Shown: positions 1-64,000 of the stretch, piece after piece | Layout of the letters: every line of letters starts with the position of its first letter | How positions within the stretch are numbered: position 1 is the first letter of the stretch | DNA from: an uncultured Nioella sp. | GTDB lineage: Bacteria > Pseudomonadota > Alphaproteobacteria > Rhodobacterales > Rhodobacteraceae | Assembly: GCA_947495575.1 (NCBI GenBank) | Contig: CANLZL010000003.1 | Location: 124,001-188,000, forward strand | Direction: 5' to 3' | Length of the DNA: 64,000 bases | Notes under the pieces: generated by a model | Database searches by the model: none | The model's input: only the letters and a program-made list of their open reading frames with translations | Told to the model about the DNA's origin: nothing | Made by a program: the position numbers and the translations under genes

Positions 1-1934
1 TCTTCGCGTTTTTGGCTTTTGGCGGATCGGCCCTGATCGCTGCTGGCCTGACCCTCGGATATAACCGTCTTGATATTCCCGGCACCGGCTCTGGCTTTCT
101 GATTTCAGGGCTTGTCGCCTGCGCCGCCTTGATCGGCCTGTCGACCTGGGTCTGGATACTATTTGATGAAAACGTGGCCCGCCCCGTCGAGCGTCTGGCC
201 GCTGAGATGCGCACCCGTGCGCATACCGATGTAGAGGCTGAAATTGACCATGCCCCGGCCCGCTACCTCGGTGATCTGGCCCCAGCCGCAGCTGCTGTTG
301 CCGAACATCTGACTGAAACCCGAAATGCGCTGGCCCTTGCTGTGGGTCGGGAAACTGCCCAGCTAAACCTTGAAAAATCACGGCTTGAGATGCTTTTGGC
401 GGAATCTCCTGATGGTGTTTTGTTCTGCACTCCTGACCACAAGGTCGCGCTTTATAACGCTCGCGCAGCCGAAGTATTGCGTCACGCTGAGGCGCTTAGC
501 CTTAATCGGCCCATTGCCCACATCCTGATGGCAGCGCCAATTCGTCAGGCATATGATCGGCTTTTGGCTGAGGAGAGTAGCGAAAGCGCCGATATTGTCT
601 GTGCCACCCGGCGAGGCGGGCGCATCATCGAGGCGCGCTTGCGACTTCTGTTCCTCGAAGGGCAAGAAACCAAAACGCCGGGATACATCCTTTCTCTCAG
701 CGACACTGGCGCCGACCTGAAAATCCATGCAGAGCGCGCTGCGCTGTTTAACCGTGTCCTTGATGGTGTGACCGAAGCATCAACTGAATTGCCCGCGCCG
801 TTGGCGGAACTGATTCAGGAAGTATCAGCCGCCAAGGCAACCACCGATGCCCTTTGGTGGCCAATGGAAGTTCTACCGATTTCAGGTCTGGCCCCTGCCC
901 TGCGCGCTCGATTGGCCCGCAAAGACATTGCTTTGACAACGGATTTGCCCGATCGGCGCATTCGTTGCGACGGCTACGCAATAACACGACTTTTAGAGCG
1001 ATTGGCCCTCGGTTGGGCCGGGTCGGGTGCCACAACAGTGACGCTTGCGGCAGATCTTTCTGATACGCATGCAAGCCTTCGACTAGGGTCCGATGCAGAC
1101 ACACCAAGTAAGTCCACGATGGCCGAGTGGCTGTCTGCCCCCCTTGCGCCGGGATTTGCTGGGTTTTCAGGCCGCGACGTCGAAGTCACGCACGGCACGC
1201 GCGTGGCGCTATCGGATGGGCAGATCACGATAACTTTGCCATTGGCGAACCCCTCCCGGTCCGCAGCGCCACGCAAGGTCCAATACGATTTCGACCTTCT
1301 GCACGCAGAACTACCCCACAGCCTAAGGGACGCCAAACTGCGCCAACTTAATTTCGTGATCTTCGACACCGAAACCACTGGCCTGAATCCGCAGGTGGAT
1401 GAAATCTGCCAGATCGCGGCAGTGCGCGTAGTGAATGGAAAGCTGCGCGCGGATGAGCGCTTTGATATGTTGGTCAATCCCGGTCGAAAGATCCCTTCGG
1501 CCTCAACTGCGGTGCATCACATCACGGATGAAATGGTGGCTGATGCTCCTGATGTGGCCACCGCGCTTACCCGCTTTCACAGCTTCGCTGATAACGCGAT
1601 TCTCGTCGCTCATAATGCACCGTTCGATATGGCCTTTTTGCAGCGGCGCGAAGCCGAGATAAGGCGACGTTTCGATCAACCCATTCTCGATACTGTTCTA
1701 CTATCGGCAATCCTCTTCGGCCAATCCGCTGAACATACACTGGATGCTGTCTGCGACCGTCTGGCTATCGTCATTCCCGAAGAAGATCGTCATACAGCGA
1801 TAGGCGACGCCATCGGCACCGGAGACGCGTTTGCCAAGATGATTCCGATGCTCGAAGCGGCAGATCTGCCTACATTGGGAGCAACGATCGAGGCCTTTGA
1901 CCGACACAGCCGGTTAATCGGCCATTTGAATTGA
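1..1934 (+). CDS. Membrane-anchored PAS / degenerate kinase-like protein fused to a DnaQ-type 3'-5' exonuclease (5' partial)
   Basis: The reading frame is open to the left edge of the window, so the true start lies upstream. What is seen: at least one N-terminal membrane segment, a linker, a PAS-like domain at about residues 125-225 and a region at about 290-400 that resembles a histidine-kinase ATPase but has no H-box. The C-terminal DEDDh exonuclease has FDTETTG near residue 452, a HHITDEMV segment, VAHNAPFDM and a final H(x4)D in HTAIGD. The exonuclease should remove 3' nucleotides as in the DNA polymerase III epsilon family. The sensor-like half suggests a membrane-linked or signal-controlled nuclease rather than the replicative proofreader, which is normally short and soluble. 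Residue numbers count from a TTG at position 12. Confidence 0.8.
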   Translation, partial: FAFLAFGGSALIAAGLTLGYNRLDIPGTGSGFLISGLVACAALIGLSTWVWILFDENVARPVERLAAEMRTRAHTDVEAEIDHAPARYLGDLAPAAAAVAEHLTETRNALALAVGRETAQLNLEKSRLEMLLAESPDGVLFCTPDHKVALYNARAAEVLRHAEALSLNRPIAHILMAAPIRQAYDRLLAEESSESADIVCATRRGGRIIEARLRLLFLEGQETKTPGYILSLSDTGADLKIHAERAALFNRVLDGVTEASTELPAPLAELIQEVSAAKATTDALWWPMEVLPISGLAPALRARLARKDIALTTDLPDRRIRCDGYAITRLLERLALGWAGSGATTVTLAADLSDTHASLRLGSDADTPSKSTMAEWLSAPLAPGFAGFSGRDVEVTHGTRVALSDGQITITLPLANPSRSAAPRKVQYDFDLLHAELPHSLRDAKLRQLNFVIFDTETTGLNPQVDEICQIAAVRVVNGKLRADERFDMLVNPGRKIPSASTAVHHITDEMVADAPDVATALTRFHSFADNAILVAHNAPFDMAFLQRREAEIRRRFDQPILDTVLLSAILFGQSAEHTLDAVCDRLAIVIPEEDRHTAIGDAIGTGDAFAKMIPMLEAADLPTLGATIEAFDRHSRLIGHLN

Positions 1935-1985
1935 CGACCGCGCGGAAACATGGACCGCATTGTGACACAGACTGGAGATATCGAT

Positions 1986-2675
1986 ATGGCCCGTGTGCCG
2001 CTCTACAAACAAGCCGAGACTGAAATGATGCGCAGGATCACCGAAGGCGAATGGCCAGTCGGACAGCGCCTTGGCAATGAGTTTGAGCTGGCCCATGAAT
2101 TTGGTGTCAGCCAAGGCACCATGCGGCGTGCGCTTATCTCACTAGAAGGCATGGGTTATCTGCACCGCAAACCCGGTCGCGGCACATTGGTCGCCAGGCC
2201 AGAGGCAACGGCGAACGGAACCGCGATGGCCTCCGGTGGCTTCCAACGCCTGACTGGCCAAGATGGCGGCGCGCTTGATCTTATGGTGTTTCGTAGCCGC
2301 ACTTCTCAACGTCGCGCCGATCCGGTCGAAGCCGGTTTGTTCGGAGGTGGGCAACTGCATACGCTATCGCGCACACTAAAATGTGACGACGCCCGATTTG
2401 CGTTGGAAGAAATCGCCAGCCCATCGGATCTGCACGAGGAACTGCCCGCCGACTTCATCGACCTTCTGGAAGAGCTCGGACAAACTCCGGCCCGTATCGA
2501 CGACCGCCTGCATGCCGAAGCGATTTCGATGGGCGATTCCGTTGCTCTGTCGACCGACCGACACGCGGCCCTACTCTGCTTGACCCGAGTGGCTTATGAC
2601 GGTGACGGCAAGGCCATCGTACGGCAGGTTATGCGTATGGCAGGACCAGTCAGCTACGGCGTAACTTTGGGTTAG
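1986..2675 (+). CDS. GntR family (HutC/UTRA type) transcriptional regulator
   Basis: A 229-residue protein with an N-terminal GntR winged helix (VPLYKQAETEMMRRI, then EFGVSQGTMRRAL and RKPGRGTLV) and a C-terminal UTRA-like effector domain (about residues 85-225). Proteins of this type are usually repressors released by a small metabolite. An upstream ATG at 1950 is in frame, but a GGAG at 1974-1977 sits 8 bases before the ATG at 1986, so 1986 is preferred. It lies 51 bases after the exonuclease gene on the same strand. No catabolic gene is adjacent on this strand, so the effector and targets cannot be inferred. Confidence 0.8.
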   Translation: MARVPLYKQAETEMMRRITEGEWPVGQRLGNEFELAHEFGVSQGTMRRALISLEGMGYLHRKPGRGTLVARPEATANGTAMASGGFQRLTGQDGGALDLMVFRSRTSQRRADPVEAGLFGGGQLHTLSRTLKCDDARFALEEIASPSDLHEELPADFIDLLEELGQTPARIDDRLHAEAISMGDSVALSTDRHAALLCLTRVAYDGDGKAIVRQVMRMAGPVSYGVTLG

Positions 2676-2732
2676 TGTTGCCGCCTTCGTTTCCGGGGTT
2701 ACCCCTCCGGTGTTGCCTGTAGGCTCACCGAA

Positions 2733-3236
2733 CTAGCGGCAGGCCAGATAAGTTAAGTCACAGGTTAGCCCGGCCCGGCACGACATATTGGACAGGCAGA
2801 AATCGCCGACATTGCCGCCGCCCCCGATTCCGTTGTTTCCATTGCCTTGACCGCCGCCACTGTTGCCGGAACCGCCATTGCCGCCGACACCCGTTCCTGG
2901 GCTTCCACCGCGCATAGCAACAGCACAGAAGTTGTTGCACTGGCTATAAACCCACCGGCAATCATCGTAATCGCCTTCATCGCAGAACCTACGACAAACT
3001 GAAGCGGCCGTTTGCAGCGCGATGCAATCATAAGTGCTCAATGAGCAAGCTTGCTGCGTCATGTAATCAGCGTCGAGACATTGATACGTCTGATTATATT
3101 GAGCTACCGCCGGGGTACCCTGCGCCAATCCCAAAACCAGCACCAGAGTGCAAATACTTACCAACCGGGAGGCCAGACCAACGATCTTTTTCCTAAATAG
3201 CGGCCTCGTCACATTGACAAAAATCAAATTTGGCAT
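2733..3236 (-). CDS. Secreted Cys-rich protein with a Gly/Asn-rich linker, unknown function
   Basis: A 167-residue protein. The ATG at 3236 is chosen over a TTG at 3263 because GAGGGG lies just before it. Residues 1-46 look like a long signal peptide ending in TPAVAQ. The mature part has a first Cys-rich domain with about nine cysteines, then about 33 residues made almost only of Gly, Asn and Ser, and a short C-terminal domain with four cysteines (FCLSNMSC ... GLTCDLTYLACR). The even, clustered cysteines suggest two disulfide-knotted modules joined by a flexible tether, acting in the periplasm or outside the cell. No family was recognised. It stands alone between divergent and convergent neighbours. 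Confidence 0.6.
   Translation of the reverse strand: MPNLIFVNVTRPLFRKKIVGLASRLVSICTLVLVLGLAQGTPAVAQYNQTYQCLDADYMTQQACSLSTYDCIALQTAASVCRRFCDEGDYDDCRWVYSQCNNFCAVAMRGGSPGTGVGGNGGSGNSGGGQGNGNNGIGGGGNVGDFCLSNMSCRAGLTCDLTYLACR
2800..2905 (-). repeat. Low-complexity Gly/Asn/Ser-coding tract
   Basis: Runs of gccgcc and ccattgccgcc on the plus strand encode the Gly/Asn-rich linker of the secreted Cys-rich protein. The tract is imperfectly repetitive and could vary in length between strains. Confidence 0.6.
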
Positions 3237-3356
3237 AACGGCCCCTCTGAATCTTACGATCAATCCAGAGACGGTATCATGAAACAGGCCCGCGCCCTAA
3301 TTGGGTAACAGGTCGAAGCAAGAAGCAACGTCTTCCATCGCCAGAAAACAAGGGTG

Positions 3357-3382
3357 AAAACGAAGCCAGATTTCCGGCTTCG
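3357..3382 (-). terminator. Rho-independent terminator after the galactoside operon
   Basis: A 7-bp perfect stem (CGAAGCC at 3361-3367 with GGCTTCG at 3376-3382, 8-base loop) is followed on the minus strand by TTTT. It lies 40 bases past the stop of the last gene of the operon. Confidence 0.6.
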
Positions 3383-3421
3383 GTGACACAGTTTTGATTT
3401 CTTGCCCGTCCCCGAAATCAC

Positions 3422-4870
3422 TCAGATTCCGTCGATGCACACATATTTGGTGTCTAGGTAATCTTCGAGTCCTTGGCTGCCGCCCTCTTTGCCCATTCCG
3501 CTTTCCTTGACGCCGCCAAACGGGGCCTCGACGGTGGTGATAAGGCCAGAATTGATGCCAATCATGCCATATTCCAAGCCTTCGTTCAGTCGGAAAACTC
3601 GTGCCATATCTGTGGTATAGGCGTAACAGGCCAATCCGAATTCTGTGTCGTTGGCCATGGCCATCACGTCTTCTTCGGTTTCGAATTTGAACACCGGGGC
3701 AAGCGGGCCAAAAATCTCTTCCTTGGCAAACATCATGTCCTGGGTGGCCCCAACAATCACAGTTGGTTCAAAGAAACTGCCGCCATTGCCGTGTCGATTG
3801 CCGCCGGTGGCAATCCGCCCACCTTTCTGCGTTGCATCCGAAACAAACTCTTCGACCTTTTCAACTGCGGCTACGTCAACCAGAGGGCCTTGTTCGACCC
3901 CGGCGGTCATGCCGTCACCTACTTTTAGTGCCGCGGTTTTCTCTGCCAATTTCGCCACAAAGGCGTCGTGAATTCCGGCCTGCACATACATCCGGTTCGC
4001 GCAAACGCAGGTCTGGCCTGCATTGCGGAATTTCGAAACCATCGCGCCCTCAACTGCGGCGTCCAAATCGGCATCGTCAAAAACAATAAACGGTGCGTTT
4101 CCACCCAGTTCCATCGAGACTTTCTTAACGGTATCCGCGCTTTGACGGATCAGGAGCTTGCCGATCCCGGTTGAGCCAGTAAAGGTCACTTTGCGCACCT
4201 CAGGCCGTTCCATGATCTCGCCCGCGATCTTGCTGGCCGACCCGGTTACGATATTGACGACCCCTTTGGGGTAGCCCACTTCTTCCGCCAAAGCTGCCCA
4301 GGCAAGCCCGGAATATGGGGTCTGCGTCGCAGGTTTCGCCACAACCGTACAGCCAACAGCCAAGGCAGGTGCCAGTTTACGCGCCAGCATCGAAGACGGG
4401 AAATTCCACGGCGTGATCATGCCGACAACGCCGACCGGGTGTTTGGTAACAAGGATGCGGCGACCGTTCACTCCGGGGGGGACGATCTCACCTTTTGATC
4501 TCCGTGCCTCTTCAGCGAACCAACGCACATACTGTGCACCAATGGCAATTTCGCCCTTAGCCTCGGCCAGCGGCTTACCCATTTCTATGGTCAGCAACTC
4601 ACCCAACGCCGCTTGGTTATCCATCAGGGCATCGTGCATTTTCCACAGCAATCCGACCCGATCCATCAATGACATGGCTGCAAATTCGGGGAACGCTGCC
4701 TTGGCTGCATCTACCGCACGGGATGTTTCAGCCGCACCGGAGTTGGGAATCGTGCCGATCACCTGCCCATTTGCCGGGTTTGTGACATCTATGGTCTGAC
4801 CAGAATCCGCCGCAACCCATTCACCGTTGATATAGTTCGCTTCCTTCAACCAGGCCGCAAATCCGCTCAT
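3422..4870 (-). CDS. gabD: NAD(P)-dependent succinate-semialdehyde / 2-oxoglutarate-semialdehyde dehydrogenase
   Basis: A 482-residue aldehyde dehydrogenase. ATG 4870 is chosen because AGGAGGA lies just upstream; the frame continues to 4942 without support. Key features are ITPWNFP, FTGSTGIGKLL, the general-base Glu in MELGGNAPF, the catalytic Cys in NAGQTCVCANR, and a C-terminal FGGVKESGMGKEGG typical of the GabD group. It oxidises a C4 or C5 semialdehyde to the diacid. It is the last gene of the galactoside operon, 14 bases after gap. In that setting it may oxidise 2-oxoglutarate semialdehyde from L-arabinose, whose first steps are often shared with D-galactose, rather than take part in GABA breakdown. 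That assignment is inference. Confidence 0.85.
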   Translation of the reverse strand: MSGFAAWLKEANYINGEWVAADSGQTIDVTNPANGQVIGTIPNSGAAETSRAVDAAKAAFPEFAAMSLMDRVGLLWKMHDALMDNQAALGELLTIEMGKPLAEAKGEIAIGAQYVRWFAEEARRSKGEIVPPGVNGRRILVTKHPVGVVGMITPWNFPSSMLARKLAPALAVGCTVVAKPATQTPYSGLAWAALAEEVGYPKGVVNIVTGSASKIAGEIMERPEVRKVTFTGSTGIGKLLIRQSADTVKKVSMELGGNAPFIVFDDADLDAAVEGAMVSKFRNAGQTCVCANRMYVQAGIHDAFVAKLAEKTAALKVGDGMTAGVEQGPLVDVAAVEKVEEFVSDATQKGGRIATGGNRHGNGGSFFEPTVIVGATQDMMFAKEEIFGPLAPVFKFETEEDVMAMANDTEFGLACYAYTTDMARVFRLNEGLEYGMIGINSGLITTVEAPFGGVKESGMGKEGGSQGLEDYLDTKYVCIDGI

Positions 4871-4884
4871 CTCATTGATCCTCC

Positions 4885-5868
4885 TCAGGAAAATTTGCCC
4901 ATACGTTGAGCAACGTCCAGCATTCGGGCAGAAAAGCCCCATTCATTGTCATACCATCCAAAAACGCGAAGCATACCCCCTTTGGATCGCTTTATTTCTG
5001 GTCCCGCAATGATCAGCGATTCAGGCCGCTGGCGCAGGTCTGACGAAACCAGCGGCTTTTCGGTATAACCAATGACACCCCCGGTTGATGCCAAGAGCGA
5101 TTTCACCTCATTAGCCTGCGGTCGGTCCCGGGTGATCACCGCCAGATCGACGCAAGACACGCTTGCCGTCGGCACACGAACCGCAGACCCGGTGATACGC
5201 CCGGCCAGATGCGGCAGGACAACATCCACCAAATGCTCTGCACTTGTTGTGGTGGGCACCATGGAAAGGGCGGCGGCACGACTGCGCGCGGGGTTCGCCA
5301 TAGGCATATCTACTGTGGGCTGGCTGCCCGTATAGCAATGCACTGTCGTCATCAGTGCCGTTTCCAAACCATAAGCGTCATCCAGAACCCGTGCCAATGG
5401 GGCAAGGGCATTTGTCGTGCAGGAGGCATTGGAGACAATTATGTGTTCTGGGCCAAGGATTTCTTCATTGGCTCCCAAGACAATCGTGGCATCAGCAGAC
5501 AGCGACGGCCCCGAGATCAGAACCCGCGTCGCGCCCGCCGCCAACCCCTGTTCCGCGATGTCCCGCCTTGCCCGGCCTGTGCACTCCATCAAAAGGTCGA
5601 CATTATTGAGTTTGAGGGCAGACAGATCCGATTGCTGGGAAAAGGCGATGCGCCGTCCACCCGCAATTAAGGCGTCCTGTTCAAACTCCACCCCACCGGG
5701 GAACGGGCCAAAAACGGAATCATATTCAAAGAGGTAAGCGCAGGTTTCGACTGGCGCGATGTCGTTTACCGACACAATCTCGATCCCGGACCACGCATCG
5801 CTGGTCAGCCACGCCCGCAAGACCGACCGCCCAATGCGCCCGAACCCGTTGATTGCAACTTTGATCAT
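4885..5868 (-). CDS. gap: Glyceraldehyde-3-phosphate dehydrogenase (operon-borne paralogue)
   Basis: A 327-residue type I GAPDH with Rossmann start VAINGFGRIGR, catalytic Cys in SNASCTTNALAPL, active-site His in TTVHCYTG and C-terminal WYDNEWGFS. ATG 5868 is preferred to the codon at 5889 because a GGAG lies 9 bases before it. It converts glyceraldehyde 3-phosphate to 1,3-bisphosphoglycerate. Its place after the aldolase and kinase genes makes sense: the KDPGal aldolase of this operon yields pyruvate plus glyceraldehyde 3-phosphate, so the operon carries its own entry into lower glycolysis. It is probably not the housekeeping copy. Confidence 0.9.
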   Translation of the reverse strand: MIKVAINGFGRIGRSVLRAWLTSDAWSGIEIVSVNDIAPVETCAYLFEYDSVFGPFPGGVEFEQDALIAGGRRIAFSQQSDLSALKLNNVDLLMECTGRARRDIAEQGLAAGATRVLISGPSLSADATIVLGANEEILGPEHIIVSNASCTTNALAPLARVLDDAYGLETALMTTVHCYTGSQPTVDMPMANPARSRAAALSMVPTTTSAEHLVDVVLPHLAGRITGSAVRVPTASVSCVDLAVITRDRPQANEVKSLLASTGGVIGYTEKPLVSSDLRQRPESLIIAGPEIKRSKGGMLRVFGWYDNEWGFSARMLDVAQRMGKFS

Positions 5869-5927
5869 TCCCGCCATCTCCACGTCCAAATTTCAGGCGC
5901 AGAGTGATGCATGGGCAAGGCGAAGGT

Positions 5928-7835
5928 TCAAGCCGTGGATTTGTACCAATACACGCCGGCAGGTGCTATAGTCTGTCCCTGATAGTCTTGCGGGTCAGTT
6001 CCATAATTGATGACGAACATCATGTCCCCCGCCCGTCTGCACCGCAATCCGTCCGGCATATGTGCGACCTCAAGGCCCTGATCTTGCAACAATATCTCAA
6101 GCAACCCCTGCATGGCCACAGGATCAAGATAACCGCCGAGATAGCGGAGCGTGTCACTTCCCACCAATAATGGTTCACCATCTTGGGTACGAAGCTGCAC
6201 ATCGGCATTGCCTTCAAGAAACTCGCGCCAAAGCGTCACAACCCCACCGCCCTCTATCGGGATCGGCATATCCGGCCTGAGGGATTCGACGCGTGAAATC
6301 GTTACATCAAGCCCATCGATCTGAGGTGGCAAAGGCACTGGAATCGACAATTCAGAGGTCTTGGAATTTGTGCGCGGGCCGAGCAGGATCGACGCTTCGG
6401 CCTTTGAAATCGCGGCTTTCAATTGATCCGTCAAAGTTTGCACGCCCGGTACGAGGATCAACTTGTACCCCGATAAATCCGACACGTCGGGACGCAGGAT
6501 ATCGACCGACTGCCCTAAGCGGCGCAAAGCCTTGTACATATCGAAGACCAGTTGGAAATAATCCAACCCCTGCCCTTGCGGCTGCACCTCCCATGACCAT
6601 TGAGCGTCATAGTCAAAGACAAGTGCAATCGGTGCCTGCGCAACAGCGACTTCTGGCAGCTCGGCCAACTCCCTCGCTACTTGTTTGGCCGCGTAATAGG
6701 CTGTTGCCGGTTCGCTATCCGGACGCAGCATGCCCGCATGCATCTGCTCCTGCGCAAACGGGGCCTGACGCCAGCGGAAATAGGCAACGCATTCGGCACC
6801 GTGGGCAAAGGCCTCCCACGCCCACAGCCGTTCCATTCCCGCCATCGGAGCCGGGTTGTAGGGCGCCCAGTTCACTGGACCCGGTTGTTGTTCCATCACC
6901 CACCATCGGCCTTTGCCAACGGCCCGATAAAGGTCGTGATGGAAGGCCTGAAAATCAGGATCGCCCTGTCGAGCATTCGCAGATTGATGGGCGTCATCGG
7001 CGCCTACGCGGTCCTCCAAGAAGCCAAGCGGGTAACTGTCCCAAGTGGCAATCTCCATCTGGTCGCCGGTTTTCCAATGGTCGAAATCGGTGATCCGGCC
7101 CATATAATTATGCGAAATCGGGGCATCAGAATGGGCGCGAATAATGTCGACCTGAACCTGATTGAACCGAACCACCTGATCCGAACTGAAGCGGCGGAAC
7201 GCAAGGCAGTGCGCCGGGTTCGCTTCGGTCACTGTCAAGTTGGGCAGGCCAATCTGATCGAAACTTTGATAGTCCATCGACCAGAAAATATTGCCCCATG
7301 CCTCGTTCAACGCTTCGATATTGCCATAGCGGTTTTGGCACCAAACCTGGAACGCCTTATGAGCAGCGTCAGAATAGGACACCGTCGTGTCATGGCAGCC
7401 ATATTCATTGTCAGTTTGCCATGCAGCGACATGCGGGTTTTTGCCATAGCGCTCCGCAAAGAGGCGCGTAATACGGGCGCTTTCATCGCGATATCCGTCA
7501 TGGCTGAAGCAATAATGCCGGCGCGATCCAAACCCGCGCGGGCGACCATCAAGATCAACGGCCAGCATGTCGGGATGCTTATCGATCATCCAGCGTGGCG
7601 GGGTTGCCGTCGGTGTTCCCAGAACGATTTTCAGGCCGGCTGCGCCCAAAACATCAACTGCCCGATCCAGCCACTCAAACGTCATTTTCCCGGGCGTCGG
7701 TTCCAGTCGTGACCAGGCAAATTCACCGATCCGCACCCAAGTCAGGCCGATCTCGACCATGCGCGCCGCATCGTCGGCCCAAATTTCTTCTGGCCAATGT
7801 TCGGGGTAATAGCAGGTCCCGAGCGTCCGCTTCAC
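5928..7835 (-). CDS. GH42 beta-galactosidase
   Basis: A 635-residue cytoplasmic glycoside hydrolase of family 42. The N-terminus GTCYYPEHWPE is diagnostic. The acid/base is Glu144 (TDNEYG) and the nucleophile Glu315 (WWVMEQQPGPVNW). An A4-type TIM barrel is followed by the trimerisation and small beta domains. It releases beta-linked D-galactose from short galactosides. The start is GTG and overlaps the stop of the lactonase gene by 4 bases (GTGA), so the two are translationally coupled. No signal peptide is seen, which fits hydrolysis after uptake by the ABC transporter of the operon. Confidence 0.93.
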   Translation of the reverse strand: MKRTLGTCYYPEHWPEEIWADDAARMVEIGLTWVRIGEFAWSRLEPTPGKMTFEWLDRAVDVLGAAGLKIVLGTPTATPPRWMIDKHPDMLAVDLDGRPRGFGSRRHYCFSHDGYRDESARITRLFAERYGKNPHVAAWQTDNEYGCHDTTVSYSDAAHKAFQVWCQNRYGNIEALNEAWGNIFWSMDYQSFDQIGLPNLTVTEANPAHCLAFRRFSSDQVVRFNQVQVDIIRAHSDAPISHNYMGRITDFDHWKTGDQMEIATWDSYPLGFLEDRVGADDAHQSANARQGDPDFQAFHHDLYRAVGKGRWWVMEQQPGPVNWAPYNPAPMAGMERLWAWEAFAHGAECVAYFRWRQAPFAQEQMHAGMLRPDSEPATAYYAAKQVARELAELPEVAVAQAPIALVFDYDAQWSWEVQPQGQGLDYFQLVFDMYKALRRLGQSVDILRPDVSDLSGYKLILVPGVQTLTDQLKAAISKAEASILLGPRTNSKTSELSIPVPLPPQIDGLDVTISRVESLRPDMPIPIEGGGVVTLWREFLEGNADVQLRTQDGEPLLVGSDTLRYLGGYLDPVAMQGLLEILLQDQGLEVAHMPDGLRCRRAGDMMFVINYGTDPQDYQGQTIAPAGVYWYKSTA

Positions 7836-8695
7836 AAGATAACCTCGGGCTCCATCTGTCCCTGAGCAACATCTTCGATGACGAAGGTTTGCCCGGCCAG
7901 CGGCGTTTCGATCATTGCTTCGCTGCCCAATCCGACATTGGCCGATGTCACGTAAAGATCACGTAAACCAGCGCCACCAAACGCGGGGCAAGTTGCCTGA
8001 CCGGCAGGGATGGTCACATCGCGCAAGACTTCCCCTGCGGGCGAATATGCCCGAACGCGCGAATGTCCCCACTCAGCGCTCCAGTAATTTCCGTCGGTGT
8101 CCACCACGGCGCCATCTGCATTTGGGCCACCTTCGCCATGATCGAGGAACACTTCGGGATCGCCCACGGGCCAGCCATCGACTGCATTCAACTGCTGCCG
8201 CCAAACCTTGCCCTGACGAGTATCCGCGAAATAGCCAATATTACCTTCAGGCGCAAAGCAGATGCCGTTGGAAACAGTGATGTTCGGGTAAAGCTGCCTC
8301 AGCTCACCCTTGTAGTAACGATAGATAGCCCCTGCACCTGGTTCTCCGTTGAAGCCCATGGTTCCAATCCAGAACCCGCCCCAAGGGTCGGCGCGGCCAT
8401 CATTGGAACGGGTGAGAGGGTTGTCTGCCTCAAGCGAAACAATGGTTTCCTCTTTCCCCGTGGTCAGGTCGAACCGAAACAAGTCGGTCTCAGACGCGAT
8501 CAGCAATGCATCCTCACCGACCCAACCAGCGGCAGAAACATGTCGGTCAAACGTCCAGGTCTTCTGACCCTCCGACGTGCGCGTCATTAGGGTCTTTCCA
8601 AGAATGTCGAACCAAAAAAACTGCTGCCGCTTTGGGTTCCAAAGCGGCCCCTCGCCCAGCTTGCAGGCCCGGTCGTCAAAAACTGTCGCGATCAT
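7832..8695 (-). CDS. SMP-30/gluconolactonase family sugar lactonase (galactonolactonase)
   Basis: A 287-residue six-bladed propeller with the family metal-site signatures LGEGPLWNP (Glu near residue 15), SNDGRADPWGGFWIGTMG, TVSNGICFAP and DGAVVDTDGNYWSAEW. It should open the galactono-lactone made by the SDR dehydrogenase to the free sugar acid. It overlaps dgoA by 4 bases upstream and the beta-galactosidase gene by 4 bases downstream. Related lactonases also act on arabino-, xylono- and gluconolactones, so the exact substrate is inferred from the operon. Confidence 0.88.
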   Translation of the reverse strand: MIATVFDDRACKLGEGPLWNPKRQQFFWFDILGKTLMTRTSEGQKTWTFDRHVSAAGWVGEDALLIASETDLFRFDLTTGKEETIVSLEADNPLTRSNDGRADPWGGFWIGTMGFNGEPGAGAIYRYYKGELRQLYPNITVSNGICFAPEGNIGYFADTRQGKVWRQQLNAVDGWPVGDPEVFLDHGEGGPNADGAVVDTDGNYWSAEWGHSRVRAYSPAGEVLRDVTIPAGQATCPAFGGAGLRDLYVTSANVGLGSEAMIETPLAGQTFVIEDVAQGQMEPEVIL

Positions 8696-9297
8696 CTGTC
8701 CATTCCATCAAAGGCCGCGACCATAGTTTCGGCGCGCGCGCGCACATCTTCAACCGAAAGGCCAGGCGTATAAAGAGCCGTTCCGATGCCAAATCCCGTG
8801 ACGCCTGCAGCCCACCATTCGCCAAAGTTGTCCGGGCCTGCGCCACCGACCGCAAAAACATCGGTTTCAGGAGGCAAGACTGCGCGGTAGGCCTTGATGC
8901 CAGCGACGCCAACCAAATTGGCAGGGAAGATTTTCAAACCGTCGGCACCAGCTGCCAGCGCTGCAAAACACTCTGTCGGCGTCATCACACCGGGCCAGCT
9001 TTGCATACCCAGACGCTTGGATTCCTTGATAACAGCTTCATCGTAATTGGGGGATACGACCAGTTTGCCGCCCGCTTGGTGAACCTTGTTTACATCCTCG
9101 ATCGTCAAAACCGTGCCGGCCCCAATCAGCGCGCGATCACCAATAGCCTTGGACATAACGGCAATGGTTTCGAACGGACGCGGAGAGTTAAGCGGCACCT
9201 CGATCCGATCAATCCCGGCTTCGAGAATTGCAATTGCGATGTCTTCGGCTTCTTCGGGTTTGATACCACGTAGAATGGCGATCAGAGGGCGGCTCAT
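8692..9297 (-). CDS. dgoA: 2-dehydro-3-deoxy-6-phosphogalactonate aldolase
   Basis: A 201-residue class I aldolase of the KDPG/KDPGal family, of normal length. Features: IAILRGIKPEEA, the catalytic Glu in RIEVPLNSP, GAGTVLT, and the Schiff-base Lys in GADGLKIFPA. The PLNSP and FPANLVG segments are typical of DgoA rather than Eda. It cleaves KDPGal to pyruvate and glyceraldehyde 3-phosphate. It starts immediately after the dgoK stop codon and overlaps the lactonase gene by 4 bases. Confidence 0.92.
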   Translation of the reverse strand: MSRPLIAILRGIKPEEAEDIAIAILEAGIDRIEVPLNSPRPFETIAVMSKAIGDRALIGAGTVLTIEDVNKVHQAGGKLVVSPNYDEAVIKESKRLGMQSWPGVMTPTECFAALAAGADGLKIFPANLVGVAGIKAYRAVLPPETDVFAVGGAGPDNFGEWWAAGVTGFGIGTALYTPGLSVEDVRARAETMVAAFDGMDR

Positions 9298-10209
9298 TTA
9301 TACTGTCTCCGTGAGGGATTGGTAGGCAAGGCGCAGTCCGCCAAGCGTAAGATCGTCGCCGTCGCGTTCCTGAACACTCAAACCTTGAGCCTTCAAACCG
9401 CGGGCATAGAGCGACGTGATTTTAGCGTCACCGCCGATAATTACGTTCTGTCCGAGCCAATACGGGCGGCAAGCCGCAAGCTCGGCCCCGATCAAAAGGC
9501 CTGACAGGCGACCACGTGATACCGCGTCGGATTGGCCATGCAACAGGCCCTCTGCGCGGATGCGGAACAGGCGTTGCGCCAGCCGCTCGGGGTTCGAAAG
9601 CGTGTCAGACACCGCCGCGTCAAAGGCATCAAGATCGAAGTCTTTGGTCTTGACGGAATGGCGCAGAACGGACTGGCCAGAAATCAGGGCAAATAGCTCA
9701 CCGGTCATAACAGTCTGAAAGCTAACGATTTCCTCAGCGCTGATATGGGCCCATTTTGTGTGCGTGCCAGGTAGGCACAAAACACCGTCAAACGCCGGAT
9801 CATCTGCCAGAACGCCCAGAATTTGGGTTTCTTCGCCACGCATGACATCTGCCGGCTCATTTTGACAAACACCCGGCAAGATATGAACCTGAAGGCGCGG
9901 GTCATTCACGGCCGGGCGGGTCAGATCGGCCCCATGGGCCTTGCACGGCACTGTCAGATAGCTAGCCTCGGCCCACCCTTGTCGTGCGCCGACCATGCCG
10001 CAGGCCACGACTGTAATCGGGTCATCGCCCAGCCAAGCTCCAACCAGCCGCAAGAGCGCTGGCTCAAACTCGGCCTGGACAAGCTTGCCCATCCCCTCAT
10101 CAGATTTGGCCTCTGCCAATACAGAGCCATCGGCGGCCATGGCAAACGCCCTGACGTTCGATGTGCCCCAATCCACTGCAATCCAGGATGGGTTCGCTGC
10201 TTCTGTCAT
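9298..10209 (-). CDS. dgoK: 2-dehydro-3-deoxygalactonokinase
   Basis: A 303-residue kinase of the DgoK family. The ATP-binding start WIAVDWGTSNVRAFAM is followed by CGMVGARQGWAEASY, LPGTHTKWA and IIGGDAKITSLY. It phosphorylates 2-keto-3-deoxygalactonate at C6 for the following aldolase. It overlaps the SDR gene by 4 bases and abuts dgoA. Confidence 0.93.
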   Translation of the reverse strand: MTEAANPSWIAVDWGTSNVRAFAMAADGSVLAEAKSDEGMGKLVQAEFEPALLRLVGAWLGDDPITVVACGMVGARQGWAEASYLTVPCKAHGADLTRPAVNDPRLQVHILPGVCQNEPADVMRGEETQILGVLADDPAFDGVLCLPGTHTKWAHISAEEIVSFQTVMTGELFALISGQSVLRHSVKTKDFDLDAFDAAVSDTLSNPERLAQRLFRIRAEGLLHGQSDAVSRGRLSGLLIGAELAACRPYWLGQNVIIGGDAKITSLYARGLKAQGLSVQERDGDDLTLGGLRLAYQSLTETV

Positions 10210-10970
10210 CCGGTAACTACCACTCCGCCGTCGATTACCATGACCTGACCGGTCATCATTTTGGAGGCCTCAGAGGCCAGGAACAGGGTTCCGCCGACGA
10301 TATCATCGGGCCCGATTGTATCTTTCAGGCATTGGCGCCCAAGGTGATCCTCCAGCGCCTCGGGCGTTACCCACAGGTCTTTTTGCTTTTGCGTCAACAC
10401 CCAGCCGGGTGCAAGCGCATTTACGCGGATCTTGTCTGGCCCGAACTCGCGCGCGAGGCTCCGGGACATCGCGGTGATTCCGCCATTTGCTGTTGTATAA
10501 GATGGATAACCGGAATTGCCCATCATGTAGCTGATCGAGCTGAAATTGACGATTGATCCGCCGCCGGCGGCCTTCATACCTTCGGCCACGGCCTGACAAG
10601 CAAAGAAATAGGCTTTGAGGTTTATGGCCTGCGACCAGTCCCAGAACTCTTCCGTTACCTCTGCTGTGGTGTGGCGTTTGTCATTTGCGGCGTTGTTGAT
10701 CAGCGCGGTGATTGGGCCGTTCACTTCGGCAGCTTCTGCAAGGCACGCCTTTAACCGGTCGATATCCGTGATATCGCAGGTCATGAAATGTGGGCGATTT
10801 CCAGTGGCCGCTTCCATCTCATCAACGAAATCGGTGCTGTCAGAGCGCTGAACGAAGGCAACTTTGGCCCCCTGACGCAAAAACCCTTCCGTCAGTGATG
10901 CGCCAATGCCAGAGCCACCACCAGTGATAAAAACCGAGGCACCTTTCAAGTCAGGATAAGTGGCAGTCAT
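10206..10970 (-). CDS. SDR family sugar dehydrogenase (likely galactose/arabinose 1-dehydrogenase), atypical catalytic motif
   Basis: A 254-residue classical-length SDR. It has the cofactor loop TGGGSGIGASL, the NNAAN motif, catalytic Ser in NFSSISY and a C-terminal VIDGGVVVTG. By position it should oxidise D-galactose to galactonolactone with NAD(P)+. The oddity is the active site: where SDRs have YxxxK the sequence reads SYTTANGG, with codon AAT (Asn) in place of the Lys codon, and no other YxxxK lies nearby. It is either an unusual but working subfamily or it has another role. It overlaps the dehydratase stop by 1 base (TGATG) and dgoK by 4 bases. Confidence 0.85.
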   Translation of the reverse strand: MTATYPDLKGASVFITGGGSGIGASLTEGFLRQGAKVAFVQRSDSTDFVDEMEAATGNRPHFMTCDITDIDRLKACLAEAAEVNGPITALINNAANDKRHTTAEVTEEFWDWSQAINLKAYFFACQAVAEGMKAAGGGSIVNFSSISYMMGNSGYPSYTTANGGITAMSRSLAREFGPDKIRVNALAPGWVLTQKQKDLWVTPEALEDHLGRQCLKDTIGPDDIVGGTLFLASEASKMMTGQVMVIDGGVVVTG

Positions 10971-12679
10971 CAGTGGCTCTCCCTCGTCACCGGGCGGGTA
11001 TCTTTACCCACCAAAAAGTCCAAATCCGCGCCTTTGTCGGCTTGCAGAACATGATCAACATACATTTTCGCGTAGCCGCGTGTGTAATGGGGTTCAGGCG
11101 CGACCCATGCGGCACGTCGCTTTGCCAGCTCTTCTTCGCTTACCAGCATTTCCAGAACGCCGGTCGAAGCCGAGACCTTGATCATGTCACCGGTTTTCAC
11201 CAGCGCCAAAGGTCCGCCCGCCGTTGCTTCGGGGGCGACATGCAGGATCACCGTGCCAAATGCGGTGCCGGACATACGGGCGTCGGAAACCCGCACGATA
11301 TCACGCACACCTTTTTTCACCAGCTTGGCAGGAACCGGCATGTCGCCCACTTCGGGCATTCCGGGATATCCCTTGGGACCGCAGTTTTTCAAAACCAGCA
11401 CCGTGTTTTCGTCCACTGGCAGATCATCACGATCAATATTGGCCTTCAGTTCTTCAATAGTCTCAAAGACATAGGCTGGGCCTTCATGTTCCAGCAAATG
11501 GTCGGACGCGGCCGAAGGCTTCACGATAGAGCCGTTTGGCGCCAAATTTCCCCGTAGAACCCGCAGGCCCGCCGCGGGCTTCCGCGGGGCGTCAAAGGCA
11601 GAAATCACATCGCGATTGTAGCATTCGGCCTCTTCATAATAATGCGAGATATCCTTGCCCATCACGGTATTGGCTGGACGTAACTTGTGGCTGAGCTCTT
11701 TTAGAACAACGGGAACACCGCCCGCGTAGCAAAAGTCTTCCATCAGGTATTTTCCCGATGGCATGCAGTTGACCAAGAGGGGAATTTCTCCTCCGATTTC
11801 GAAGTCATCCATCGTCAGGTCAATTCCGACACGCCCCGCCAAAGCCAAAAGGTGAACCACTGCGTTCGTCGATCCGCCAAGGGCGGCGTTGGCCAAAATG
11901 GCGTTTTCAAAGCTTTCCTTGGTCAGGACATCCGACATTTTCAGGTCTTCTTCCACCATCTCCACGATGCGCTTACCGGTCATGTGCGCCAACGCCATAC
12001 GGCGGGCATCCACGGCGGGCAGTGATCCGTTCATTGGTAAAGAAAGCCCCATCGCCTCGGTCAGCGACGAGGTGGTCGACGCGGTACCCATGGTCATGCA
12101 CACGCCCTTCGACCGACTCATGCCGGATTCTGTGGCCATGAAATCCTTGAGCGTCATGTCGCCCGCTTTAACGTCCATCGCAAATTTGCGAACATCCGTG
12201 CCAGAGCCGATGTCGCGGCCTTTCCATTTGCCATTCAACATGGGGCCGGCACTGACCACGATCGACGGCAAATCTACAGAAGCCGCCCCCATCAATTGTC
12301 CGGGAGTGGTCTTGTCACAACCGCCGAGTAGAACGACGCCGTCCATGCCGTAAGCCCGGATCGATTCCTCGACATCCATCGCCAGTAAATTGCGAAAAAG
12401 CATTGCCGTTGGCTTCATCTGGGTTTCGCCCAAGCTCATTACAGGGAACTCAACCGGAAAGCCTCCAGCCTCCCAGACGCCGCGTTTCACTCCTTCGGCC
12501 AGTTCGCGAAGGCCCGAGTTGCACGGGGTCAGTTCCGACCATGTATTGCAAATCCCGATCACCGGGCGACCATCAAAGACGTGATCAGGAAAGCCCTGAT
12601 TCTTCATCCAGCTGCGGCGGACAAATCCATCTTTGTCCAGCATACCGTACCAGCTGCGATTACGTCTTTCCTTGGTCAT
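10970..12679 (-). CDS. IlvD/Edd family sugar-acid dehydratase (galactonate/L-arabonate dehydratase)
   Basis: A 569-residue Fe-S dehydratase. Cluster ligands are expected at the Cys of CNTWSELTPCN, GGCDKTTPGQ and KGVCMTMGTAS; the catalytic SDARMSGTAFGTV and GGSTNAVVHL are also present. The length and the RRSWMKNQG start fit the L-arabonate/D-galactonate/D-fuconate dehydratase branch rather than IlvD or Edd. It makes 2-keto-3-deoxygalactonate for DgoK. It overlaps the alpha-galactosidase gene by 4 bases and the SDR gene by 1 base. If it is promiscuous, it could also serve L-arabonate. Confidence 0.9.
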   Translation of the reverse strand: MTKERRNRSWYGMLDKDGFVRRSWMKNQGFPDHVFDGRPVIGICNTWSELTPCNSGLRELAEGVKRGVWEAGGFPVEFPVMSLGETQMKPTAMLFRNLLAMDVEESIRAYGMDGVVLLGGCDKTTPGQLMGAASVDLPSIVVSAGPMLNGKWKGRDIGSGTDVRKFAMDVKAGDMTLKDFMATESGMSRSKGVCMTMGTASTTSSLTEAMGLSLPMNGSLPAVDARRMALAHMTGKRIVEMVEEDLKMSDVLTKESFENAILANAALGGSTNAVVHLLALAGRVGIDLTMDDFEIGGEIPLLVNCMPSGKYLMEDFCYAGGVPVVLKELSHKLRPANTVMGKDISHYYEEAECYNRDVISAFDAPRKPAAGLRVLRGNLAPNGSIVKPSAASDHLLEHEGPAYVFETIEELKANIDRDDLPVDENTVLVLKNCGPKGYPGMPEVGDMPVPAKLVKKGVRDIVRVSDARMSGTAFGTVILHVAPEATAGGPLALVKTGDMIKVSASTGVLEMLVSEEELAKRRAAWVAPEPHYTRGYAKMYVDHVLQADKGADLDFLVGKDTRPVTRESH

Positions 12680-14763
12680 AGCTTGGTTCCTTCAAAAACC
12701 CACATGGTTTGCGGGAAGCTCCAGGGGAGGGTCACGCCGTGGTTCATTAGATACTGTCCGCTGACCTCGATGGGTTGCGTCTTGAGTATCTGCGGTCCGC
12801 GCGACACAGCAGCAGGCGCAACAGCAGATTTTCGCAATTCCACACGATAACGTGCTCCTGGATCCAGCCGGGTCAGTTGCAATGGTCTGGGCGCTATTTG
12901 GGCCGAAGTATCCGCCTTGCCTGCGAAGACCACAAAACGCGACCCATCTTCCGCCTGCTGTTGTTCAGCAATAACCGCCGGGTCCGCACTATCGAGACGC
13001 AGGATATCGGCCCGGGCCAGCCAATGGCGGTTATCCTTCCACCATTGCGTGACTTCGGTCAGAACATGAACCTCATAATCCGTCAATTCCCGCGGGTCCA
13101 TTTCGAACCCCATGTGCCGTTGCGCGGCGACCCAGGCACGGAAATTTATGTCCAAAATCCGGCCCGAAGTATGACATTCGCGTGGGCCAACGTGACTGCC
13201 AGTGACAACCATCGGCAAGAAGATCGAGGCGTTGTGCTGTATACGAAGCCGTTCAAGCGCATCATTCGAATCCGAAAGCCAGATACGTTGTGTCCGCGCC
13301 ATAATGCCGAAATCGATACGCCCGCCGCCTGATGCACAGCTTTCGATTTCAACGCCTGGGAAGGCGTCGTGTAGCCGGTCCAACAATGCGTATGACCCAC
13401 GGGTCTGCGCGGCATCGGGCATAGGCAGAACACGATTGTGATCCCACTTGATATAGTCAATCGGATGATCACGCAGGATCTTGGAAATCCGTTCGAACAA
13501 AAATTCCTGAACTTCCGGCAAGGCCATGTTGATGGCTTTTTGCTGGCGTCCCAAAAGCTGATCCTCAGAGCCGAGGGCCCAATCTGGATGCTTGCGGTGA
13601 ATCTCGCTGTTGGGGTTGATCATTTCGGGTTCAAACCAGATCCCGAAGGTCATTCCAAGCGAATGCACGTGGTTGATCAACGGGTCCAAACCGTCAGGGT
13701 ATTTGCGAGGATCAACCTCCCAATCGGACAAGGATTTGGTGTCGTCGTCACGCTCCCCAAACCAACCGTCATCAAGCACAAACCGCTCAGCCCCTAGGTT
13801 GGCGGCGCGTTCAGCGATATCCATCAACTCAGGAAGGTTATGATTGAAATATACAGCTTCCCAGCAATTGTAATGCACGGGGCGCGGGCGCGACGGATCT
13901 GGAAATTCAACGATATTATCCCGCAAATGCCGCTGGAACGCGACTGAACAGCCATTGATGCCATCGTTAGAGAAGACCGCGTATAGCGTGGCTGTCTTGA
14001 ACTCTGTCATTGGCTCCCGCTCTAGTCGGGCGGCATGACCAAACTGGATTTGGCGGCGTCCATCCGGCAGCTCTTCGGCCACCATTCGGTGACCGCCAGA
14101 CCAACCATAATGGAACCCATAAGCCTGGCCCTGAGCATTGGTCGCCCCACGACAGGGAACGATCAGACCCGGGAAATGCTCATGGCCTGTCCGGCCAGTG
14201 CGGTTTTCGCGGTACCGCATCCCGGGCGACCAGGCGGTTTTGTTCATCTGGAATTCACCACACCATCGTCCGGCGAAATCGTACATTTCATCGGATAGCT
14301 GCGGGCCAGGAAATACTGGTGCGGACAACCAATGCAGGTGCATCGGCTTATCCGAATGCAGACTTGCCTGCGCCTCGATCACATGGGTGTGAGGATCAAT
14401 GGAAAAGCGTGCCTTGTAGGTCAGCACGTGGCTTTCGTCCAGATAGGTCAGGATAAGACTGTTTTCAGCCTCTTCTGCCTCATGAAAACAGAACTTCGGC
14501 AACATCGGCGTCCCTGCCTTGTCGCGAAGGATCAGCCCTGGTTGGCCCGGAAAAGTCCGCGTTGCCTCGGGGCAAATTGAGAGTTCCGGATTAGCGTCCA
14601 GCATACCGCCCGTAACATCTAGTTCGTTTGCGGCAAAAAGGGTTTCACAATCATCGCCATCTGGAAGGCGAGGACCCCAATAAACGACTTCTGGCAGGTG
14701 CTCGCGGGATGCCGCGAGCACCAGAGTTTGCCTGTCGTCCTGAAGACGCCAGCATTGGATCAT
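12676..14763 (-). CDS. GH36 alpha-galactosidase
   Basis: A 695-residue family 36 enzyme with an N-terminal beta-sandwich, a TIM barrel from about residue 290 and a C-terminal beta domain. Signatures: LDDGWFGERDDD, GIWFEPEMINP, the nucleophile Asp in YIKWDHNR, ESCASGGGRIDFG, and the acid/base Asp in WLSDSNDALER. It cleaves terminal alpha-galactose in the cytoplasm; no signal peptide is present. With the GH42 enzyme it would let the cell strip digalactosyl compounds such as raffinose-type sugars, floridoside or digalactosylglycerol. It overlaps the upstream permease gene by 1 base (TAATG) and the dehydratase by 4. Confidence 0.93.
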   Translation of the reverse strand: MIQCWRLQDDRQTLVLAASREHLPEVVYWGPRLPDGDDCETLFAANELDVTGGMLDANPELSICPEATRTFPGQPGLILRDKAGTPMLPKFCFHEAEEAENSLILTYLDESHVLTYKARFSIDPHTHVIEAQASLHSDKPMHLHWLSAPVFPGPQLSDEMYDFAGRWCGEFQMNKTAWSPGMRYRENRTGRTGHEHFPGLIVPCRGATNAQGQAYGFHYGWSGGHRMVAEELPDGRRQIQFGHAARLEREPMTEFKTATLYAVFSNDGINGCSVAFQRHLRDNIVEFPDPSRPRPVHYNCWEAVYFNHNLPELMDIAERAANLGAERFVLDDGWFGERDDDTKSLSDWEVDPRKYPDGLDPLINHVHSLGMTFGIWFEPEMINPNSEIHRKHPDWALGSEDQLLGRQQKAINMALPEVQEFLFERISKILRDHPIDYIKWDHNRVLPMPDAAQTRGSYALLDRLHDAFPGVEIESCASGGGRIDFGIMARTQRIWLSDSNDALERLRIQHNASIFLPMVVTGSHVGPRECHTSGRILDINFRAWVAAQRHMGFEMDPRELTDYEVHVLTEVTQWWKDNRHWLARADILRLDSADPAVIAEQQQAEDGSRFVVFAGKADTSAQIAPRPLQLTRLDPGARYRVELRKSAVAPAAVSRGPQILKTQPIEVSGQYLMNHGVTLPWSFPQTMWVFEGTKL

Positions 14764-15611
14764 TACTTAACTGCCCCTAGGGTTAGACCAGCAATGAAGT
14801 GCTTTTGCATCGCAAAGAACATTGCCACTGGGGGCAAGGCTGCGACGATACTACCGGCACTCATCAGATGGTACTGAGCTACGAATTGAGAGTTGAACGA
14901 GGTGATGCCCGCCGTCACTGGCTGCGCGCCCGGACCCTGTGTCAACACAATCGCCCAGAAATAGTCATTCCAGATGAATGTAAAGATCAGAACCGCCAAC
15001 GCTGCAATTGCGGGCTTCATCAGGGGAAGAACGACATACCAGAAGATACGCCATTCACTGACACCTTCCACGCGCGCCGCCTCGATCAGCGGATAAGGCA
15101 GTGCCCGGATAAAGTTCCGCATGAAGAGCGTACAGAACCCGGTTTGGAAGGCTACGTGGAACAGCACCAGCCCCAGCTTAGTGTCATAGAGCCCCATGTT
15201 CACAGTGAGGTCACGAACCGGAACCATAAGAATCTGGAACGGAACGAAGTTGCCGGCGATGAACATAAAGAACAGCAACAGGTTGCCGCGGAACTTATAG
15301 ATGCCCAGCGCAAAGCCGGTCATGCAGCTAAGCGCTACTGCGCCAACAACAGTTGGTACCGTGATCAGCACCGAATTGATCATATAGCGCGGCATGTCAC
15401 TTTCAAAAAACACACGGCCATAGTTGGTGAACATTTCGAAGGAAGATGGAACACCCCAGTAATTGCCGTTGGTGAAGTCCGTCAGTGGGCGCATCGAGAA
15501 CAGCATCACCGCCAGTAGAGGCAGCAACCACATTATGAGTGCGATCGGCAAGATGGATTGGTAAGTCAGCTGCGCAGCGCGGCTGCGTTTTTGAATCGGA
15601 GTCGGAAACAT
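14763..15611 (-). CDS. Sugar ABC transporter permease (MalG type)
   Basis: A 282-residue inner-membrane protein with six predicted helices. The cytoplasmic EAA loop (EAARVEGVSEWRIFWYVVLPLMKP) near residues 180-205 contacts the ATPase. It pairs with the MalF-type permease 18 bases upstream and with the MalK-type ATPase encoded on the other strand at 18895. The carbohydrate uptake family 1 (CUT1) assignment is firm; the substrate, a galactoside, is inferred from the operon. Confidence 0.93.
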   Translation of the reverse strand: MFPTPIQKRSRAAQLTYQSILPIALIMWLLPLLAVMLFSMRPLTDFTNGNYWGVPSSFEMFTNYGRVFFESDMPRYMINSVLITVPTVVGAVALSCMTGFALGIYKFRGNLLLFFMFIAGNFVPFQILMVPVRDLTVNMGLYDTKLGLVLFHVAFQTGFCTLFMRNFIRALPYPLIEAARVEGVSEWRIFWYVVLPLMKPAIAALAVLIFTFIWNDYFWAIVLTQGPGAQPVTAGITSFNSQFVAQYHLMSAGSIVAALPPVAMFFAMQKHFIAGLTLGAVK

Positions 15612-15629
15612 TTCTCTGGATCTCCTAAA

Positions 15630-16541
15630 TTAATGGCCGGACTGGCGTTCTTCGTTCCACATCGACCACAGGAAGTAGCCAATGAAGACGAGCATGATCA
15701 TGAACAAGACAACGGCGATGGCGGAGCCATAGCCCATTCGGAATCCGTATTCCGATAGCGCTTGTTCAAACATGTAGAAACTGAGAACGCGGGTCGAACC
15801 GAAGGGACCACCATTTGTCATGATGGAGATCAGGTCGAACGAGCGCAGAGCACCGATGATCGTGACCACAAAGGCGATGAACGTTGCGGGGCGCAATTGC
15901 GGGATCACCACATACCACAGCATGTGGCGGCCCTTGGCCCCGTCCAGACGGGCGGCCTCGATCTGCTCTGGATCAACGGCGTTCAAGCCGGTGAGGTACA
16001 GGATCATACAATAGGCCGTTTGCGGCCACAGTCCGGCAGCAATGATTCCGTATGTTGCCAATGTCGGGTCACCCAGAACGTTGATTGATCCGGCCCCGAA
16101 GAAACCGAGAACGGCGTTCAACAGACCTTCACGCGGCAGGTAGAACCATGAAAAAACGAGGCCGACAACAACCTGCGACAGAACAAACGGGAAAAAGAAC
16201 AACGACTTATAAAGCCGGATGCCCGCAACGGTTTGGTTCAGGAATAGCGCGATAAACAAACCTGCCGGGATCGCCAGCAAGTAAAGCACCAACCATTTTA
16301 CGTTGTTCCACAGCGAAATCTCGAAGGCTCGATCGCCCACCAGTTCGCTGTAGTTTTCTAAGCCGACATATGTAGCCTCACCCAGACCGTCCCAGTCATA
16401 AAGAGATATTTGGAACGATTGGAAAATCGGTATCACCACATAGACGGCGAAAAACAAAACACCGGGCAATAGGAACAAGAGCGGAGTCACCGTCATCTTG
16501 TTCCTTTGCATCCAGGTTTGTTGTTGGGAAATTGAGCTCAT
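15630..16541 (-). CDS. Sugar ABC transporter permease (MalF type)
   Basis: A 303-residue CUT1 permease with six to seven helices and the EAA loop IEAARLDGAKGRHMLWYVVIPQLRP. Starts at 16547 and 16541 are both in frame. GGAGGA abuts the first with no spacing but lies 6 bases from the second, so ATG 16541 is preferred. It follows the binding-protein gene after a 123-base gap that holds a hairpin. Confidence 0.92.
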   Translation of the reverse strand: MSSISQQQTWMQRNKMTVTPLLFLLPGVLFFAVYVVIPIFQSFQISLYDWDGLGEATYVGLENYSELVGDRAFEISLWNNVKWLVLYLLAIPAGLFIALFLNQTVAGIRLYKSLFFFPFVLSQVVVGLVFSWFYLPREGLLNAVLGFFGAGSINVLGDPTLATYGIIAAGLWPQTAYCMILYLTGLNAVDPEQIEAARLDGAKGRHMLWYVVIPQLRPATFIAFVVTIIGALRSFDLISIMTNGGPFGSTRVLSFYMFEQALSEYGFRMGYGSAIAVVLFMIMLVFIGYFLWSMWNEERQSGH

Positions 16542-16624
16542 ATCCATTCCTCCATTGGACAGCGCATTCGAAAACAGCGTTTTCTGGCAGCTTGCGGATG
16601 ATCTGTCGCGGGAAAGAAGCGCGC

Positions 16625-16643
16625 CCCGCTTGCGCAAAGCGGG
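16625..16643 (-). promoter_or_regulatory. Intercistronic hairpin after the galactoside-binding-protein gene
   Basis: A 7-bp perfect stem (CCCGCTT at 16625-16631 with AAGCGGG at 16637-16643, 5-base loop) lies between the binding-protein stop and the first permease start. No U-run follows on the minus strand, so an mRNA-stabilising or attenuating element is more likely than a full terminator. Confidence 0.6.
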
Positions 16644-16664
16644 ACGCGTACTGACTAAGTCAGA

Positions 16665-17930
16665 TTATTCGTAGATGCGCTGGCGCGATTGCTCCAGACG
16701 GTTCAGAATGTCGTCCAGATTGTCTGGGAACACCATGAATTCCTGAAGTCCTTCCATGCCAAGTGCGGCCATTTCAGCCGGGAAATCGCGGTCAAAGAAC
16801 TGTGCGATGCCACCGGTTGCGTTGTTGGCCAGCATGTCGAAGCCCTGCTGAAGGAACTCATCGTCAGCAACTTCCGACATCGCGTTGATGGGCAACTGAC
16901 CAAGAGCATCAGGACCATTGATCCGTGTCTGAACCTCAGCCGAAGTTACAAAGCGCAGGAATTCCTGTGCGGCCGGAACGTTTTCTGCACCCGATGGGAT
17001 GTGGAACGTATCTGTTGGTGCGTCTTCGCCCATTGCCATACCTTCGGTGATGGCTGGGAACTGGTAAAAGTCGATCTGATCATCGGTCAGGCCAGCTTCG
17101 CGCAGGTGCGGAACAGCAAAGTTACCGATCAGATACGCGGTTGCTTCGCCATTTACCACGAAGGGCAGTGCTTCCTGCCAGGAGTAGTTCTGGTGATCAG
17201 CCAGGAATGCGCCCATGTCGATCAGTTCACGCCAGTTAGCAAAGGTTTGGCGGACGCGATCGTCGGTCCATTCAACTTCACCACGCGCAAGCGCCATGTG
17301 GAAGTCAAACCCGTTCGTGCGCATGTTCAGGTAGTCAAACCAGCCACCAGCGGTCCACAGGAAACGAGTGCCGATGGAATAACAGGCACGGCCAGAGTCG
17401 ACGATGACCTGACAGTTTGCAACTTCTTCTTCCCAGGTGGCGGGTTCGCTCAAACCAAGCTCATTGAAGATATCTTCGCGATAATAGATGCCCCATTGGT
17501 AGTAAGTGTAGGGCACGCCCCACTGACGATCATTAAGAGTCATAGCACCTTGAACGGCACCGAGCCCTTCAAAGTCGCCGGCTTCCCACATGTCCGAGAT
17601 GTCCATGAACAGGCCGGCGTCCACGTAAGGACCCATGCGGTTTGCCGCATACCAGTTCACAACATCGGGCGGGCTGGCGGACAAGGCGTTCCGGATTTGA
17701 GTTTTCCAGGCTTCGCGATCAACAATGTCCAATTCAACCGTCAGGTCAGGATGCATTTCGTCGAACTCGGCCGCCAGGCTTTCAATCACGGCGCGAGGCG
17801 CCGGGTTGCCCATGTCCGACATGATACGAAGTGTGCCGGAAAGTGCTGCGTGACCGTCTGCGAAAGCAGTGCCTGCAAGCATTGTTGTTGCCGCTAGCGC
17901 AGCCAGCGGGGTCTTAATAATGGAACGCAT
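16665..17930 (-). CDS. Sugar ABC transporter substrate-binding protein (galactoside, MalE/UgpB type)
   Basis: A 421-residue periplasmic protein with signal peptide MRSIIKTPLAALAATTMLAGTAFA. ATG 17930 is chosen because AGGGAGG precedes it; the upstream codon at 17954 has no such site. The mature protein begins near DGHAALSGTLRIMSD and has the extracellular-solute-binding family 1 fold. It is the first gene of the 12-gene galactoside operon, directly after a promoter and operator region shared with the divergent IclR gene. Confidence 0.92.
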   Translation of the reverse strand: MRSIIKTPLAALAATTMLAGTAFADGHAALSGTLRIMSDMGNPAPRAVIESLAAEFDEMHPDLTVELDIVDREAWKTQIRNALSASPPDVVNWYAANRMGPYVDAGLFMDISDMWEAGDFEGLGAVQGAMTLNDRQWGVPYTYYQWGIYYREDIFNELGLSEPATWEEEVANCQVIVDSGRACYSIGTRFLWTAGGWFDYLNMRTNGFDFHMALARGEVEWTDDRVRQTFANWRELIDMGAFLADHQNYSWQEALPFVVNGEATAYLIGNFAVPHLREAGLTDDQIDFYQFPAITEGMAMGEDAPTDTFHIPSGAENVPAAQEFLRFVTSAEVQTRINGPDALGQLPINAMSEVADDEFLQQGFDMLANNATGGIAQFFDRDFPAEMAALGMEGLQEFMVFPDNLDDILNRLEQSRQRIYE

Positions 17931-17956
17931 GGTGTCCTCCCTATGTGCTTCCAAAA

Positions 17957-17971
17957 TTGAAACTTAGTCCC
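17957..17971. promoter_or_regulatory. Candidate IclR/KdgR-like operator O1
   Basis: TTGAAACTTAGTCCC is a degenerate copy of the stronger site O2. The first 12 bases are identical and start exactly 42 bases away, about four helical turns. Confidence 0.5.
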
Positions 17972-18000
17972 GACCAATGGATTTTTTTGTTCCATTATTT

Positions 18001-18013
18001 GAAACTTAGTTTC
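18001..18013. promoter_or_regulatory. Candidate IclR/KdgR-like operator O2
   Basis: GAAACTTAGTTTC is a perfect inverted repeat with GAAAC and GTTTC arms and a 3-base centre. This is the same layout as the KdgR box of the IclR family (GAAAC, three bases, GTTTC). It lies just downstream of the predicted -10 of the galactoside operon. A further TTGAAATC half-site is at 18019-18026. Confidence 0.6.
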
Positions 18014-18023
18014 TATAGTTGAA

Positions 18024-18054
18024 ATCATAACGCGACTCGGTATAGGGTTGTCAA
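18024..18054 (-). promoter_or_regulatory. Candidate sigma-70 promoter of the galactoside operon
   Basis: On the minus strand a perfect TTGACA (18049-18054) is followed after 19 bases by TATGAT (18024-18029). The spacing is longer than ideal. Transcription would start near 18017, so repressor bound at O2 and O1 would block escape. Confidence 0.4.
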
Positions 18055-18094
18055 CAGATTCCTCGGAGGGAGCCGTGGATTGCGGGAGGAAATT

Positions 18095-18874
18095 ATGAAT
18101 AAGCCGATGGACGGCACCGTGGGAAAAGCGCTCAGTGTCCTTGATGAGGTCGCTTCGTTTGGACGTCCCGTGAAATTCGCGGAACTTCAGACCCGCAGCA
18201 TTTACCCAAAGGCCACGCTCTACCGTTTGGTGCAAACCCTGGTTAGCCAGGGGATGTTGTTTCATGACGATGACACCGGCAGCTATTCTCTGGGTATTCG
18301 ACTGGTGAAACTGGCGCATTCCGCCTGGAAACAGGCCACGCTCGCCACCGTTGCCCGCCCCTATGTTGACGCCCTTGCAGCCCAGGTTGGTGAAACCATT
18401 CACCTGGCGCAGATGGAAGCCGGGCAAATCCTGTTCGTAGACAAGCAAAAAATGAGCGACCGGTTTGAGACGCTGGCACAGACGGGCCTTGTAGCCCCTG
18501 CCTATTGTACGGGCGTTGGCAAAGCGATTTTGGCCAATATGACGCCCGAGCGGCGAGAGCGCGCGCTGAAACAGCAGCTGTTTCTTGACTACACACCCAA
18601 TACCCATACAAGTCTGGAATCACTTCTAGGCGAGTTGGAAACTATTCGCGCCGAAGGTGTCGCATACGACCGGGAAGAGCACGAAATTGGCATCATCTCG
18701 ATCGCTGCGCCGATTGTCACGCAAGGAGGGCGGGTCATCGGAGCATTGTCGATTGCAACATCTACAACGCGCCATTCGTTGGAAAGCCTGACCAAATTTA
18801 AGTCAGGCGTTCTGGAAACAACAAAACGAATTGGGGATGAAGCCACGGCTTGGCAATTCCCAACAGTCAACTGA
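18095..18874 (+). CDS. IclR family regulator of the galactoside operon
   Basis: A 259-residue protein with an N-terminal winged helix (VGKALSVLDEVASFG, then YPKATLYRLVQTLVSQGML) and the IclR effector domain (HLAQMEAGQILFVDK, APAYCTGVGKAILA, DREEHEIGIISIAAPI). ATG 18095 is preferred over a TTG at 18080 because GGGAGGA lies 4 bases before it. It is divergent from the operon and immediately upstream of the transporter ATPase gene. The KdgR-like dyads in the shared intergenic region are its likely binding sites. The effector may be galactose or a 2-keto-3-deoxy sugar acid; this is inference. Confidence 0.9.
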   Translation: MNKPMDGTVGKALSVLDEVASFGRPVKFAELQTRSIYPKATLYRLVQTLVSQGMLFHDDDTGSYSLGIRLVKLAHSAWKQATLATVARPYVDALAAQVGETIHLAQMEAGQILFVDKQKMSDRFETLAQTGLVAPAYCTGVGKAILANMTPERRERALKQQLFLDYTPNTHTSLESLLGELETIRAEGVAYDREEHEIGIISIAAPIVTQGGRVIGALSIATSTTRHSLESLTKFKSGVLETTKRIGDEATAWQFPTVN

Positions 18875-18894
18875 CGCACTCTGGAGGAGATCTC

Positions 18895-19950
18895 ATGTCA
18901 GGGGTAACACTCAATAAGGTTATCAAACGCTACGGCGATGTTCAGGTTATTCACGGGGTCGACCTCGAGATCGAGGACGGCGAGTTCTGCGTTTTCGTCG
19001 GTCCGTCCGGTTGCGGTAAATCTACTCTGCTCCGAATGGTTGCAGGATTGGAAGAAACCACAGACGGCCAGATTGATATCGGCACTCGGGACGTAACACA
19101 TATGGACCCCGCGGAACGCGGCGTTGCGATGGTGTTCCAGACTTATGCGCTTTACCCGCATATGACTGTCGAACAGAATATGGGCTTCGGCCTGAAAATG
19201 AACGGCGTCCCAAAAGCCGAGATTGATCAAAAGGTATCCGGTGCCTCCAAAATCCTGAAGCTTGACGAATATCTCAAGCGCCGTCCAAAGGCTCTTTCGG
19301 GTGGTCAGCGTCAGCGTGTGGCCATTGGCCGTGCGATTGTTCGCGGCCCGGACGTGTTCCTTTTCGACGAACCTCTGTCCAACCTCGACGCTGAACTGCG
19401 TGTCGAGATGCGGGTCGAGATTGCGCGCCTGCACAAGGAAATCGGCGCAACCATGATTTACGTGACGCACGATCAGGTCGAAGCCATGACTATGGCCGAC
19501 AAAATTGTTGTGTTGCGGGCCGGCGAAATTGAGCAGGTTGGCGCACCGCTGGACCTATACAACGATCCGGACAACCAATTCGTGGCTGGCTTTATCGGCT
19601 CACCTGCAATGAATTTCTTCGACGGTACTGCTGCAGACGGGAAAGTCACTGTTCCCGGGCTAGGTGGTCTGGTTATCGACGCGCCAGCTTCGGCCAATGC
19701 GGCCGGAAAAGTAACCGTCGGCGTTCGTCCACAAAAGCTTCGCCTTGCAGACGGGGATTCGCACACTGTCGATATCTCTGAGCAACTTGGAGGCGTGGCC
19801 TACCACTACATCACCGCAGCAGACGGCAGCCGTGTGATTGTCGAAGCACACGATCAGACCAACCCGGTTTCCGGTAGCCGTATTGGCCTTGATGTTGCAC
19901 CAGATTCTGCACTGTTCTTTGACGCTGCCAGCGGCCAGCGCCTGCGCTGA
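18895..19950 (+). CDS. Sugar ABC transporter ATP-binding protein (MalK/UgpC type)
   Basis: A 351-residue ATPase with Walker A GPSGCGKST, Q-loop VFQTYALYPH, signature LSGGQRQRVA, Walker B VFLFDEPLSNLD, the H-loop His in YVTHDQ, and a C-terminal TOBE/OB domain from about residue 240. ATG 18895 has GGAGGAG upstream, 20 bases after the IclR stop codon. It supplies ATP hydrolysis to the permeases at 14763-16541; those lie on the other strand, so the transporter genes are split around the regulator. Confidence 0.93.
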   Translation: MSGVTLNKVIKRYGDVQVIHGVDLEIEDGEFCVFVGPSGCGKSTLLRMVAGLEETTDGQIDIGTRDVTHMDPAERGVAMVFQTYALYPHMTVEQNMGFGLKMNGVPKAEIDQKVSGASKILKLDEYLKRRPKALSGGQRQRVAIGRAIVRGPDVFLFDEPLSNLDAELRVEMRVEIARLHKEIGATMIYVTHDQVEAMTMADKIVVLRAGEIEQVGAPLDLYNDPDNQFVAGFIGSPAMNFFDGTAADGKVTVPGLGGLVIDAPASANAAGKVTVGVRPQKLRLADGDSHTVDISEQLGGVAYHYITAADGSRVIVEAHDQTNPVSGSRIGLDVAPDSALFFDAASGQRLR

Positions 19951-19971
19951 CACGAAGCAAGTCATCAAATG

Positions 19972-20002
19972 AAAACGGCGGCCTGTTTGGCCGCCGTTTT
20001 TT
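19972..20002. terminator. Bidirectional rho-independent terminator
   Basis: An 8-bp GC stem (CGGCGGCC at 19976-19983, GGCCGCCG at 19989-19996, loop TGTTT) is flanked by AAAA on the left and TTTTTT on the right. It therefore ends transcripts of both the ATPase gene (plus) and the convergent xylG (minus). Confidence 0.9.
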
Positions 20003-20019
20003 GTTGAAGGCTAAGCCTC

Positions 20020-20772
20020 TCAGGCTGCAGCATCATTCGGGTTCTTGCCCAATATGATCATGCTGAGCAAATCATCATCCGTCACATCCTTGGTATTGAC
20101 GGTTCCGACCAGCTTGCCGTTTTTCATCACGCTGGCCCGATCACACAGGTCCAAAACCGCATGCACATCGTGATCGATAAGGAAGATTCCGATCCCGTCA
20201 GCTTTCAGCTTCTTAATCAGCTCTGCTACCATTTGGGTTTCTTGCGGCCCAAGAGCGGCAGTCGGTTCATCCATGATCAGGATACGCGCGTTGAAATAGA
20301 CCGCACGCGCAATCGCAACTGACTGACGCTGACCACCGGACAATGCAGATACTGGCGCATTGAACTTTTGGAAGTTCGGGTTGAGCCGGGCCATTATCTT
20401 GCGCGTCTCGGCTTCCATAGCCGAGTCGTTGACCAATCCCAAAGGTGTCACCAATTCACGACCAAGGAACAGATTCGATGCCGCATCGAGGTTATCGGCC
20501 AGCGCAAGAGTCTGGTAGATCGTCTCGATGTTGTAGCTACGTGCGTCTCTCGGGTTTGTGATCGTGGCCCGTTCACCGTTGATATAGATCTCACCTGCGT
20601 CGGGACCATAGGCACCCGAGAGCATCTTGATCAGGGTCGATTTGCCCGCCCCGTTATGGCCCAACAGGCCCACAACTTCTCCGGGATGCAGGTCAACCGA
20701 TACATCATCAACAGCTTTGATACCGCCGAATGAGATCGACATATTGCGCATTTCTACGAGTGGAGTGGTCAT
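20020..20772 (-). CDS. xylG: Xylose ABC transporter ATP-binding protein (single-domain)
   Basis: A 250-residue ATPase with Walker [10 protein letters not shown], signature [13 protein letters not shown], Walker [14 protein letters not shown] and a C-terminal SMIILGKNP. It is about half the length of E. coli XylG: only one nucleotide-binding domain is present, so it must act as a homodimer, as in the shorter CUT2 systems common in alphaproteobacteria. ATG 20772 follows the permease stop by one base. It belongs to the xylF-xylH-xylG operon divergent from xylR. Confidence 0.88.
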
Positions 20773-20773
20773 G

Positions 20774-22069
20774 TTACGCGTCCCCCGTGCGTTTGCGATA
20801 GACGATGTCGATAAAGACAGCGAGCACCAATACAATGCCGACAACGATGTTCTGATATGGCGCATCAACGCCGACCATAGCCATGCCCGATTGCAGCGAC
20901 TGCATGATCAAGGCACCTAGGATTGCACCATGGATTGTGCCCATGCCACCGGCCAAAGCCGTCCCTCCGATCACCGCTGCTGCGATGACGCGGAGTTCGT
21001 CCAATGTCCCAATATCATTCGTGTGATTGGTCAATCGTGCAGAGGCAACGACCGCGGAAATCGCACAAAGGGCCCCCATCAGAGCGAAGATTTTGACTGT
21101 CAGCATCCGGGTATTGACACCGGAAAGTTCAGCTGCATCAGGATTGCCACCGGTCGCAAAGATATAGCGGCCAAAACGGGTCCGACGTGCAACAATTGTC
21201 ATCGATACCGCGATTACAATCAGCAGAAGAACCGACACAGGCAGGCCATACCCAATGGAGTAGCCCTCTGGCATGGTTTCGCCACTTGCTTCAAACATAC
21301 GACGCAAGCGACCCTGAGGGATCTGATATGCGTTCAATGTCGCGATAAAGCCGAGAATGACAGCTGCTGAAATCCCGGAGAGTGTTAGTTCAGCCCAGAC
21401 AGGCTTTACCGGGAACCCGTGCGCTGACTTGGCGCGTCTTGCATTCCAGATACCGGCAATCGCTGCCAGCGCTGCGATAACACCCAATATCCAGCTCATG
21501 GTTGGCCCAAGGGTACCGTTGGTGCCGCCGAAGATCTGAAAGTTGGTATCAAGTGGGCCGATGGTTTGGCCGCGGGTCAAGAACCAACCGACGTTCCGCC
21601 ATACCAAAAGACCACCCAGGGTTACAATAAAGGCCGGGATCGTTAAGTACCCGATCATCCATCCGTGGAAGGCTCCGATCGCGGTGCCCGCAACGATACC
21701 GACAACAATCGCTATCGGTGCAATCATTGGGTTGCCCAGTTCCATTCCCAGAACATCAGGAAGGAAGGCGGTTTGGGTCATTGCCATAATGGCCGAACAG
21801 GTGGCCAGAAGTGCCCCAACCGACAGGTCGATATGGCGGGTGACGATAACGAAGACCATTCCACAGGCCATAATCGCGACCGACACGGTCTGGATCGTAA
21901 GGTTGAAGACGTTCCGGGGAGTTAGAAACCGCCCATCGGTGAAAAGATTGAACCCGATACAAAGGATGATAAAGGCGCCAACCATACCCAATAGACGCGT
22001 GTCCAGCTCCAGTAGCTGGAAGATATTCTTGCGTTGTTGGGGGATTGGCTGAGATGTGGCGTCGGTCAT
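20774..22069 (-). CDS. xylH: Xylose ABC transporter permease
   Basis: A 431-residue CUT2 permease of the long XylH type, with about ten or more hydrophobic helices. Conserved segments are [31 protein letters not shown], and the C-terminal [29 protein letters not shown]. It carries xylose through the inner membrane using the XylF binding protein. It is followed at once by xylG. Confidence 0.92.
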
Positions 22070-22101
22070 GTCCGAACTCCATAAGTCAGCGGAAGAGAAG
22101 T

Positions 22102-22134
22102 GATGCGCCCCGTATCAGTGGGTGGGGGCGCATC
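22102..22134 (-). promoter_or_regulatory. Intercistronic hairpin between xylF and xylH
   Basis: A 10-bp perfect stem (GATGCGCCCC at 22102-22111 with GGGGCGCATC at 22125-22134, 13-base loop) lies 8 bases after the xylF stop codon. No U-run follows on the minus strand. It probably protects the xylF mRNA 3' end or attenuates xylHG. Confidence 0.75.
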
Positions 22135-22142
22135 GTTATATT

Positions 22143-23174
22143 CTACATATCGCAGGGTGCTGGGCCGCCAGAGACGCCCTGGCAGAGTGTTTCCAGATCG
22201 ATCCAGCCCGCGTCGACAACAACTGAAAGATTGTCTGCGGTGATTGGAACAGGGGCCAGGAACAAGGAGTTCATGGTTGTTCCGCCTGGCGATGTCCATT
22301 CCTGGGAGCCTTCGACATCGCTCATCATCGAGCCGCTGGCCAAAGCCACGGCGATCTCGCCCGCCGCACGACCAAGGTCACGTGCGTCTTTCCAGACCGA
22401 TACCGTCTGAGTACCCAGAGCAACACGGTTCAACGCAGCGTGATCACCATCCTGGCCGGAAACCGGGATACCGTCCATGCCTTGTGCGGTCAGTGCCGCG
22501 ACAACACCACCGGCCGTACCGTCGTTAGAGGCAATTACAGCGTCCACACCATTATCGGTTGCCGTCAGGATCTGCTCCATGTTGCGCTGAGCGTTCGCAG
22601 GCAACCAACCATCAGTGTACGCTTCGCCAACGATTTCAATGTCGCCAGCGTCAATTGCGGCCTGGATGATCTCTTGCTGACCACCGCGAAGGAAATCAGC
22701 ATTCGCATCGGTCGGTGAGCCCTTGATCATCACGTAGCGGCCAGTTGGGGCCGCTTCGAGAACGGCGCGAGCCTGCATTCGGCCCACCTCGACATTATCG
22801 AAAGTCAAGTAAAATGCGCGGGGATCTTCGATCAGGCGATCATACGCGATTACTGGAATGCCTTCGTCAGCGGCGGCCTGGATTGCCGGGCCAATTGCGG
22901 ATCCGTCTTGTGCCAGGATGATCAACGCGTCAACGCCCTGAGCAATCAGGCTTTCGACATCCGAAAGCTGCTTAGATGCAGACGATTGCGCATCAGCAGA
23001 GATATAGCCAGCGCCAGCTGCATCAAGTGCTGCAAGCATTGCGGCTTCGTCGGTTGCCCAACGCTCTTCCTGGAAATTGGACCAGCTGACACCGACAGTG
23101 ATGTCCTGAGCGTAAGCTGCGGTGGCCATAGTGGCCGCCATCGCCGTCATGGCGATTTTCTTCAAGATCTTCAT
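22143..23174 (-). CDS. xylF: D-xylose-binding periplasmic protein
   Basis: A 343-residue protein of the periplasmic binding protein type 1 fold. Signal peptide [22 protein letters not shown] is followed by QDITVGVSW. Features are the [28 protein letters not shown] segment, split here as AQDGSAIGP and VIAYDRLI, and [26 protein letters not shown], seen as SGQDGDHA and QTVSVWKD, all typical of XylF. ATG 23174 has GGGAGGA upstream. It is the first gene of the xylose uptake operon, divergent from xylR. Confidence 0.93.
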
Positions 23175-23200
23175 TTTATTCCTCCCTGTTACATGTCTGG

Positions 23201-23216
23201 CCCCGGATGACCGGGG
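23201..23216 (-). promoter_or_regulatory. Leader hairpin upstream of xylF
   Basis: A 6-bp CCCCGG/CCGGGG stem with a 4-base loop lies in the 5' leader about 25 bases before the xylF start. It could shape translation or mRNA stability; no known riboswitch is recognised. Confidence 0.4.
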
Positions 23217-23251
23217 GAATCCATCATGTGCAAACTGTCTAACATTATTTT

Positions 23252-23265
23252 TTTCGAAGTTCAAA
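23252..23265. promoter_or_regulatory. Weak candidate XylR operator in the xylF-xylR gap
   Basis: TTTCGAAGTTCAAA contains a GAA-G-TTC dyad extended imperfectly by T/A pairs. It sits mid-way in the 193-base divergent region where a ROK repressor should bind. Support is by position and partial symmetry only. Confidence 0.3.
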
Positions 23266-23367
23266 TTAAATCGAGCTATGTGACGGAAATTCAGCTAAGC
23301 TTAGGCGAGGTATCGCATTGAGCATTTAATTCGTTTAGAGAAATAACGCAGTACAGGGAGGGGCGAC

Positions 23368-24585
23368 TTGGTACAAAACACGCGAATTTCTTTGGCAAAC
23401 GAGCAGCGCGAAAGCGGGCGACAGCAAGTTTTCGACTCGATTCGGCAGGCTGGCCGAATCGCGCGCATCGACATTGCCCGGGAAACCAATGTCAGCCCCG
23501 CAACAGTTACCGCGATTACATCTGAGCTAATGTCCGCCGGCCTGATTGAAGAATTCACACCCGAGGTTGAACGAAAAGGAGCCAAGCGCGGGCGGCCGCG
23601 AGTGGCCCTGAAAGTGCGCGGCGACGCACATCTGATCGCTGGCATAAAGATTTCAGACCGGTCTGCCACCGTCATTTTGGTGGATTTTGAGGGCAACACA
23701 TTAGGTGAATATGATGAGCCCGTTCCCGGACCAATCATGTCACCTGAGGAGCTGGTGCGCCTTGTCGGGCAATCGCTCGAAGGTGCTTCTGCCTCTATTG
23801 GAAAAACTCTCGCTGATATTTCGGGTGTTGGTCTGGGTCTGGCCGGGCTGATCAACGCCAACAAGAATTTCGTGCATTGGTCACCGAGCTTGGATGCACG
23901 CAATGTTGAGTTGGGCAAGATGTTGGACGCCCACCTGCCCTTTCCTGTTTTCATGGACAACGACGCCAATCTGGTTGCTAAGGCAGAGCAGCTTTTTGGA
24001 GATGGGCGCCACGTTTCCGATTTCATTGTCATCACCATTGAACAGGGTGTCGGCATGGGGATCGTCATTGACGATCAAATCTACCGCGGAGAACGCGGAT
24101 GCGGAGCCGAGTTTGGCCACACCAAGGTGCAACTGGACGGCGCTCTGTGCCGTTGCGGTCAACGCGGATGTCTGGAGGCTTATGTCGGTGACTATGCTCT
24201 GCTGCGCGAGGCCAATATCCGTGGAGAAGGAAGCGCGCAGGACGATCTGGCGGTCCTTTACTCTCGCGCCAAAACCGGTGATGCCATGGCCCAATCCATC
24301 TTTGACCGGGCTGGCCGGATGTTTGCAATGGGCCTGGCAAATGTCATCAACATCTTTGACCCAGAACTGCTGATCCTGTCCGGCGAACAGATGGCGTTTG
24401 ATTTCCTTTACGCCGACGCGGTTCTGGACCGTGTGAAAGCCTCGGTCGTTCAGGTTGACGCCGCGCTGCCCGAAATCAAGGTCCATAAATGGGGGGATCT
24501 GATGTGGGCCAAAGGCGCAGCCGCATATGCCATGGAAGGGGTAACCGCCCTGACAATTCGACAGTTGGCTGCCAATGCGTCCTAG
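23368..24585 (+). CDS. xylR: ROK family transcriptional regulator of the xylose locus
   Basis: A 405-residue ROK repressor. N-terminal winged helix (VFDSIRQAGRIARIDIARETNVSPATVTAITSEL, seen here as ARIDIARETNVS then PATVTAITSEL), then a sugar-kinase-like domain with FMDNDANLVAKAEQLFG and the ROK zinc motif CRCGQRGCLEAY near residue 265. The start is TTG at 23368, supported by AGGGAGG upstream; no ATG fits as well. It is divergent from xylFHG. ROK repressors of this type release DNA when bound to xylose. It overlaps the next gene by 11 bases. Confidence 0.9.
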   Translation: MVQNTRISLANEQRESGRQQVFDSIRQAGRIARIDIARETNVSPATVTAITSELMSAGLIEEFTPEVERKGAKRGRPRVALKVRGDAHLIAGIKISDRSATVILVDFEGNTLGEYDEPVPGPIMSPEELVRLVGQSLEGASASIGKTLADISGVGLGLAGLINANKNFVHWSPSLDARNVELGKMLDAHLPFPVFMDNDANLVAKAEQLFGDGRHVSDFIVITIEQGVGMGIVIDDQIYRGERGCGAEFGHTKVQLDGALCRCGQRGCLEAYVGDYALLREANIRGEGSAQDDLAVLYSRAKTGDAMAQSIFDRAGRMFAMGLANVINIFDPELLILSGEQMAFDFLYADAVLDRVKASVVQVDAALPEIKVHKWGDLMWAKGAAAYAMEGVTALTIRQLAANAS

Positions 24586-26086
24586 TCTGATCCTACTGGT
24601 CTTGTGGCCCGCGGCAGCAGCGGCAACCCCAAGCTTTGAGCCACGGCCTGCCCCCGACCATGTCTATGATGGCGGATGGGAACATTTTGTCGGCGGCGGT
24701 TTGGCCAGTTTTGATTGCAATGGCGACAACATGCCGGAGCTTTACGCCGCCGGCGGCGACAATCCCGCCCAGTTATTACTGAACAACAGCACTTCGGGTG
24801 GACCTGTATTGTTCAGTGCCGCAGCGGAAAGCTCGATCTCCATGCTGGGTGTTATTGGCGCCTACCCTTTGGATATTGATAGTGATGGATATCTCGATCT
24901 GGCCATTTTGCGGGTCGGCGAAAACCATCTGATGCGCGGCTTGGGAAACTGCGATTTCGCGGCCTTCTCTGAGTTGGAGTTTGCGAGCGATGCACGCTGG
25001 AGCACAGCCTTTTCCGCGACATGGGAACGGGGTTCCGCCCTGCCAACGCTTGCCATTGGAAATTATGTGGATCGTGAGGATCCCGACGGCCCGTTTGAAG
25101 CATGCGACACCAATCAAATTTATCGCCCTGCAGGACAGCGATATTCCGCGCCGGATGAATTAGAGCCTGGGTATTGTGCGCTTTCGATCCTCTTTTCCGA
25201 TTGGGGACGGCAAGGCCGCATGGACCTTAGGGTTTCCAACGATCGCCACTATTACGTTCGTGACGGACAAGAGCAGATGTGGGCGATGGAGGCGACGCCG
25301 CGATTGTACGGATCAGAAGATGGATGGCAGAGCCACCAACTATGGGGCATGGGCATCGCGTTACGCGATGTCTCAGGTGATGGTCTTCCTGAGGTTTACC
25401 TGACCTCAATGGGGGATCAACGATTCCAGTTCCTGAACCTAAATGCAGACGGACCACATTTTTTGGACGCGCCCTTTGATTTGGGGGCAACCGCACATCG
25501 GCCTTACACGGGCGATGATGGGCGCCCTTCGACCGGTTGGCACGCCGTATTTGGAGATGTCGATAATGACGGGTTCGACGACCTGTTCGTTACCAAAGGA
25601 AATGTCGAACAAATGCCCGGCAGCGCTATGGCCGACCCGAATAACTTGCTGATGGGTCGTGCCGACGGTGGATTTATCGAAGCGGGTCTGGAGGCGGGGA
25701 TCGCAACGATGAACCGCAGTCGTGGGGCTGTCATGGTGGATTTAAACGCCGATGGATTGTTGGATATCGCTGTCGTAAATCGACGGGCCCCGTTGGAAAT
25801 TTACCAAAACGTCACCAGTCAAAGCGGAAACTGGCTTCTGGTTGAAGTGAGCCAAGCGGGGACCAACCCTGACGGCGTTGGCGCCATAGTCGAACTGCGC
25901 AGTGACACCCGTGCATGGACCCAGGAGATCACTGTCGGCGGCGGGCATGCCGGGGGATCAGCCGGGCCGCTTCATTTTGGAATGGGCGATGCCGAAACGG
26001 CAGAAATCAGAGTGATCTGGCCAGACGGTCAGGAAAGTGAATGGCAACCCGTCACATCCAATTCTCGTATGACAATTGCCCGTTAA
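24575..26086 (+). CDS. CRTAC1-type FG-GAP repeat / ASPIC-UnbV secreted protein
   Basis: A 503-residue exported protein. Signal peptide MRPSLILLVLWPAAAAA is followed by at least five Ca-binding FG-GAP-like loops: SFDCNGDNMPELY, DIDSDGYLDLAI, DVSGDGLPEVYL, DVDNDGFDDLFV and DLNADGLLDIAVV. The C-terminal ASPIC/UnbV-like domain (NPDGVGAIVEL, GGGHAGGSAGPLHFGMG) is present. It folds as a beta-propeller in the periplasm; a catalytic role is unknown. Its start overlaps xylR by 11 bases, so the two are co-translated. Its stop overlaps by 4 bases the stop of the convergent di-heme cytochrome gene. Confidence 0.85.
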   Translation: MRPSLILLVLWPAAAAATPSFEPRPAPDHVYDGGWEHFVGGGLASFDCNGDNMPELYAAGGDNPAQLLLNNSTSGGPVLFSAAAESSISMLGVIGAYPLDIDSDGYLDLAILRVGENHLMRGLGNCDFAAFSELEFASDARWSTAFSATWERGSALPTLAIGNYVDREDPDGPFEACDTNQIYRPAGQRYSAPDELEPGYCALSILFSDWGRQGRMDLRVSNDRHYYVRDGQEQMWAMEATPRLYGSEDGWQSHQLWGMGIALRDVSGDGLPEVYLTSMGDQRFQFLNLNADGPHFLDAPFDLGATAHRPYTGDDGRPSTGWHAVFGDVDNDGFDDLFVTKGNVEQMPGSAMADPNNLLMGRADGGFIEAGLEAGIATMNRSRGAVMVDLNADGLLDIAVVNRRAPLEIYQNVTSQSGNWLLVEVSQAGTNPDGVGAIVELRSDTRAWTQEITVGGGHAGGSAGPLHFGMGDAETAEIRVIWPDGQESEWQPVTSNSRMTIAR

Positions 26087-27375
26087 CGCGGGACGCTAAG
26101 CCCACTTGGAACTGAATCGGGCACTCCCAATCGCCCTACAACCGAAATTGGATCGGTCAGCGTTTCCAGAAAGGCGATGAGGTCTGCAATATCTTGATCT
26201 TCCAGAGTAATTGGCGAAAGTTCATTAGCGGTGGCAATCGCCAGCATCTCAGCGGCATCCGTCAACACGCGCCAATCCTCAACACCCGGAAAATCGGGCA
26301 AAATGGCCAAGGATGGGTCGTAGGACATCAGCGAATTGACCGGATCAAGGTGGTGCCTGATGACCGATTCAAGATCAGGATAGGCGCCGGAATGGCCATA
26401 AGGCGCCGTCAAAGCAACATTCCGCAATGACGGCGTTCGGAACGCAAATGCATCGCCGGGATCTCCAGTGACATGCATTCGCCCTTCATCACGAGCATGA
26501 GTTTCGAACCGCGTGGCCTTACCTGGCCCCAGCTGAGGCATCGCGATTGCGTGAAAATCGTGATCGGTCTGGAACCGCCCCGCGTGACATGACCCGCAGC
26601 CAGCCACCTGATAAAAAACTTCCATCCCTCTCGCAGCGGCATCACTTATCGGGCCGTCATCGGCTAGATAACGATCAAACGGGCTGTCGTCGGCGCGCCA
26701 TTCGTAGCGGGTGAATTCAGCCAATACATTGCCAATCTCTGCAAAAGTGATCTCTTCCCCTTCTCCCAAAATCGCGTCAAACCGTGCGCGATAGTCCGGG
26801 ATTTCAGCCACACGGGCTGCGATTTGGTCCCATGCGCCGCCCTCCAGTGACAAGTGCCCCATTCGCACTGCGCGGCTTATTGGATTTTCTGAGTAATGCC
26901 CGGCCATTTCATCAGCCGACAAAACCGGAAACATTCCTTGCGCAGCAAGCACTGAATCGAACCTTTCGGCCATGCTGTCACCCAGAGGCGTTCTGATCCC
27001 ATTCGGGCGTGTCGGGTCTGCCTCTAACCGGCCATCGTGGAACATGACCGTGAATTCCGAAGCGCCAAGGTTGAACAAGGCAGGCGCATTTCGCGGGATG
27101 CGTTGTTCAGGCATGTTTTCGGGATCAAACCGGCGATCCGGCCCCAGACCGATTCCCCCGTCGCCAATTGACAAAGACACCGCGTCGGATGTGCCAAACC
27201 GAGGATGGTGGCAGGTGGCGCAGGCGACCTCTTGATTTCCAGACAGGACCGGATCGTAGAACAACAACCATCCCAACTCGACCCGATCCGGATCGGTTTC
27301 GACCCACTCAGCCGGCGGAAACGCCGGTTGAGCAACGGCCAAGGTTGGCACCAAAATGAGCGGTAGCCACCTCAC
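26083..27375 (-). CDS. Di-heme cytochrome c peroxidase / MauG family protein
   Basis: A 430-residue periplasmic protein with a short signal peptide (MRWLPLILVPTLAVAQ) and two CxxCH haem sites: CATCH (Cys52-His56) and CGSCH (Cys260-His264). The RNAPALFNLG and HDGRLEADPTRPNG segments are typical of the bacterial peroxidase/MauG superfamily. Such enzymes either reduce peroxide or oxidise residues of a partner protein. The gene is the last of the xylB-xylA-galM operon with a 4-base overlap to galM, and faces the CRTAC1 gene, which suggests the two are functional partners. Confidence 0.9.
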   Translation of the reverse strand: MRWLPLILVPTLAVAQPAFPPAEWVETDPDRVELGWLLFYDPVLSGNQEVACATCHHPRFGTSDAVSLSIGDGGIGLGPDRRFDPENMPEQRIPRNAPALFNLGASEFTVMFHDGRLEADPTRPNGIRTPLGDSMAERFDSVLAAQGMFPVLSADEMAGHYSENPISRAVRMGHLSLEGGAWDQIAARVAEIPDYRARFDAILGEGEEITFAEIGNVLAEFTRYEWRADDSPFDRYLADDGPISDAAARGMEVFYQVAGCGSCHAGRFQTDHDFHAIAMPQLGPGKATRFETHARDEGRMHVTGDPGDAFAFRTPSLRNVALTAPYGHSGAYPDLESVIRHHLDPVNSLMSYDPSLAILPDFPGVEDWRVLTDAAEMLAIATANELSPITLEDQDIADLIAFLETLTDPISVVGRLGVPDSVPSGLSVPR

Positions 27376-28367
27376 GCACGGCCCTCAGAGATGTCGATTG
27401 TCAATTTTTGAAGGTAAGGCCGTTCGGGCGTTGCAATAATGGATGGGAACGTGGGCTTGTTCACAGCATCGGGAAAACCTTGCGGCTCAAGGCAAACACC
27501 ATGAAATGGCGCGATTGATTGCCCCTCATGTGCACCATCGGTGTTCGCCAATCCTGCACCAGTATAAAGCTGGAGGCCAGATTGATCTGAGAACATGCGC
27601 AAACACAACCCGTTAGGCGCCTCAAGCTCTGCCGTGACGGATCCCGCTGCATGGTTAGAGTTTACCACAAGGTTCATGTCCATTCCCTCCCGTTCGGGAT
27701 CGGCCGAACCCAAGCTGCAGAAGTCTCGAAAATCATATGGTGTATTATCAACCGGTGAGATTTCGCCACTGGTAATATTCAGGGCCGCTTTGGGGGTCAT
27801 CCGGTCTGCCGCAATCCGCAAACGATGATCCCAAATGGCCCCTGCCCCGGACAAGTTGTAGTAGTTGTGTTGCGCCAGATTGACCGGGGTTGGCCGGTCA
27901 ACCTCAGCCCGCATTTCATAGGTAACTTTACCGCCGGACAGGCTGATGATGGTGGTGAAATGTGCAGTGCCGGGATACCCCTCTTCGCCATCCGGCGACA
28001 CATAGGTGAATTGAACCGCATTTGCGGCGCTGTCGTGTTCTGCGTCCCATATCCGCCTGTTCAGCCCCCGCTTACCGCCATGCAAATGGGTGGAGCCCTC
28101 ATTTTGCGCCAGTTGGTACTGCTTCCCGCCCAAGTTAAGAACGCCTCCGCCCGTTCGGTTGGCAACACGTCCGGCGATTGCCCCAAGATAGAACGGGTCT
28201 GACAGGTATTGCGCCGGATCGGCATACCCCAGAACGACTGGAACTATGCCATCCCGGCATGTGACCCACCACCCACGCGTGATGGCGCCATAATTCAGCA
28301 GAGAAAGGCGGACCCCGCCCTCCTGCAGATCAAAGCTTTGGATGTCACTGGCGGAAATATCAGTCAT
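27372..28367 (-). CDS. galM: Aldose 1-epimerase (mutarotase)
   Basis: A 331-residue GalM-type epimerase. ATG 28367 is chosen; the frame continues to 28487 but that part overlaps xylA. Conserved features: RVANR near the substrate site, the His in STHLHGGKRGLNRR, the second His in LAQHNYYNLSG, and the catalytic Glu in VCLEPQGFPDA. It interconverts alpha and beta anomers of xylose or galactose so that XylA sees its preferred form. It lies 19 bases after xylA. Confidence 0.9.
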   Translation of the reverse strand: MTDISASDIQSFDLQEGGVRLSLLNYGAITRGWWVTCRDGIVPVVLGYADPAQYLSDPFYLGAIAGRVANRTGGGVLNLGGKQYQLAQNEGSTHLHGGKRGLNRRIWDAEHDSAANAVQFTYVSPDGEEGYPGTAHFTTIISLSGGKVTYEMRAEVDRPTPVNLAQHNYYNLSGAGAIWDHRLRIAADRMTPKAALNITSGEISPVDNTPYDFRDFCSLGSADPEREGMDMNLVVNSNHAAGSVTAELEAPNGLCLRMFSDQSGLQLYTGAGLANTDGAHEGQSIAPFHGVCLEPQGFPDAVNKPTFPSIIATPERPYLQKLTIDISEGRA

Positions 28368-28386
28368 TTTGGGCCTTTTTCCGGGG

Positions 28387-29697
28387 TCACACGAAGCGGT
28401 TGACGACGTTTTCCAGATATTCCTGTTTGCCGGATTTTGGCGTGGGATTGACATCTTCGGCCAACACCCGACCCGCAATCTGGTCAAGCGTCCGGTTGCC
28501 CGCCATCATGGCCTGCGCCTCGTCTGATTTCCAGCCAGCATAGCGATCTTCCACGAAGCCATGCAACGTGCCGTCTTCCATCATTGCAGCTGCTGCCTTC
28601 AATCCTCGCGCGCAGATATCCATGCCGCCAATATGCGCCATCAACAGGTCCTCAGGGTCCAGTGATTGGCGACGCAGCTTCGCGTCGAAATTTGTGCCGC
28701 CGGTCGTGAAACCACCATTTTGCAGGATGTGATAATAGGCCAGTGCAACTTCGGGTGTGTTGTTTGGGAATTGATCGGTGTCCCACCCGGATTGATAATC
28801 ATTGCGGTTCATATCGATTGACCCAAATATACCAAGCGCAACGGCGGTCGCGATCTCATGCTCGAAACTATGACCGGCCAAAATGGCGTGGCCTTGTTCA
28901 AGGTTCACTTTAACTTCATTTTCCAAACCATGGCGCTTGAGGAACCCATAGACGGTCGCAGTGTCATAGTCATATTGGTGCTTGGTCGGCTCCTGCGGTT
29001 TCGGCTCGATCAGGATGGCACCCTCAAAACCTATTTTGTGTTTGTACTCGACCACCATATTTAGAAAGCGGCCAAGCTGCGCATCTTCTTGTGCAAGATT
29101 GGTATTCAAAAGGGATTCGTACCCTTCACGCCCACCCCAAAGCACATAGTTCTCGCCGCCCAGTTTCGCAGTTGCATCCATACAGGTTTTGACCGTGGCA
29201 GCACTGAAGGCAAAGACATCAGGGTCAGGGTTGGTGGCGGCACCAGACATGAACCGGCGATGAGAGAACAGGTTGGCTGTCCCCCAAAGCAGTTTCATCC
29301 CGGTGACTTCCATTTTCCCGGCAAAGTAATCGGTGATCTCTTCAAGGTTTCGCGTGTTCTCAGCGAAGCTATCGCCTTCGGGGCGCGCGTCGAAATCGTG
29401 GAAGCAGAAATATGGGACGCCAAGCAGTTGGAACATTTCAAATGCGACATCTGCCTTTAGTTTGGCGGCCGCCATGCCGTCAGAAAACCACGGACGCTCA
29501 AAAGTTTGCCCACCAAAGGGATCATTTCCGGGCCAAACGAAATTGTGCCAATAGCACACTGCAAAGCGTAGATGGTCTTCCATCCGTTTGCCCATAACGA
29601 CCTCATTCGGATCGTAATGCTGGAACGCCAATGGGTTGGCGCTGCCTGGGCCCTCAAAGGGGATCTCGGTGATGTCTCGGAAAAAACCGGTGCTCAT
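28387..29697 (-). CDS. xylA: Xylose isomerase
   Basis: A 436-residue class II xylose isomerase of normal length. Features: [14 protein letters not shown], the catalytic His in [21 protein letters not shown], the metal-binding [15 protein letters not shown], and [17 protein letters not shown]. It turns D-xylose into D-xylulose in the cytoplasm. It overlaps xylB by 4 bases (ATGA), indicating coupled translation. Confidence 0.97.
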
Positions 29698-31145
29698 GTC
29701 AGGGCTGCCTTCAAGTTTGGATAGAGCGCGCGGTATTTGGCGTAGGCGGCGTCATAGGCCGGAACCAGATCCGAGCGCGGTTCAATGGTTTCCGCCACTT
29801 CGGGCGGGGTCATGATTTCTTTGATTGAGTGGCCGTCTGCTGCCATGGCCAATCGGGCCGCCCCCAGGGCAGCGCCAAATTCGCCTTGCGCCGGGATGCG
29901 CAATGGAAGGTTCAGGATCGTTGCCAGGCTTTGCAACCAGAACGGCGAAGCCGTGCCGCCACCGATTGCCAAAACGCTGTCCAGCTTGGTGCCGGTAGTT
30001 CTCAGCGCTTCAAGCGAGTCACGTAAGGCAAAACTCACGCCTTCCATAACCGCTTGGGTCAATGTTTGAGTATCCGTGCTGATATCCAGCCCGATCATCG
30101 CGCCGCGAACTTCCGCATCATTATGCGGGGTCCGTTCCCCGGACAGATAGGGCAGAAAGAAAACATCGGCTGGTCCGGACGCTGTATCCGGCAATTTTTG
30201 TGCCAAAGTCGCGGGGCTGTCGCCAAGGTTCTTTGCAAGCCAGTTCAGGCAGTCCGTGGCCGCTAAAATGACCCCCATCTGATACCAGGTCTCTGGCACC
30301 GCGTGGCAGAAACTGTGCACGGCTGTGTCTGGTGCCGGGGAAAAACTGTTCTTTGCGGCCAACAGTACGCCCGAAGTTCCAAGCGAGACAAACCCATCGC
30401 CTTCGCGGAAACAGCCCACTCCACAAGCTGCGGCTGCATTGTCACCGCCGCCGCCTGCAACGACCACAGGGCCAGCTAGGCCCCAAGCGTCCAGCCGTTC
30501 TTGACGCAAAAGGCCAGAGGCGTCACTTCCTTCTACAAGTCTTGGCATTTGGTCAGCGCGCATATGGCCGGCATCCAACAACGCACGCGACCACTTTCGC
30601 GATCCAACATCCAGCCATGCGGTTCCTGCTGCGTCGGACATATCCGAGGCGTATTCCCCAGTAAGCCAAAGGCGCAGATAGTCTTTTGGCAACAAAACTT
30701 TTGCTGTTTTTGCGAAGATCTCCGGCTCGTTGGCCTCAACCCAAAGCAGCTTTGGTGCGGTAAACCCCGGAAAGACGATATTTCCGGACAGGTCGCGAAC
30801 ATTATTCGCCTTGTCCAATTCAGCTGCTTCCGCCGCAGATCGCGTGTCATTCCAAAGAATCGCGGGCCGCAACACCGATCCGTCGTGATCCACCAAAACA
30901 GCCCCGTGCATCTGCCCTGACATACCTATGGAACGGATGTCTGCAAAGGCTTTTGGCGATGTCTGGCGAAGCTCGGACAAGGCAGTGTCACAGCCCGTGA
31001 TCCAATCGGCCGGATCCTGTTCGCTCCAACCCGGTTGGGGTCGATGGACCGGCCACGCACATTCTGAAGCCGCATGAAGCACGCCGCGCTCATCCACCAA
31101 CACCGCCCGCAAACCGGAGGTGCCAAGATCCAGACCCAAATACAT
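29694..31145 (-). CDS. xylB: Xylulokinase
   Basis: A 483-residue FGGY kinase. N-terminal [19 protein letters not shown] binds phosphate; [35 protein letters not shown] and the C-terminal [13 protein letters not shown] are typical of XylB. ATG 31145 is preferred because GGGAGGA lies just upstream. It phosphorylates D-xylulose to xylulose 5-phosphate for the pentose phosphate pathway. It is the first gene of xylB-xylA-galM-cytochrome. Confidence 0.96.
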
Positions 31146-31188
31146 TTTTCCTCCCACTGTCGGGCAATTAGATCAGTGTCCGACATTT

Positions 31189-31205
31189 ATTTTAGTGATT
31201 AAAAT
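31189..31205. promoter_or_regulatory. Candidate XylR operator upstream of xylB
   Basis: ATTTTAGTGATTAAAAT is an inverted repeat with perfect 6-base arms and a 5-base centre, 44 bases before the xylB start. AT-rich dyads of this size are usual ROK repressor sites, but it does not closely match the dyad at xylF. Confidence 0.4.
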
Positions 31206-31278
31206 ATTTCATGAGATTCGACCTAAGTCAACGCCTTGCAGGACGGTTTCGTCAGAAAATTGGCCACACGAAGAGGCA

Positions 31279-31305
31279 AAGCCCGGTCAAAATCTGACCG
31301 GGCTT
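31279..31305 (-). terminator. Rho-independent terminator after the TRAP operon
   Basis: An 11-bp stem (AGCCCGGTCA at 31280-31289 with TGACCGGGCT at 31295-31304, extended by A/T, loop AAATC) is followed on the minus strand by TTTGCC. It lies 28 bases past the dctM stop codon. Confidence 0.7.
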
Positions 31306-31332
31306 CGAATTTAGTTCTATTTTTCCAGTGTG

Positions 31333-32733
31333 TTAGATTTGACTTGGCAACCAAAGCACAATGGATGGGAATGCCACCAACAAAGCGATCGTAACCGCGT
31401 CTGCGATGAAAAACGGGGTCACGCCCTTGAAGACATCCTGCACCGACAGGTCGTCTCGCACGCCAGCCACAACAAAACAGTTGAGGCCAATTGGCGGTGT
31501 GATCAGGCAGAACTCTGCCATTTTCACCACTAAGATCCCGAACCAAACCGCACACATTGTGCCCGACATTCCGAATGTTGACGCCTCAGCCGCGACATTC
31601 ATTCCGCCGTTCAGCGCCATCACTGCCGGAAAGACAACGGGCAATGTCAGCAACAACATGCCAATTGCATCCATGAACATCCCTAGCACGGCATAGGCCA
31701 GCAAGATGCAGATCAGGATCAACATCGGGGCCATTTCGAGGCTCTGCAGCCAGTCCGAGAATGCGCCCGGCAAGTCAGCAAATCCAAGGAACCGCACATA
31801 TATCAGAACGCCCCAGATGATCGAAAAGATCATGACGCTCAACTTTGCCGTTTCCAGCAGCGCCTCTTTCAAGGCTGGCCAGCGCATTCCACGGTAAAGC
31901 GCCATCAGGAAAACGATAAAGGCCCCGATCGCGCCACCCTCAGTTGGTGTCCCCCACGCGTCGCCCCCAAAGGGATTGTAGACAAAGCAGATGATGATCA
32001 CGACAACGGCCACAATGGGTAATGCCGGCGGAAGCGACTCAAACCGCTCTTTCCAGGTGAACCCGGTGACTCGTGGCCCAAAGCCTTTGATGGTCAGCGC
32101 CATGCCGACGATCAGCAAGGTATAGACAACCGCAGAGAAGACGCCCGGGATAAACCCTGCCAAAAGCAATCGTCCGACATCCTGCTCAACAATTATCGCG
32201 TAGATCACCAAAATGGCCGAGGGCGGGATCAGCGATGCCAAAGTGCCTGCGGCAGCAACAACGCCCGCAGCAAAGCGCTTGTCGTAACCGATCGCCAACA
32301 TCTCAGGGATGGCGATCCTTGCAAATACAGCCGAAGTTGCAACCGAAGCGCCGGAAACCGCTGCAAAGCCTGCCGTCGCAAATACGGTGGACACAGCCAA
32401 CCCGCCTGGCACCCAGGCCATCCATCGTTTCGCAGCTTCAAAAAGCGCCTTGGTCAGGCCTGCGTGATAGGCAAGGTAACCAATCAGGATGAAAGTTGGA
32501 ATGAGGCTTAACGCCTGGCTAGATATCTTCGAATGAGGCACCTGCCCGGCAGTTTTGACCGCGACGGTGAGCGCCCAGACGAATTGATCCGGATCATAGC
32601 CACGCCCGTTCCAGAAATGCCAGACAAGGCCAACAAGACCGGAAAGACCGGCGGCAAACGCCACGCGCATGCCCAAGACGACAAGCAGCAACAGCCCGCC
32701 AGATACCCAAAGGCCTATTGTGATAGAATCCAT
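31333..32733 (-). CDS. dctM: TRAP transporter large permease subunit
   Basis: A 466-residue membrane protein with about 12 helices and the DctM signature segments GLTKALFEAAKRWMAWVPGGLAVSTVFATAGFAAVSG, seen here as WMAWVPGGLAVSTV then ATAGFAAVSGAS, and FMDAIGMLLLTLPVVFP. It is the Na+-coupled transport channel. It lies 12 bases after dctQ. The substrate is unknown; see the binding-protein entry. Confidence 0.93.
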   Translation of the reverse strand: MDSITIGLWVSGGLLLLVVLGMRVAFAAGLSGLVGLVWHFWNGRGYDPDQFVWALTVAVKTAGQVPHSKISSQALSLIPTFILIGYLAYHAGLTKALFEAAKRWMAWVPGGLAVSTVFATAGFAAVSGASVATSAVFARIAIPEMLAIGYDKRFAAGVVAAAGTLASLIPPSAILVIYAIIVEQDVGRLLLAGFIPGVFSAVVYTLLIVGMALTIKGFGPRVTGFTWKERFESLPPALPIVAVVVIIICFVYNPFGGDAWGTPTEGGAIGAFIVFLMALYRGMRWPALKEALLETAKLSVMIFSIIWGVLIYVRFLGFADLPGAFSDWLQSLEMAPMLILICILLAYAVLGMFMDAIGMLLLTLPVVFPAVMALNGGMNVAAEASTFGMSGTMCAVWFGILVVKMAEFCLITPPIGLNCFVVAGVRDDLSVQDVFKGVTPFFIADAVTIALLVAFPSIVLWLPSQI

Positions 32734-32745
32734 TTTCTTCGCCCC

Positions 32746-33378
32746 TCAGTCTTTTGCGCCAGAGACCTGAGCGGCCTCCATCGCGGCTTGAGTGGCGGCA
32801 TCGGCATGAAGAGGCACCCCAACAGGGCGGTCTTCGTTTCGAAGAAACGCGCGTCCATAGATGTACAATTGCAATGCCAGACGAAGCACCAGAACCGAAA
32901 AGGCAATGGGTGCAAGCAACTTGGCAGGCCAAATCGGCAGACGAATATCCATCGAGCTATCCCGGCTCCAAAGCGGCGCTGCAAAATCAAAGCTGCGCTG
33001 AAAATGGGCCCAGGTGCCCCACACCAAAAGCACCATCAAGGTGAAGATGGCCAAGGTGGTAATGAACTCCGCGAGCCATAGCGGTCGTCCCTTCAACGCG
33101 CCCACCAGTAGGTCCATTCGAATGTGACCGCCCTCGCGCTGCGTGAAAGAAATCCCCATGAATGCAATCAAGGGCATCGCCTGTTCGATCCAATCCACAT
33201 ATCCCGGGATCGGCTGATTGATCGCGTTACGACCGCTGACCGATACCACAGCCAGGATCATCAAAGCGAAGACAGCCAGCCCGCTCAGCAGCGCCAGATT
33301 GCGTTCAATCACTACTAGTTTTCGGTCAATACGACTGACTGCACTGTCGTCGGACAGCACAAGTGAACTCCCGGCCAT
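32746..33378 (-). CDS. dctQ: TRAP transporter small permease subunit
   Basis: A 210-residue DctQ-type protein with four helices. The segment WIEQAMPLIAFMGISFTQREGGHIRMDLLVG is family-typical, in particular FTQREGGHIRMDLL. ATG 33378 with GGAGG upstream is preferred to a TTG at 33393. It is longer than many DctQ proteins because of N- and C-terminal cytoplasmic extensions. It lies between dctP and dctM. Confidence 0.9.
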   Translation of the reverse strand: MAGSSLVLSDDSAVSRIDRKLVVIERNLALLSGLAVFALMILAVVSVSGRNAINQPIPGYVDWIEQAMPLIAFMGISFTQREGGHIRMDLLVGALKGRPLWLAEFITTLAIFTLMVLLVWGTWAHFQRSFDFAAPLWSRDSSMDIRLPIWPAKLLAPIAFSVLVLRLALQLYIYGRAFLRNEDRPVGVPLHADAATQAAMEAAQVSGAKD

Positions 33379-33417
33379 TTTTAGGCCCTCCAATTTAGGA
33401 AAGTTCGGCAGATGGTA

Positions 33418-33446
33418 TGCCCCGCCGACTTAGGGTCGGCGGGGCA
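33418..33446 (-). promoter_or_regulatory. Intercistronic hairpin between dctP and dctQ
   Basis: A perfect 12-bp stem (TGCCCCGCCGAC at 33418-33429 with GTCGGCGGGGCA at 33435-33446, loop TTAGG) begins 8 bases after the dctP stop codon. No U-run follows. It is the strongest of four such hairpins after binding-protein genes in this window. Confidence 0.85.
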
Positions 33447-33453
33447 ATTTAGA

Positions 33454-34464
33454 TTACATATCGCCGGAAATCATCCCGGTGACGAAGTCATAGAGTTCTT
33501 GTGCGGGTAGACCGCGGGCGTTGTTTTCCTCGATCCAAGCAGCGGCGGCAGGCGCAGCAGCAGCTTCGCGGAAGGCCGCCAGCTCATCGTCTGAAAACGA
33601 TACTTGGGCAATTCCACGTTCTTCCAATGCGGGGCCCCATGCCTCCATCGTGTTGGAGTTGTAGTTCTCGATATAGTGATCCAGCGCGTCATCAACTGCG
33701 CCAAGCAGCACTTCGCGATGCTCATCCGACAGGAATTCCAATGCATCTGTATTGACCACGACCGGGCAGTTTACGGTTCCGGGGTTGAGGTTGGTGGTCC
33801 ACCAGGCAGCGTTTTCAATCGTACCGAATGACATATGCGCATGCGGTGCGAAGCTAACCGCCGAAACCACGCCACTGTCCATCGCCTGACGAACTTCGGT
33901 GGCCGACATCGAGGTCGGTACTGCACCGATAGTGGCCATCGCCGCTCCGATACCGCCAGTTGCCCGAACCGCCATACCTTCAAAGTCGCCAAGCGTGGCC
34001 GGCGCATCGCCGGTGCCGACAATGTTGTACTGAGGAAGGGGCGACGGCATCAGCAAAGTTGCATTCCAGCGTGCCAGATCGGCCACAACGGCAGGATGCT
34101 CATACAAGGCCTGGCTGATTTCACGCTCTTGCTGGAGCGAGCTTACGCCAAGGAACGGCAGCTCGAGAACGGTGATCGTCGGGTTCTTGTCATAGTGATA
34201 CCCGGCGCAGAACTGCGCCATTTCGAACGCCCCGATGGAAATACCATCTAGGTTTTCGCGGTTACCCGAAAGGCCGCCATAAGAAATGTTCAGGGTAAAA
34301 TCGCCATCTGTCCGTTCGGCCACAAGCTCGGCCAGATGCTCCACATGGGCGGTAAATGCCCGCGGGCTGCCCCAAAGCGAAACGTTCCATTCGACGGCCA
34401 CTGCCTGAGTTGCGACACCAACGGAAAGTGCGGCCACTGCGGTGGCCGTTGCGAAAGTTTTCAT
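33454..34464 (-). CDS. dctP: TRAP transporter substrate-binding protein
   Basis: A 336-residue periplasmic DctP-family protein. Signal peptide MKTFATATAVAALSVGVATQAVA precedes VEWNVSLWGSPRAF. The conserved carboxylate-binding Arg lies in MAVRATGGIGAAMATIGAVP, near residue 167. The ligand is therefore likely an organic acid. The adjacent divergent M20 amidohydrolase suggests an N-acyl amino acid or related conjugate; this is inference. It is the first gene of dctP-dctQ-dctM. Confidence 0.92.
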   Translation of the reverse strand: MKTFATATAVAALSVGVATQAVAVEWNVSLWGSPRAFTAHVEHLAELVAERTDGDFTLNISYGGLSGNRENLDGISIGAFEMAQFCAGYHYDKNPTITVLELPFLGVSSLQQEREISQALYEHPAVVADLARWNATLLMPSPLPQYNIVGTGDAPATLGDFEGMAVRATGGIGAAMATIGAVPTSMSATEVRQAMDSGVVSAVSFAPHAHMSFGTIENAAWWTTNLNPGTVNCPVVVNTDALEFLSDEHREVLLGAVDDALDHYIENYNSNTMEAWGPALEERGIAQVSFSDDELAAFREAAAAPAAAAWIEENNARGLPAQELYDFVTGMISGDM

Positions 34465-34563
34465 GTGATCCTCCCATAAATCACGGATTTCGATACAGGC
34501 CAGACTGACAGATCGCTTGTCACCAAACTATGAAGGAAATTGCCAGAAACTGCGAAGGGGCCA

Positions 34564-34577
34564 TGCGGAAATCCGCA
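34564..34577. promoter_or_regulatory. Candidate response-regulator binding dyad
   Basis: TGCGGAAATCCGCA has perfect 6-base arms (TGCGGA/TCCGCA) around AA, in the 179-base gap between dctP and the divergent amidohydrolase gene. It resembles the GC-rich dyads known for DctD activator sites. A second GGATTTCC core is at 34604-34611, 37 bases away, and a partial GGATTTCG is at 34485-34492. Confidence 0.55.
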
Positions 34578-34643
34578 GGGCGTTGATTTGTAGGATTACA
34601 GGTGGATTTCCGGTGGTTATTCTGGCCGAACTGACGTGAAACA

Positions 34644-35807
34644 ATGGTGCTGCACATGCTCTCCAATTCCGACCTTATTGAACTCACTGCGTTTCGCAAG
34701 GCCTTGCACCGACGGCCGGAAATCTCAGGCGAGGAAGTGGAAACCGCCGCTGCCGTTGTTTCCGCGCTGGATCCCTTACGCCCCACTGAAATCCTGACCG
34801 GGTTGGGCGGTCACGGTGTCGCTGCCACCTTTGACAGCGGCCAACCCGGACCAACCGTCATGTTTCGCGCAGAATTGGATGCGCTTCCTATTCCGGAAGT
34901 GTCCGGCGCACCCTGGACATCAGAAATTGATGGCAAAGGGCATTTATGCGGTCATGACGGGCACATGACCTTTTTGCTGGGGCTTGGGCGCATCCTGTCT
35001 CGCGCACCGGTCGCGCATGGGCGCGTGGTTTTGATGTTCCAGCCAGCCGAAGAAGATGGCAGCGGTGCACGTGCAGTCGTTGCCGATCCTGCCTTTGCCA
35101 CCATAAAACCGGATTGGGCCTTTGCCATTCACAACGAGCCAGGCAAAGCCTTTGGAACTGTTTCGACCCGGGCAGGCCTCATAAACTGCGCCTCTCAAGG
35201 ATTGCGTATTACGCTGTCGGGCAAGACCGCCCACGCCGCAGAACCAGAGGCCGGTCGGTCACCTGCCCGCGCTGTCGCGGAAATCGTACCGGCCATATCC
35301 GACCTCGGTACGGGCGGCGCTTTGGATGAAAATTTTCGGCTGGTAACGGTGACCCATATCCGTGTCGGCGAACCCACCTTTGGTATCTCACCCGGTGAGG
35401 CAGAGGTTTTCGCAACGCTTCGCACCACTCGCGATGATGCGATGGCAGGCCTGAAAGATACCGCCTGTGAGTTGGTGAACTCGATCGCCAAGGTTCACCA
35501 TCTCGAAGTCAAATTTGAGGTATTTGACGAATTCGCTGCCTCCATCAATCATACTGAAGCCGCAGAGGTTGCAATCGCGGCTATGAGCGCCATTGGAATT
35601 GCACATAATGACGAAGGGCTACCCATGCGCGCCTCCGAGGATTTTGGCGTATTTGGCTGGGGCGCCAAAGCTGCGATGCTGTGTCTGGGACCGGGCGAAA
35701 ATTATCCGGCTTTGCACAACCCGGACTATGATTTTCCAGATGACCTGATCCCAATTGGTGTCGCGATATTTGAACGTATCACCAGAGATTTGCTGGGGCG
35801 GGTCTAG
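34644..35807 (+). CDS. M20 family amidohydrolase (hippurate / N-acyl-amino-acid hydrolase type)
   Basis: A 387-residue M20D metallo-amidohydrolase of normal length. Metal site: CGHDGHMTFLLG (His-Asp-His), QPAEEDGSGARA (Glu-Glu) and the HNEPG segment, with a C-terminal His in LHNPDYDF. The central dimerisation domain spans about residues 180-290. It hydrolyses an amide bond of an N-acyl amino acid or auxin-like conjugate in the cytoplasm. The start is either 34644 or 34656; neither has a good ribosome site. It is divergent from the TRAP genes and ends 2 bases before the convergent regulator gene. Confidence 0.88.
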   Translation: MVLHMLSNSDLIELTAFRKALHRRPEISGEEVETAAAVVSALDPLRPTEILTGLGGHGVAATFDSGQPGPTVMFRAELDALPIPEVSGAPWTSEIDGKGHLCGHDGHMTFLLGLGRILSRAPVAHGRVVLMFQPAEEDGSGARAVVADPAFATIKPDWAFAIHNEPGKAFGTVSTRAGLINCASQGLRITLSGKTAHAAEPEAGRSPARAVAEIVPAISDLGTGGALDENFRLVTVTHIRVGEPTFGISPGEAEVFATLRTTRDDAMAGLKDTACELVNSIAKVHHLEVKFEVFDEFAASINHTEAAEVAIAAMSAIGIAHNDEGLPMRASEDFGVFGWGAKAAMLCLGPGENYPALHNPDYDFPDDLIPIGVAIFERITRDLLGRV

Positions 35808-35809
35808 CT

Positions 35810-37168
35810 TCACTCAGCCGCCAATACGGCGTCTTTGTCCAAGCCCAGTTTGACGATTTTTTCGTTCAGAGTACGCCTGCCGATGCCAAGCGCCTCAGCG
35901 ACCGCATCCATGCGTCCTTCATGCGCCCGAATGGCCTTGGCAATCAGTTCACGTTCAAAAACCGCGACCGCTTCTCGCAGTGTGTCGGGAACATCTTCTG
36001 CCGGTGCGTCGGTGCGCAACGCTTGCGAAACCGAGCCGCCGCCACGTCTGGCCTGCAAGACCCGCCGTTCGGCCACCGTACGCAATTCGCGAACATTGCC
36101 GGGCCAGTCATGTGCCAGCAATGCGGTAACATCTTCGTGCGACATGTCCGGCAAGGACACTTCATAAACTCGCGCATATTCGGCTGTGAAATAGGTGAAA
36201 AGCATTGACAAATCATCCCTACGCGCGCGCAGCGACGGCAGATCAATGACCATTGTGTTGATACGATACAGAAGGTCTTGGCGAAGGCGGCCTTCGGCAA
36301 CGGCCGCGCCCGGGTCTTCATTTGTGGCAGACAGGATCCTGACATCGACGCGAACAGGTTTATCTGCTCCAAGAGGAGTGACCTGCCCATCCTCGATCAC
36401 GCGCAATAGCTTTGCCTGAACCGGCAGGGGGCAGGTGCAAACCTCGTCCAGGAACACAGTCCCTCCATCCGCGGAGACAAGCGCGCCAGCGCTCTTCCCC
36501 TTTATGCCAAACATCTCAATTTCAAACCGATCCTCGGGCAAGGCAGCACAATTCAAGGCCATGAACGGGGCAGAGGCGCGCGCGCCCAGATCATGCAGGG
36601 CTCGGGCCACCAGTTCTTTTCCTGTTCCGGTCTCACCTTGTAGCAAGATGGAGACATCGGTATCGGCCAGATCCACAACATCCTTACGCAGTTGCTGAAT
36701 TGCAGGGGTTTGCCCCACCAAGACCCGGTCAAGGCCTGACAGCCGAGCAAGTCGATCCTTCAGCCGTTCGGCGTCTTGTGCCATGCGGTGCTGACGGGCA
36801 GCATGGTCCAATATGCGCAGCAACCGGCGCGGGTCATATGGTTTTTCAACAAAGCTATACGCGCCGTTCTGAATGGCCTGCACCGCTGTCGGAATGTCTC
36901 CGTGGGCTGAGATCAGAACAAGCGGCGGGGCGGACTGAGGGTCCAATTCCGATAGCAGGTCCAGCCCGCTCATACCCGGCATCCTGACATCGGAAAGGAT
37001 TACGTCAGGCTGAATGTCGGCGAGCAGATCAATGACGCCTGTTGCCCGCGGCAATGCATCAGCACGCCAACCAGCTGCCTCCAACAAATCCACCAGCGAC
37101 GCCCGCATGGATTTATCGTCATCGACGATCAAAACCGAAAAGGCCTGTTGGATCGGAGGGCTTGTCAT
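35810..37168 (-). CDS. dctD: DctD/NtrC-like response regulator lacking the GAFTGA motif
   Basis: A 452-residue regulator: receiver domain (VDDDKSM, phospho-Asp in ILSDVRMPG, EKPYDP), AAA+ domain (Walker A GETGTGKE, Walker B GGTVFLDEV) and a C-terminal Fis-type helix-turn-helix (IGRRTLNEKIVKLG). Where the family has the sigma-54-contacting GAFTGA loop, the sequence runs MFGIKGKSAGALVSADGG: the loop is deleted. Regulators of this shape cannot be expected to remodel sigma-54 polymerase; R. capsulatus NtrC is a known GAFTGA-less example that works with the main sigma factor. It overlaps the sensor gene by 4 bases and probably controls the nearby TRAP operon. Confidence 0.88.
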   Translation of the reverse strand: MTSPPIQQAFSVLIVDDDKSMRASLVDLLEAAGWRADALPRATGVIDLLADIQPDVILSDVRMPGMSGLDLLSELDPQSAPPLVLISAHGDIPTAVQAIQNGAYSFVEKPYDPRRLLRILDHAARQHRMAQDAERLKDRLARLSGLDRVLVGQTPAIQQLRKDVVDLADTDVSILLQGETGTGKELVARALHDLGARASAPFMALNCAALPEDRFEIEMFGIKGKSAGALVSADGGTVFLDEVCTCPLPVQAKLLRVIEDGQVTPLGADKPVRVDVRILSATNEDPGAAVAEGRLRQDLLYRINTMVIDLPSLRARRDDLSMLFTYFTAEYARVYEVSLPDMSHEDVTALLAHDWPGNVRELRTVAERRVLQARRGGGSVSQALRTDAPAEDVPDTLREAVAVFERELIAKAIRAHEGRMDAVAEALGIGRRTLNEKIVKLGLDKDAVLAAE

Positions 37169-38889
37169 TCTGCTGCCTCGCTTTGGGCATCTGCCAATGG
37201 AATCTCAACACGAAAAACCGCCCCGCCCCCTGCGCGGTTATGGGCCTGCATCGTGCCTTGATGCTCTTTCACGATGCCCGCCGAAATCGCCAAACCTAAC
37301 CCCATGCCATGACCAGATTCACGGCTGGTCACGAAAGGTTCTTGTAGGTCAGTGAGGGTGGCCTCGCCCAAACCATGTCCGCGATCGGCAACTTCAAACC
37401 ACGCCATGTCCGAGGTCGCCTGGACACGCACTGTCAGGTCACGGCCGCCGTGATCTTCCATTGCATCCACTGCGTTCCTGAGAAGGTTGATCATAACTTG
37501 CTCGATCCGCAGTTTGTTGCCCTGGATAAAAATTGGATGGTCTGCCATTTCATTATGAACAGTAATTTCCGCGACCTGAAAATTGGCTGCCATTAAACCC
37601 AACGCTTCGGACATCGCTTTACGCAATTCAACCGGTTCCATTTTGTCTTCACCTGGGTTGGAGAAGAACTTGAGCTGTCGGGTGATCGCTTCCATCCGAT
37701 CAACTAGCCCGGTCAAACGGGACACAACCTTCACTCCCCCCCCCATCTCAGCGGCCGCCAAGTGATTTCGCATTGCCGTAATGGGCTGACCAAGCTCATG
37801 GGTGACCGAGGCTGAGATTTCGCCCAACGCCGCCAGCCGGCTGGCCCGGGCCAATTCATCGCGGGTGCGATCAAGGCGTCGTTCTGCGGTTTTCCTGTCC
37901 TCGATCTCAACTGCCAGCCGTTCATTTGCGCGGCGCAATTCTGCTTCTTCGGCTTCCGACCGCCTAAGTGCGGCGCGGATCAGCGCAGTACGTCGCATCA
38001 GGACGATCAACAACAACCCACCAAAGACGGCGACCGCGATCACAGTGGCAAGCCAGCTGCGCGTGACAACCGGCGTTTCACTGGCAAAGTAATGCAGGCG
38101 CCAACCATGCGGCAAATCCCCGGTTTCAAGGTGAATGACCTCTTGGCCGCCAATCGTGGCCCGACGTTCACCCCGGTCTTGCCAATTCAGCTGGCTCAAG
38201 TCCTGTCCGCTGAACTGCCGGGCCTGGGCAATGTCTTCGCGTTGTTGGTCGCTGAGTGGGCCAAGAGTTCGATACCGCCAGCTTGGGTCAGAGGCCAGCA
38301 ACACAACACCATCGGCGTTCACCAACAAGACTTGCTCACCGCCGTCGCGCCAGTTGCCTTCAAGCTCAGTCAAATCGATCTTGATGGCAATGACGCCCAA
38401 CCTTTCACCAAGGTCCGACATCACTCCGTCGGCAATGAAATAGCCGGGCAACCCCGTGGTCGCTCCGATCCCGTAGAACCGGCCCTGCTGGCCATCCATG
38501 GCCTCCTGAAAATACGGACGGAACCCGTAATTCTGACCTACAAAACTCCGCCCCGTACCGGCGTTGGACGCTGAAATCGTAAGTCCAGTGTCGTCCATCA
38601 GATAGATTGCGTCCAGCCCAGCTTGGTCTGTGAACGTCGCCAGGCGATTATCAAGAAGCGCCGTTTCACCACCATGGGCCGTGTCTATGACAAACGGGTC
38701 ACGGGACAAAACGAAGGTGAGGTGGGAAAACCGATTTAGCTGCGCGACGACGGTACTTCTATAGAGGGACAGCCGCCCTTCGGCCCGTGTCATTTCATCG
38801 GACCAGAAATACCGGTAAGAGGCGAAATAGGCACCCATTGCCATGGCAAGAAACAGCGCAAGCCCTGCGATCCATCGCCATAGGTTCAT
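37165..38889 (-). CDS. dctB: DctB-like sensor histidine kinase
   Basis: A 574-residue inner-membrane kinase: an N-terminal helix, a periplasmic double-Cache-like sensor (about 35-280), a second helix (VTRSWLATVIAVAVFGGLLLIVL, seen as LATVIAVAVFGGLLLI), a coiled coil, then HisKA with the phospho-His in VTHELGQPI and the ATPase domain with NLLRNAVDAMED and GHGMGLGLAIS. ATG 38889 is chosen because GGGAGG precedes it. It should sense a carboxylate outside the membrane and phosphorylate the overlapping response regulator. Confidence 0.92.
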   Translation of the reverse strand: MNLWRWIAGLALFLAMAMGAYFASYRYFWSDEMTRAEGRLSLYRSTVVAQLNRFSHLTFVLSRDPFVIDTAHGGETALLDNRLATFTDQAGLDAIYLMDDTGLTISASNAGTGRSFVGQNYGFRPYFQEAMDGQQGRFYGIGATTGLPGYFIADGVMSDLGERLGVIAIKIDLTELEGNWRDGGEQVLLVNADGVVLLASDPSWRYRTLGPLSDQQREDIAQARQFSGQDLSQLNWQDRGERRATIGGQEVIHLETGDLPHGWRLHYFASETPVVTRSWLATVIAVAVFGGLLLIVLMRRTALIRAALRRSEAEEAELRRANERLAVEIEDRKTAERRLDRTRDELARASRLAALGEISASVTHELGQPITAMRNHLAAAEMGGGVKVVSRLTGLVDRMEAITRQLKFFSNPGEDKMEPVELRKAMSEALGLMAANFQVAEITVHNEMADHPIFIQGNKLRIEQVMINLLRNAVDAMEDHGGRDLTVRVQATSDMAWFEVADRGHGLGEATLTDLQEPFVTSRESGHGMGLGLAISAGIVKEHQGTMQAHNRAGGGAVFRVEIPLADAQSEAAE

Positions 38890-38958
38890 TTCGTCGCCTC
38901 CCAACACCGAAAACCCGGTGCTTCAAAGGCTTAGCCAAATCGGGAAGAATTGCAAATT

Positions 38959-39249
38959 CTAGTGGTCAGGCAGAGGCAGGCAGCCGGGCAATCCGGCAGG
39001 TAAAACCGCAATGGCACCCGCCGCGTAGAGGCGGCTGGCAAGATCGGGCAACTGGCTTTCCAAAGTAATGCTCAAAGGTGTGGCCGCAAGGATTGATATG
39101 TCATTTGGCAAATTGTTCATCAACCCATGACCCGGGAACAATACGACGGCGCCCGGTGCGGCGTCGGTGAAGCGCATGACAAGCAGCAACACTGCGATCC
39201 AACCCAGAAACAATATCGGCAATGCCAGAAATATTCGCCTAGTAGTCAT
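38959..39249 (-). CDS. Small membrane-anchored hypothetical protein
   Basis: A 96-residue protein with one N-terminal helix (RIFLALPILFLGWIAVLLLVM) and a short periplasmic part with VVLFPGHGLM. ATG 39249 is used; a TTG at 39261 is possible. Its start lies inside the end of the preceding gene (11-base overlap). No family was recognised. It is the last gene of the FAD-oxidase membrane operon. Confidence 0.6.
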   Translation of the reverse strand: MTTRRIFLALPILFLGWIAVLLLVMRFTDAAPGAVVLFPGHGLMNNLPNDISILAATPLSITLESQLPDLASRLYAAGAIAVLPAGLPGCLPLPDH

Positions 39250-40291
39250 GGATGTGCTCAAGCCGTAAACCTACCGCATCCAGGCCGCGCAACCGTTCGG
39301 CCAGAGACTGCACAGGGACCATGATCAGGTGGCGGTAATCATCATATCCCTGGCGCGGAAAAGACAAGAATGCGTCCTGCGCCACAAGGTTGGGCGAGAT
39401 GGCTGTAAACATGATGTCATCGTTGCCAGCGATCTCGACAAACTCGACGCCTTGTGCAGCCAAGTCTGCCATCATCCCTGTCAGTTCCCGATACCGTGGT
39501 GTTTCAATCACAATCCCGCCGGCCTGCGTTCCGACCACTTCAATTCCAGCAAGGTCGGTCAACTCTTGTTCCGTCAGGCCTGTTACGATCATCCGCAATC
39601 GTAATTCGTCAAACCCAACGCCAGCGACGGCATTCGCTATGACACTAGCATATGCTGCTTTGACCCTGTTCTCGACACCAAGAGCAAAGGCTCGTTCACG
39701 GCTTCGTAGGGACGGTGTTGCCGCAAGTTCCAGTGCCGCTGCATCACTTTCGAAGTCCCAGTTATACCACGGAACCTGCTGTAAAAACGCTGCGTAACCA
39801 CGCGCCTGACCCGCCGATAAGTCGTCCAACGGATCTCTTTCGCCTCCGCGTAGCCACGTGAAAGCGCGCCCGATGGTCTCCTCATATGCGGCCTTCATCA
39901 ACAGCTCGGCCGTGAAACTAACCCCGATGACATAGACCATCTGACGCGTCTCAAAATCCGCACCGCCATGCTGGCCTGCCATCTCTGAAAACGCACACAA
40001 CGACGTCCAATAACTGGTGATTGCGCGTAAAAAACCAAACTCATGCGGATCGCCAGTGGCAATCACTTCGGCATAGTCGTCATAAGCATGCACAATGTGC
40101 CATTCGGGGTAGGTCAACAGCGTTCTGGATTCGAGGCGATGGTCTTCGTCTGGCAATACGGGCGTATAGTCAGAGGTCAGGACGTCTCCGCGACAGGCGA
40201 TTTCGACATAGATCACCGGTGCAAGCAATCCAAGGATCAGAACCAACACCAAAGCGATAATTCGCTTGGCCCATCGCCACAAAAATCGCAT
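39239..40291 (-). CDS. Membrane-anchored conserved hypothetical protein
   Basis: A 350-residue protein with one N-terminal helix (IIALVLVLILGLLAPVIYVEIAC) and a large periplasmic domain. Notable segments: TYPEWHIVHAYDDYAEV, SYWTSLCAFSEMAGQHGG, QQVPWYNWDFESD. No catalytic signature was recognised. It overlaps the four-helix protein gene by 1 base and the small membrane protein gene by 11 bases, so the group is translated together. Confidence 0.75.
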   Translation of the reverse strand: MRFLWRWAKRIIALVLVLILGLLAPVIYVEIACRGDVLTSDYTPVLPDEDHRLESRTLLTYPEWHIVHAYDDYAEVIATGDPHEFGFLRAITSYWTSLCAFSEMAGQHGGADFETRQMVYVIGVSFTAELLMKAAYEETIGRAFTWLRGGERDPLDDLSAGQARGYAAFLQQVPWYNWDFESDAAALELAATPSLRSRERAFALGVENRVKAAYASVIANAVAGVGFDELRLRMIVTGLTEQELTDLAGIEVVGTQAGGIVIETPRYRELTGMMADLAAQGVEFVEIAGNDDIMFTAISPNLVAQDAFLSFPRQGYDDYRHLIMVPVQSLAERLRGLDAVGLRLEHIHDY

Positions 40292-40695
40292 CAGTTGCGG
40301 TCCAACCTAAGGCCCGCCCAAAGGGCAAATCCACCCAGGGCCAAATGGGGCAAATTGGCGAATACACGCGGCATGGTCATCGACATGCCAAGGCTTTCAT
40401 TCGTGAAGATGCCAAGGTCGAGATACCCGTAGCCAGTAAAGAACCCAAAGACTCCATCGCCAAGGTAGGCCGCGCCAAAAAGCAAAAGGAAGCTACGCGC
40501 AGCACGAGATGAAATAATGCCCGAGGCGAGTGCCCAAAAGGCCGACACAACATGCAGCGCATCGTCGAAAATATCCAATTCAAAGATGCCAAAGGCCAAC
40601 CCGTTTTCATCGGTCAAACCGGGGATATAGTTCAACGAAGCGGCCACCATGAGTGCCACAAAGTAAAAGACACATATCTTTCGGATCGTGTTCAT
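40291..40695 (-). CDS. Four-helix membrane protein, hypothetical
   Basis: A 134-residue protein with four predicted helices. The arrangement DDALHVVSAFWALASG in helix 2 and ANLPHLALGGFALWAGL in helix 4, each with a His, recalls small DUF4383-like or DoxX-like membrane proteins. The two histidines could bind a cofactor or proton. It overlaps the FAD oxidase gene by 4 bases and the next gene by 1. Confidence 0.7.
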   Translation of the reverse strand: MNTIRKICVFYFVALMVAASLNYIPGLTDENGLAFGIFELDIFDDALHVVSAFWALASGIISSRAARSFLLLFGAAYLGDGVFGFFTGYGYLDLGIFTNESLGMSMTMPRVFANLPHLALGGFALWAGLRLDRN

Positions 40696-42176
40696 AGGTC
40701 CTCCAAATAGATGTCCCAGAGATTGTTACGGAAGATAAGGTCGCGGTCCATCTCTCGTTTGGCCGCCGCAAACTCAGCTGCGCGCGGATAGGTTGCTAGC
40801 AATTGGTCGACGGTCGGATGTGGCCGGTACGGTAGGTAGTAGCTCGCGCCAATCTCAATCATGCGATCAACAAGGTCTCGCGTCATGCGAGCCATATCTG
40901 CTTCGGCTCTTGGTGTCATTTCCTGACTAAAGCTCATGACGGCTGCAATTCGGTCAACAGGAGCATAGGACAGCCAGCTTTCACTATCCTGTGCCACGTA
41001 GCGCAATGTGACGTTCAGAAACTCCTGGTAAGACGATGGAATAACCTCCCGACAGGCCACTAGAAAATCACCAAACCGATCAGGAGCAACAAAGTATTCG
41101 TGCAGAATATCTGTCCGGTGGGGATTACGATCATCCAAGGTGACAACCGGCTCATTGATCAAGCTGTTCCGGGTGGCCGGACCGTCGCCCAGGGCGGGGC
41201 CAACCACTGTTTCCGTCCACCACCTGAAGCGCTTCATCGCTTCATTGCCCAGCTGTGCCCGGTAGACATAGCTGGCCGCACGCGACATGAAGCCAGAGCC
41301 AGATGCGGGCGGTATGTCGCTTTGATCCTCACCGGCTCGATAAGTAATCAGCAGGGCCTCTTCAAAGAAATTATCCCGGTCAACATTTAAGCGGCCATAG
41401 GCCATTGGAACATCGCCCGATGTCAACGCGCGGTTAAAGGTGGTCGGAAAATTCTCAGCCGCCATTGTCTCAAACGAAGGGGTCAAACGTTGATTGGCCA
41501 CCATCTGAACATCCATATCGATAATCGCGCCGGTTAATCCGTACCCGCCCATCGTCATATTGAATATCTCTGGGTTTTCAGTTCGCGAACAGCGCACGAC
41601 CTCTCCCGACGGCAAGATGACACGAAATGCCTGGACTGTGGCCCCCATCGGCCCAAACGGAACTGGCCAACCATGGGCGTTAACGCAGAATGTGGCCGCG
41701 ACGCCAAAATCATGATTGGATTGCATTACAGCCGGTGAAAACCCGAGGGGGTCCAGTGCCGCAATAACCTCGGACCATCGCGCGCCGGCATGAACCCGGT
41801 AGAGGCTCCGCCCGCTGTCAATTTCGACCATTCCATTGTCAAACGTGATTGCGTGCCCGTCCCTAGGGATCGCTTGCCCTCCCATCGAATGCCGGGCTGC
41901 TCCGATATTCACCGGACGCCCAGCATCCCGTGCGTCCGCCATCTCTGATCGAATAGCCTCAATTAGGGCGTCGCCGGGGTCTTGTGAAAGAACAATGTGT
42001 CGGTGAATGGGCGTGGCTGACAAACCGCTCGCATCGTTAAGGATTCCGTCGCTTGCCACAGGCATTTGCAATCTGGCACCGTCCAAAACTGGAAGATGTG
42101 GGCCAAGCGTTCGCGCGCCGATCCAGCCAGCCGCGCCACCTGCGCCAAGTAACACCGCACGTCGCGTAATCGCCAT
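40692..42176 (-). CDS. Tat-exported FAD-binding oxidoreductase (aldonolactone-oxidase / DprE1-like, VAO superfamily)
   Basis: A 494-residue protein. A twin-arginine signal (TRRAVLLGAGGAAGWIGA) starts it. The FAD domain has AARHSMGGQAIPRDGHAI, with a His where related oxidases bind FAD covalently, NHDFGVAATFCVNAHGWPVPFGP and MGGYGLTGAIIDMDV. The C-terminal cap ends in ALO-like RFNNLWDIYL-type sequence (here FRNNLWDIYLEDL). It likely oxidises a sugar, lactone or polyprenyl-sugar in the periplasm. ATG 42176 has GGAGGA upstream. It heads a tight four-gene operon with three membrane proteins. Confidence 0.85.
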   Translation of the reverse strand: MAITRRAVLLGAGGAAGWIGARTLGPHLPVLDGARLQMPVASDGILNDASGLSATPIHRHIVLSQDPGDALIEAIRSEMADARDAGRPVNIGAARHSMGGQAIPRDGHAITFDNGMVEIDSGRSLYRVHAGARWSEVIAALDPLGFSPAVMQSNHDFGVAATFCVNAHGWPVPFGPMGATVQAFRVILPSGEVVRCSRTENPEIFNMTMGGYGLTGAIIDMDVQMVANQRLTPSFETMAAENFPTTFNRALTSGDVPMAYGRLNVDRDNFFEEALLITYRAGEDQSDIPPASGSGFMSRAASYVYRAQLGNEAMKRFRWWTETVVGPALGDGPATRNSLINEPVVTLDDRNPHRTDILHEYFVAPDRFGDFLVACREVIPSSYQEFLNVTLRYVAQDSESWLSYAPVDRIAAVMSFSQEMTPRAEADMARMTRDLVDRMIEIGASYYLPYRPHPTVDQLLATYPRAAEFAAAKREMDRDLIFRNNLWDIYLEDL

Positions 42177-42302
42177 GACGTATCCTCCTACCAACCAGCC
42201 GCGATGATAATGCGGTGGTCTTAAATCTATTCAACCAATAGCAGAGTAGATGGAGGTTTCGCAGCCATCTTGCGATGGCAGAATTCCTGACCCAACCGAA
42301 AT

Positions 42303-43487
42303 TCAGGTCATTGCAGCCATAATTCCGCGCAATTCCGCAAGGCCGCGCATCCGCCCAACAAGCGGATAACCCGGCATCATGGGACGGTCTAGGTCAGACA
42401 ACAGCGCCTGCCCATGATCGGGACGCATGGGGATTTGCCAATCGGTCCGACCGTTGGAACGACGTCGCGCTTCTTCATTCATCAGTGCCTGGACTGTAGC
42501 GACCAGATCTGTATTCCCGCCCAGATGCTCGGCCTCAAAAAAGGAATGCCGATCGCCGTCGGACAGCCCCGATCGCATGGTGTTGCGAAGGTGGACGAAG
42601 TGAATATGCGAACCCAAACTTTCAACAAATTCCGTTGGATCGAAGTCCGGTGACACACCAAGCGATCCAGTACAGAACGTAATCCCATTCGCCGGGCTTG
42701 TGACTGCATCGATCAATTCGGAATAGTCCTGAAGGCCCGACATAATCCTCGGCAACCCAAGCAAAGGAAAGGGTGGATCGTCAGGGTGGCAACACAGCCG
42801 AATACCCAAATCTTCTGCGGTTGGAACAATTTCTGACAAGAAATCAAAAAGATGTTGCTTCAAACGCAGTGGCGTAAATCCATCATAAGCCGTCAGCTTT
42901 GCAGCGACATCATCAAGCGTCCAACGATCATTTGCCCCCGGCAAACCAGCCACGATATTTGAAGCCAACCGCGCCCGAGCTTCATTATCCAGTTCTCGCC
43001 AACGTTTGCGTGCGGCGTCTTGCAGAAATTCTGAATAGTCTTCTTCTGCGCCAACACGGTTGAGAAGGAACAGGTCGAAAACAACAAAATCAACCAGATC
43101 AAACCGCATCGCCGTTCCGCCGTTTGCCAAGGGCGCGGCAAGCCGAGTACGTGTCCAATCAAGGACAGGCATAAAGTTGTAACACACGACTCTGAGCCCG
43201 TGTTCGGCAAGGTTTTGCAGGCTCTGTCGATACGCCTCTATATGGGCTTTGTAGTCACCAGTTTGGGTTTTTATGTCCTCAGAAACCGGAAGGCTTTCCA
43301 CGACGTCCCAAGTCAGGGGTTTTGTGGCCTCTATCATTGCTTTGCGAAGGGCTATTTCCTCGCGGTCCCACACTTCACCTGTCGGGATGTGATGCAGGGC
43401 CGAGACAATACCCTCGGCCCCGGTTTGGCGCACCTCAGGCAGTGTGATTTCATCTGCTGGACCGAACCAGCGCCAGGTTTGCCGCAT
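42303..43487 (-). CDS. uxuA: Mannonate dehydratase
   Basis: A 394-residue UxuA. Features: MRQTWRWFGPAD start, GLRVVCYNFMPVLDWTRT, the metal-site CCHPDDPP, FCTGSLGVSP, HFVHLRN and IPMRPDHGQALLSD. ATG 43487 is used; GTG 43490 is also possible. It converts D-mannonate to 2-keto-3-deoxygluconate. It is the last gene of the minus-strand transporter/Gfo group and completes the UxaC-UxuB-UxuA route encoded on both sides of the operator region at 51150. Confidence 0.95.
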   Translation of the reverse strand: MRQTWRWFGPADEITLPEVRQTGAEGIVSALHHIPTGEVWDREEIALRKAMIEATKPLTWDVVESLPVSEDIKTQTGDYKAHIEAYRQSLQNLAEHGLRVVCYNFMPVLDWTRTRLAAPLANGGTAMRFDLVDFVVFDLFLLNRVGAEEDYSEFLQDAARKRWRELDNEARARLASNIVAGLPGANDRWTLDDVAAKLTAYDGFTPLRLKQHLFDFLSEIVPTAEDLGIRLCCHPDDPPFPLLGLPRIMSGLQDYSELIDAVTSPANGITFCTGSLGVSPDFDPTEFVESLGSHIHFVHLRNTMRSGLSDGDRHSFFEAEHLGGNTDLVATVQALMNEEARRRSNGRTDWQIPMRPDHGQALLSDLDRPMMPGYPLVGRMRGLAELRGIMAAMT

Positions 43488-43499
43488 CACAATCTACCC

Positions 43500-44579
43500 T
43501 TAGTCCATCCGCAATGTACGAGTGGTTTCCGTGTCAAACAGGTGAATTTCGCCTGGCTCTGGAATGACCGAAATGGTCTGGCCCAGTTCGACGTCTGTTT
43601 GCCCCGGCAAATGCAATGTCATAGCGCTGCCGCCTCCCAGGCTGCCATACAGGTAGCTTTCACCGCCCAATTGCTCAACACTTCGGACAGATACCTTTAC
43701 CCCGCCATCAGCGACTTGCTGCATGTGGTTAGGTCGGATGCCAAGCGTCACCGCTTCGCCTGGGCGTTGCGCATATCCAGTGGCTGGCAAAGCCAAGGTT
43801 TCGCCGGTCTCCAGTTCCAAAACTTCGCGATTGTCCGCGGATACATTGCCAGAGATGAAATTCATCTTGGGCGATCCGATAAAGCCCGCGACAAAGATGT
43901 TGTCGGGACGGTTATAAAGATCCAGTGGGCGGCCAAACTGCTCCAGTTCACCAAGGCGCAAGACAGCGATCTTATCCGCCATAGTCATCGCCTCGACCTG
44001 ATCATGGGTCACATAGATCATGGTATTGCCCAGTCGGCGGTGCAGAGCGGCAATCTCTCCACGCATATCCACGCGCAGCTCCGCATCAAGGTTCGACAAG
44101 GGCTCATCGAAAAGAAAGACGCGCGGTTCACGGACAACCGCGCGACCGATAGCAACCCGTTGCCGCTGCCCCCCGGACAGGTCCTTTGGGCGACGATCCA
44201 AGAGCATGTCGATTTGCAGCATCTTGGCGACGCCATCGACCTTCTCATTGATCTCGGCGCGGGGCGTGTTGATGTTTTCCAACCCAAAGGAAAGGTTCTG
44301 GCGCACGGTCATATGTGGATAGAGCGCGTAGCTTTGGAACACCATCGCCAGCCCGCGATCGGCGGCAGGGATCGAGTTCACAACCTCTCCACCAATGACA
44401 ATGTCCCCATCCGTGATGGGCTCCAGTCCAGAAATCATACGCAGCAAAGTTGATTTCCCGCACCCCGACGGTCCAACAAACACGCAAAATTCGCCATGTT
44501 GGATATCAAGATCAATGCCCTTGATCACCTCGACCACGCCATAAGACTTGCGGGCCTGTTTCAGTTCGATACTTGCCAT
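43500..44579 (-). CDS. Sugar ABC transporter ATP-binding protein (MalK/UgpC type)
   Basis: A 359-residue ATPase with Walker A GPSGCGKST, signature LSGGQRQRVA, Walker B VFLFDEPLSNLD, H-loop YVTHDQ and a C-terminal TOBE domain. It is close in design to the ATPase at 18895 but is a separate copy. It powers the permeases encoded directly upstream and lies 13 bases before uxuA. Confidence 0.93.
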   Translation of the reverse strand: MASIELKQARKSYGVVEVIKGIDLDIQHGEFCVFVGPSGCGKSTLLRMISGLEPITDGDIVIGGEVVNSIPAADRGLAMVFQSYALYPHMTVRQNLSFGLENINTPRAEINEKVDGVAKMLQIDMLLDRRPKDLSGGQRQRVAIGRAVVREPRVFLFDEPLSNLDAELRVDMRGEIAALHRRLGNTMIYVTHDQVEAMTMADKIAVLRLGELEQFGRPLDLYNRPDNIFVAGFIGSPKMNFISGNVSADNREVLELETGETLALPATGYAQRPGEAVTLGIRPNHMQQVADGGVKVSVRSVEQLGGESYLYGSLGGGSAMTLHLPGQTDVELGQTISVIPEPGEIHLFDTETTRTLRMD

Positions 44580-44598
44580 ATCAATTATCCTTTCGCGC

Positions 44599-45651
44599 TT
44601 ACTTGCCGCCCGTTGAGGCGATGCCAGTGGCGATATATTTCTGCAGGAACATGAACACTGTCGCGATGGGCAGCAGCGTCAGAACAGTCATTGCCAAGAG
44701 GCTGGACCAGTCTGTCGTCAGTTCCCCTTGGAACGAGTTCAGCGCCAGTTGCAGAGTGAAGTTTTCGGTCTGGGTCAACACGATCAGTGGCCAGAGGAAG
44801 TCATTCCAGCGCCACATAATCGCAAGGATGGCCAGAACCGCGATGGCAGGTGCCGATAGCGGAATGATGATCCGCCAAAAGATCTTCCATTCGCTGGCTT
44901 TGTCCATTCGGGCCGCGTCAAGAATTTCATCCGGTATGGTGATCATGTATTGCCTGAGCAAGAACACCCCCGTCGGTGTTGCCGCCCCCGGTATGATGAC
45001 CCCCCATAAACTGTTGAACATGCCAAGTTCCGTCACGATCAGGAATAACGGCACGAGGACAACCGTCTGTGGGATCATTAGTGTTCCGACGACCAACAGC
45101 AGCACCGCCGTTCGCCCGCGAAATTCGTATTTCGATAGGGCAAAGGCCGCCATCGAATTGACCAACAACATCAAAAGCGTTGCTGTCACTGTGATGAAGG
45201 TCGAATTCCAGAAAAACCTGAGGAAGTTGAACCGTTCAAACAGCGACGTATAGTTTTCCGTCGCCAGTGAAAATTCTTCGACCGGTTCACGGTTGGCAAT
45301 GTTGACCCTTAGCCGTTCTTCCGGGTTCAGCGGATCGATCATTTGCGCCTGATTACCAACCCGACGCAGTTGCGCCAGCGTCATGCCCTCATATTCACCG
45401 GCGGTCATCACGAAAAGCGGCAGCGCGTCGTCATACCCATCAACTTCAACTGTTTGCTGTGCATAGGGCAACAATGTCGGCGGGAAGCGTTGCAGGTCGG
45501 CTTCGGTTTTGAAGCTGGACAACACCAGCCAAACAACCGGCCCGAACATCAAGAAGATACCGGTGCACAGATAGGCGTAAGACACCCAGTCAGTCCAATG
45601 CAGTCGGGTAGAGCCGCGTGTCGCGGTCAGAAAATCCCAGATCTTACCCAT
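44599..45651 (-). CDS. Sugar ABC transporter permease with an enlarged first periplasmic loop
   Basis: A 350-residue MalG-type permease. Helix 1 (YAYLCTGIFLMFGPVVWLVLSSF) is followed by about 90 periplasmic residues (about 50-135, containing GMTLAQLRRVGNQAQ and REPVEEFSLATENY) before helix 2. The usual length is about 280. The EAA loop is DAARMDKASEWKIFWRIIIPLSAP. Similar insertions occur in AglG-like permeases. It overlaps the other permease gene by 8 bases. Confidence 0.92.
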   Translation of the reverse strand: MGKIWDFLTATRGSTRLHWTDWVSYAYLCTGIFLMFGPVVWLVLSSFKTEADLQRFPPTLLPYAQQTVEVDGYDDALPLFVMTAGEYEGMTLAQLRRVGNQAQMIDPLNPEERLRVNIANREPVEEFSLATENYTSLFERFNFLRFFWNSTFITVTATLLMLLVNSMAAFALSKYEFRGRTAVLLLVVGTLMIPQTVVLVPLFLIVTELGMFNSLWGVIIPGAATPTGVFLLRQYMITIPDEILDAARMDKASEWKIFWRIIIPLSAPAIAVLAILAIMWRWNDFLWPLIVLTQTENFTLQLALNSFQGELTTDWSSLLAMTVLTLLPIATVFMFLQKYIATGIASTGGK

Positions 45652-46612
45652 CGACGTTCCTCCGGTTTACCCACAATTGAATGAGAGTGAGGATCACAAG
45701 GACAATAGCCACCAAAAGCGATGCAGCCGCAGCCAAACCAAAGAGGCGCGGTGCCCCGGCAAAGCCTTCCTCGTAGATATATTGAATGATAAATGTGGTC
45801 GCTGTGCCCGGTCCGCCACCCGTGAAGGCATAGATCTCGTCGAAGGTTTGGACCCCTTTGATCAGGGCCAGTACCAGGACAACCAACATCGTCGGGGACA
45901 AGAGTGGCAGAGTAATTCGTCGAAACGTTCTCCAAGGGCTGGCCCGGTCCATCAAGGCCGCTTCATACACATCGCGAGGGATGGCTTGCAGTCCGGCCAA
46001 TAGGATCAACGTGTAAAACCCCATATGCGCCCAGACAGAGATGAAAACGGACCATGTAAAAGCCCATTGCGCATCAACCAGCCAGTTATAGCCCCCGATG
46101 CCAGTCCAATCGAGGAACGCGTTCAACACGCCTTCGCGCTGCAAAATCCACTTCCAGATCAGCGCAACCACGACGGGCGACAACAAAACCGGAAAGAAAA
46201 ACACCGAGCGGAAGAACCCGCGAGCCCGAATTTTTCCGTTCAAAATAATGGCCGTCAGCAAGGCAAACCCGACCATCGCGCCAACCTGCAAAGTCACGAA
46301 CCATGTCGTGTTCCAAACGGCGCGCCAGAATTTGTCTTCGCGGCAGGAGTTCGGATCGAGAAAGTTTTCGCAATCCGTCAACGTCACGAAATTTCTGAGG
46401 CCAACATTGGGTCGGTCTGCCAACAGGACATTATCGCCGCCTGTCATCGCGTATGACACATTCAAAATAACGGGCAGAAACGCGAACAAGCCGAATAGAA
46501 TAAGGTTGGGCAGCAAAAACACCCAAGCCAGTTTGTTAATCCCGAGGAGACGCTGAAGCGCCAGCATCGGAACCTCAACGATCCGCATGATCGGTGACAA
46601 TATTTGTAGCAT
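45644..46612 (-). CDS. Sugar ABC transporter permease (MalF type)
   Basis: A 322-residue CUT1 permease with six or more helices and the EAA loop YEAALMDRASPWRTFRRITLPLLSP. A periplasmic segment with CENFLDPNSCREDKFW carries two cysteines that could pair. It follows the binding-protein gene after a gap holding a hairpin. Confidence 0.92.
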   Translation of the reverse strand: MLQILSPIMRIVEVPMLALQRLLGINKLAWVFLLPNLILFGLFAFLPVILNVSYAMTGGDNVLLADRPNVGLRNFVTLTDCENFLDPNSCREDKFWRAVWNTTWFVTLQVGAMVGFALLTAIILNGKIRARGFFRSVFFFPVLLSPVVVALIWKWILQREGVLNAFLDWTGIGGYNWLVDAQWAFTWSVFISVWAHMGFYTLILLAGLQAIPRDVYEAALMDRASPWRTFRRITLPLLSPTMLVVLVLALIKGVQTFDEIYAFTGGGPGTATTFIIQYIYEEGFAGAPRLFGLAAAASLLVAIVLVILTLIQLWVNRRNVDG

Positions 46613-46643
46613 GGACCCCTCCCTGCCCTTGCGAATTGCCCCC

Positions 46644-46659
46644 CGCGCGTCGATGCGCG
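46644..46659 (-). promoter_or_regulatory. Intercistronic hairpin after the uronate-locus binding-protein gene
   Basis: A 5-bp GC stem (CGCGC at 46644-46648, GCGCG at 46655-46659) extended by a CCC/GGG pairing across a bulge, 26 bases after the stop codon. Weaker than the other three hairpins of this kind. Confidence 0.45.
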
Positions 46660-46684
46660 AGGGACAGTCTTTGATTGGAAGTGC

Positions 46685-47956
46685 TTAGTTGGCTTCAGCC
46701 ATTGCAGCAGCAAGATCAGATGCCGCGCGCTCCATGGCTTCTTCCACGGTCAGCTCGCCAACGATGGCTTGGCTCAAACGCTCAACCGTGATGCCGAACA
46801 TTGCACGGTTGCCTGGGTAGCCCTGGTAGGCAAAGGCAATCGGAGATACGTCAGGCAAAGCACCAGCAAAACCGTTCAGCGCACCTTGTGCGCCGGCCGA
46901 TACGCCTTCGTAGTCAACGCCCGCTGCCGCTACACCAAGGTGTGCAGGCAGGTTACGGGTGCGTGCGGTGGCTTCGGCATAGATGTCTTCCTGTGCAAGG
47001 AAGTCGATGATCGCCGCGACAATCTCGGGATGTTCAGTGTCGCTGAACCCTACGATGCCAGCGCCGCCGGGCATGCCGGAACAGGCACCTGCAGGACCAC
47101 AAGGGCTGTCTACAACTTGCCAGTCGAAGAAGTCACCGATGTTCTCTTCCATGCGGCCAACCTGCCACGAACCGGAATAGTAGAACACAAGTTCACCATT
47201 GATGAACTCCTGTGCCGCATCCTGATAGGTTGCACCGCCCTGACCGGCCCAAACGTCACGCGCAAAGGTGCCGTCATTGTTCCACTCAACGAATTGTTCG
47301 ACATAGGCGGTAAAGCCGTCGTCCACCAACATCGCGTTGCCATCCGCATCGAAGAGCTGCGCGCCGTAGGAAATTGCGGGGCCCGCCACACGGTGGCCGG
47401 ACCGGTCAATCGCCATTGGGAAATCTGTGCCGGTTGCTTCTGCAACCGCACGAGAGGCCGCTGCCCAATCTTCCCAGGTTGCGCCTTCGCCCGGCATTTC
47501 AACACCGGCCTGCTCAAACAGCGTCGCATTGACGAATGGGCCGGTGATAGTCAGCTGGCTGTGCATGCCGTTGATTGCATCGCCACCATCCGGGCCACGA
47601 TACCAGCTCAGCGTGTCGCCAAAGCTGGATTCCCAATAATCGCGATCCACATAGGGCGCGAGGTCGAGGTAATATTCGCTAAGACCGCCAAGGTCGGTCA
47701 CTTTGGCGATGTCAGGGCCGTTGCCGGAAGCCAACTGAACCGGCAAGTTCTCAAGGATGGCCTGGTAGGGCACAATGTCGACGATCACGTCAACGCCGGG
47801 GTTGTCTGCTTCAAAGCGTGTCAGCAGGTCTTCATACACTTCGCATTCATTGCCGTCCGTCGAGCACATGAACCGAATTTCCTGCGCCGAAGCCATACCG
47901 GCCGAAAGGCCAAGCACGCTTGCAAGAGCAGTGGTCATTAATACTTTATTGGTCAT
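46685..47956 (-). CDS. Sugar ABC transporter substrate-binding protein
   Basis: A 423-residue periplasmic protein with signal peptide MTNKVLMTTALASVLGLSAGMASA, then QEIRFMCSTDGNECEVYEDL. It belongs to solute-binding family 1. Two cysteine pairs are visible in the mature part (CSTDGNEC; CGPAGAC). ATG 47956 is chosen because GGGAGGA precedes it. It lies 43 bases after a Gfo/Idh/MocA gene. The ligand is probably a glucuronide or other acidic sugar, inferred from uxuA in the same unit. Confidence 0.92.
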   Translation of the reverse strand: MTNKVLMTTALASVLGLSAGMASAQEIRFMCSTDGNECEVYEDLLTRFEADNPGVDVIVDIVPYQAILENLPVQLASGNGPDIAKVTDLGGLSEYYLDLAPYVDRDYWESSFGDTLSWYRGPDGGDAINGMHSQLTITGPFVNATLFEQAGVEMPGEGATWEDWAAASRAVAEATGTDFPMAIDRSGHRVAGPAISYGAQLFDADGNAMLVDDGFTAYVEQFVEWNNDGTFARDVWAGQGGATYQDAAQEFINGELVFYYSGSWQVGRMEENIGDFFDWQVVDSPCGPAGACSGMPGGAGIVGFSDTEHPEIVAAIIDFLAQEDIYAEATARTRNLPAHLGVAAAGVDYEGVSAGAQGALNGFAGALPDVSPIAFAYQGYPGNRAMFGITVERLSQAIVGELTVEEAMERAASDLAAAMAEAN

Positions 47957-47999
47957 TTTGGGTCTCCTCCCTAAAGGTCCTATTTCCGTCTTTTCATAA

Positions 48000-49064
48000 T
48001 CAGGCGACATCAGGCATCCAGCCCGCATAAAGCGCTGATCCTTTTTGCAATGGCAGTCTTATATCGCTGCCTTCGCGCGCCGATCGGTAGATCGCTGTCA
48101 CCAGCTCGATTGACCGGCGCCCGTCCTTCAATGTCACTTCGCGTCCACCTTTGCCCTCCAATGCATCGGCAACCGCGTTTAGATACCCGGCAAAGCCGGA
48201 TTTCACCTCTGGCACGTTGGCCAAAATCGCATCGACCTGCGATTGCGTGACAGGCGCGCGGGCGGTGAAGGTCCACTCGTCCTCAGCCGGTGTATAGGGG
48301 GCCGAGCCGCTTTCTGCGGAGAGCCCCTCGAAACAGAATCTGAGGCGGCTGGAATCATCACCAGAGCCGAGCGTAACACAGCTTGTCGCTAACGCACCGT
48401 TTTCCATGCGGAAGCTCAGGGCGGCGCAATCTTCGGTTTCAATCTCGTTCACCCGGACATCCGTACGCGCAAAAACCGAGGCAACCGGCCCAAGAAATCT
48501 GGTCAACAAGTCATGCGAATGGATGGCATGGCCCAGAAGCGCCCCGCCAGACTCACCCGACCATGTCCCGCGCCACGGAATGGCATAATAATCCGCATCG
48601 CGATTCCAATGGGTTTCCAGGCTGGCCACGTAGGGCTTTCCTGTCAGGCCTGCATCGATCAAAGCATGTAACTTGGCGGTCGCCGGACCGTAACGATACT
48701 GAAAAACCGGGAACACATTCTTTCCGGTCTGTTCTGCTGCAGCCTCCAGCGCATCGGCCTCTTCCAGTGATCGCACGATCGGTTTTTCGCAGATCACGTG
48801 CTTTCCAGCTTCAAGCGCCATCAGAGAGACCGAGAAATGTAGATGCGGCGGCAGGCAAACGTCGATAAGATCGATCTCGGGATCGGCTAATACGGCTTCC
48901 AAGTCATTGGAGATTGAAATGCTCGGATCATCCCCAATGGCCGCTCGTGCACGGTCCGTGTCTAACTCGCAAAACGTCGAAACTGCAAAACGGTTTGGCA
49001 GGGCGCGATACCCTTTTAAATGCTCGGCCCCGATGCCGGCACCTATGATCGCCACGCGGATCAT
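48000..49064 (-). CDS. Gfo/Idh/MocA family oxidoreductase (third of three)
   Basis: A 354-residue NAD(P)-dependent oxidoreductase. Rossmann start VAIIGAGIGAEHLKGY, the EKP motif in VICEKPIVRSLEEA, and the substrate-side segment GGALLGHAIHSHDLLTRFLG with paired histidines. Such proteins oxidise sugars or, in some families, cleave glycosides by a transient-oxidation mechanism. It overlaps the next Gfo gene by 4 bases. Confidence 0.9.
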   Translation of the reverse strand: MIRVAIIGAGIGAEHLKGYRALPNRFAVSTFCELDTDRARAAIGDDPSISISNDLEAVLADPEIDLIDVCLPPHLHFSVSLMALEAGKHVICEKPIVRSLEEADALEAAAEQTGKNVFPVFQYRYGPATAKLHALIDAGLTGKPYVASLETHWNRDADYYAIPWRGTWSGESGGALLGHAIHSHDLLTRFLGPVASVFARTDVRVNEIETEDCAALSFRMENGALATSCVTLGSGDDSSRLRFCFEGLSAESGSAPYTPAEDEWTFTARAPVTQSQVDAILANVPEVKSGFAGYLNAVADALEGKGGREVTLKDGRRSIELVTAIYRSAREGSDIRLPLQKGSALYAGWMPDVA

Positions 49065-50071
49065 GCGCGCGCCTCAGCCATTGCCTGTGCCTCTAAGGCC
49101 AATTCGCAAACTTTGAACGCATGCGCCTGTGTCATCGCTGTCTCGGTGCGGTTGCGGATGTCGTCAATCAAGCGTCCAAAATAGGGAAGGCCAGCATCTG
49201 AGGCGTCGATGCGTTCGCAGCGATCACCCGTCACAAGGATCAGGTGATCTGTCCCCTCATGACCAAAATCGCAATATTTGCGTAGCTCGATATAGCCTTC
49301 AGTGCCCAGGATCGTCAGCCGCCCGTCGCCCCAAGTGGGCAGGGCATCGGGTGTGTACCAATCAACGCGGATATATCCGTGACCCTGATCGCTGCGAAGC
49401 GCGACCTCGCCAAAATCCTGCAATCCAGGATCATCAGAGTTGGCATAATTGGCAACGCTGGCCATGCAGATCTCAGCGTCGGCCGAACCTGTGAAATAGA
49501 GGAACTGGTCGATCTGATGGCTGGCAATATCTGTGATGATGCCGCCGTAGGCTTCACGATCAAAAAACCAATCAGGTCTCGACGCGCGGTTTAGCCGATG
49601 AGGCCCCAAACCAACAGTTTGCACCACTTTGCCAATGGTCCCGTTTGCAACCAAATCTGAGGCTAAGGTGACTGCTGGAACCTCAAACCGCTCTGAAAAA
49701 TCGACCGACCAAATGCGCCCAGTGCGTGCCACACATTCTTTAATCGCGTTCAGCTGATCTTGCGTCGTGCAGCCAGGTTTGTCCGTCATCACGTCCTTGC
49801 CCGCCTCCATTGCCCGCAAGGCCCAGGCCGCCCGATCCTTTGGGATGCCGGATAACAAAATCAGTTCAATGGATGCATCACCCAATAATTCGTCGGCTGA
49901 ACTGGCTTTAAGCACATCAGGGAAGCGTTTGGTAAAGCCGTCTTCGGTATTGGGGGCACCCTCAGTCCACCACCCAGCAAACTGGGCCCCGGCATCTATC
50001 ATGTTCTGTGCCATGCCAAAGATATGGCGGTGGTCGATGCCAATGGCAGCGAATTTCAATGGGGCACTCAT
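49061..50071 (-). CDS. Gfo/Idh/MocA family oxidoreductase (second of three), atypical cofactor loop
   Basis: A 336-residue protein. The N-terminal loop reads FAAIGIDHRHIFGMAQ, without the usual GxGxxG, and the motif after strand 4 is TDKPGCTTQDQ in place of EKP. The catalytic-side segment is GGIITDIASHQIDQFLYFTG. The deviations mark a distinct subfamily. It overlaps both neighbouring Gfo genes by 4 bases. Confidence 0.87.
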   Translation of the reverse strand: MSAPLKFAAIGIDHRHIFGMAQNMIDAGAQFAGWWTEGAPNTEDGFTKRFPDVLKASSADELLGDASIELILLSGIPKDRAAWALRAMEAGKDVMTDKPGCTTQDQLNAIKECVARTGRIWSVDFSERFEVPAVTLASDLVANGTIGKVVQTVGLGPHRLNRASRPDWFFDREAYGGIITDIASHQIDQFLYFTGSADAEICMASVANYANSDDPGLQDFGEVALRSDQGHGYIRVDWYTPDALPTWGDGRLTILGTEGYIELRKYCDFGHEGTDHLILVTGDRCERIDASDAGLPYFGRLIDDIRNRTETAMTQAHAFKVCELALEAQAMAEARA

Positions 50072-51108
50072 AAAGGCAACTCCTGAACCGAACCAGTATT
50101 TGCTGCACGGGTTATGGCATCAATCAGATCATGAGCGGGCAATGCCGCCTCTCCGGGAATGGCCGGGGCGCGGCCCGTCGTCAGGGCGTTCGAAAAATCC
50201 TCGATCACGCTTTGGTGCCACGCATAGGTGAAAGCCATCGGATCAGCCCCGCCTCCGGTAGCCGCATCCTCGCCCAAAACCTCTTCTCGTCCATCGCGCC
50301 AGGTGATCTGCAGCTTGCCAGATTCCAGATGAAGGCTGGCATCATCAAAATGCAGAGTGATAGATTCCGCGGATCCGGGAAAACTTGCAGTGCTTGCTGT
50401 CAGCGATCCAATGGCCCCGGAAGTGAATTCCAAACCAGCAACAACGAAATCTTCAGCCTCCATTTGGTGAAACCGCGTCGTCTTTGCCATCGCGCGAACG
50501 GATTTGACTGTTCCTGTCAGACTAAGCGCGAGGTCAATTGTGTGGATCGCCTGCGAGATCAATACGCCGCCTCCGTCGCGGCCATAGGTGCCACGCCCCG
50601 GTTCGTCATAATAGGCTTGCTCACGCCACCAGGGCACCGCAATCTCAGCTAAGCCGAGCGGCCCGAAAGAGTGCGAGGCGACGAGTTTCGCAGCGGCCAA
50701 TGACGCCGCACGCATCCTGTGCTGAAAGACGATACCCAGCCGGACGTTGGCGTCTTGGCAGATTTGAATCACCTCTCTCGCCTCATCTGCGTTCCGCCCG
50801 ACAGGTTTTTCCAAAAGGATGTGCTTTCCAGCTTCGGCCAAGGGGCGAACGATATCTGCGCGGGCATTGGGTGGCGTCAGAACAATCGCGAAATCCACGC
50901 CGGGATCGGCTGCTACCTCTGCCAAGTCAGAATAAACTCGCAACCGACGGTCGGTGACTTCGCTGGCCAAGGCCTCGGCGCGGTGACCGCTGCGCGACTG
51001 AATTCCAATCAGGTCCGTGTTCGATGCTTCCAGGCAGGCCGCAACATGAGTTCGGGCAACCATGCCCGCACCAATCAACACAGCCGTTTTCGGTCTGGTT
51101 TGAGTCAT
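50068..51108 (-). CDS. Gfo/Idh/MocA family oxidoreductase (first of three)
   Basis: A 346-residue protein: VLIGAGMVARTHVAA cofactor loop, LLEKPVGRNADEA, and GRDGGGVLISQAIHTIDLALSLTG near the active site. It is the first gene of an eight-gene minus-strand unit (three Gfo proteins, binding protein, two permeases, ATPase, uxuA) that starts at the GntR operator region. Confidence 0.9.
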   Translation of the reverse strand: MTQTRPKTAVLIGAGMVARTHVAACLEASNTDLIGIQSRSGHRAEALASEVTDRRLRVYSDLAEVAADPGVDFAIVLTPPNARADIVRPLAEAGKHILLEKPVGRNADEAREVIQICQDANVRLGIVFQHRMRAASLAAAKLVASHSFGPLGLAEIAVPWWREQAYYDEPGRGTYGRDGGGVLISQAIHTIDLALSLTGTVKSVRAMAKTTRFHQMEAEDFVVAGLEFTSGAIGSLTASTASFPGSAESITLHFDDASLHLESGKLQITWRDGREEVLGEDAATGGGADPMAFTYAWHQSVIEDFSNALTTGRAPAIPGEAALPAHDLIDAITRAANTGSVQELPL

Positions 51109-51148
51109 ACCCTACCTGAACTCCTCCCAAGTTGCCCCCATCAGACAT

Positions 51149-51162
51149 ACCGGTATACCGGT
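51149..51162. promoter_or_regulatory. GntR (UxuR-like) operator O1
   Basis: ACCGGTATACCGGT is a perfect 14-base palindrome with the GGTATACC core typical of FCD-type GntR regulators such as UxuR/ExuR. It lies between the divergent Gfo and gntR genes. Confidence 0.75.
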
Positions 51163-51179
51163 TGTCAACTTAATTACAT

Positions 51180-51192
51180 ACCGGTATACAGG
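51180..51192. promoter_or_regulatory. GntR (UxuR-like) operator O2
   Basis: ACCGGTATACAGG repeats O1 with one mismatch, 31 bases away (three helical turns). A further TATACCG half-site is at 51195-51201. Confidence 0.7.
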
Positions 51193-51226
51193 AATATACC
51201 GACATCCCTGCGAAGGAGCCTTTGAC

Positions 51227-51943
51227 GTGAACCGCAAAACGCCTGCCCTTGATGCAGCGGCGATGCCTGTCCCGCCATTGGACCTAAACAGGCCCGCGGC
51301 CGAGCAGATTTTCACGTCTCTAAAAGCCGCGATTCTATCGACCCGTTTGACGCCCGGGCGCATGATTTCGGAAAACGAGGTTGGGCAGTTATTTGGAGCT
51401 AGTCGAACACCGGTACGAGAGGCCTTTTCGCTGCTTCGTGAAGACGGGTTGCTGATCACCCGTCCAAGCCGTGGCACATATGTGTCAAAGCTGTCGGAAA
51501 AGCAGATCCGCGGAGCCCAGTTTTTGCGGGAAGCGCTGGAAGTTTCCGTTGTCGAACGGCTTTGCCTAGAGGGGCTGAAGGACATCCACCGGACGCGTCT
51601 GGTCAAGGCGCTCGAGTTGCAAAAACGGGCAATGCAGGCGGGAGACACCTCTGCATTTCAGGAGCAAGACGACCGGTTCCATGCCATCTTGGCCGACGCC
51701 ACCGGTTTTGAGCGCATAGAAAATCTTCTGATAAAAGAAAAGTCCGTACTCGATCGCTTACGTGTCCTGTCGCTTGATGACACTAACCAGATGGAGCAAC
51801 TGTTCAGTGAGCACACTGGTATATTTGAAGCCATCGAAAACGGCTATTCCGGGCAGGCCGTCGATCGGATCAAGCGCCACCTTCGGCGCGTTCTGAAAAC
51901 ACTGTCGCAACTGATTGAGGCCAATCAGGACTATTTTGAATAA
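51227..51943 (+). CDS. GntR family (FCD) regulator of glucuronate catabolism
   Basis: A 238-residue regulator. Winged helix (ISENEVGQLFGASRTPVREAFSLL and TRPSRGTYVSKLS, seen here in part) and a C-terminal FCD domain with conserved metal-site residues (EQDDRFHAIL, EHTGIFEAIENG). The start is GTG 51227 with AAGGAG 8 bases upstream. Position before uxaC-uxuB and the GTATAC operators make it the functional counterpart of UxuR/ExuR. It likely responds to fructuronate or a related uronate. Confidence 0.9.
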   Translation: MNRKTPALDAAAMPVPPLDLNRPAAEQIFTSLKAAILSTRLTPGRMISENEVGQLFGASRTPVREAFSLLREDGLLITRPSRGTYVSKLSEKQIRGAQFLREALEVSVVERLCLEGLKDIHRTRLVKALELQKRAMQAGDTSAFQEQDDRFHAILADATGFERIENLLIKEKSVLDRLRVLSLDDTNQMEQLFSEHTGIFEAIENGYSGQAVDRIKRHLRRVLKTLSQLIEANQDYFE

Positions 51944-51959
51944 GCCCCCGGAGGCCAAT

Positions 51960-53339
51960 GTGACCCACTTGCCACCGCAAGCCCAAGCGATCTATGAAAC
52001 TGTCCAGGGGTTATCGATCATCTCACCCCACGGGCATTGCGACCCGAGCTGGTGGGCAGATGATTTGCCCTTTCCTGACCCCGCAGAATTACTGATTATT
52101 CCCGATCACTATGTTTTTCGGATGCTGTATTCACAGGGTATTCCGCTTCAAAAGCTGGGTGTTGGTGTTGCTCGGCAAGACCGGAATCCACGCGAGATTT
52201 TCCGGCTATTTGCATCCAATTGGCACTTGTTCTTAGGCACACCCAGCCGGGGCTGGCTTAACCATACATTTCGGAACTTGCTTGAAATAGAAACACCCCT
52301 GTGTGCGGACACATCCGATGCTATATTCGATCAGATTTGCCAGAAGATCCAATCACCCGATTTTCGGCCACGTGCTCTATTTGACCGGATGAACATTGAC
52401 GTGCTCGCCACTACGGATGCTGCGACCGACCAATTGAGCACCCATTCGGCGATCCATGCTTCAGGCTGGACGGGCCGCATCATTCCAACATTTCGACCCG
52501 ATGATATCTTGAATCCCGCGCGCCCCTCCTACGCATCAAGCTTGCAAGAATTGGCTGAGCAAACCGGCGAAGACGTAACTGAGTACGCCGCCTTCCTGCG
52601 TGCGATCTCAAAACGGAGGGAGTTTTTCCGGCAAATGGGGGCCACCGCGACCGATCACGACGTTCCGATCCCCATTACAAATTGGTTGAGCAAAAGCGAA
52701 ATCAACGACCTGCATGCCCGGGCCTCTCTCGGTACTCTGAACGAAGATGAGTGCACTCGTTATTACGGTCACTTGCTGATTGAGATGGCCCAAATGGCCG
52801 CTGATGATGGAATGGTGATGCAAATCCATGCGGGTAGCCGTCGAAACACGAACCCGGCATTAATGAGCCAGTTCGGGCCGGACATGGGTGCTGACATCCC
52901 ATTGGCTGTGAATTGGGTTGACGGTCTTCAGGATTTGTTGGCGCGTGTCGGTAATGATCCGAAACTGCAAATCCTGCTGTTCACGTTAGATGAAAGCACT
53001 TACGCCCGTGAATTGGCACCGATGGCAGGCCATTGGCCATGCCTAAGGATCGGACCACCCTGGTGGTTTCATGACAGCCTAAATGGAATGCGCCGTTACT
53101 TTGACAACGTGGTCGAAACGGCCGGGTATTTCAACCTGGCCGGGTTCAATGATGACACGCGGGCATTCCTGTCGATACCCGCCCGCCACGACACGTGGCG
53201 CCGCGCCGTGTCGATTCACTTGGCGGATCAGATCGAACGTGGCGCAATGGTTCAATCCGATGCCCTGCGACTTGCTCCCTACCTCTGCCGCGATCAGGCC
53301 ATTGATGCCTACCGACTGCCCGGCGAAAGGTCGGCGTGA
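51960..53339 (+). CDS. uxaC: Uronate isomerase (glucuronate isomerase)
   Basis: A 459-residue metal-dependent isomerase of the amidohydrolase superfamily. Metal motif ISPHGHCDPSWWADD, followed by FDRMNIDVLATTDAATD, MQIHAGSRRNTNP and the late GPPWWFHDSLNGMRRY. GTG 51960 is chosen because GGAGG lies 5 bases before it; the frame extends back into gntR. It converts D-glucuronate to D-fructuronate. It follows gntR by 16 bases and overlaps uxuB by 1 base. Confidence 0.94.
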   Translation: MTHLPPQAQAIYETVQGLSIISPHGHCDPSWWADDLPFPDPAELLIIPDHYVFRMLYSQGIPLQKLGVGVARQDRNPREIFRLFASNWHLFLGTPSRGWLNHTFRNLLEIETPLCADTSDAIFDQICQKIQSPDFRPRALFDRMNIDVLATTDAATDQLSTHSAIHASGWTGRIIPTFRPDDILNPARPSYASSLQELAEQTGEDVTEYAAFLRAISKRREFFRQMGATATDHDVPIPITNWLSKSEINDLHARASLGTLNEDECTRYYGHLLIEMAQMAADDGMVMQIHAGSRRNTNPALMSQFGPDMGADIPLAVNWVDGLQDLLARVGNDPKLQILLFTLDESTYARELAPMAGHWPCLRIGPPWWFHDSLNGMRRYFDNVVETAGYFNLAGFNDDTRAFLSIPARHDTWRRAVSIHLADQIERGAMVQSDALRLAPYLCRDQAIDAYRLPGERSA

Positions 53340-54616
53340 TGCCACGTATCCTTCACCTTGGCCTAGGCAACTTCCACCGCGCCCATCAGGCCGCTTATAC
53401 GGCGAATGCTGGTGGCGGTTGGAATATCACTGGCGTTGCAATGCGTAACCGGCGTTTGCGTGATCAGATGCAAGCGACCGACGGACACTATGGTCTTGGC
53501 ATCCGCAGCGTCGATGGCCTGAATGTTCAGGATATTTCGGTTCACGACCGGGTTCTGCTTGCCTCTGAGGATCCACAGTTGGTGATCGATGGCTTCGCGG
53601 ATCTTGATCTGCATATCGTGACCATGACTGTCACTGAAAAGGGCTATTTCCTGAACGCAGCCGGCACAGGCCTGAACCTCTCTGCCCCAGAAATCGCCGC
53701 AGACCTAGAGGGCAGACCGGCCAAAACGGCTGTCTGCATGTTGGCAAAAGGCTTGGCAAAAAGGGCGCAGGCCGGTGCGCAACCGTTAACAATCATCAGT
53801 TGTGACAATCTGTCTGGCAACGGGACAAAGCTGCACAGGGCTGTTGTGGATTTCGGAACAGCAGCAGGCCTTTTTGATGCGCCAGATATCGCGCCTTGGA
53901 CATCATTTCCCAACACAATGGTCGACCGCATAACGCCGGCAACCACGCCTGACGTGGTCGCTGAAATTGAGGGCCACACTGGCACGCACGCCCCTAACGC
54001 GGTCCTGACGGAAGAATTTTCCGAATGGATCATCGAGGATGATTTCGCCGGTCCTCACCCAGATTGGCAAACTGCAGGCGCCGAATTTGTGAAGGATGTG
54101 GAACCCTATGAACTGAGAAAACTGCGCTTTTTGAATGCCGCCCATTCTTATCTAGCCTATGCCGGATCCATTAAGGGCCACACCTACGTGCATGAGGCAA
54201 TTGAAGACCCAGAACTTCGGCAAGGTGTCGAGCGTTTGTGGGACGATGCCGCCGCAACGGTGCCGGTCGAGATTGAAGCGACCTTGACAGACTATCGGGC
54301 GGCCTTGATTAATCGGTTTTCAGTTCCGGAGATGCGGCACGAGCTGGCCCAGATTGCCATGGATGGCAGTCTGAAACTCACAGAACGGATTGTTCCCATC
54401 ATTTTGGCAAATTGTCAGGCTGGCCGCCCGTCTCCTGGGGCTGAGGCCGCATTTGATGCATGGGTGCGCTATGTCAAAGACGCATCTGCAAAGGGCGACG
54501 CTATTGCCGACGCACAGGCCGACCGACTGCAATATCTTCTAGAAGAATTAGATAGCAGCACAGCGAACGAGGCGTTGGCCGACCTTGTCGGCCTATCCGA
54601 TGGCGACAGGGCCTAA
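53339..54616 (+). CDS. uxuB: Fructuronate reductase (mannitol dehydrogenase family)
   Basis: A 425-residue long-chain dehydrogenase. Start MPRILHLGLGNFHRAHQAAYT, TVTEKGYF, SCDNLSGNG, FPNTMVDRITP and the catalytic Lys region KLRFLNAAHSYLAYAG. It reduces D-fructuronate to D-mannonate with NADH. Together with UxaC and UxuA it gives a complete route from D-glucuronate to 2-keto-3-deoxygluconate. The uxaC stop overlaps its ATG (TGATG). Its stop overlaps that of the convergent hydrolase gene. Confidence 0.94.
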   Translation: MPRILHLGLGNFHRAHQAAYTANAGGGWNITGVAMRNRRLRDQMQATDGHYGLGIRSVDGLNVQDISVHDRVLLASEDPQLVIDGFADLDLHIVTMTVTEKGYFLNAAGTGLNLSAPEIAADLEGRPAKTAVCMLAKGLAKRAQAGAQPLTIISCDNLSGNGTKLHRAVVDFGTAAGLFDAPDIAPWTSFPNTMVDRITPATTPDVVAEIEGHTGTHAPNAVLTEEFSEWIIEDDFAGPHPDWQTAGAEFVKDVEPYELRKLRFLNAAHSYLAYAGSIKGHTYVHEAIEDPELRQGVERLWDDAAATVPVEIEATLTDYRAALINRFSVPEMRHELAQIAMDGSLKLTERIVPIILANCQAGRPSPGAEAAFDAWVRYVKDASAKGDAIADAQADRLQYLLEELDSSTANEALADLVGLSDGDRA

Positions 54617-55512
54617 GCGTCCACCAACCCTTGCTGCAAAAACGACAAGACGGCCTGTCGCATTTCTGGCGTTTCGCGGTGATCAAGTTCGGAATCAACA
54701 AAGAACGACAATTGATCGCTTGCCTCGGCCTTTGCAAAAGCCGTTTCGAGATCTTTCCGTCCTATCTCAAAGGCCGATGCTGGCGTGGACCAATCCTGAA
54801 GACCCGCACAGATCATCAAAGCCCGAGGTGCTGCAAGCCCGGCAATTTCGCCGGTGCTGTATTTGGCAACTAGACCCGGGACCGTCATGTAGTGACCGTG
54901 CCCATCATGAGCACGCAGATCAATGAGGGTTTTCAGGTCTGCAAACGAGCACAGCGCTGCCGCCGCCTTCACGCGCGGATCAAGTGCAGCCAGCCACCAG
55001 GCATGCGTGGAGCCCATCGAAAAACCCAATGCGCCAAGGCGGTTAGCGTCAATCACATCATAGCCTGAAAGAAACCCAAGGGCCTGCTGCAATTCACTCA
55101 GCATTTGCCCAAAGAGCGTTTTCCCATGCCAGGCTAGAGTTTTGCTTAGTTCGCTCTCGACAGGTGTCTGCCGGCCACCAAAGCATGGCATATCCAGACA
55201 CAAGGACGCACAGCCTAAAGATTTCAGCGCGGGCCCATATGGCCCTTGCAGCGAACTGCGGCCCTCGGTCAACTCCGTGCGACCCATCTGGTATCGATTG
55301 CCATGCGCATGACAATAAATCACCGCCGGGACTTTGGCGTGCCCCGGTGCAGGCCGCAAGAACCGAGCGGGGATATGATCGCCCCCGGAGGTAAAGAAGG
55401 TCAGATCGCTTTGAAGCCAATCCTCAAATTGAGATGAATCGCCATCCTGAACATCAACGAATTGAGATTCCGGGAACGTCCCGCCTAGAAGTGCCTGTAG
55501 GTCGTCCCGCAT
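54613..55512 (-). CDS. Alpha/beta hydrolase (dienelactone-hydrolase / acetyl-xylan-esterase-like)
   Basis: A 299-residue cytoplasmic hydrolase. Nucleophile Ser in LGFSMGSTHAWWL, a catalytic Asp expected in CAGLQDWSTP and the His in DSELDHRETPEM; the oxyanion region is CHAHGNRYQMG. It lies 22 bases downstream of smoA and probably belongs to the smo operon, where it could deacylate a sulfolipid-derived compound or open a lactone. That role is inference. Confidence 0.82.
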   Translation of the reverse strand: MRDDLQALLGGTFPESQFVDVQDGDSSQFEDWLQSDLTFFTSGGDHIPARFLRPAPGHAKVPAVIYCHAHGNRYQMGRTELTEGRSSLQGPYGPALKSLGCASLCLDMPCFGGRQTPVESELSKTLAWHGKTLFGQMLSELQQALGFLSGYDVIDANRLGALGFSMGSTHAWWLAALDPRVKAAAALCSFADLKTLIDLRAHDGHGHYMTVPGLVAKYSTGEIAGLAAPRALMICAGLQDWSTPASAFEIGRKDLETAFAKAEASDQLSFFVDSELDHRETPEMRQAVLSFLQQGLVDA

Positions 55513-55534
55513 TGCCGCTCCGTTTCACGCAGGC

Positions 55535-56047
55535 TCAGCCTGCGGCGGCAAAATTTCCGAACTGGCCGCCGAAGAAGAGCAGTGGCGTGCCTTGCCGAAC
55601 CGAAGCCCGCAAAACACGTGCGACGATGATCGCATGATCTCCGCCGTCATATTCGGCATAGCGTTCACATTCGAACCGTGCAAGGCAGCCGTCGATCAGC
55701 GGTGCGCCTGTTTCGCCCTCGCCCCATTCGGCCGCGTCAAACGCGTGGGGGGAGGCTGCAAAAGCCCGGCAAAGAGGCATCTGTTCTTCAGCGAGAATGT
55801 GAATGGCCATATGCTCCGCCTCTGAAAAAAACGGAAACCGGCGTGACGTTTTTGACGCTGACCATAGGACAAGCGGCGGGTCCAGTGAGACTGAGGAAAA
55901 ACTATTCGCAGTGATGCCCACGGGACCGGCATCAGTCTGAGTTGAGACGATCGTCACACCCGTTCCAAACCGCGACAACGCCCCGCGCAGTTCGCGCGCC
56001 ATTTCGGGACCCGGACAAAAATGTTCCATCGGATTGGCCATGGTCAT
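55535..56047 (-). CDS. smoA: Flavin reductase for sulfoquinovose monooxygenase
   Basis: A 170-residue HpaC-like flavin reductase: ALSRFGTGVTIVSTQ, VGITANSFSSVSLDPPLVLWS, and a C-terminal GTPLLFFGGQFGNF. It supplies reduced FMN to the monooxygenase encoded two genes upstream. It overlaps the aldo-keto reductase gene by 4 bases. The trio flavin reductase / aldo-keto reductase / alkanesulfonate-type monooxygenase matches the sulfo-SMO pathway of Agrobacterium. Confidence 0.85.
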   Translation of the reverse strand: MTMANPMEHFCPGPEMARELRGALSRFGTGVTIVSTQTDAGPVGITANSFSSVSLDPPLVLWSASKTSRRFPFFSEAEHMAIHILAEEQMPLCRAFAASPHAFDAAEWGEGETGAPLIDGCLARFECERYAEYDGGDHAIIVARVLRASVRQGTPLLFFGGQFGNFAAAG

Positions 56048-56940
56048 GGAACCTCGTGCCCCTGTGCTGCGGTCAGGATCTCGAACCAGCTTTCGCGATC
56101 AAGCTCAACTTTGGACGCGTCCGAGATTCTGGCAATACGATCAAGGTTGTTTGTTCCCATGACAGGCGCCAGTTTTGCCGGATGGGCCAGCAACCATGCC
56201 ACCGCCACAGCCGTTGCATCGACGCCTTGCGCTTTGCCGATACGGTCAAGAGCGTCGCGAACGGCGGCACCTTCTGCGCCAAACAATCGCCCGCCCCCTA
56301 ATGGAGACCAAGCCATGGGCCGGATCGCCTTTTCCTGCATCCACTGGATGTCGCCCTCAATGAATGGGGCGTAATTCAGAACACTGGCCTCGATCTGGTT
56401 GGTGCAGAGAGGTGTCGACATCGCCGATTGCAAGAGGTTCCAATCATGGAATTTGAAATTCGATACCCCGACCGAGCGCACCTTGCCCGACGCAACCAAC
56501 CCGTCTAACGCTTTGCCGGTTTCCTCGTGATCCATGAAAGGATCTGGGCGATGAACCAACAAAAGATCAATCCGATCGGTGGCCATGTTGGTCAGTGAGG
56601 CCTCAACGGACGCGGTGATGTGAGCGGCAGATGTATCGTAGTACTTTAACCGCTTGTCAGAATATTTCCCGATCGGAGCCACGATATCGCATTTGGTAAC
56701 GATCTCAATCTGTTCACGCAGCGCAGGTGCGGCCTTCAACGCGCCCCCCAAAACAGCCTCGGCACCATAGTCGCCATAAATATCGGCCTGATCCATCGTC
56801 GTAATGCCTTGGGCAAGGCAGGCTTCAATCTTGGACTGCACATAGGCGGGCGAGGTGTCGGAATCGTCAGCCACTCGCCACATCCCATAGACAAGGCGGC
56901 TGATTTCCAACTGGCCGGAAAGGGACAAACGGTCGGTCAT
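56044..56940 (-). CDS. smoB: Aldo-keto reductase (6-oxo-glucose reductase)
   Basis: A 298-residue AKR with RLVYGMWRVADDSDTSPAYV near the start, catalytic Asp/Tyr in TTMDQADIYGDYGAE, Lys in EIVTKCDIV and the LLLVHRPDPFMD segment. In the sulfo-SMO pathway this enzyme reduces 6-oxo-glucose, formed on desulfonation, to glucose. It overlaps smoC and smoA by 4 bases each. Confidence 0.85.
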   Translation of the reverse strand: MTDRLSLSGQLEISRLVYGMWRVADDSDTSPAYVQSKIEACLAQGITTMDQADIYGDYGAEAVLGGALKAAPALREQIEIVTKCDIVAPIGKYSDKRLKYYDTSAAHITASVEASLTNMATDRIDLLLVHRPDPFMDHEETGKALDGLVASGKVRSVGVSNFKFHDWNLLQSAMSTPLCTNQIEASVLNYAPFIEGDIQWMQEKAIRPMAWSPLGGGRLFGAEGAAVRDALDRIGKAQGVDATAVAVAWLLAHPAKLAPVMGTNNLDRIARISDASKVELDRESWFEILTAAQGHEVP

Positions 56941-58091
56941 TTACGTTCTCCTGCGCCAAGCGGGGTCATCGGGGTTTCAGCCGGAACACGTCCGTATTCA
57001 TGTGGCAACGAGCAGGTTTTCAGATGCGGCATGACCTTTTCACCGAAATGCTTGCACTCGTCCAAATGCGGATAACCTGAGAAGATGAAGGCGCGCATAC
57101 CCATCTTCTTATACTCTTCGATCTTTGACATAACCTGATCGACCGATCCGACAAGGGCCGCGCCGCAGCCTGACCGTGCCCGGCCAATTCCAGTCCAGAG
57201 GTTTGGCTCAACATATCCGAATTTGTCGGCAAGCTCGCGTGCGCGGGCCTGGTGCGAGACGCCCAGGGAGATGGAGTCATGCGCCCGCTCACGGATGAGC
57301 TTGCCATACTCGTCATCCAATTTGCTGACGAGGTAATCTGCGTATTCGCGGGCCTCTGCTTCGGTATCGCGCACGATCATATGAACACGCAAACCATAAT
57401 CGAGGGTCCGGCCATACCGCTCGGCCACGGCATTCACCGCCTTCATGCGTTCGGCTAGGTTTTCTTTAGGTTCGGGCCACATCAGGTAAACGTCGCAATG
57501 TTGTCCGCAAAGTTCCAATGCGGCTGGCGAATAGCCCCCGAAATAAAGCAGCGGCCCGCCAGTTTGATAAGGGCGCGAAGGGTCGGTCGTCAGACCCTCG
57601 AAATTGTAAACCTCGCCATTGTAGTTGATCTCATCCTGCGTCCACGCTTGCTTGAGAATTTCGACAACTTCGCGAGATCGCTGATAGCGTTGGCTGCTAT
57701 CGGCCACCTCTCCGGGGAAGTCGGACGAAATGATATTGACCGTCAGGCGACCCTTAAGCATGTGATCGAGCGTCGCAATAGTGCGTGCCAGCATGATGGG
57801 CTGCATTTCACCACAACGCACAGCGGCCAGCATGTTGATCTTTTCCGTGATCGGCGCACAGCCTGCGACAAAGCTGAGTGTATCCTGACCCACCTGATAG
57901 GAGGATGGGCAGAGGATGTTCCGAAACCCCTGCTTTTCGGCTTCCTTCAGAATGCCCGAACAATGATCCCAAGAGGACCGCAAGTCACCGTCCGGCACGC
58001 CCAGAAACTGGTAATCGTCGGAACACAGCGCGGCGAACCACGACACCTCGGCTGCATCCAGATCCTGGGACGTAATGGGGACAACTGACAT
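56937..58091 (-). CDS. smoC: FMNH2-dependent sulfoquinovose monooxygenase (SsuD-like, LLM class)
   Basis: A 384-residue luciferase-like monooxygenase close to alkanesulfonate monooxygenase SsuD. Segments: FRNILCPSSYQVGQDTLSF, GRLTVNIISSDFPGE, QRYQRSREVVEIL and the mobile-loop GIGRARSGCGAALVGS. ATG 58091 with GGGAGGA upstream is preferred to a start at 58190. It cleaves the C-S bond of sulfoquinovose using O2 and reduced FMN, giving sulfite and 6-oxo-glucose. It is first in smoC-smoB-smoA-hydrolase. Without the neighbours one could only call it SsuD-like. Confidence 0.87.
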   Translation of the reverse strand: MSVVPITSQDLDAAEVSWFAALCSDDYQFLGVPDGDLRSSWDHCSGILKEAEKQGFRNILCPSSYQVGQDTLSFVAGCAPITEKINMLAAVRCGEMQPIMLARTIATLDHMLKGRLTVNIISSDFPGEVADSSQRYQRSREVVEILKQAWTQDEINYNGEVYNFEGLTTDPSRPYQTGGPLLYFGGYSPAALELCGQHCDVYLMWPEPKENLAERMKAVNAVAERYGRTLDYGLRVHMIVRDTEAEAREYADYLVSKLDDEYGKLIRERAHDSISLGVSHQARARELADKFGYVEPNLWTGIGRARSGCGAALVGSVDQVMSKIEEYKKMGMRAFIFSGYPHLDECKHFGEKVMPHLKTCSLPHEYGRVPAETPMTPLGAGERK

Positions 58092-58152
58092 GCGGGTTCC
58101 TCCCTGTTGGACCGCTGAATTTTTCTCTTGCCTAGCACTCCGAAAAAGGTAA

Positions 58153-58176
58153 ATCAATGATGTATCAATTTTTGAT
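58153..58176. promoter_or_regulatory. Candidate operator in the smoC-gntR gap
   Basis: Overlapping dyads: TGATGTATCA (58158-58167) and ATCAATTTTTGAT (58164-58176), with another ATCA at 58153. The element lies 13 bases before the gntR start in a 97-base divergent gap, the expected place for a HutC-type GntR site. Confidence 0.5.
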
Positions 58177-58188
58177 GCGCGAACAAAC

Positions 58189-58899
58189 ATGACCCAAGAA
58201 CAGCCCTCTGGGGCGCTGCCAATTTATCTACAAGTCAGCGAGATGCTGATCCGCGACATCGCTGCCGGGACCTTGGTCGATGGCAGCCGCTTGCCACCCG
58301 AACGTGACATGGCGAAGTCCCTTGACATCTCTGTCGGCACTTTGCGTAAGTCATTGGCAGAACTTGAGAAACGTGGCCTTTTGGATCGTCGGCAAGGGTC
58401 CGGGAATTACATTCGCGCAACCCAGTCTCCAGAAGGGATATATGCCTTTTTCAGGCTGGAACTGGTCAACGGAACCGGCCTGCCCACAGCGCAGGTTCTA
58501 GATGTGACGCGGATGAAAAAGCCCGATCACCTTCCGCAATTTGGTAGATCAATTGATGCACATAGGATTCGACGGATCCGATTCCTCGACAAAACTCCAG
58601 CCGCAGTGGAAGAGATCTGGCTTGATGGCTCTTACGCCAAAACTTTGACGGCTGGGGAATTGTCCGAGTCGCTCTACCTGCACTACCGCGAGGCTCTCGA
58701 CCTGTGGATCACCGGCTTCGATGACAGCGTGGGTGTGGCCCCCTGCCCGGATTGGGCCCCCATCGAATTCGGCGTCACGCCTGGCGCAGCCTGCGGAATA
58801 GTCGAGCGCCACAGCCGCGCCCGGGACGGCGCAATTGCAGAAGTTTCCCGCAACTGGTTTGACAGTAACGTCGCACGCTATGTCGCGCGCATGAGGTAA
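58189..58899 (+). CDS. GntR family (HutC/UTRA) regulator of the smo cluster
   Basis: A 236-residue regulator: GntR winged helix (ALPIYLQVSEMLIRDIAAG, LPPERDMAKSLDISVGTLRKSL in two parts, RRQGSGNYI) and a UTRA effector domain (about residues 95-232, with RIRRIRFLDKTPAAVEEIWLD). It is divergent from smoC and overlaps the Gfo gene by 1 base (TAATG). No clear ribosome site precedes the ATG, so the message may be leaderless or weakly translated. The effector is likely sulfoquinovose or a derivative; this is inference. Confidence 0.87.
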   Translation: MTQEQPSGALPIYLQVSEMLIRDIAAGTLVDGSRLPPERDMAKSLDISVGTLRKSLAELEKRGLLDRRQGSGNYIRATQSPEGIYAFFRLELVNGTGLPTAQVLDVTRMKKPDHLPQFGRSIDAHRIRRIRFLDKTPAAVEEIWLDGSYAKTLTAGELSESLYLHYREALDLWITGFDDSVGVAPCPDWAPIEFGVTPGAACGIVERHSRARDGAIAEVSRNWFDSNVARYVARMR

Positions 58900-59999
58900 T
58901 GAGAACAATGACAGACACGCTCAAATACGGCATCATTGGCTGCGGCATGATGGGGCAAGAACACATCCGCAACATTGCTTTGCTGGACAATGCCGAAGTG
59001 GCAGCAATCTATGAACCCGATGCAGGAATGAGGTCTGAAGCGGCGCAGCTTGCACCGCAGGCGCGGTTCGCAGACAGTATTGGTGACCTGCTGGCAACAG
59101 CAGATATCAATGCTTTGCTGATCGTTTCCCCCAACTATTGCCATGTTGACCAGTTGGAAGAAATCGCCCGCACCCGGCCCCTTCCAATTCTTATAGAAAA
59201 ACCCCTCTATACCGATCCCAATGATGAAGCGCGGGTTGAAGCTCTTAATCAGTCTTATCCGCAACTTATGTGGGTCGCGATGGAATACCGTTATATGCCA
59301 CCGATTGCCGCCTTCCTTGAAATGGCCAAAGAGGTGACCGGTGGCATCCGGATGTTGACCATCCGCGAACACCGGTTCCCCTTTCTGGTTAAAGTCGGGG
59401 ACTGGAACCGGTTCAACAAAAACACCGGCGGTACGCTGGTCGAAAAATGCTGCCACTTCTTTGATTTGATGCGGCTGACGATCGGAGCGGAACCTGTGCG
59501 CGTTATGGCTTCGGCTGCCCAGGATGTGAACCATCTTGACGAAACCTATGACGGAATGGCGTCCGATATATGGGACAATGCCTATGTCATTGTCGATTTT
59601 GACAATGGCGCCCGCGCGATGCTGGAACTCTGCATGTTTGCCGATGGGTCAAAATACCAAGAAGAAGTCTCGGCGGTTGGCGCAAAAGGAAAGATTGAGG
59701 CGCTTGTCCCTGGTCCGTGGCGCATCCGGCCAGAAGAATTTGGCGAACAGCCCGTACCAAAACTGATCGTTAGTCCGCGCGCCCCCCAAGGCCCCAAGGA
59801 AATTGACATTCCTGTGGATCCCGCGCTTTTGCAAGCAGGCGACCACAATGGATCAACTTTCTACCAGCATCAGCTATTTGCCCAAGCCATCAGAGCGGGC
59901 GGTCGGCCCGCTGTCTCCATGCAAGACGGCGCGATAGCGGTGCGCATGGGGATGGCAGCCCAGGAATCCGCCCGAACCGGTAAGGCGGTATTGCTTTAA
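58899..59999 (+). CDS. Gfo/Idh/MocA family oxidoreductase beside smoABC (possible NAD-dependent sulfoquinovosidase)
   Basis: A 366-residue protein; ATG 58908 is an alternative start. It has YGIIGCGMMGQEHIRN, LIEKPLYTDPNDEAR and the distinctive REHRFPFLVKVGDWNRF followed by TGGTLVEKCCHFFDLMRL. Known Gfo/Idh/MocA proteins include simple sugar dehydrogenases and NAD-dependent glycosidases, and an NAD-dependent sulfoquinovosidase family of this fold has been reported from sulfoquinovose gene clusters. No classical GH31 sulfoquinovosidase is present in the window. That makes a glycosidase role attractive, but it is not shown by the sequence alone. Confidence 0.85.
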   Translation: MRTMTDTLKYGIIGCGMMGQEHIRNIALLDNAEVAAIYEPDAGMRSEAAQLAPQARFADSIGDLLATADINALLIVSPNYCHVDQLEEIARTRPLPILIEKPLYTDPNDEARVEALNQSYPQLMWVAMEYRYMPPIAAFLEMAKEVTGGIRMLTIREHRFPFLVKVGDWNRFNKNTGGTLVEKCCHFFDLMRLTIGAEPVRVMASAAQDVNHLDETYDGMASDIWDNAYVIVDFDNGARAMLELCMFADGSKYQEEVSAVGAKGKIEALVPGPWRIRPEEFGEQPVPKLIVSPRAPQGPKEIDIPVDPALLQAGDHNGSTFYQHQLFAQAIRAGGRPAVSMQDGAIAVRMGMAAQESARTGKAVLL

Positions 60000-60056
60000 G
60001 GCTCTGTTTAGGTACCAAGATTATGGTCGGCCCCAGTTCATACATGGGGTCGATCT

Positions 60057-60896
60057 ATGTCCGCGCAAAACGATATGCGCCCGATTATCATCAAGAAGGT
60101 CAAAAAGGTCAGCGGCGATGGCCACCACGGCGGCGCTTGGAAGGTCGCCTATGCCGATTTCGTGACCGCGATGATGGCATTTTTTATGCTGATGTGGCTG
60201 CTGAACGCGACAACGGAACAACAGCGCAAGGGCATTGCCGATTATTTCAGCCCGACTGTCCCGATCAGCCGAATTTCCGGCGGGGGTGATGGTTCTTTTG
60301 GTGGTGACAGTCCCTTTTCGGAAACGGTCGTAGCCCAGAACGGCACTGGGGCCTCGGACCGACGGCCAACCGAGGGTCGACAGGCCATGGGCATGTCTGG
60401 CGCCGACCACAATTCTCACCAACTAGAAACCGCGATGCTTGGAGATATCGAGGATAGCTTGTTGGATGGGGGTGGGGACTCGCGCTTGACAGATGGCGCG
60501 CTGGACCAGGTACAGACGCGCCTGACGGATGTTGGGTTGATTATCGAGATCTACGCAAGGCCCAACGCACCGCTTTTCCTGGCCGATGACGCCGGGCTTC
60601 AGCCCTGGATGCTGGACCTGTCGGCTTTGATTGCGTCCCTTATGACTGCGATCGACAATCCAGTGGCCATTGGTGCCCACGTGCGCGCGGGACCAATTGT
60701 TGCGGCCACCGATACCGGCTGGGAGCGTACAAACAGGCAGGCGCAGCTCGTTCGCGAAGCGCTGGAGGCAGCCGGGCTGGCGCCGGAACGGGTTGTTCGG
60801 GTCATCGGCCATTCCGATCGAACACCTGCGGTTGAGAGCATCATGGATGTTCGGAATGACCGAATTGAACTGACGATCATCCGAAACTTCCCATAA
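60057..60896 (+). CDS. motB: Flagellar motor stator protein MotB
   Basis: A 279-residue stator protein. The single helix contains the proton-binding Asp34 (VAYADFVTAMMAFFMLMWLLNA region). A plug/linker follows, then an OmpA-like peptidoglycan-binding domain from about residue 150 with TGWERTNRQAQLVREAL and RVIGHSDRTP. It couples proton flow to rotation, together with MotA, which is not in this window. It starts 57 bases after the Gfo gene and marks the beginning of the flagellar locus. Confidence 0.93.
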   Translation: MSAQNDMRPIIIKKVKKVSGDGHHGGAWKVAYADFVTAMMAFFMLMWLLNATTEQQRKGIADYFSPTVPISRISGGGDGSFGGDSPFSETVVAQNGTGASDRRPTEGRQAMGMSGADHNSHQLETAMLGDIEDSLLDGGGDSRLTDGALDQVQTRLTDVGLIIEIYARPNAPLFLADDAGLQPWMLDLSALIASLMTAIDNPVAIGAHVRAGPIVAATDTGWERTNRQAQLVREALEAAGLAPERVVRVIGHSDRTPAVESIMDVRNDRIELTIIRNFP

Positions 60897-60989
60897 AAAA
60901 CAATCAATTTTATTTATTAGGTCGCCGTTAAATCGACATGTGGTTGGGTCGGAGCTGAGAAAAAGAGATGCAGCAGAAAGGCGCATTCC

Positions 60990-62291
60990 ATGACCATTTC
61001 CTCTTCGCTCAATACCGGTGTCGCTGGCCTCAATGTGAACGCAAGCCGCCTGGCTACAATTTCCGACAATATCGCGAACTCTGGCACTTACGGCTACAAG
61101 CGGGCCGTAACCAACTTTCAATCCATGGTGATTACTCAGGGCGAAGGCAGTTATTCCGCTGGCGGCGTTCGAGTCATTACCGGTCGGATGATCGACCAGC
61201 GCGGCACTCTGATTACAACGAACAACCCCACTGACCTTGCTATTGGTGGTCGCGGAATGTTGCCCGTCACAACCTCTGCAGCTTTGGACGACCAGACCAG
61301 CAACTACCCGGTGATGTTGGCAACGACAGGTTCGTTCCGCCCTGATGCCGATGGCGTGTTGCGGACGGAATCTGGGCTGGTCCTGATGGGCTGGCCCACG
61401 GGAAACGACGGTACTGTTCCCACCTTTCCAAGAGACACAACAGAAGCGCTGGAGCCCGTTCGCGTCAACGCTAACCAATTCGCGGGCGACCCAACAACTC
61501 GCATGGAATTGACCGTCAATCTTCCGGCAACTGCGACCTCCACCGGATCCAGCGGCGACCCTCTAACCATGTCGACCGAGTATTTTGACAATATGGGCAC
61601 GTCACAGGTGCTGACCGTCACGTACACACCAACAGTTCCGGCCAGCGGCAGTTCCAACGAATGGACGATGGTCATTACCGATTCCGCGTCTGGCGGGGCT
61701 ACGATCGGCGAATACACTCTGACCTTCGATGACGCCCGCGGGAATGGCGGGAATTTGGCGGCCGTCGCCACAACCTCGGGCGGCGCTTATGACACGAGCA
61801 ACGGTACAATTTCGGTCAACGTGGATGGTGGCCCGCTGGAAATTTCCATTGGCGCATTGGGTGAGGCCTCCGGTCTGACGCAGCTGTCGGACACGTTTGC
61901 CAACGCCCCCGTGGTGAAAGACGGGTCGCCTGTTGGCAACCTTACGTCAGTCGAAGTTGATCCTCAGGGCTATGTCCACGCCATCTACGACAGTGGCTTT
62001 ACCCGTGCGATCTATCAGGTGCCAGTGGTCGACGTTCCTAACCCCAATGGACTAATCCCCTTGAACAACCAAGCCTATCAGATCTCACCCGACAGCGGAT
62101 CATTCTTCCTATGGGATGCAGGCGACGGGCCGACCGGCGATATCGTGGGCTTCGCACGCGAGGAATCCACAACGGATGTCGCCGGGGAACTAACACAATT
62201 GATACAGACTCAACGCGCCTATTCCTCCAACGCCAAGGTCATCCAGACTGTAGACGAAATGCTGCAGGAAACCACAAATATCAAACGCTGA
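60990..62291 (+). CDS. flgE: Flagellar hook protein FlgE
   Basis: A 433-residue axial protein. The N-terminal rod/hook motif (SSLNTGVAGLNVNASRLATISDNIANSGTYGYKR, seen as SDNIANSGTYGYKRAV) and the C-terminal TQRAYSSNAKVIQTVDEM are diagnostic; between them lies a long Thr/Ser/Gly-rich beta domain. AAAGG precedes the ATG by 8 bases. It forms the hook joining basal body and filament. flgK follows 14 bases later. Confidence 0.95.
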   Translation: MTISSSLNTGVAGLNVNASRLATISDNIANSGTYGYKRAVTNFQSMVITQGEGSYSAGGVRVITGRMIDQRGTLITTNNPTDLAIGGRGMLPVTTSAALDDQTSNYPVMLATTGSFRPDADGVLRTESGLVLMGWPTGNDGTVPTFPRDTTEALEPVRVNANQFAGDPTTRMELTVNLPATATSTGSSGDPLTMSTEYFDNMGTSQVLTVTYTPTVPASGSSNEWTMVITDSASGGATIGEYTLTFDDARGNGGNLAAVATTSGGAYDTSNGTISVNVDGGPLEISIGALGEASGLTQLSDTFANAPVVKDGSPVGNLTSVEVDPQGYVHAIYDSGFTRAIYQVPVVDVPNPNGLIPLNNQAYQISPDSGSFFLWDAGDGPTGDIVGFAREESTTDVAGELTQLIQTQRAYSSNAKVIQTVDEMLQETTNIKR

Positions 62292-62305
62292 TATTTGGCT
62301 GAGCA

Positions 62306-63760
62306 ATGACCATTTCAGGGGCACTTTCCGCAGCATTATCCGGGCTCACGGCCAACAGCCGTGCCGCTTCGGTAGTGTCTGCAAATGTCGCAAACGCCGG
62401 AACAGATGGGTATGGCGTGCGAGAAGTGCACTTGGCAGCCCTTACATATGGCGCGGGCTATGGTGTCCACATCACTGGCATCGACCGTGTTGTCGACCCT
62501 GTTTTATTGGGCGAGCGTCGCGCGGCAGAAGCCTCCCTTGGCGAGGCTGGAACCCGCGCGCATGCGCTGCAACGTATCGAGACGTTAATTGGCTCCCCAG
62601 ATGATGCTAACAGCCTGTCGGCGCATCTGGCAGAGTTTGAAGCACAACTGGTGGGCGCGGCCAGCAGGCCAGATAGCCAGGCGCGACTTGAAGCCGTTTT
62701 GCAAAGCGCAAACCGGTTGGTTACCCGCATCAATGACGTGTCCGACGGAATTCAATCGACCAGATTACAGGCGGACAGGGACATCGCCGCCAATGTCGAA
62801 GTGTTGAATCGCACCATTGCTGAAATCCACGATCTGAACCGCACTATCAGAACCGCCGTTTCCCGCGGCGACTCCGCGCTTGGCCTAATCGACAAGCAGC
62901 AAAGCCTGATCGACGGCATCGCTGAATTGGTTCCGATCCGCGAAGTCCGCGACCAGACCGGTATGGTAAACATATACTCTGCAGACGGCATCGCCCTTTT
63001 GGACGGATCTGCAGCTCAGTTTGGTTTCACGGCGTCTGCTGCAATAACTCCTGGAATGACGCTAGAAAACGGCGATCTTTCGGGTCTGACAATCAATGGC
63101 CGTGCGGTGGCAACCACCGATACATATGGCTCACTTTCCGGCGGGAAGCTGGCCGGCCTCTTCGCGATCCGTGATGAAATTGGTGTTAAGGCCCAGGCAG
63201 AAATTGACGGTGTTGCGCTCGATCTGACAAGCCGCCTCGATTCTTCAACAATTGATCTCACGATCGGGGCAAGTTCGCCCGGGCTTTTCACTGATGCCGG
63301 CGTTCTGTCCTCCGCCACTTATGAAACAGGGCTTGCTGCCCGGCTGCGCCTCAATGCGGCTGTCGATCCCGCGCAGGGCGGTGCGCTTTGGCGGATTCGG
63401 GACGGTGTTGGGGCAACGGCTGAGGGAAACCCGGGCGATCCAACGCTTATAAACAACATCCTGCTCGCCTTGCAAAACGAACAAACAACGGCGAGCGCAG
63501 CCTTTTCAAGCACCACCAGAACCATGTCCGAACTGGTTTCCGATCAGCTGTCTTTGGCTGCCATGGACCGTCAGTTCGCAGATGCGGATTCCAGCCACGC
63601 CAATGGCAGCTACCTCGCCCTTCGCGAGGCCGAATTGCGTGGCGGCGTGGATACAGATGAACAAATGCAGCGTCTGTTGGAAATCGAAAAGGCCTATGCC
63701 GCCAACGCCCGTGTCATCTCAACCATTGACGAGATGCTGGATCAGCTCATGAGGTTATAA
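62306..63760 (+). CDS. flgK: Flagellar hook-filament junction protein FlgK (HAP1)
   Basis: A 484-residue protein with the axial N-terminus (MTISGALSAALSGLTANSRAASVVSANVANAGTDGYGVRE, seen as VVSANVANAGTDGYG), a helical region to about 200, a beta domain and the C-terminal IEKAYAANARVISTIDEMLDQLM. It connects the hook to the filament. flgL begins 1 base after its stop codon. Confidence 0.94.
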   Translation: MTISGALSAALSGLTANSRAASVVSANVANAGTDGYGVREVHLAALTYGAGYGVHITGIDRVVDPVLLGERRAAEASLGEAGTRAHALQRIETLIGSPDDANSLSAHLAEFEAQLVGAASRPDSQARLEAVLQSANRLVTRINDVSDGIQSTRLQADRDIAANVEVLNRTIAEIHDLNRTIRTAVSRGDSALGLIDKQQSLIDGIAELVPIREVRDQTGMVNIYSADGIALLDGSAAQFGFTASAAITPGMTLENGDLSGLTINGRAVATTDTYGSLSGGKLAGLFAIRDEIGVKAQAEIDGVALDLTSRLDSSTIDLTIGASSPGLFTDAGVLSSATYETGLAARLRLNAAVDPAQGGALWRIRDGVGATAEGNPGDPTLINNILLALQNEQTTASAAFSSTTRTMSELVSDQLSLAAMDRQFADADSSHANGSYLALREAELRGGVDTDEQMQRLLEIEKAYAANARVISTIDEMLDQLMRL

Positions 63761-63761
63761 A

Positions 63762-64000
63762 ATGACACTGGTTTCCATCGGCGACATGACCCGCAGTTTC
63801 CAATTGCGCAGTCAATTCGCGCAAACCAAAACCGACCTCTCAGTCTTCACGAAGGAACTGTCGTCGGGCCAACATTCCGATATGGGAAAGGCTCTTAAGG
63901 GGGATTTTTCAGCTCTCAGCGATATTCGCCGCGGCCTTCGAATGAATGAGGCGTACCGATCTGCAGCGGCTGCGGCCGCCCTCATCGCGTCCACGGCGCA
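63762..64000 (+). CDS. flgL: Flagellar hook-filament junction protein FlgL (3' partial)
   Basis: The ATG at 63762 follows the flgK stop by 1 base; the frame stays open to the window end (79 codons). The product begins MTLVSIGDMTRSFQLRSQFA and continues with KTDLSVFTKELSSGQHSDM, a flagellin-like N-terminus as in HAP3. The rest lies outside the window. Confidence 0.88.
   Translation, partial: MTLVSIGDMTRSFQLRSQFAQTKTDLSVFTKELSSGQHSDMGKALKGDFSALSDIRRGLRMNEAYRSAAAAAALIASTA

Follow-up and report, generated by a model that had tools for sequence, protein, structure and literature searches.

Sulfoquinovose (SQ) is a sulfosugar of plants and algae, and the locus described here raises the question of how a bacterium that has no GH31 sulfoquinovosidase (SQase) could open sugars derived from sulfolipids. 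The initial annotation had proposed that a Gfo/Idh/MocA protein encoded at 58899-59999, here called SqgA, is the missing enzyme. We examined this proposal in the window (the whole stretch of 64,000 nucleotides that was analysed), in the 3.68 Mb genome that contains it, and in 199 genomes of the same family.

The sulfo-SMO cluster and the search for GH31 enzymes

The proposal presupposes a real smo cluster that has no GH31 SQase, and both parts of this premise held. The genes concerned are as follows:

56937..58091, minus strand: smoC, SQ monooxygenase (7oh2/7olf, 722-724 bits from ORF residue 34 onward)
56044..56940, minus strand: smoB, 6-dehydroglucose reductase of the aldo/keto reductase family (7bby/7bbz, 436 bits)
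55535..56047, minus strand: smoA, flavin reductase (PF01613)
54613..55512, minus strand: alpha/beta hydrolase (AXE1/DLH-like, by Pfam), directly behind smoA
58189..58899, plus strand: GntR/UTRA regulator gene (Pfam GntR and UTRA), abutting sqgA (TAATG)
58899..59999, plus strand: sqgA, putative GH188 NAD+-dependent sulfoquinovosidase of the Gfo/Idh/MocA fold (PDB phmmer search, SQ-contact residues, AlphaFold model, tree)

The SQ monooxygenase, flavin reductase and 6-dehydroglucose reductase of a sulfo-SMO cluster are found together, in adjacent genes. The matched chains 7oh2/7olf and 7bby/7bbz carry generic names in the search output, and we take them to be sulfo-SMO enzymes. The smoC reading frame stays open to 58190, with the true start at about 58091, and smoCBA is transcribed divergently from the GntR gene and sqgA. 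The hydrolase behind smoA, which occurs at the same place mainly in the close subclade, is possibly an ester-cleaving accessory enzyme that might deacylate a sulfolipid or a sugar ester.

Searches with the GH31 model PF01055 and with PF13802, the model of the GH31 N-terminal domain, found no match in the window or elsewhere in its genome, which measures 3.68 Mb in 26 contigs and is listed as 100% complete; a search of the same genome with E. coli YihQ (E ≤ 1e-20) returned no GH31 match. Of 14 control genomes, 6 gave matches in the two Pfam searches. The initial annotation had named a GH31 SQase encoded elsewhere in the genome as grounds against its own proposal; such a protein was looked for and not found, and the sqgA product itself has no GH31 catalytic domain.

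Across the 199 same-family genomes, a YihQ-type GH31 protein (44% identity, with R301, W304 and Y508 kept) was present in one, which has neither SmoC nor SqgA; ten others encode distant GH31 proteins only. The distant proteins were not accepted as SQases: their identity to YihQ is mostly 25-30% in alignments that cover part of the sequence (35-41% in two shorter segments), and in those that align, W304 and Y508, two of the sulfonate-binding positions of YihQ, are replaced. In one genome (G217) a GH31 protein is encoded between smoA and the hexuronate genes (L102:11299-13731). It has neither W304 nor Y508, and judging from these positions is probably not an SQase.

Identity, active site and predicted fold of SqgA

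The open frame at 58899-59999 encodes 366 aa, matches the Pfam models GFO_IDH_MocA and GFO_IDH_MocA_C, and overlaps the stop codon of the regulator gene by one base. The true start is probably the ATG at 58908, since the best Shine-Dalgarno sequence (GAGG, 58893-58896) suits this codon better and most homologues begin there; the product would then have 363 aa.

When all PDB sequences were searched with phmmer, the closest solved chains were SQases throughout: 8zn9 with 534 bits, 8qc2 (FlSqgA) with 355 and 8qc3 (ArSqgA) with 347, followed among Gfo/Idh/MocA relatives by an inositol dehydrogenase with 60 bits. Identity amounts to 66% with 8zn9 over the full length, 48% with FlSqgA and 47% with ArSqgA. 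The GH188 SqgA structures published by Kaur et al. (2023; PMC10755693) are those of the 8QC entries; an NAD-dependent SQase family of this fold has indeed been described recently, as the initial annotation stated. The title of entry 8zn9 is "A vast marine sulfonate-based carbon cycle fueled by novel sulfoquinovosidases"; the entry probably belongs to the work of Ma et al. (2025, Nat Commun), which PMC13372026 cites.

In a tree built with LG+G4, the protein groups with 8zn9, FlSqgA and ArSqgA, apart from other Gfo/Idh/MocA proteins (98/99). Its nearest neighbours are from Nioella, and the adjoining branch is the group that holds 8zn9 and Roseobacter sequences. An earlier mixture-model tree that included distant Gfo proteins had saturated outgroup branches. 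The genome encodes a single SqgA, its next best Gfo protein being 28% identical over part of its length.

The contacts to SQ described for ArSqgA (Kaur et al., 2023; PMC10755693) could be located as follows:

59367..59393, plus strand: sulfonate-binding loop EHRFPFLVK, residues 157-165 (R159, L163 backbone, K165), by alignment to ArSqgA R166, L170 and K172
59442..59456, plus strand: EKCCH, residues 182-186, with E182 (C4-OH contact) and H186 (C3-OH contact, catalytic), by alignment to ArSqgA E189 and H193
59844..59846, plus strand: H316 (C1-OH contact), equivalent of ArSqgA H321

Every one of these contacts is identical in the PDB alignment. The sulfonate-binding triad of ArSqgA, Arg166, the Leu170 backbone and Lys172, corresponds to R159, L163 and K165, and its sugar and catalytic contacts Lys107, Tyr136, Glu189, His193 and His321 correspond to K101, Y130, E182, H186 and H316 (PMC10755693). 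None of them varies in a GH188 alignment of 15 sequences with identities as low as about 47%. In a wider set, all 137 SqgA-like sequences retain R159, L163, K165, E182, H186 and the other contact positions as far as H186, and H316 is retained in all 124 that reach it. For the sulfonate residues of GH188, a conservation of 96-98% has been described, along with a variant that has Tyr at position 170 (PMC11465081); our protein carries the common Leu there. One position disagrees: the catalytic residue printed as Glu163 of ArSqgA (PMC10755693) aligns at Val163, the next residue, 164, being Glu; every other position agrees exactly. The likely cause is a shift of one in the numbering, and Glu157 of our protein stands at the Glu163/164 position.

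The initial annotation had assigned REHRFPFLVKVGDWNRF (residues 156-172) and EKCCHFFDLMRL (residues 182-193) to the substrate side. Both segments are present; between them they contain the sulfonate loop with E157, R159, L163 and K165 as well as E182 and H186, which contact the sugar. The sulfonate-binding residues that it suggested looking for by alignment and model comparison with SqgA proteins are found at R159, L163 and K165.

The AlphaFold2 model, obtained with a 37-sequence alignment, has a mean pLDDT of 92.6 and a pTM of 0.91; with no alignment, the pLDDT was only 38. The two-domain Rossmann and alpha/beta fold of SqgA is recovered, as the model superposes on 8zn9, 8qc2, 8qc8, 8qc6, 8qc5 and 8qc3 with Z-scores of about 49-53 and an rmsd of 1.3-1.7 Å over 359-362 residues. 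The best scores are 52.9 for 8zn9 (1.3 Å) and 50.5 for 8qc2, compared with at most 36.7 for other Gfo/Idh/MocA structures.

The reaction, mechanism and substrate can be proposed by analogy with characterised homologues; the activity-tested ones described in the literature we used are just 47-48% identical to the protein studied here. Bound NAD+ would transiently oxidise a sulfoquinovoside, for instance sulfoquinovosyl glycerol, at C3, upon which removal of the C2 proton and elimination would release the aglycone; water would then add, and reduction of the C3 ketone would yield free SQ, NAD+ not being consumed overall. The sulfonate would be held by R159, K165 and the L163 backbone, and the sugar lined by K101, H186, Y130, E182 and H316. 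Free SQ would pass to SmoC, which would desulfonate it with flavin from SmoA, and SmoB would convert the resulting 6-dehydroglucose to glucose.

Linkage, regulation and import

SqgA occurs in 104 of the 199 same-family genomes, SmoC in 86 and both in 84 (Fisher p of about 1e-33, a value that ignores kinship between genomes). In 79 of the 84, smoC, the GntR gene and sqgA have the same order as here, with smoC and sqgA divergent within 2 kb; the median gap between these two is 780 bp, the room of a GntR gene. Of 80 named loci, 79 have the GntR gene together with sqgA and 78 have it together with smoC. Two genomes have SmoC without SqgA (G117, locus L099; G191, locus L100), and no GH31 SQase was found there either; these bacteria may use free SQ only, or some other SQase. 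Relatives of SqgA at 45-56% identity were also seen in SmoC-free genomes (L103, L104 and 15 other genomes), two examples adjoining other transporter and oxidoreductase-type ORFs, and these probably serve a different SQ pathway.

Taken together, the sequence, the fold, the active-site and sulfonate-site residues and the conserved linkage to smoCBA with the same regulator support the proposal of the initial annotation and indicate, with a probability that we put at about 95%, that the gene encodes a GH188 SqgA, an NAD+-dependent sulfoquinovosidase. Alternatively, the protein may be a GH188 enzyme whose main substrate is not SQ-glycerol but another sulfosugar or SQ glycoside, for example a sulfofucoside or a beta-linked SQ glycoside. 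GH188 enzymes do cut both anomers (PMC10755693), and catabolism of sulfosugars other than SQ has been reported (PMC12421959). However, the gene is linked to an SQ monooxygenase, and E182, which makes the C4-OH contact, is unchanged, as are all other SQ contacts, leaving this alternative only a slim chance. Still less probable is an ordinary Gfo/Idh/MocA sugar or inositol dehydrogenase adjoining smo by chance: such enzymes share the fold, and generic models such as that of myo-inositol dehydrogenase do match, though weakly (102.7 bits against a cut-off of 355), but identity to other Gfo/Idh/MocA proteins is at most 28% compared with 47-66% to SQases, R159 and K165 are mostly missing from the genome's other Gfo proteins, and sqgA is linked to smoC across dozens of genera.

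Expression of sqgA is probably tied to that of the regulator gene through cotranscription and translational coupling. Two further features bear on regulation and uptake:

58149..58169, plus strand: operator-like tandem repeat GTAAATCAATGATGTATCAAT, in the intergenic region of smoC and the GntR gene, where other genera have it as well
44599..48028, minus strand: candidate SQ/SQ-glyceride importer, with an ABC sugar-binding protein at 46685-48028 and permeases at 45644-46612 and 44599-45651

The general form of the repeat across many genera is GTA(G/A)ATCAATnnTGTATCAAT. Under the strict pattern, 70 of the 80 named loci have a match on the expected strand, and in 69 of these its position is also the expected one; 0.01 matches would be expected by chance in the window. 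The site at 58149-58169 is the sole exact one in the genome, and one further match has 3 mismatches. Most simply, it would be the operator of the GntR protein, and its conservation suggests that the regulator probably controls both divergent units through it. Part of this conservation could be due to a promoter. A small literature search found no published description of the repeat.

A TRAP transporter (DctP/DctM) lies beside smoA in 51 of the 80 named loci, but the genome studied here has no close relative of the smo-type TRAP (best 27%). A relative of the ABC sugar-binding protein occurs in 10 of the 80 loci, none of which has the smo-type TRAP. In Rhabdonatronobacter (L132) and Roseibaca (L166) the operator repeat is followed by smoC-smoB and then immediately by the ABC genes. 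Given the missing TRAP relative, the lack of the smo-type TRAP in the ten loci and the gene order in these two genera, SQ or SQ-glycerol probably enters through an ABC importer in this subclade. A solved SQ-binding protein was considered as a match for the sugar-binding protein and rejected, there being no close PDB match, so its link to SQ comes from gene context.

A complete hexuronate route lies beside smo (42303-54616), comprising UxuA (42303-43490), UxaC (51915-53339) and a UxuB-like reductase (53336-54616). The region also holds a GntR/FCD regulator and three tandem Gfo/Idh/MocA proteins (48000-51108), two of which match the glucuronide-3-dehydrogenase 8tdi weakly (65-68 bits). A second oxidoreductive route, for glucuronides, is possible beside smo. 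More speculatively, the SQ regulon of the Nioella-like subclade might be wired differently as a whole: GntR/UTRA and a single tandem-repeat operator would control sqgA and smoCBA, an ABC importer shared with the adjoining hexuronate operon (three Gfo/Idh/MocA proteins, UxaC, UxuB-like reductase and UxuA) would replace the TRAP transporter, and the two operons would act together on head groups of glycerolipids, SQ-glycerol and glucuronosyl-glycerol. We regard this combined picture as rather unlikely.

Relation to known systems

SqgA would fill an apparent gap in the cluster, and the enzyme itself is unsurprising to a specialist. The operator repeat, and the ABC importer in place of the usual TRAP importer of the subclade's relatives, are possibly new side points; the conserved motif and the candidate importer could be used to define an SQ regulon.

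The SqgA proteins of Flavobacterium sp. K172 and Arthrobacter sp. U41 (8qc2, 8qc8, 8qc3, 8qc5 and 8qc6) have the same fold, NAD site and SQ/sulfonate contacts at 47-48% identity. They were found via an Arthrobacter sulfo-EMP cluster, whereas sqgA here belongs to a sulfo-SMO cluster that includes a GntR/UTRA regulator. The 8zn9 SQase groups with Roseobacter sequences and is of a different lineage (nearest named matches from Roseobacter, 72%). The GH109 alpha-N-acetylgalactosaminidase AmGH109A is likewise an NAD-dependent, metal-free oxidoreductive glycosidase of the same fold, but it is about 15% identical to SqgA, with a longer loop and no sulfonate site (PMC10755693).

A further parallel is provided by the sulfo-SMO clusters of the Roseobacter clade, which have the same content, SQ monooxygenase and GH188 with no GH31 (Kaur et al., 2023; PMC10755693). 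Many of these relatives have a TRAP transporter beside the cluster, while the subclade studied here has an ABC importer and hexuronate genes instead. Since GH188 is nearly universal in Roseobacter sulfo-SMO clusters, where GH31 is lacking (PMC10755693), the idea is less new than the initial annotation implied, and sqgA is one more case of a published rule, adding a genus-level example of the use of GH188 by sulfo-SMO bacteria of this group.
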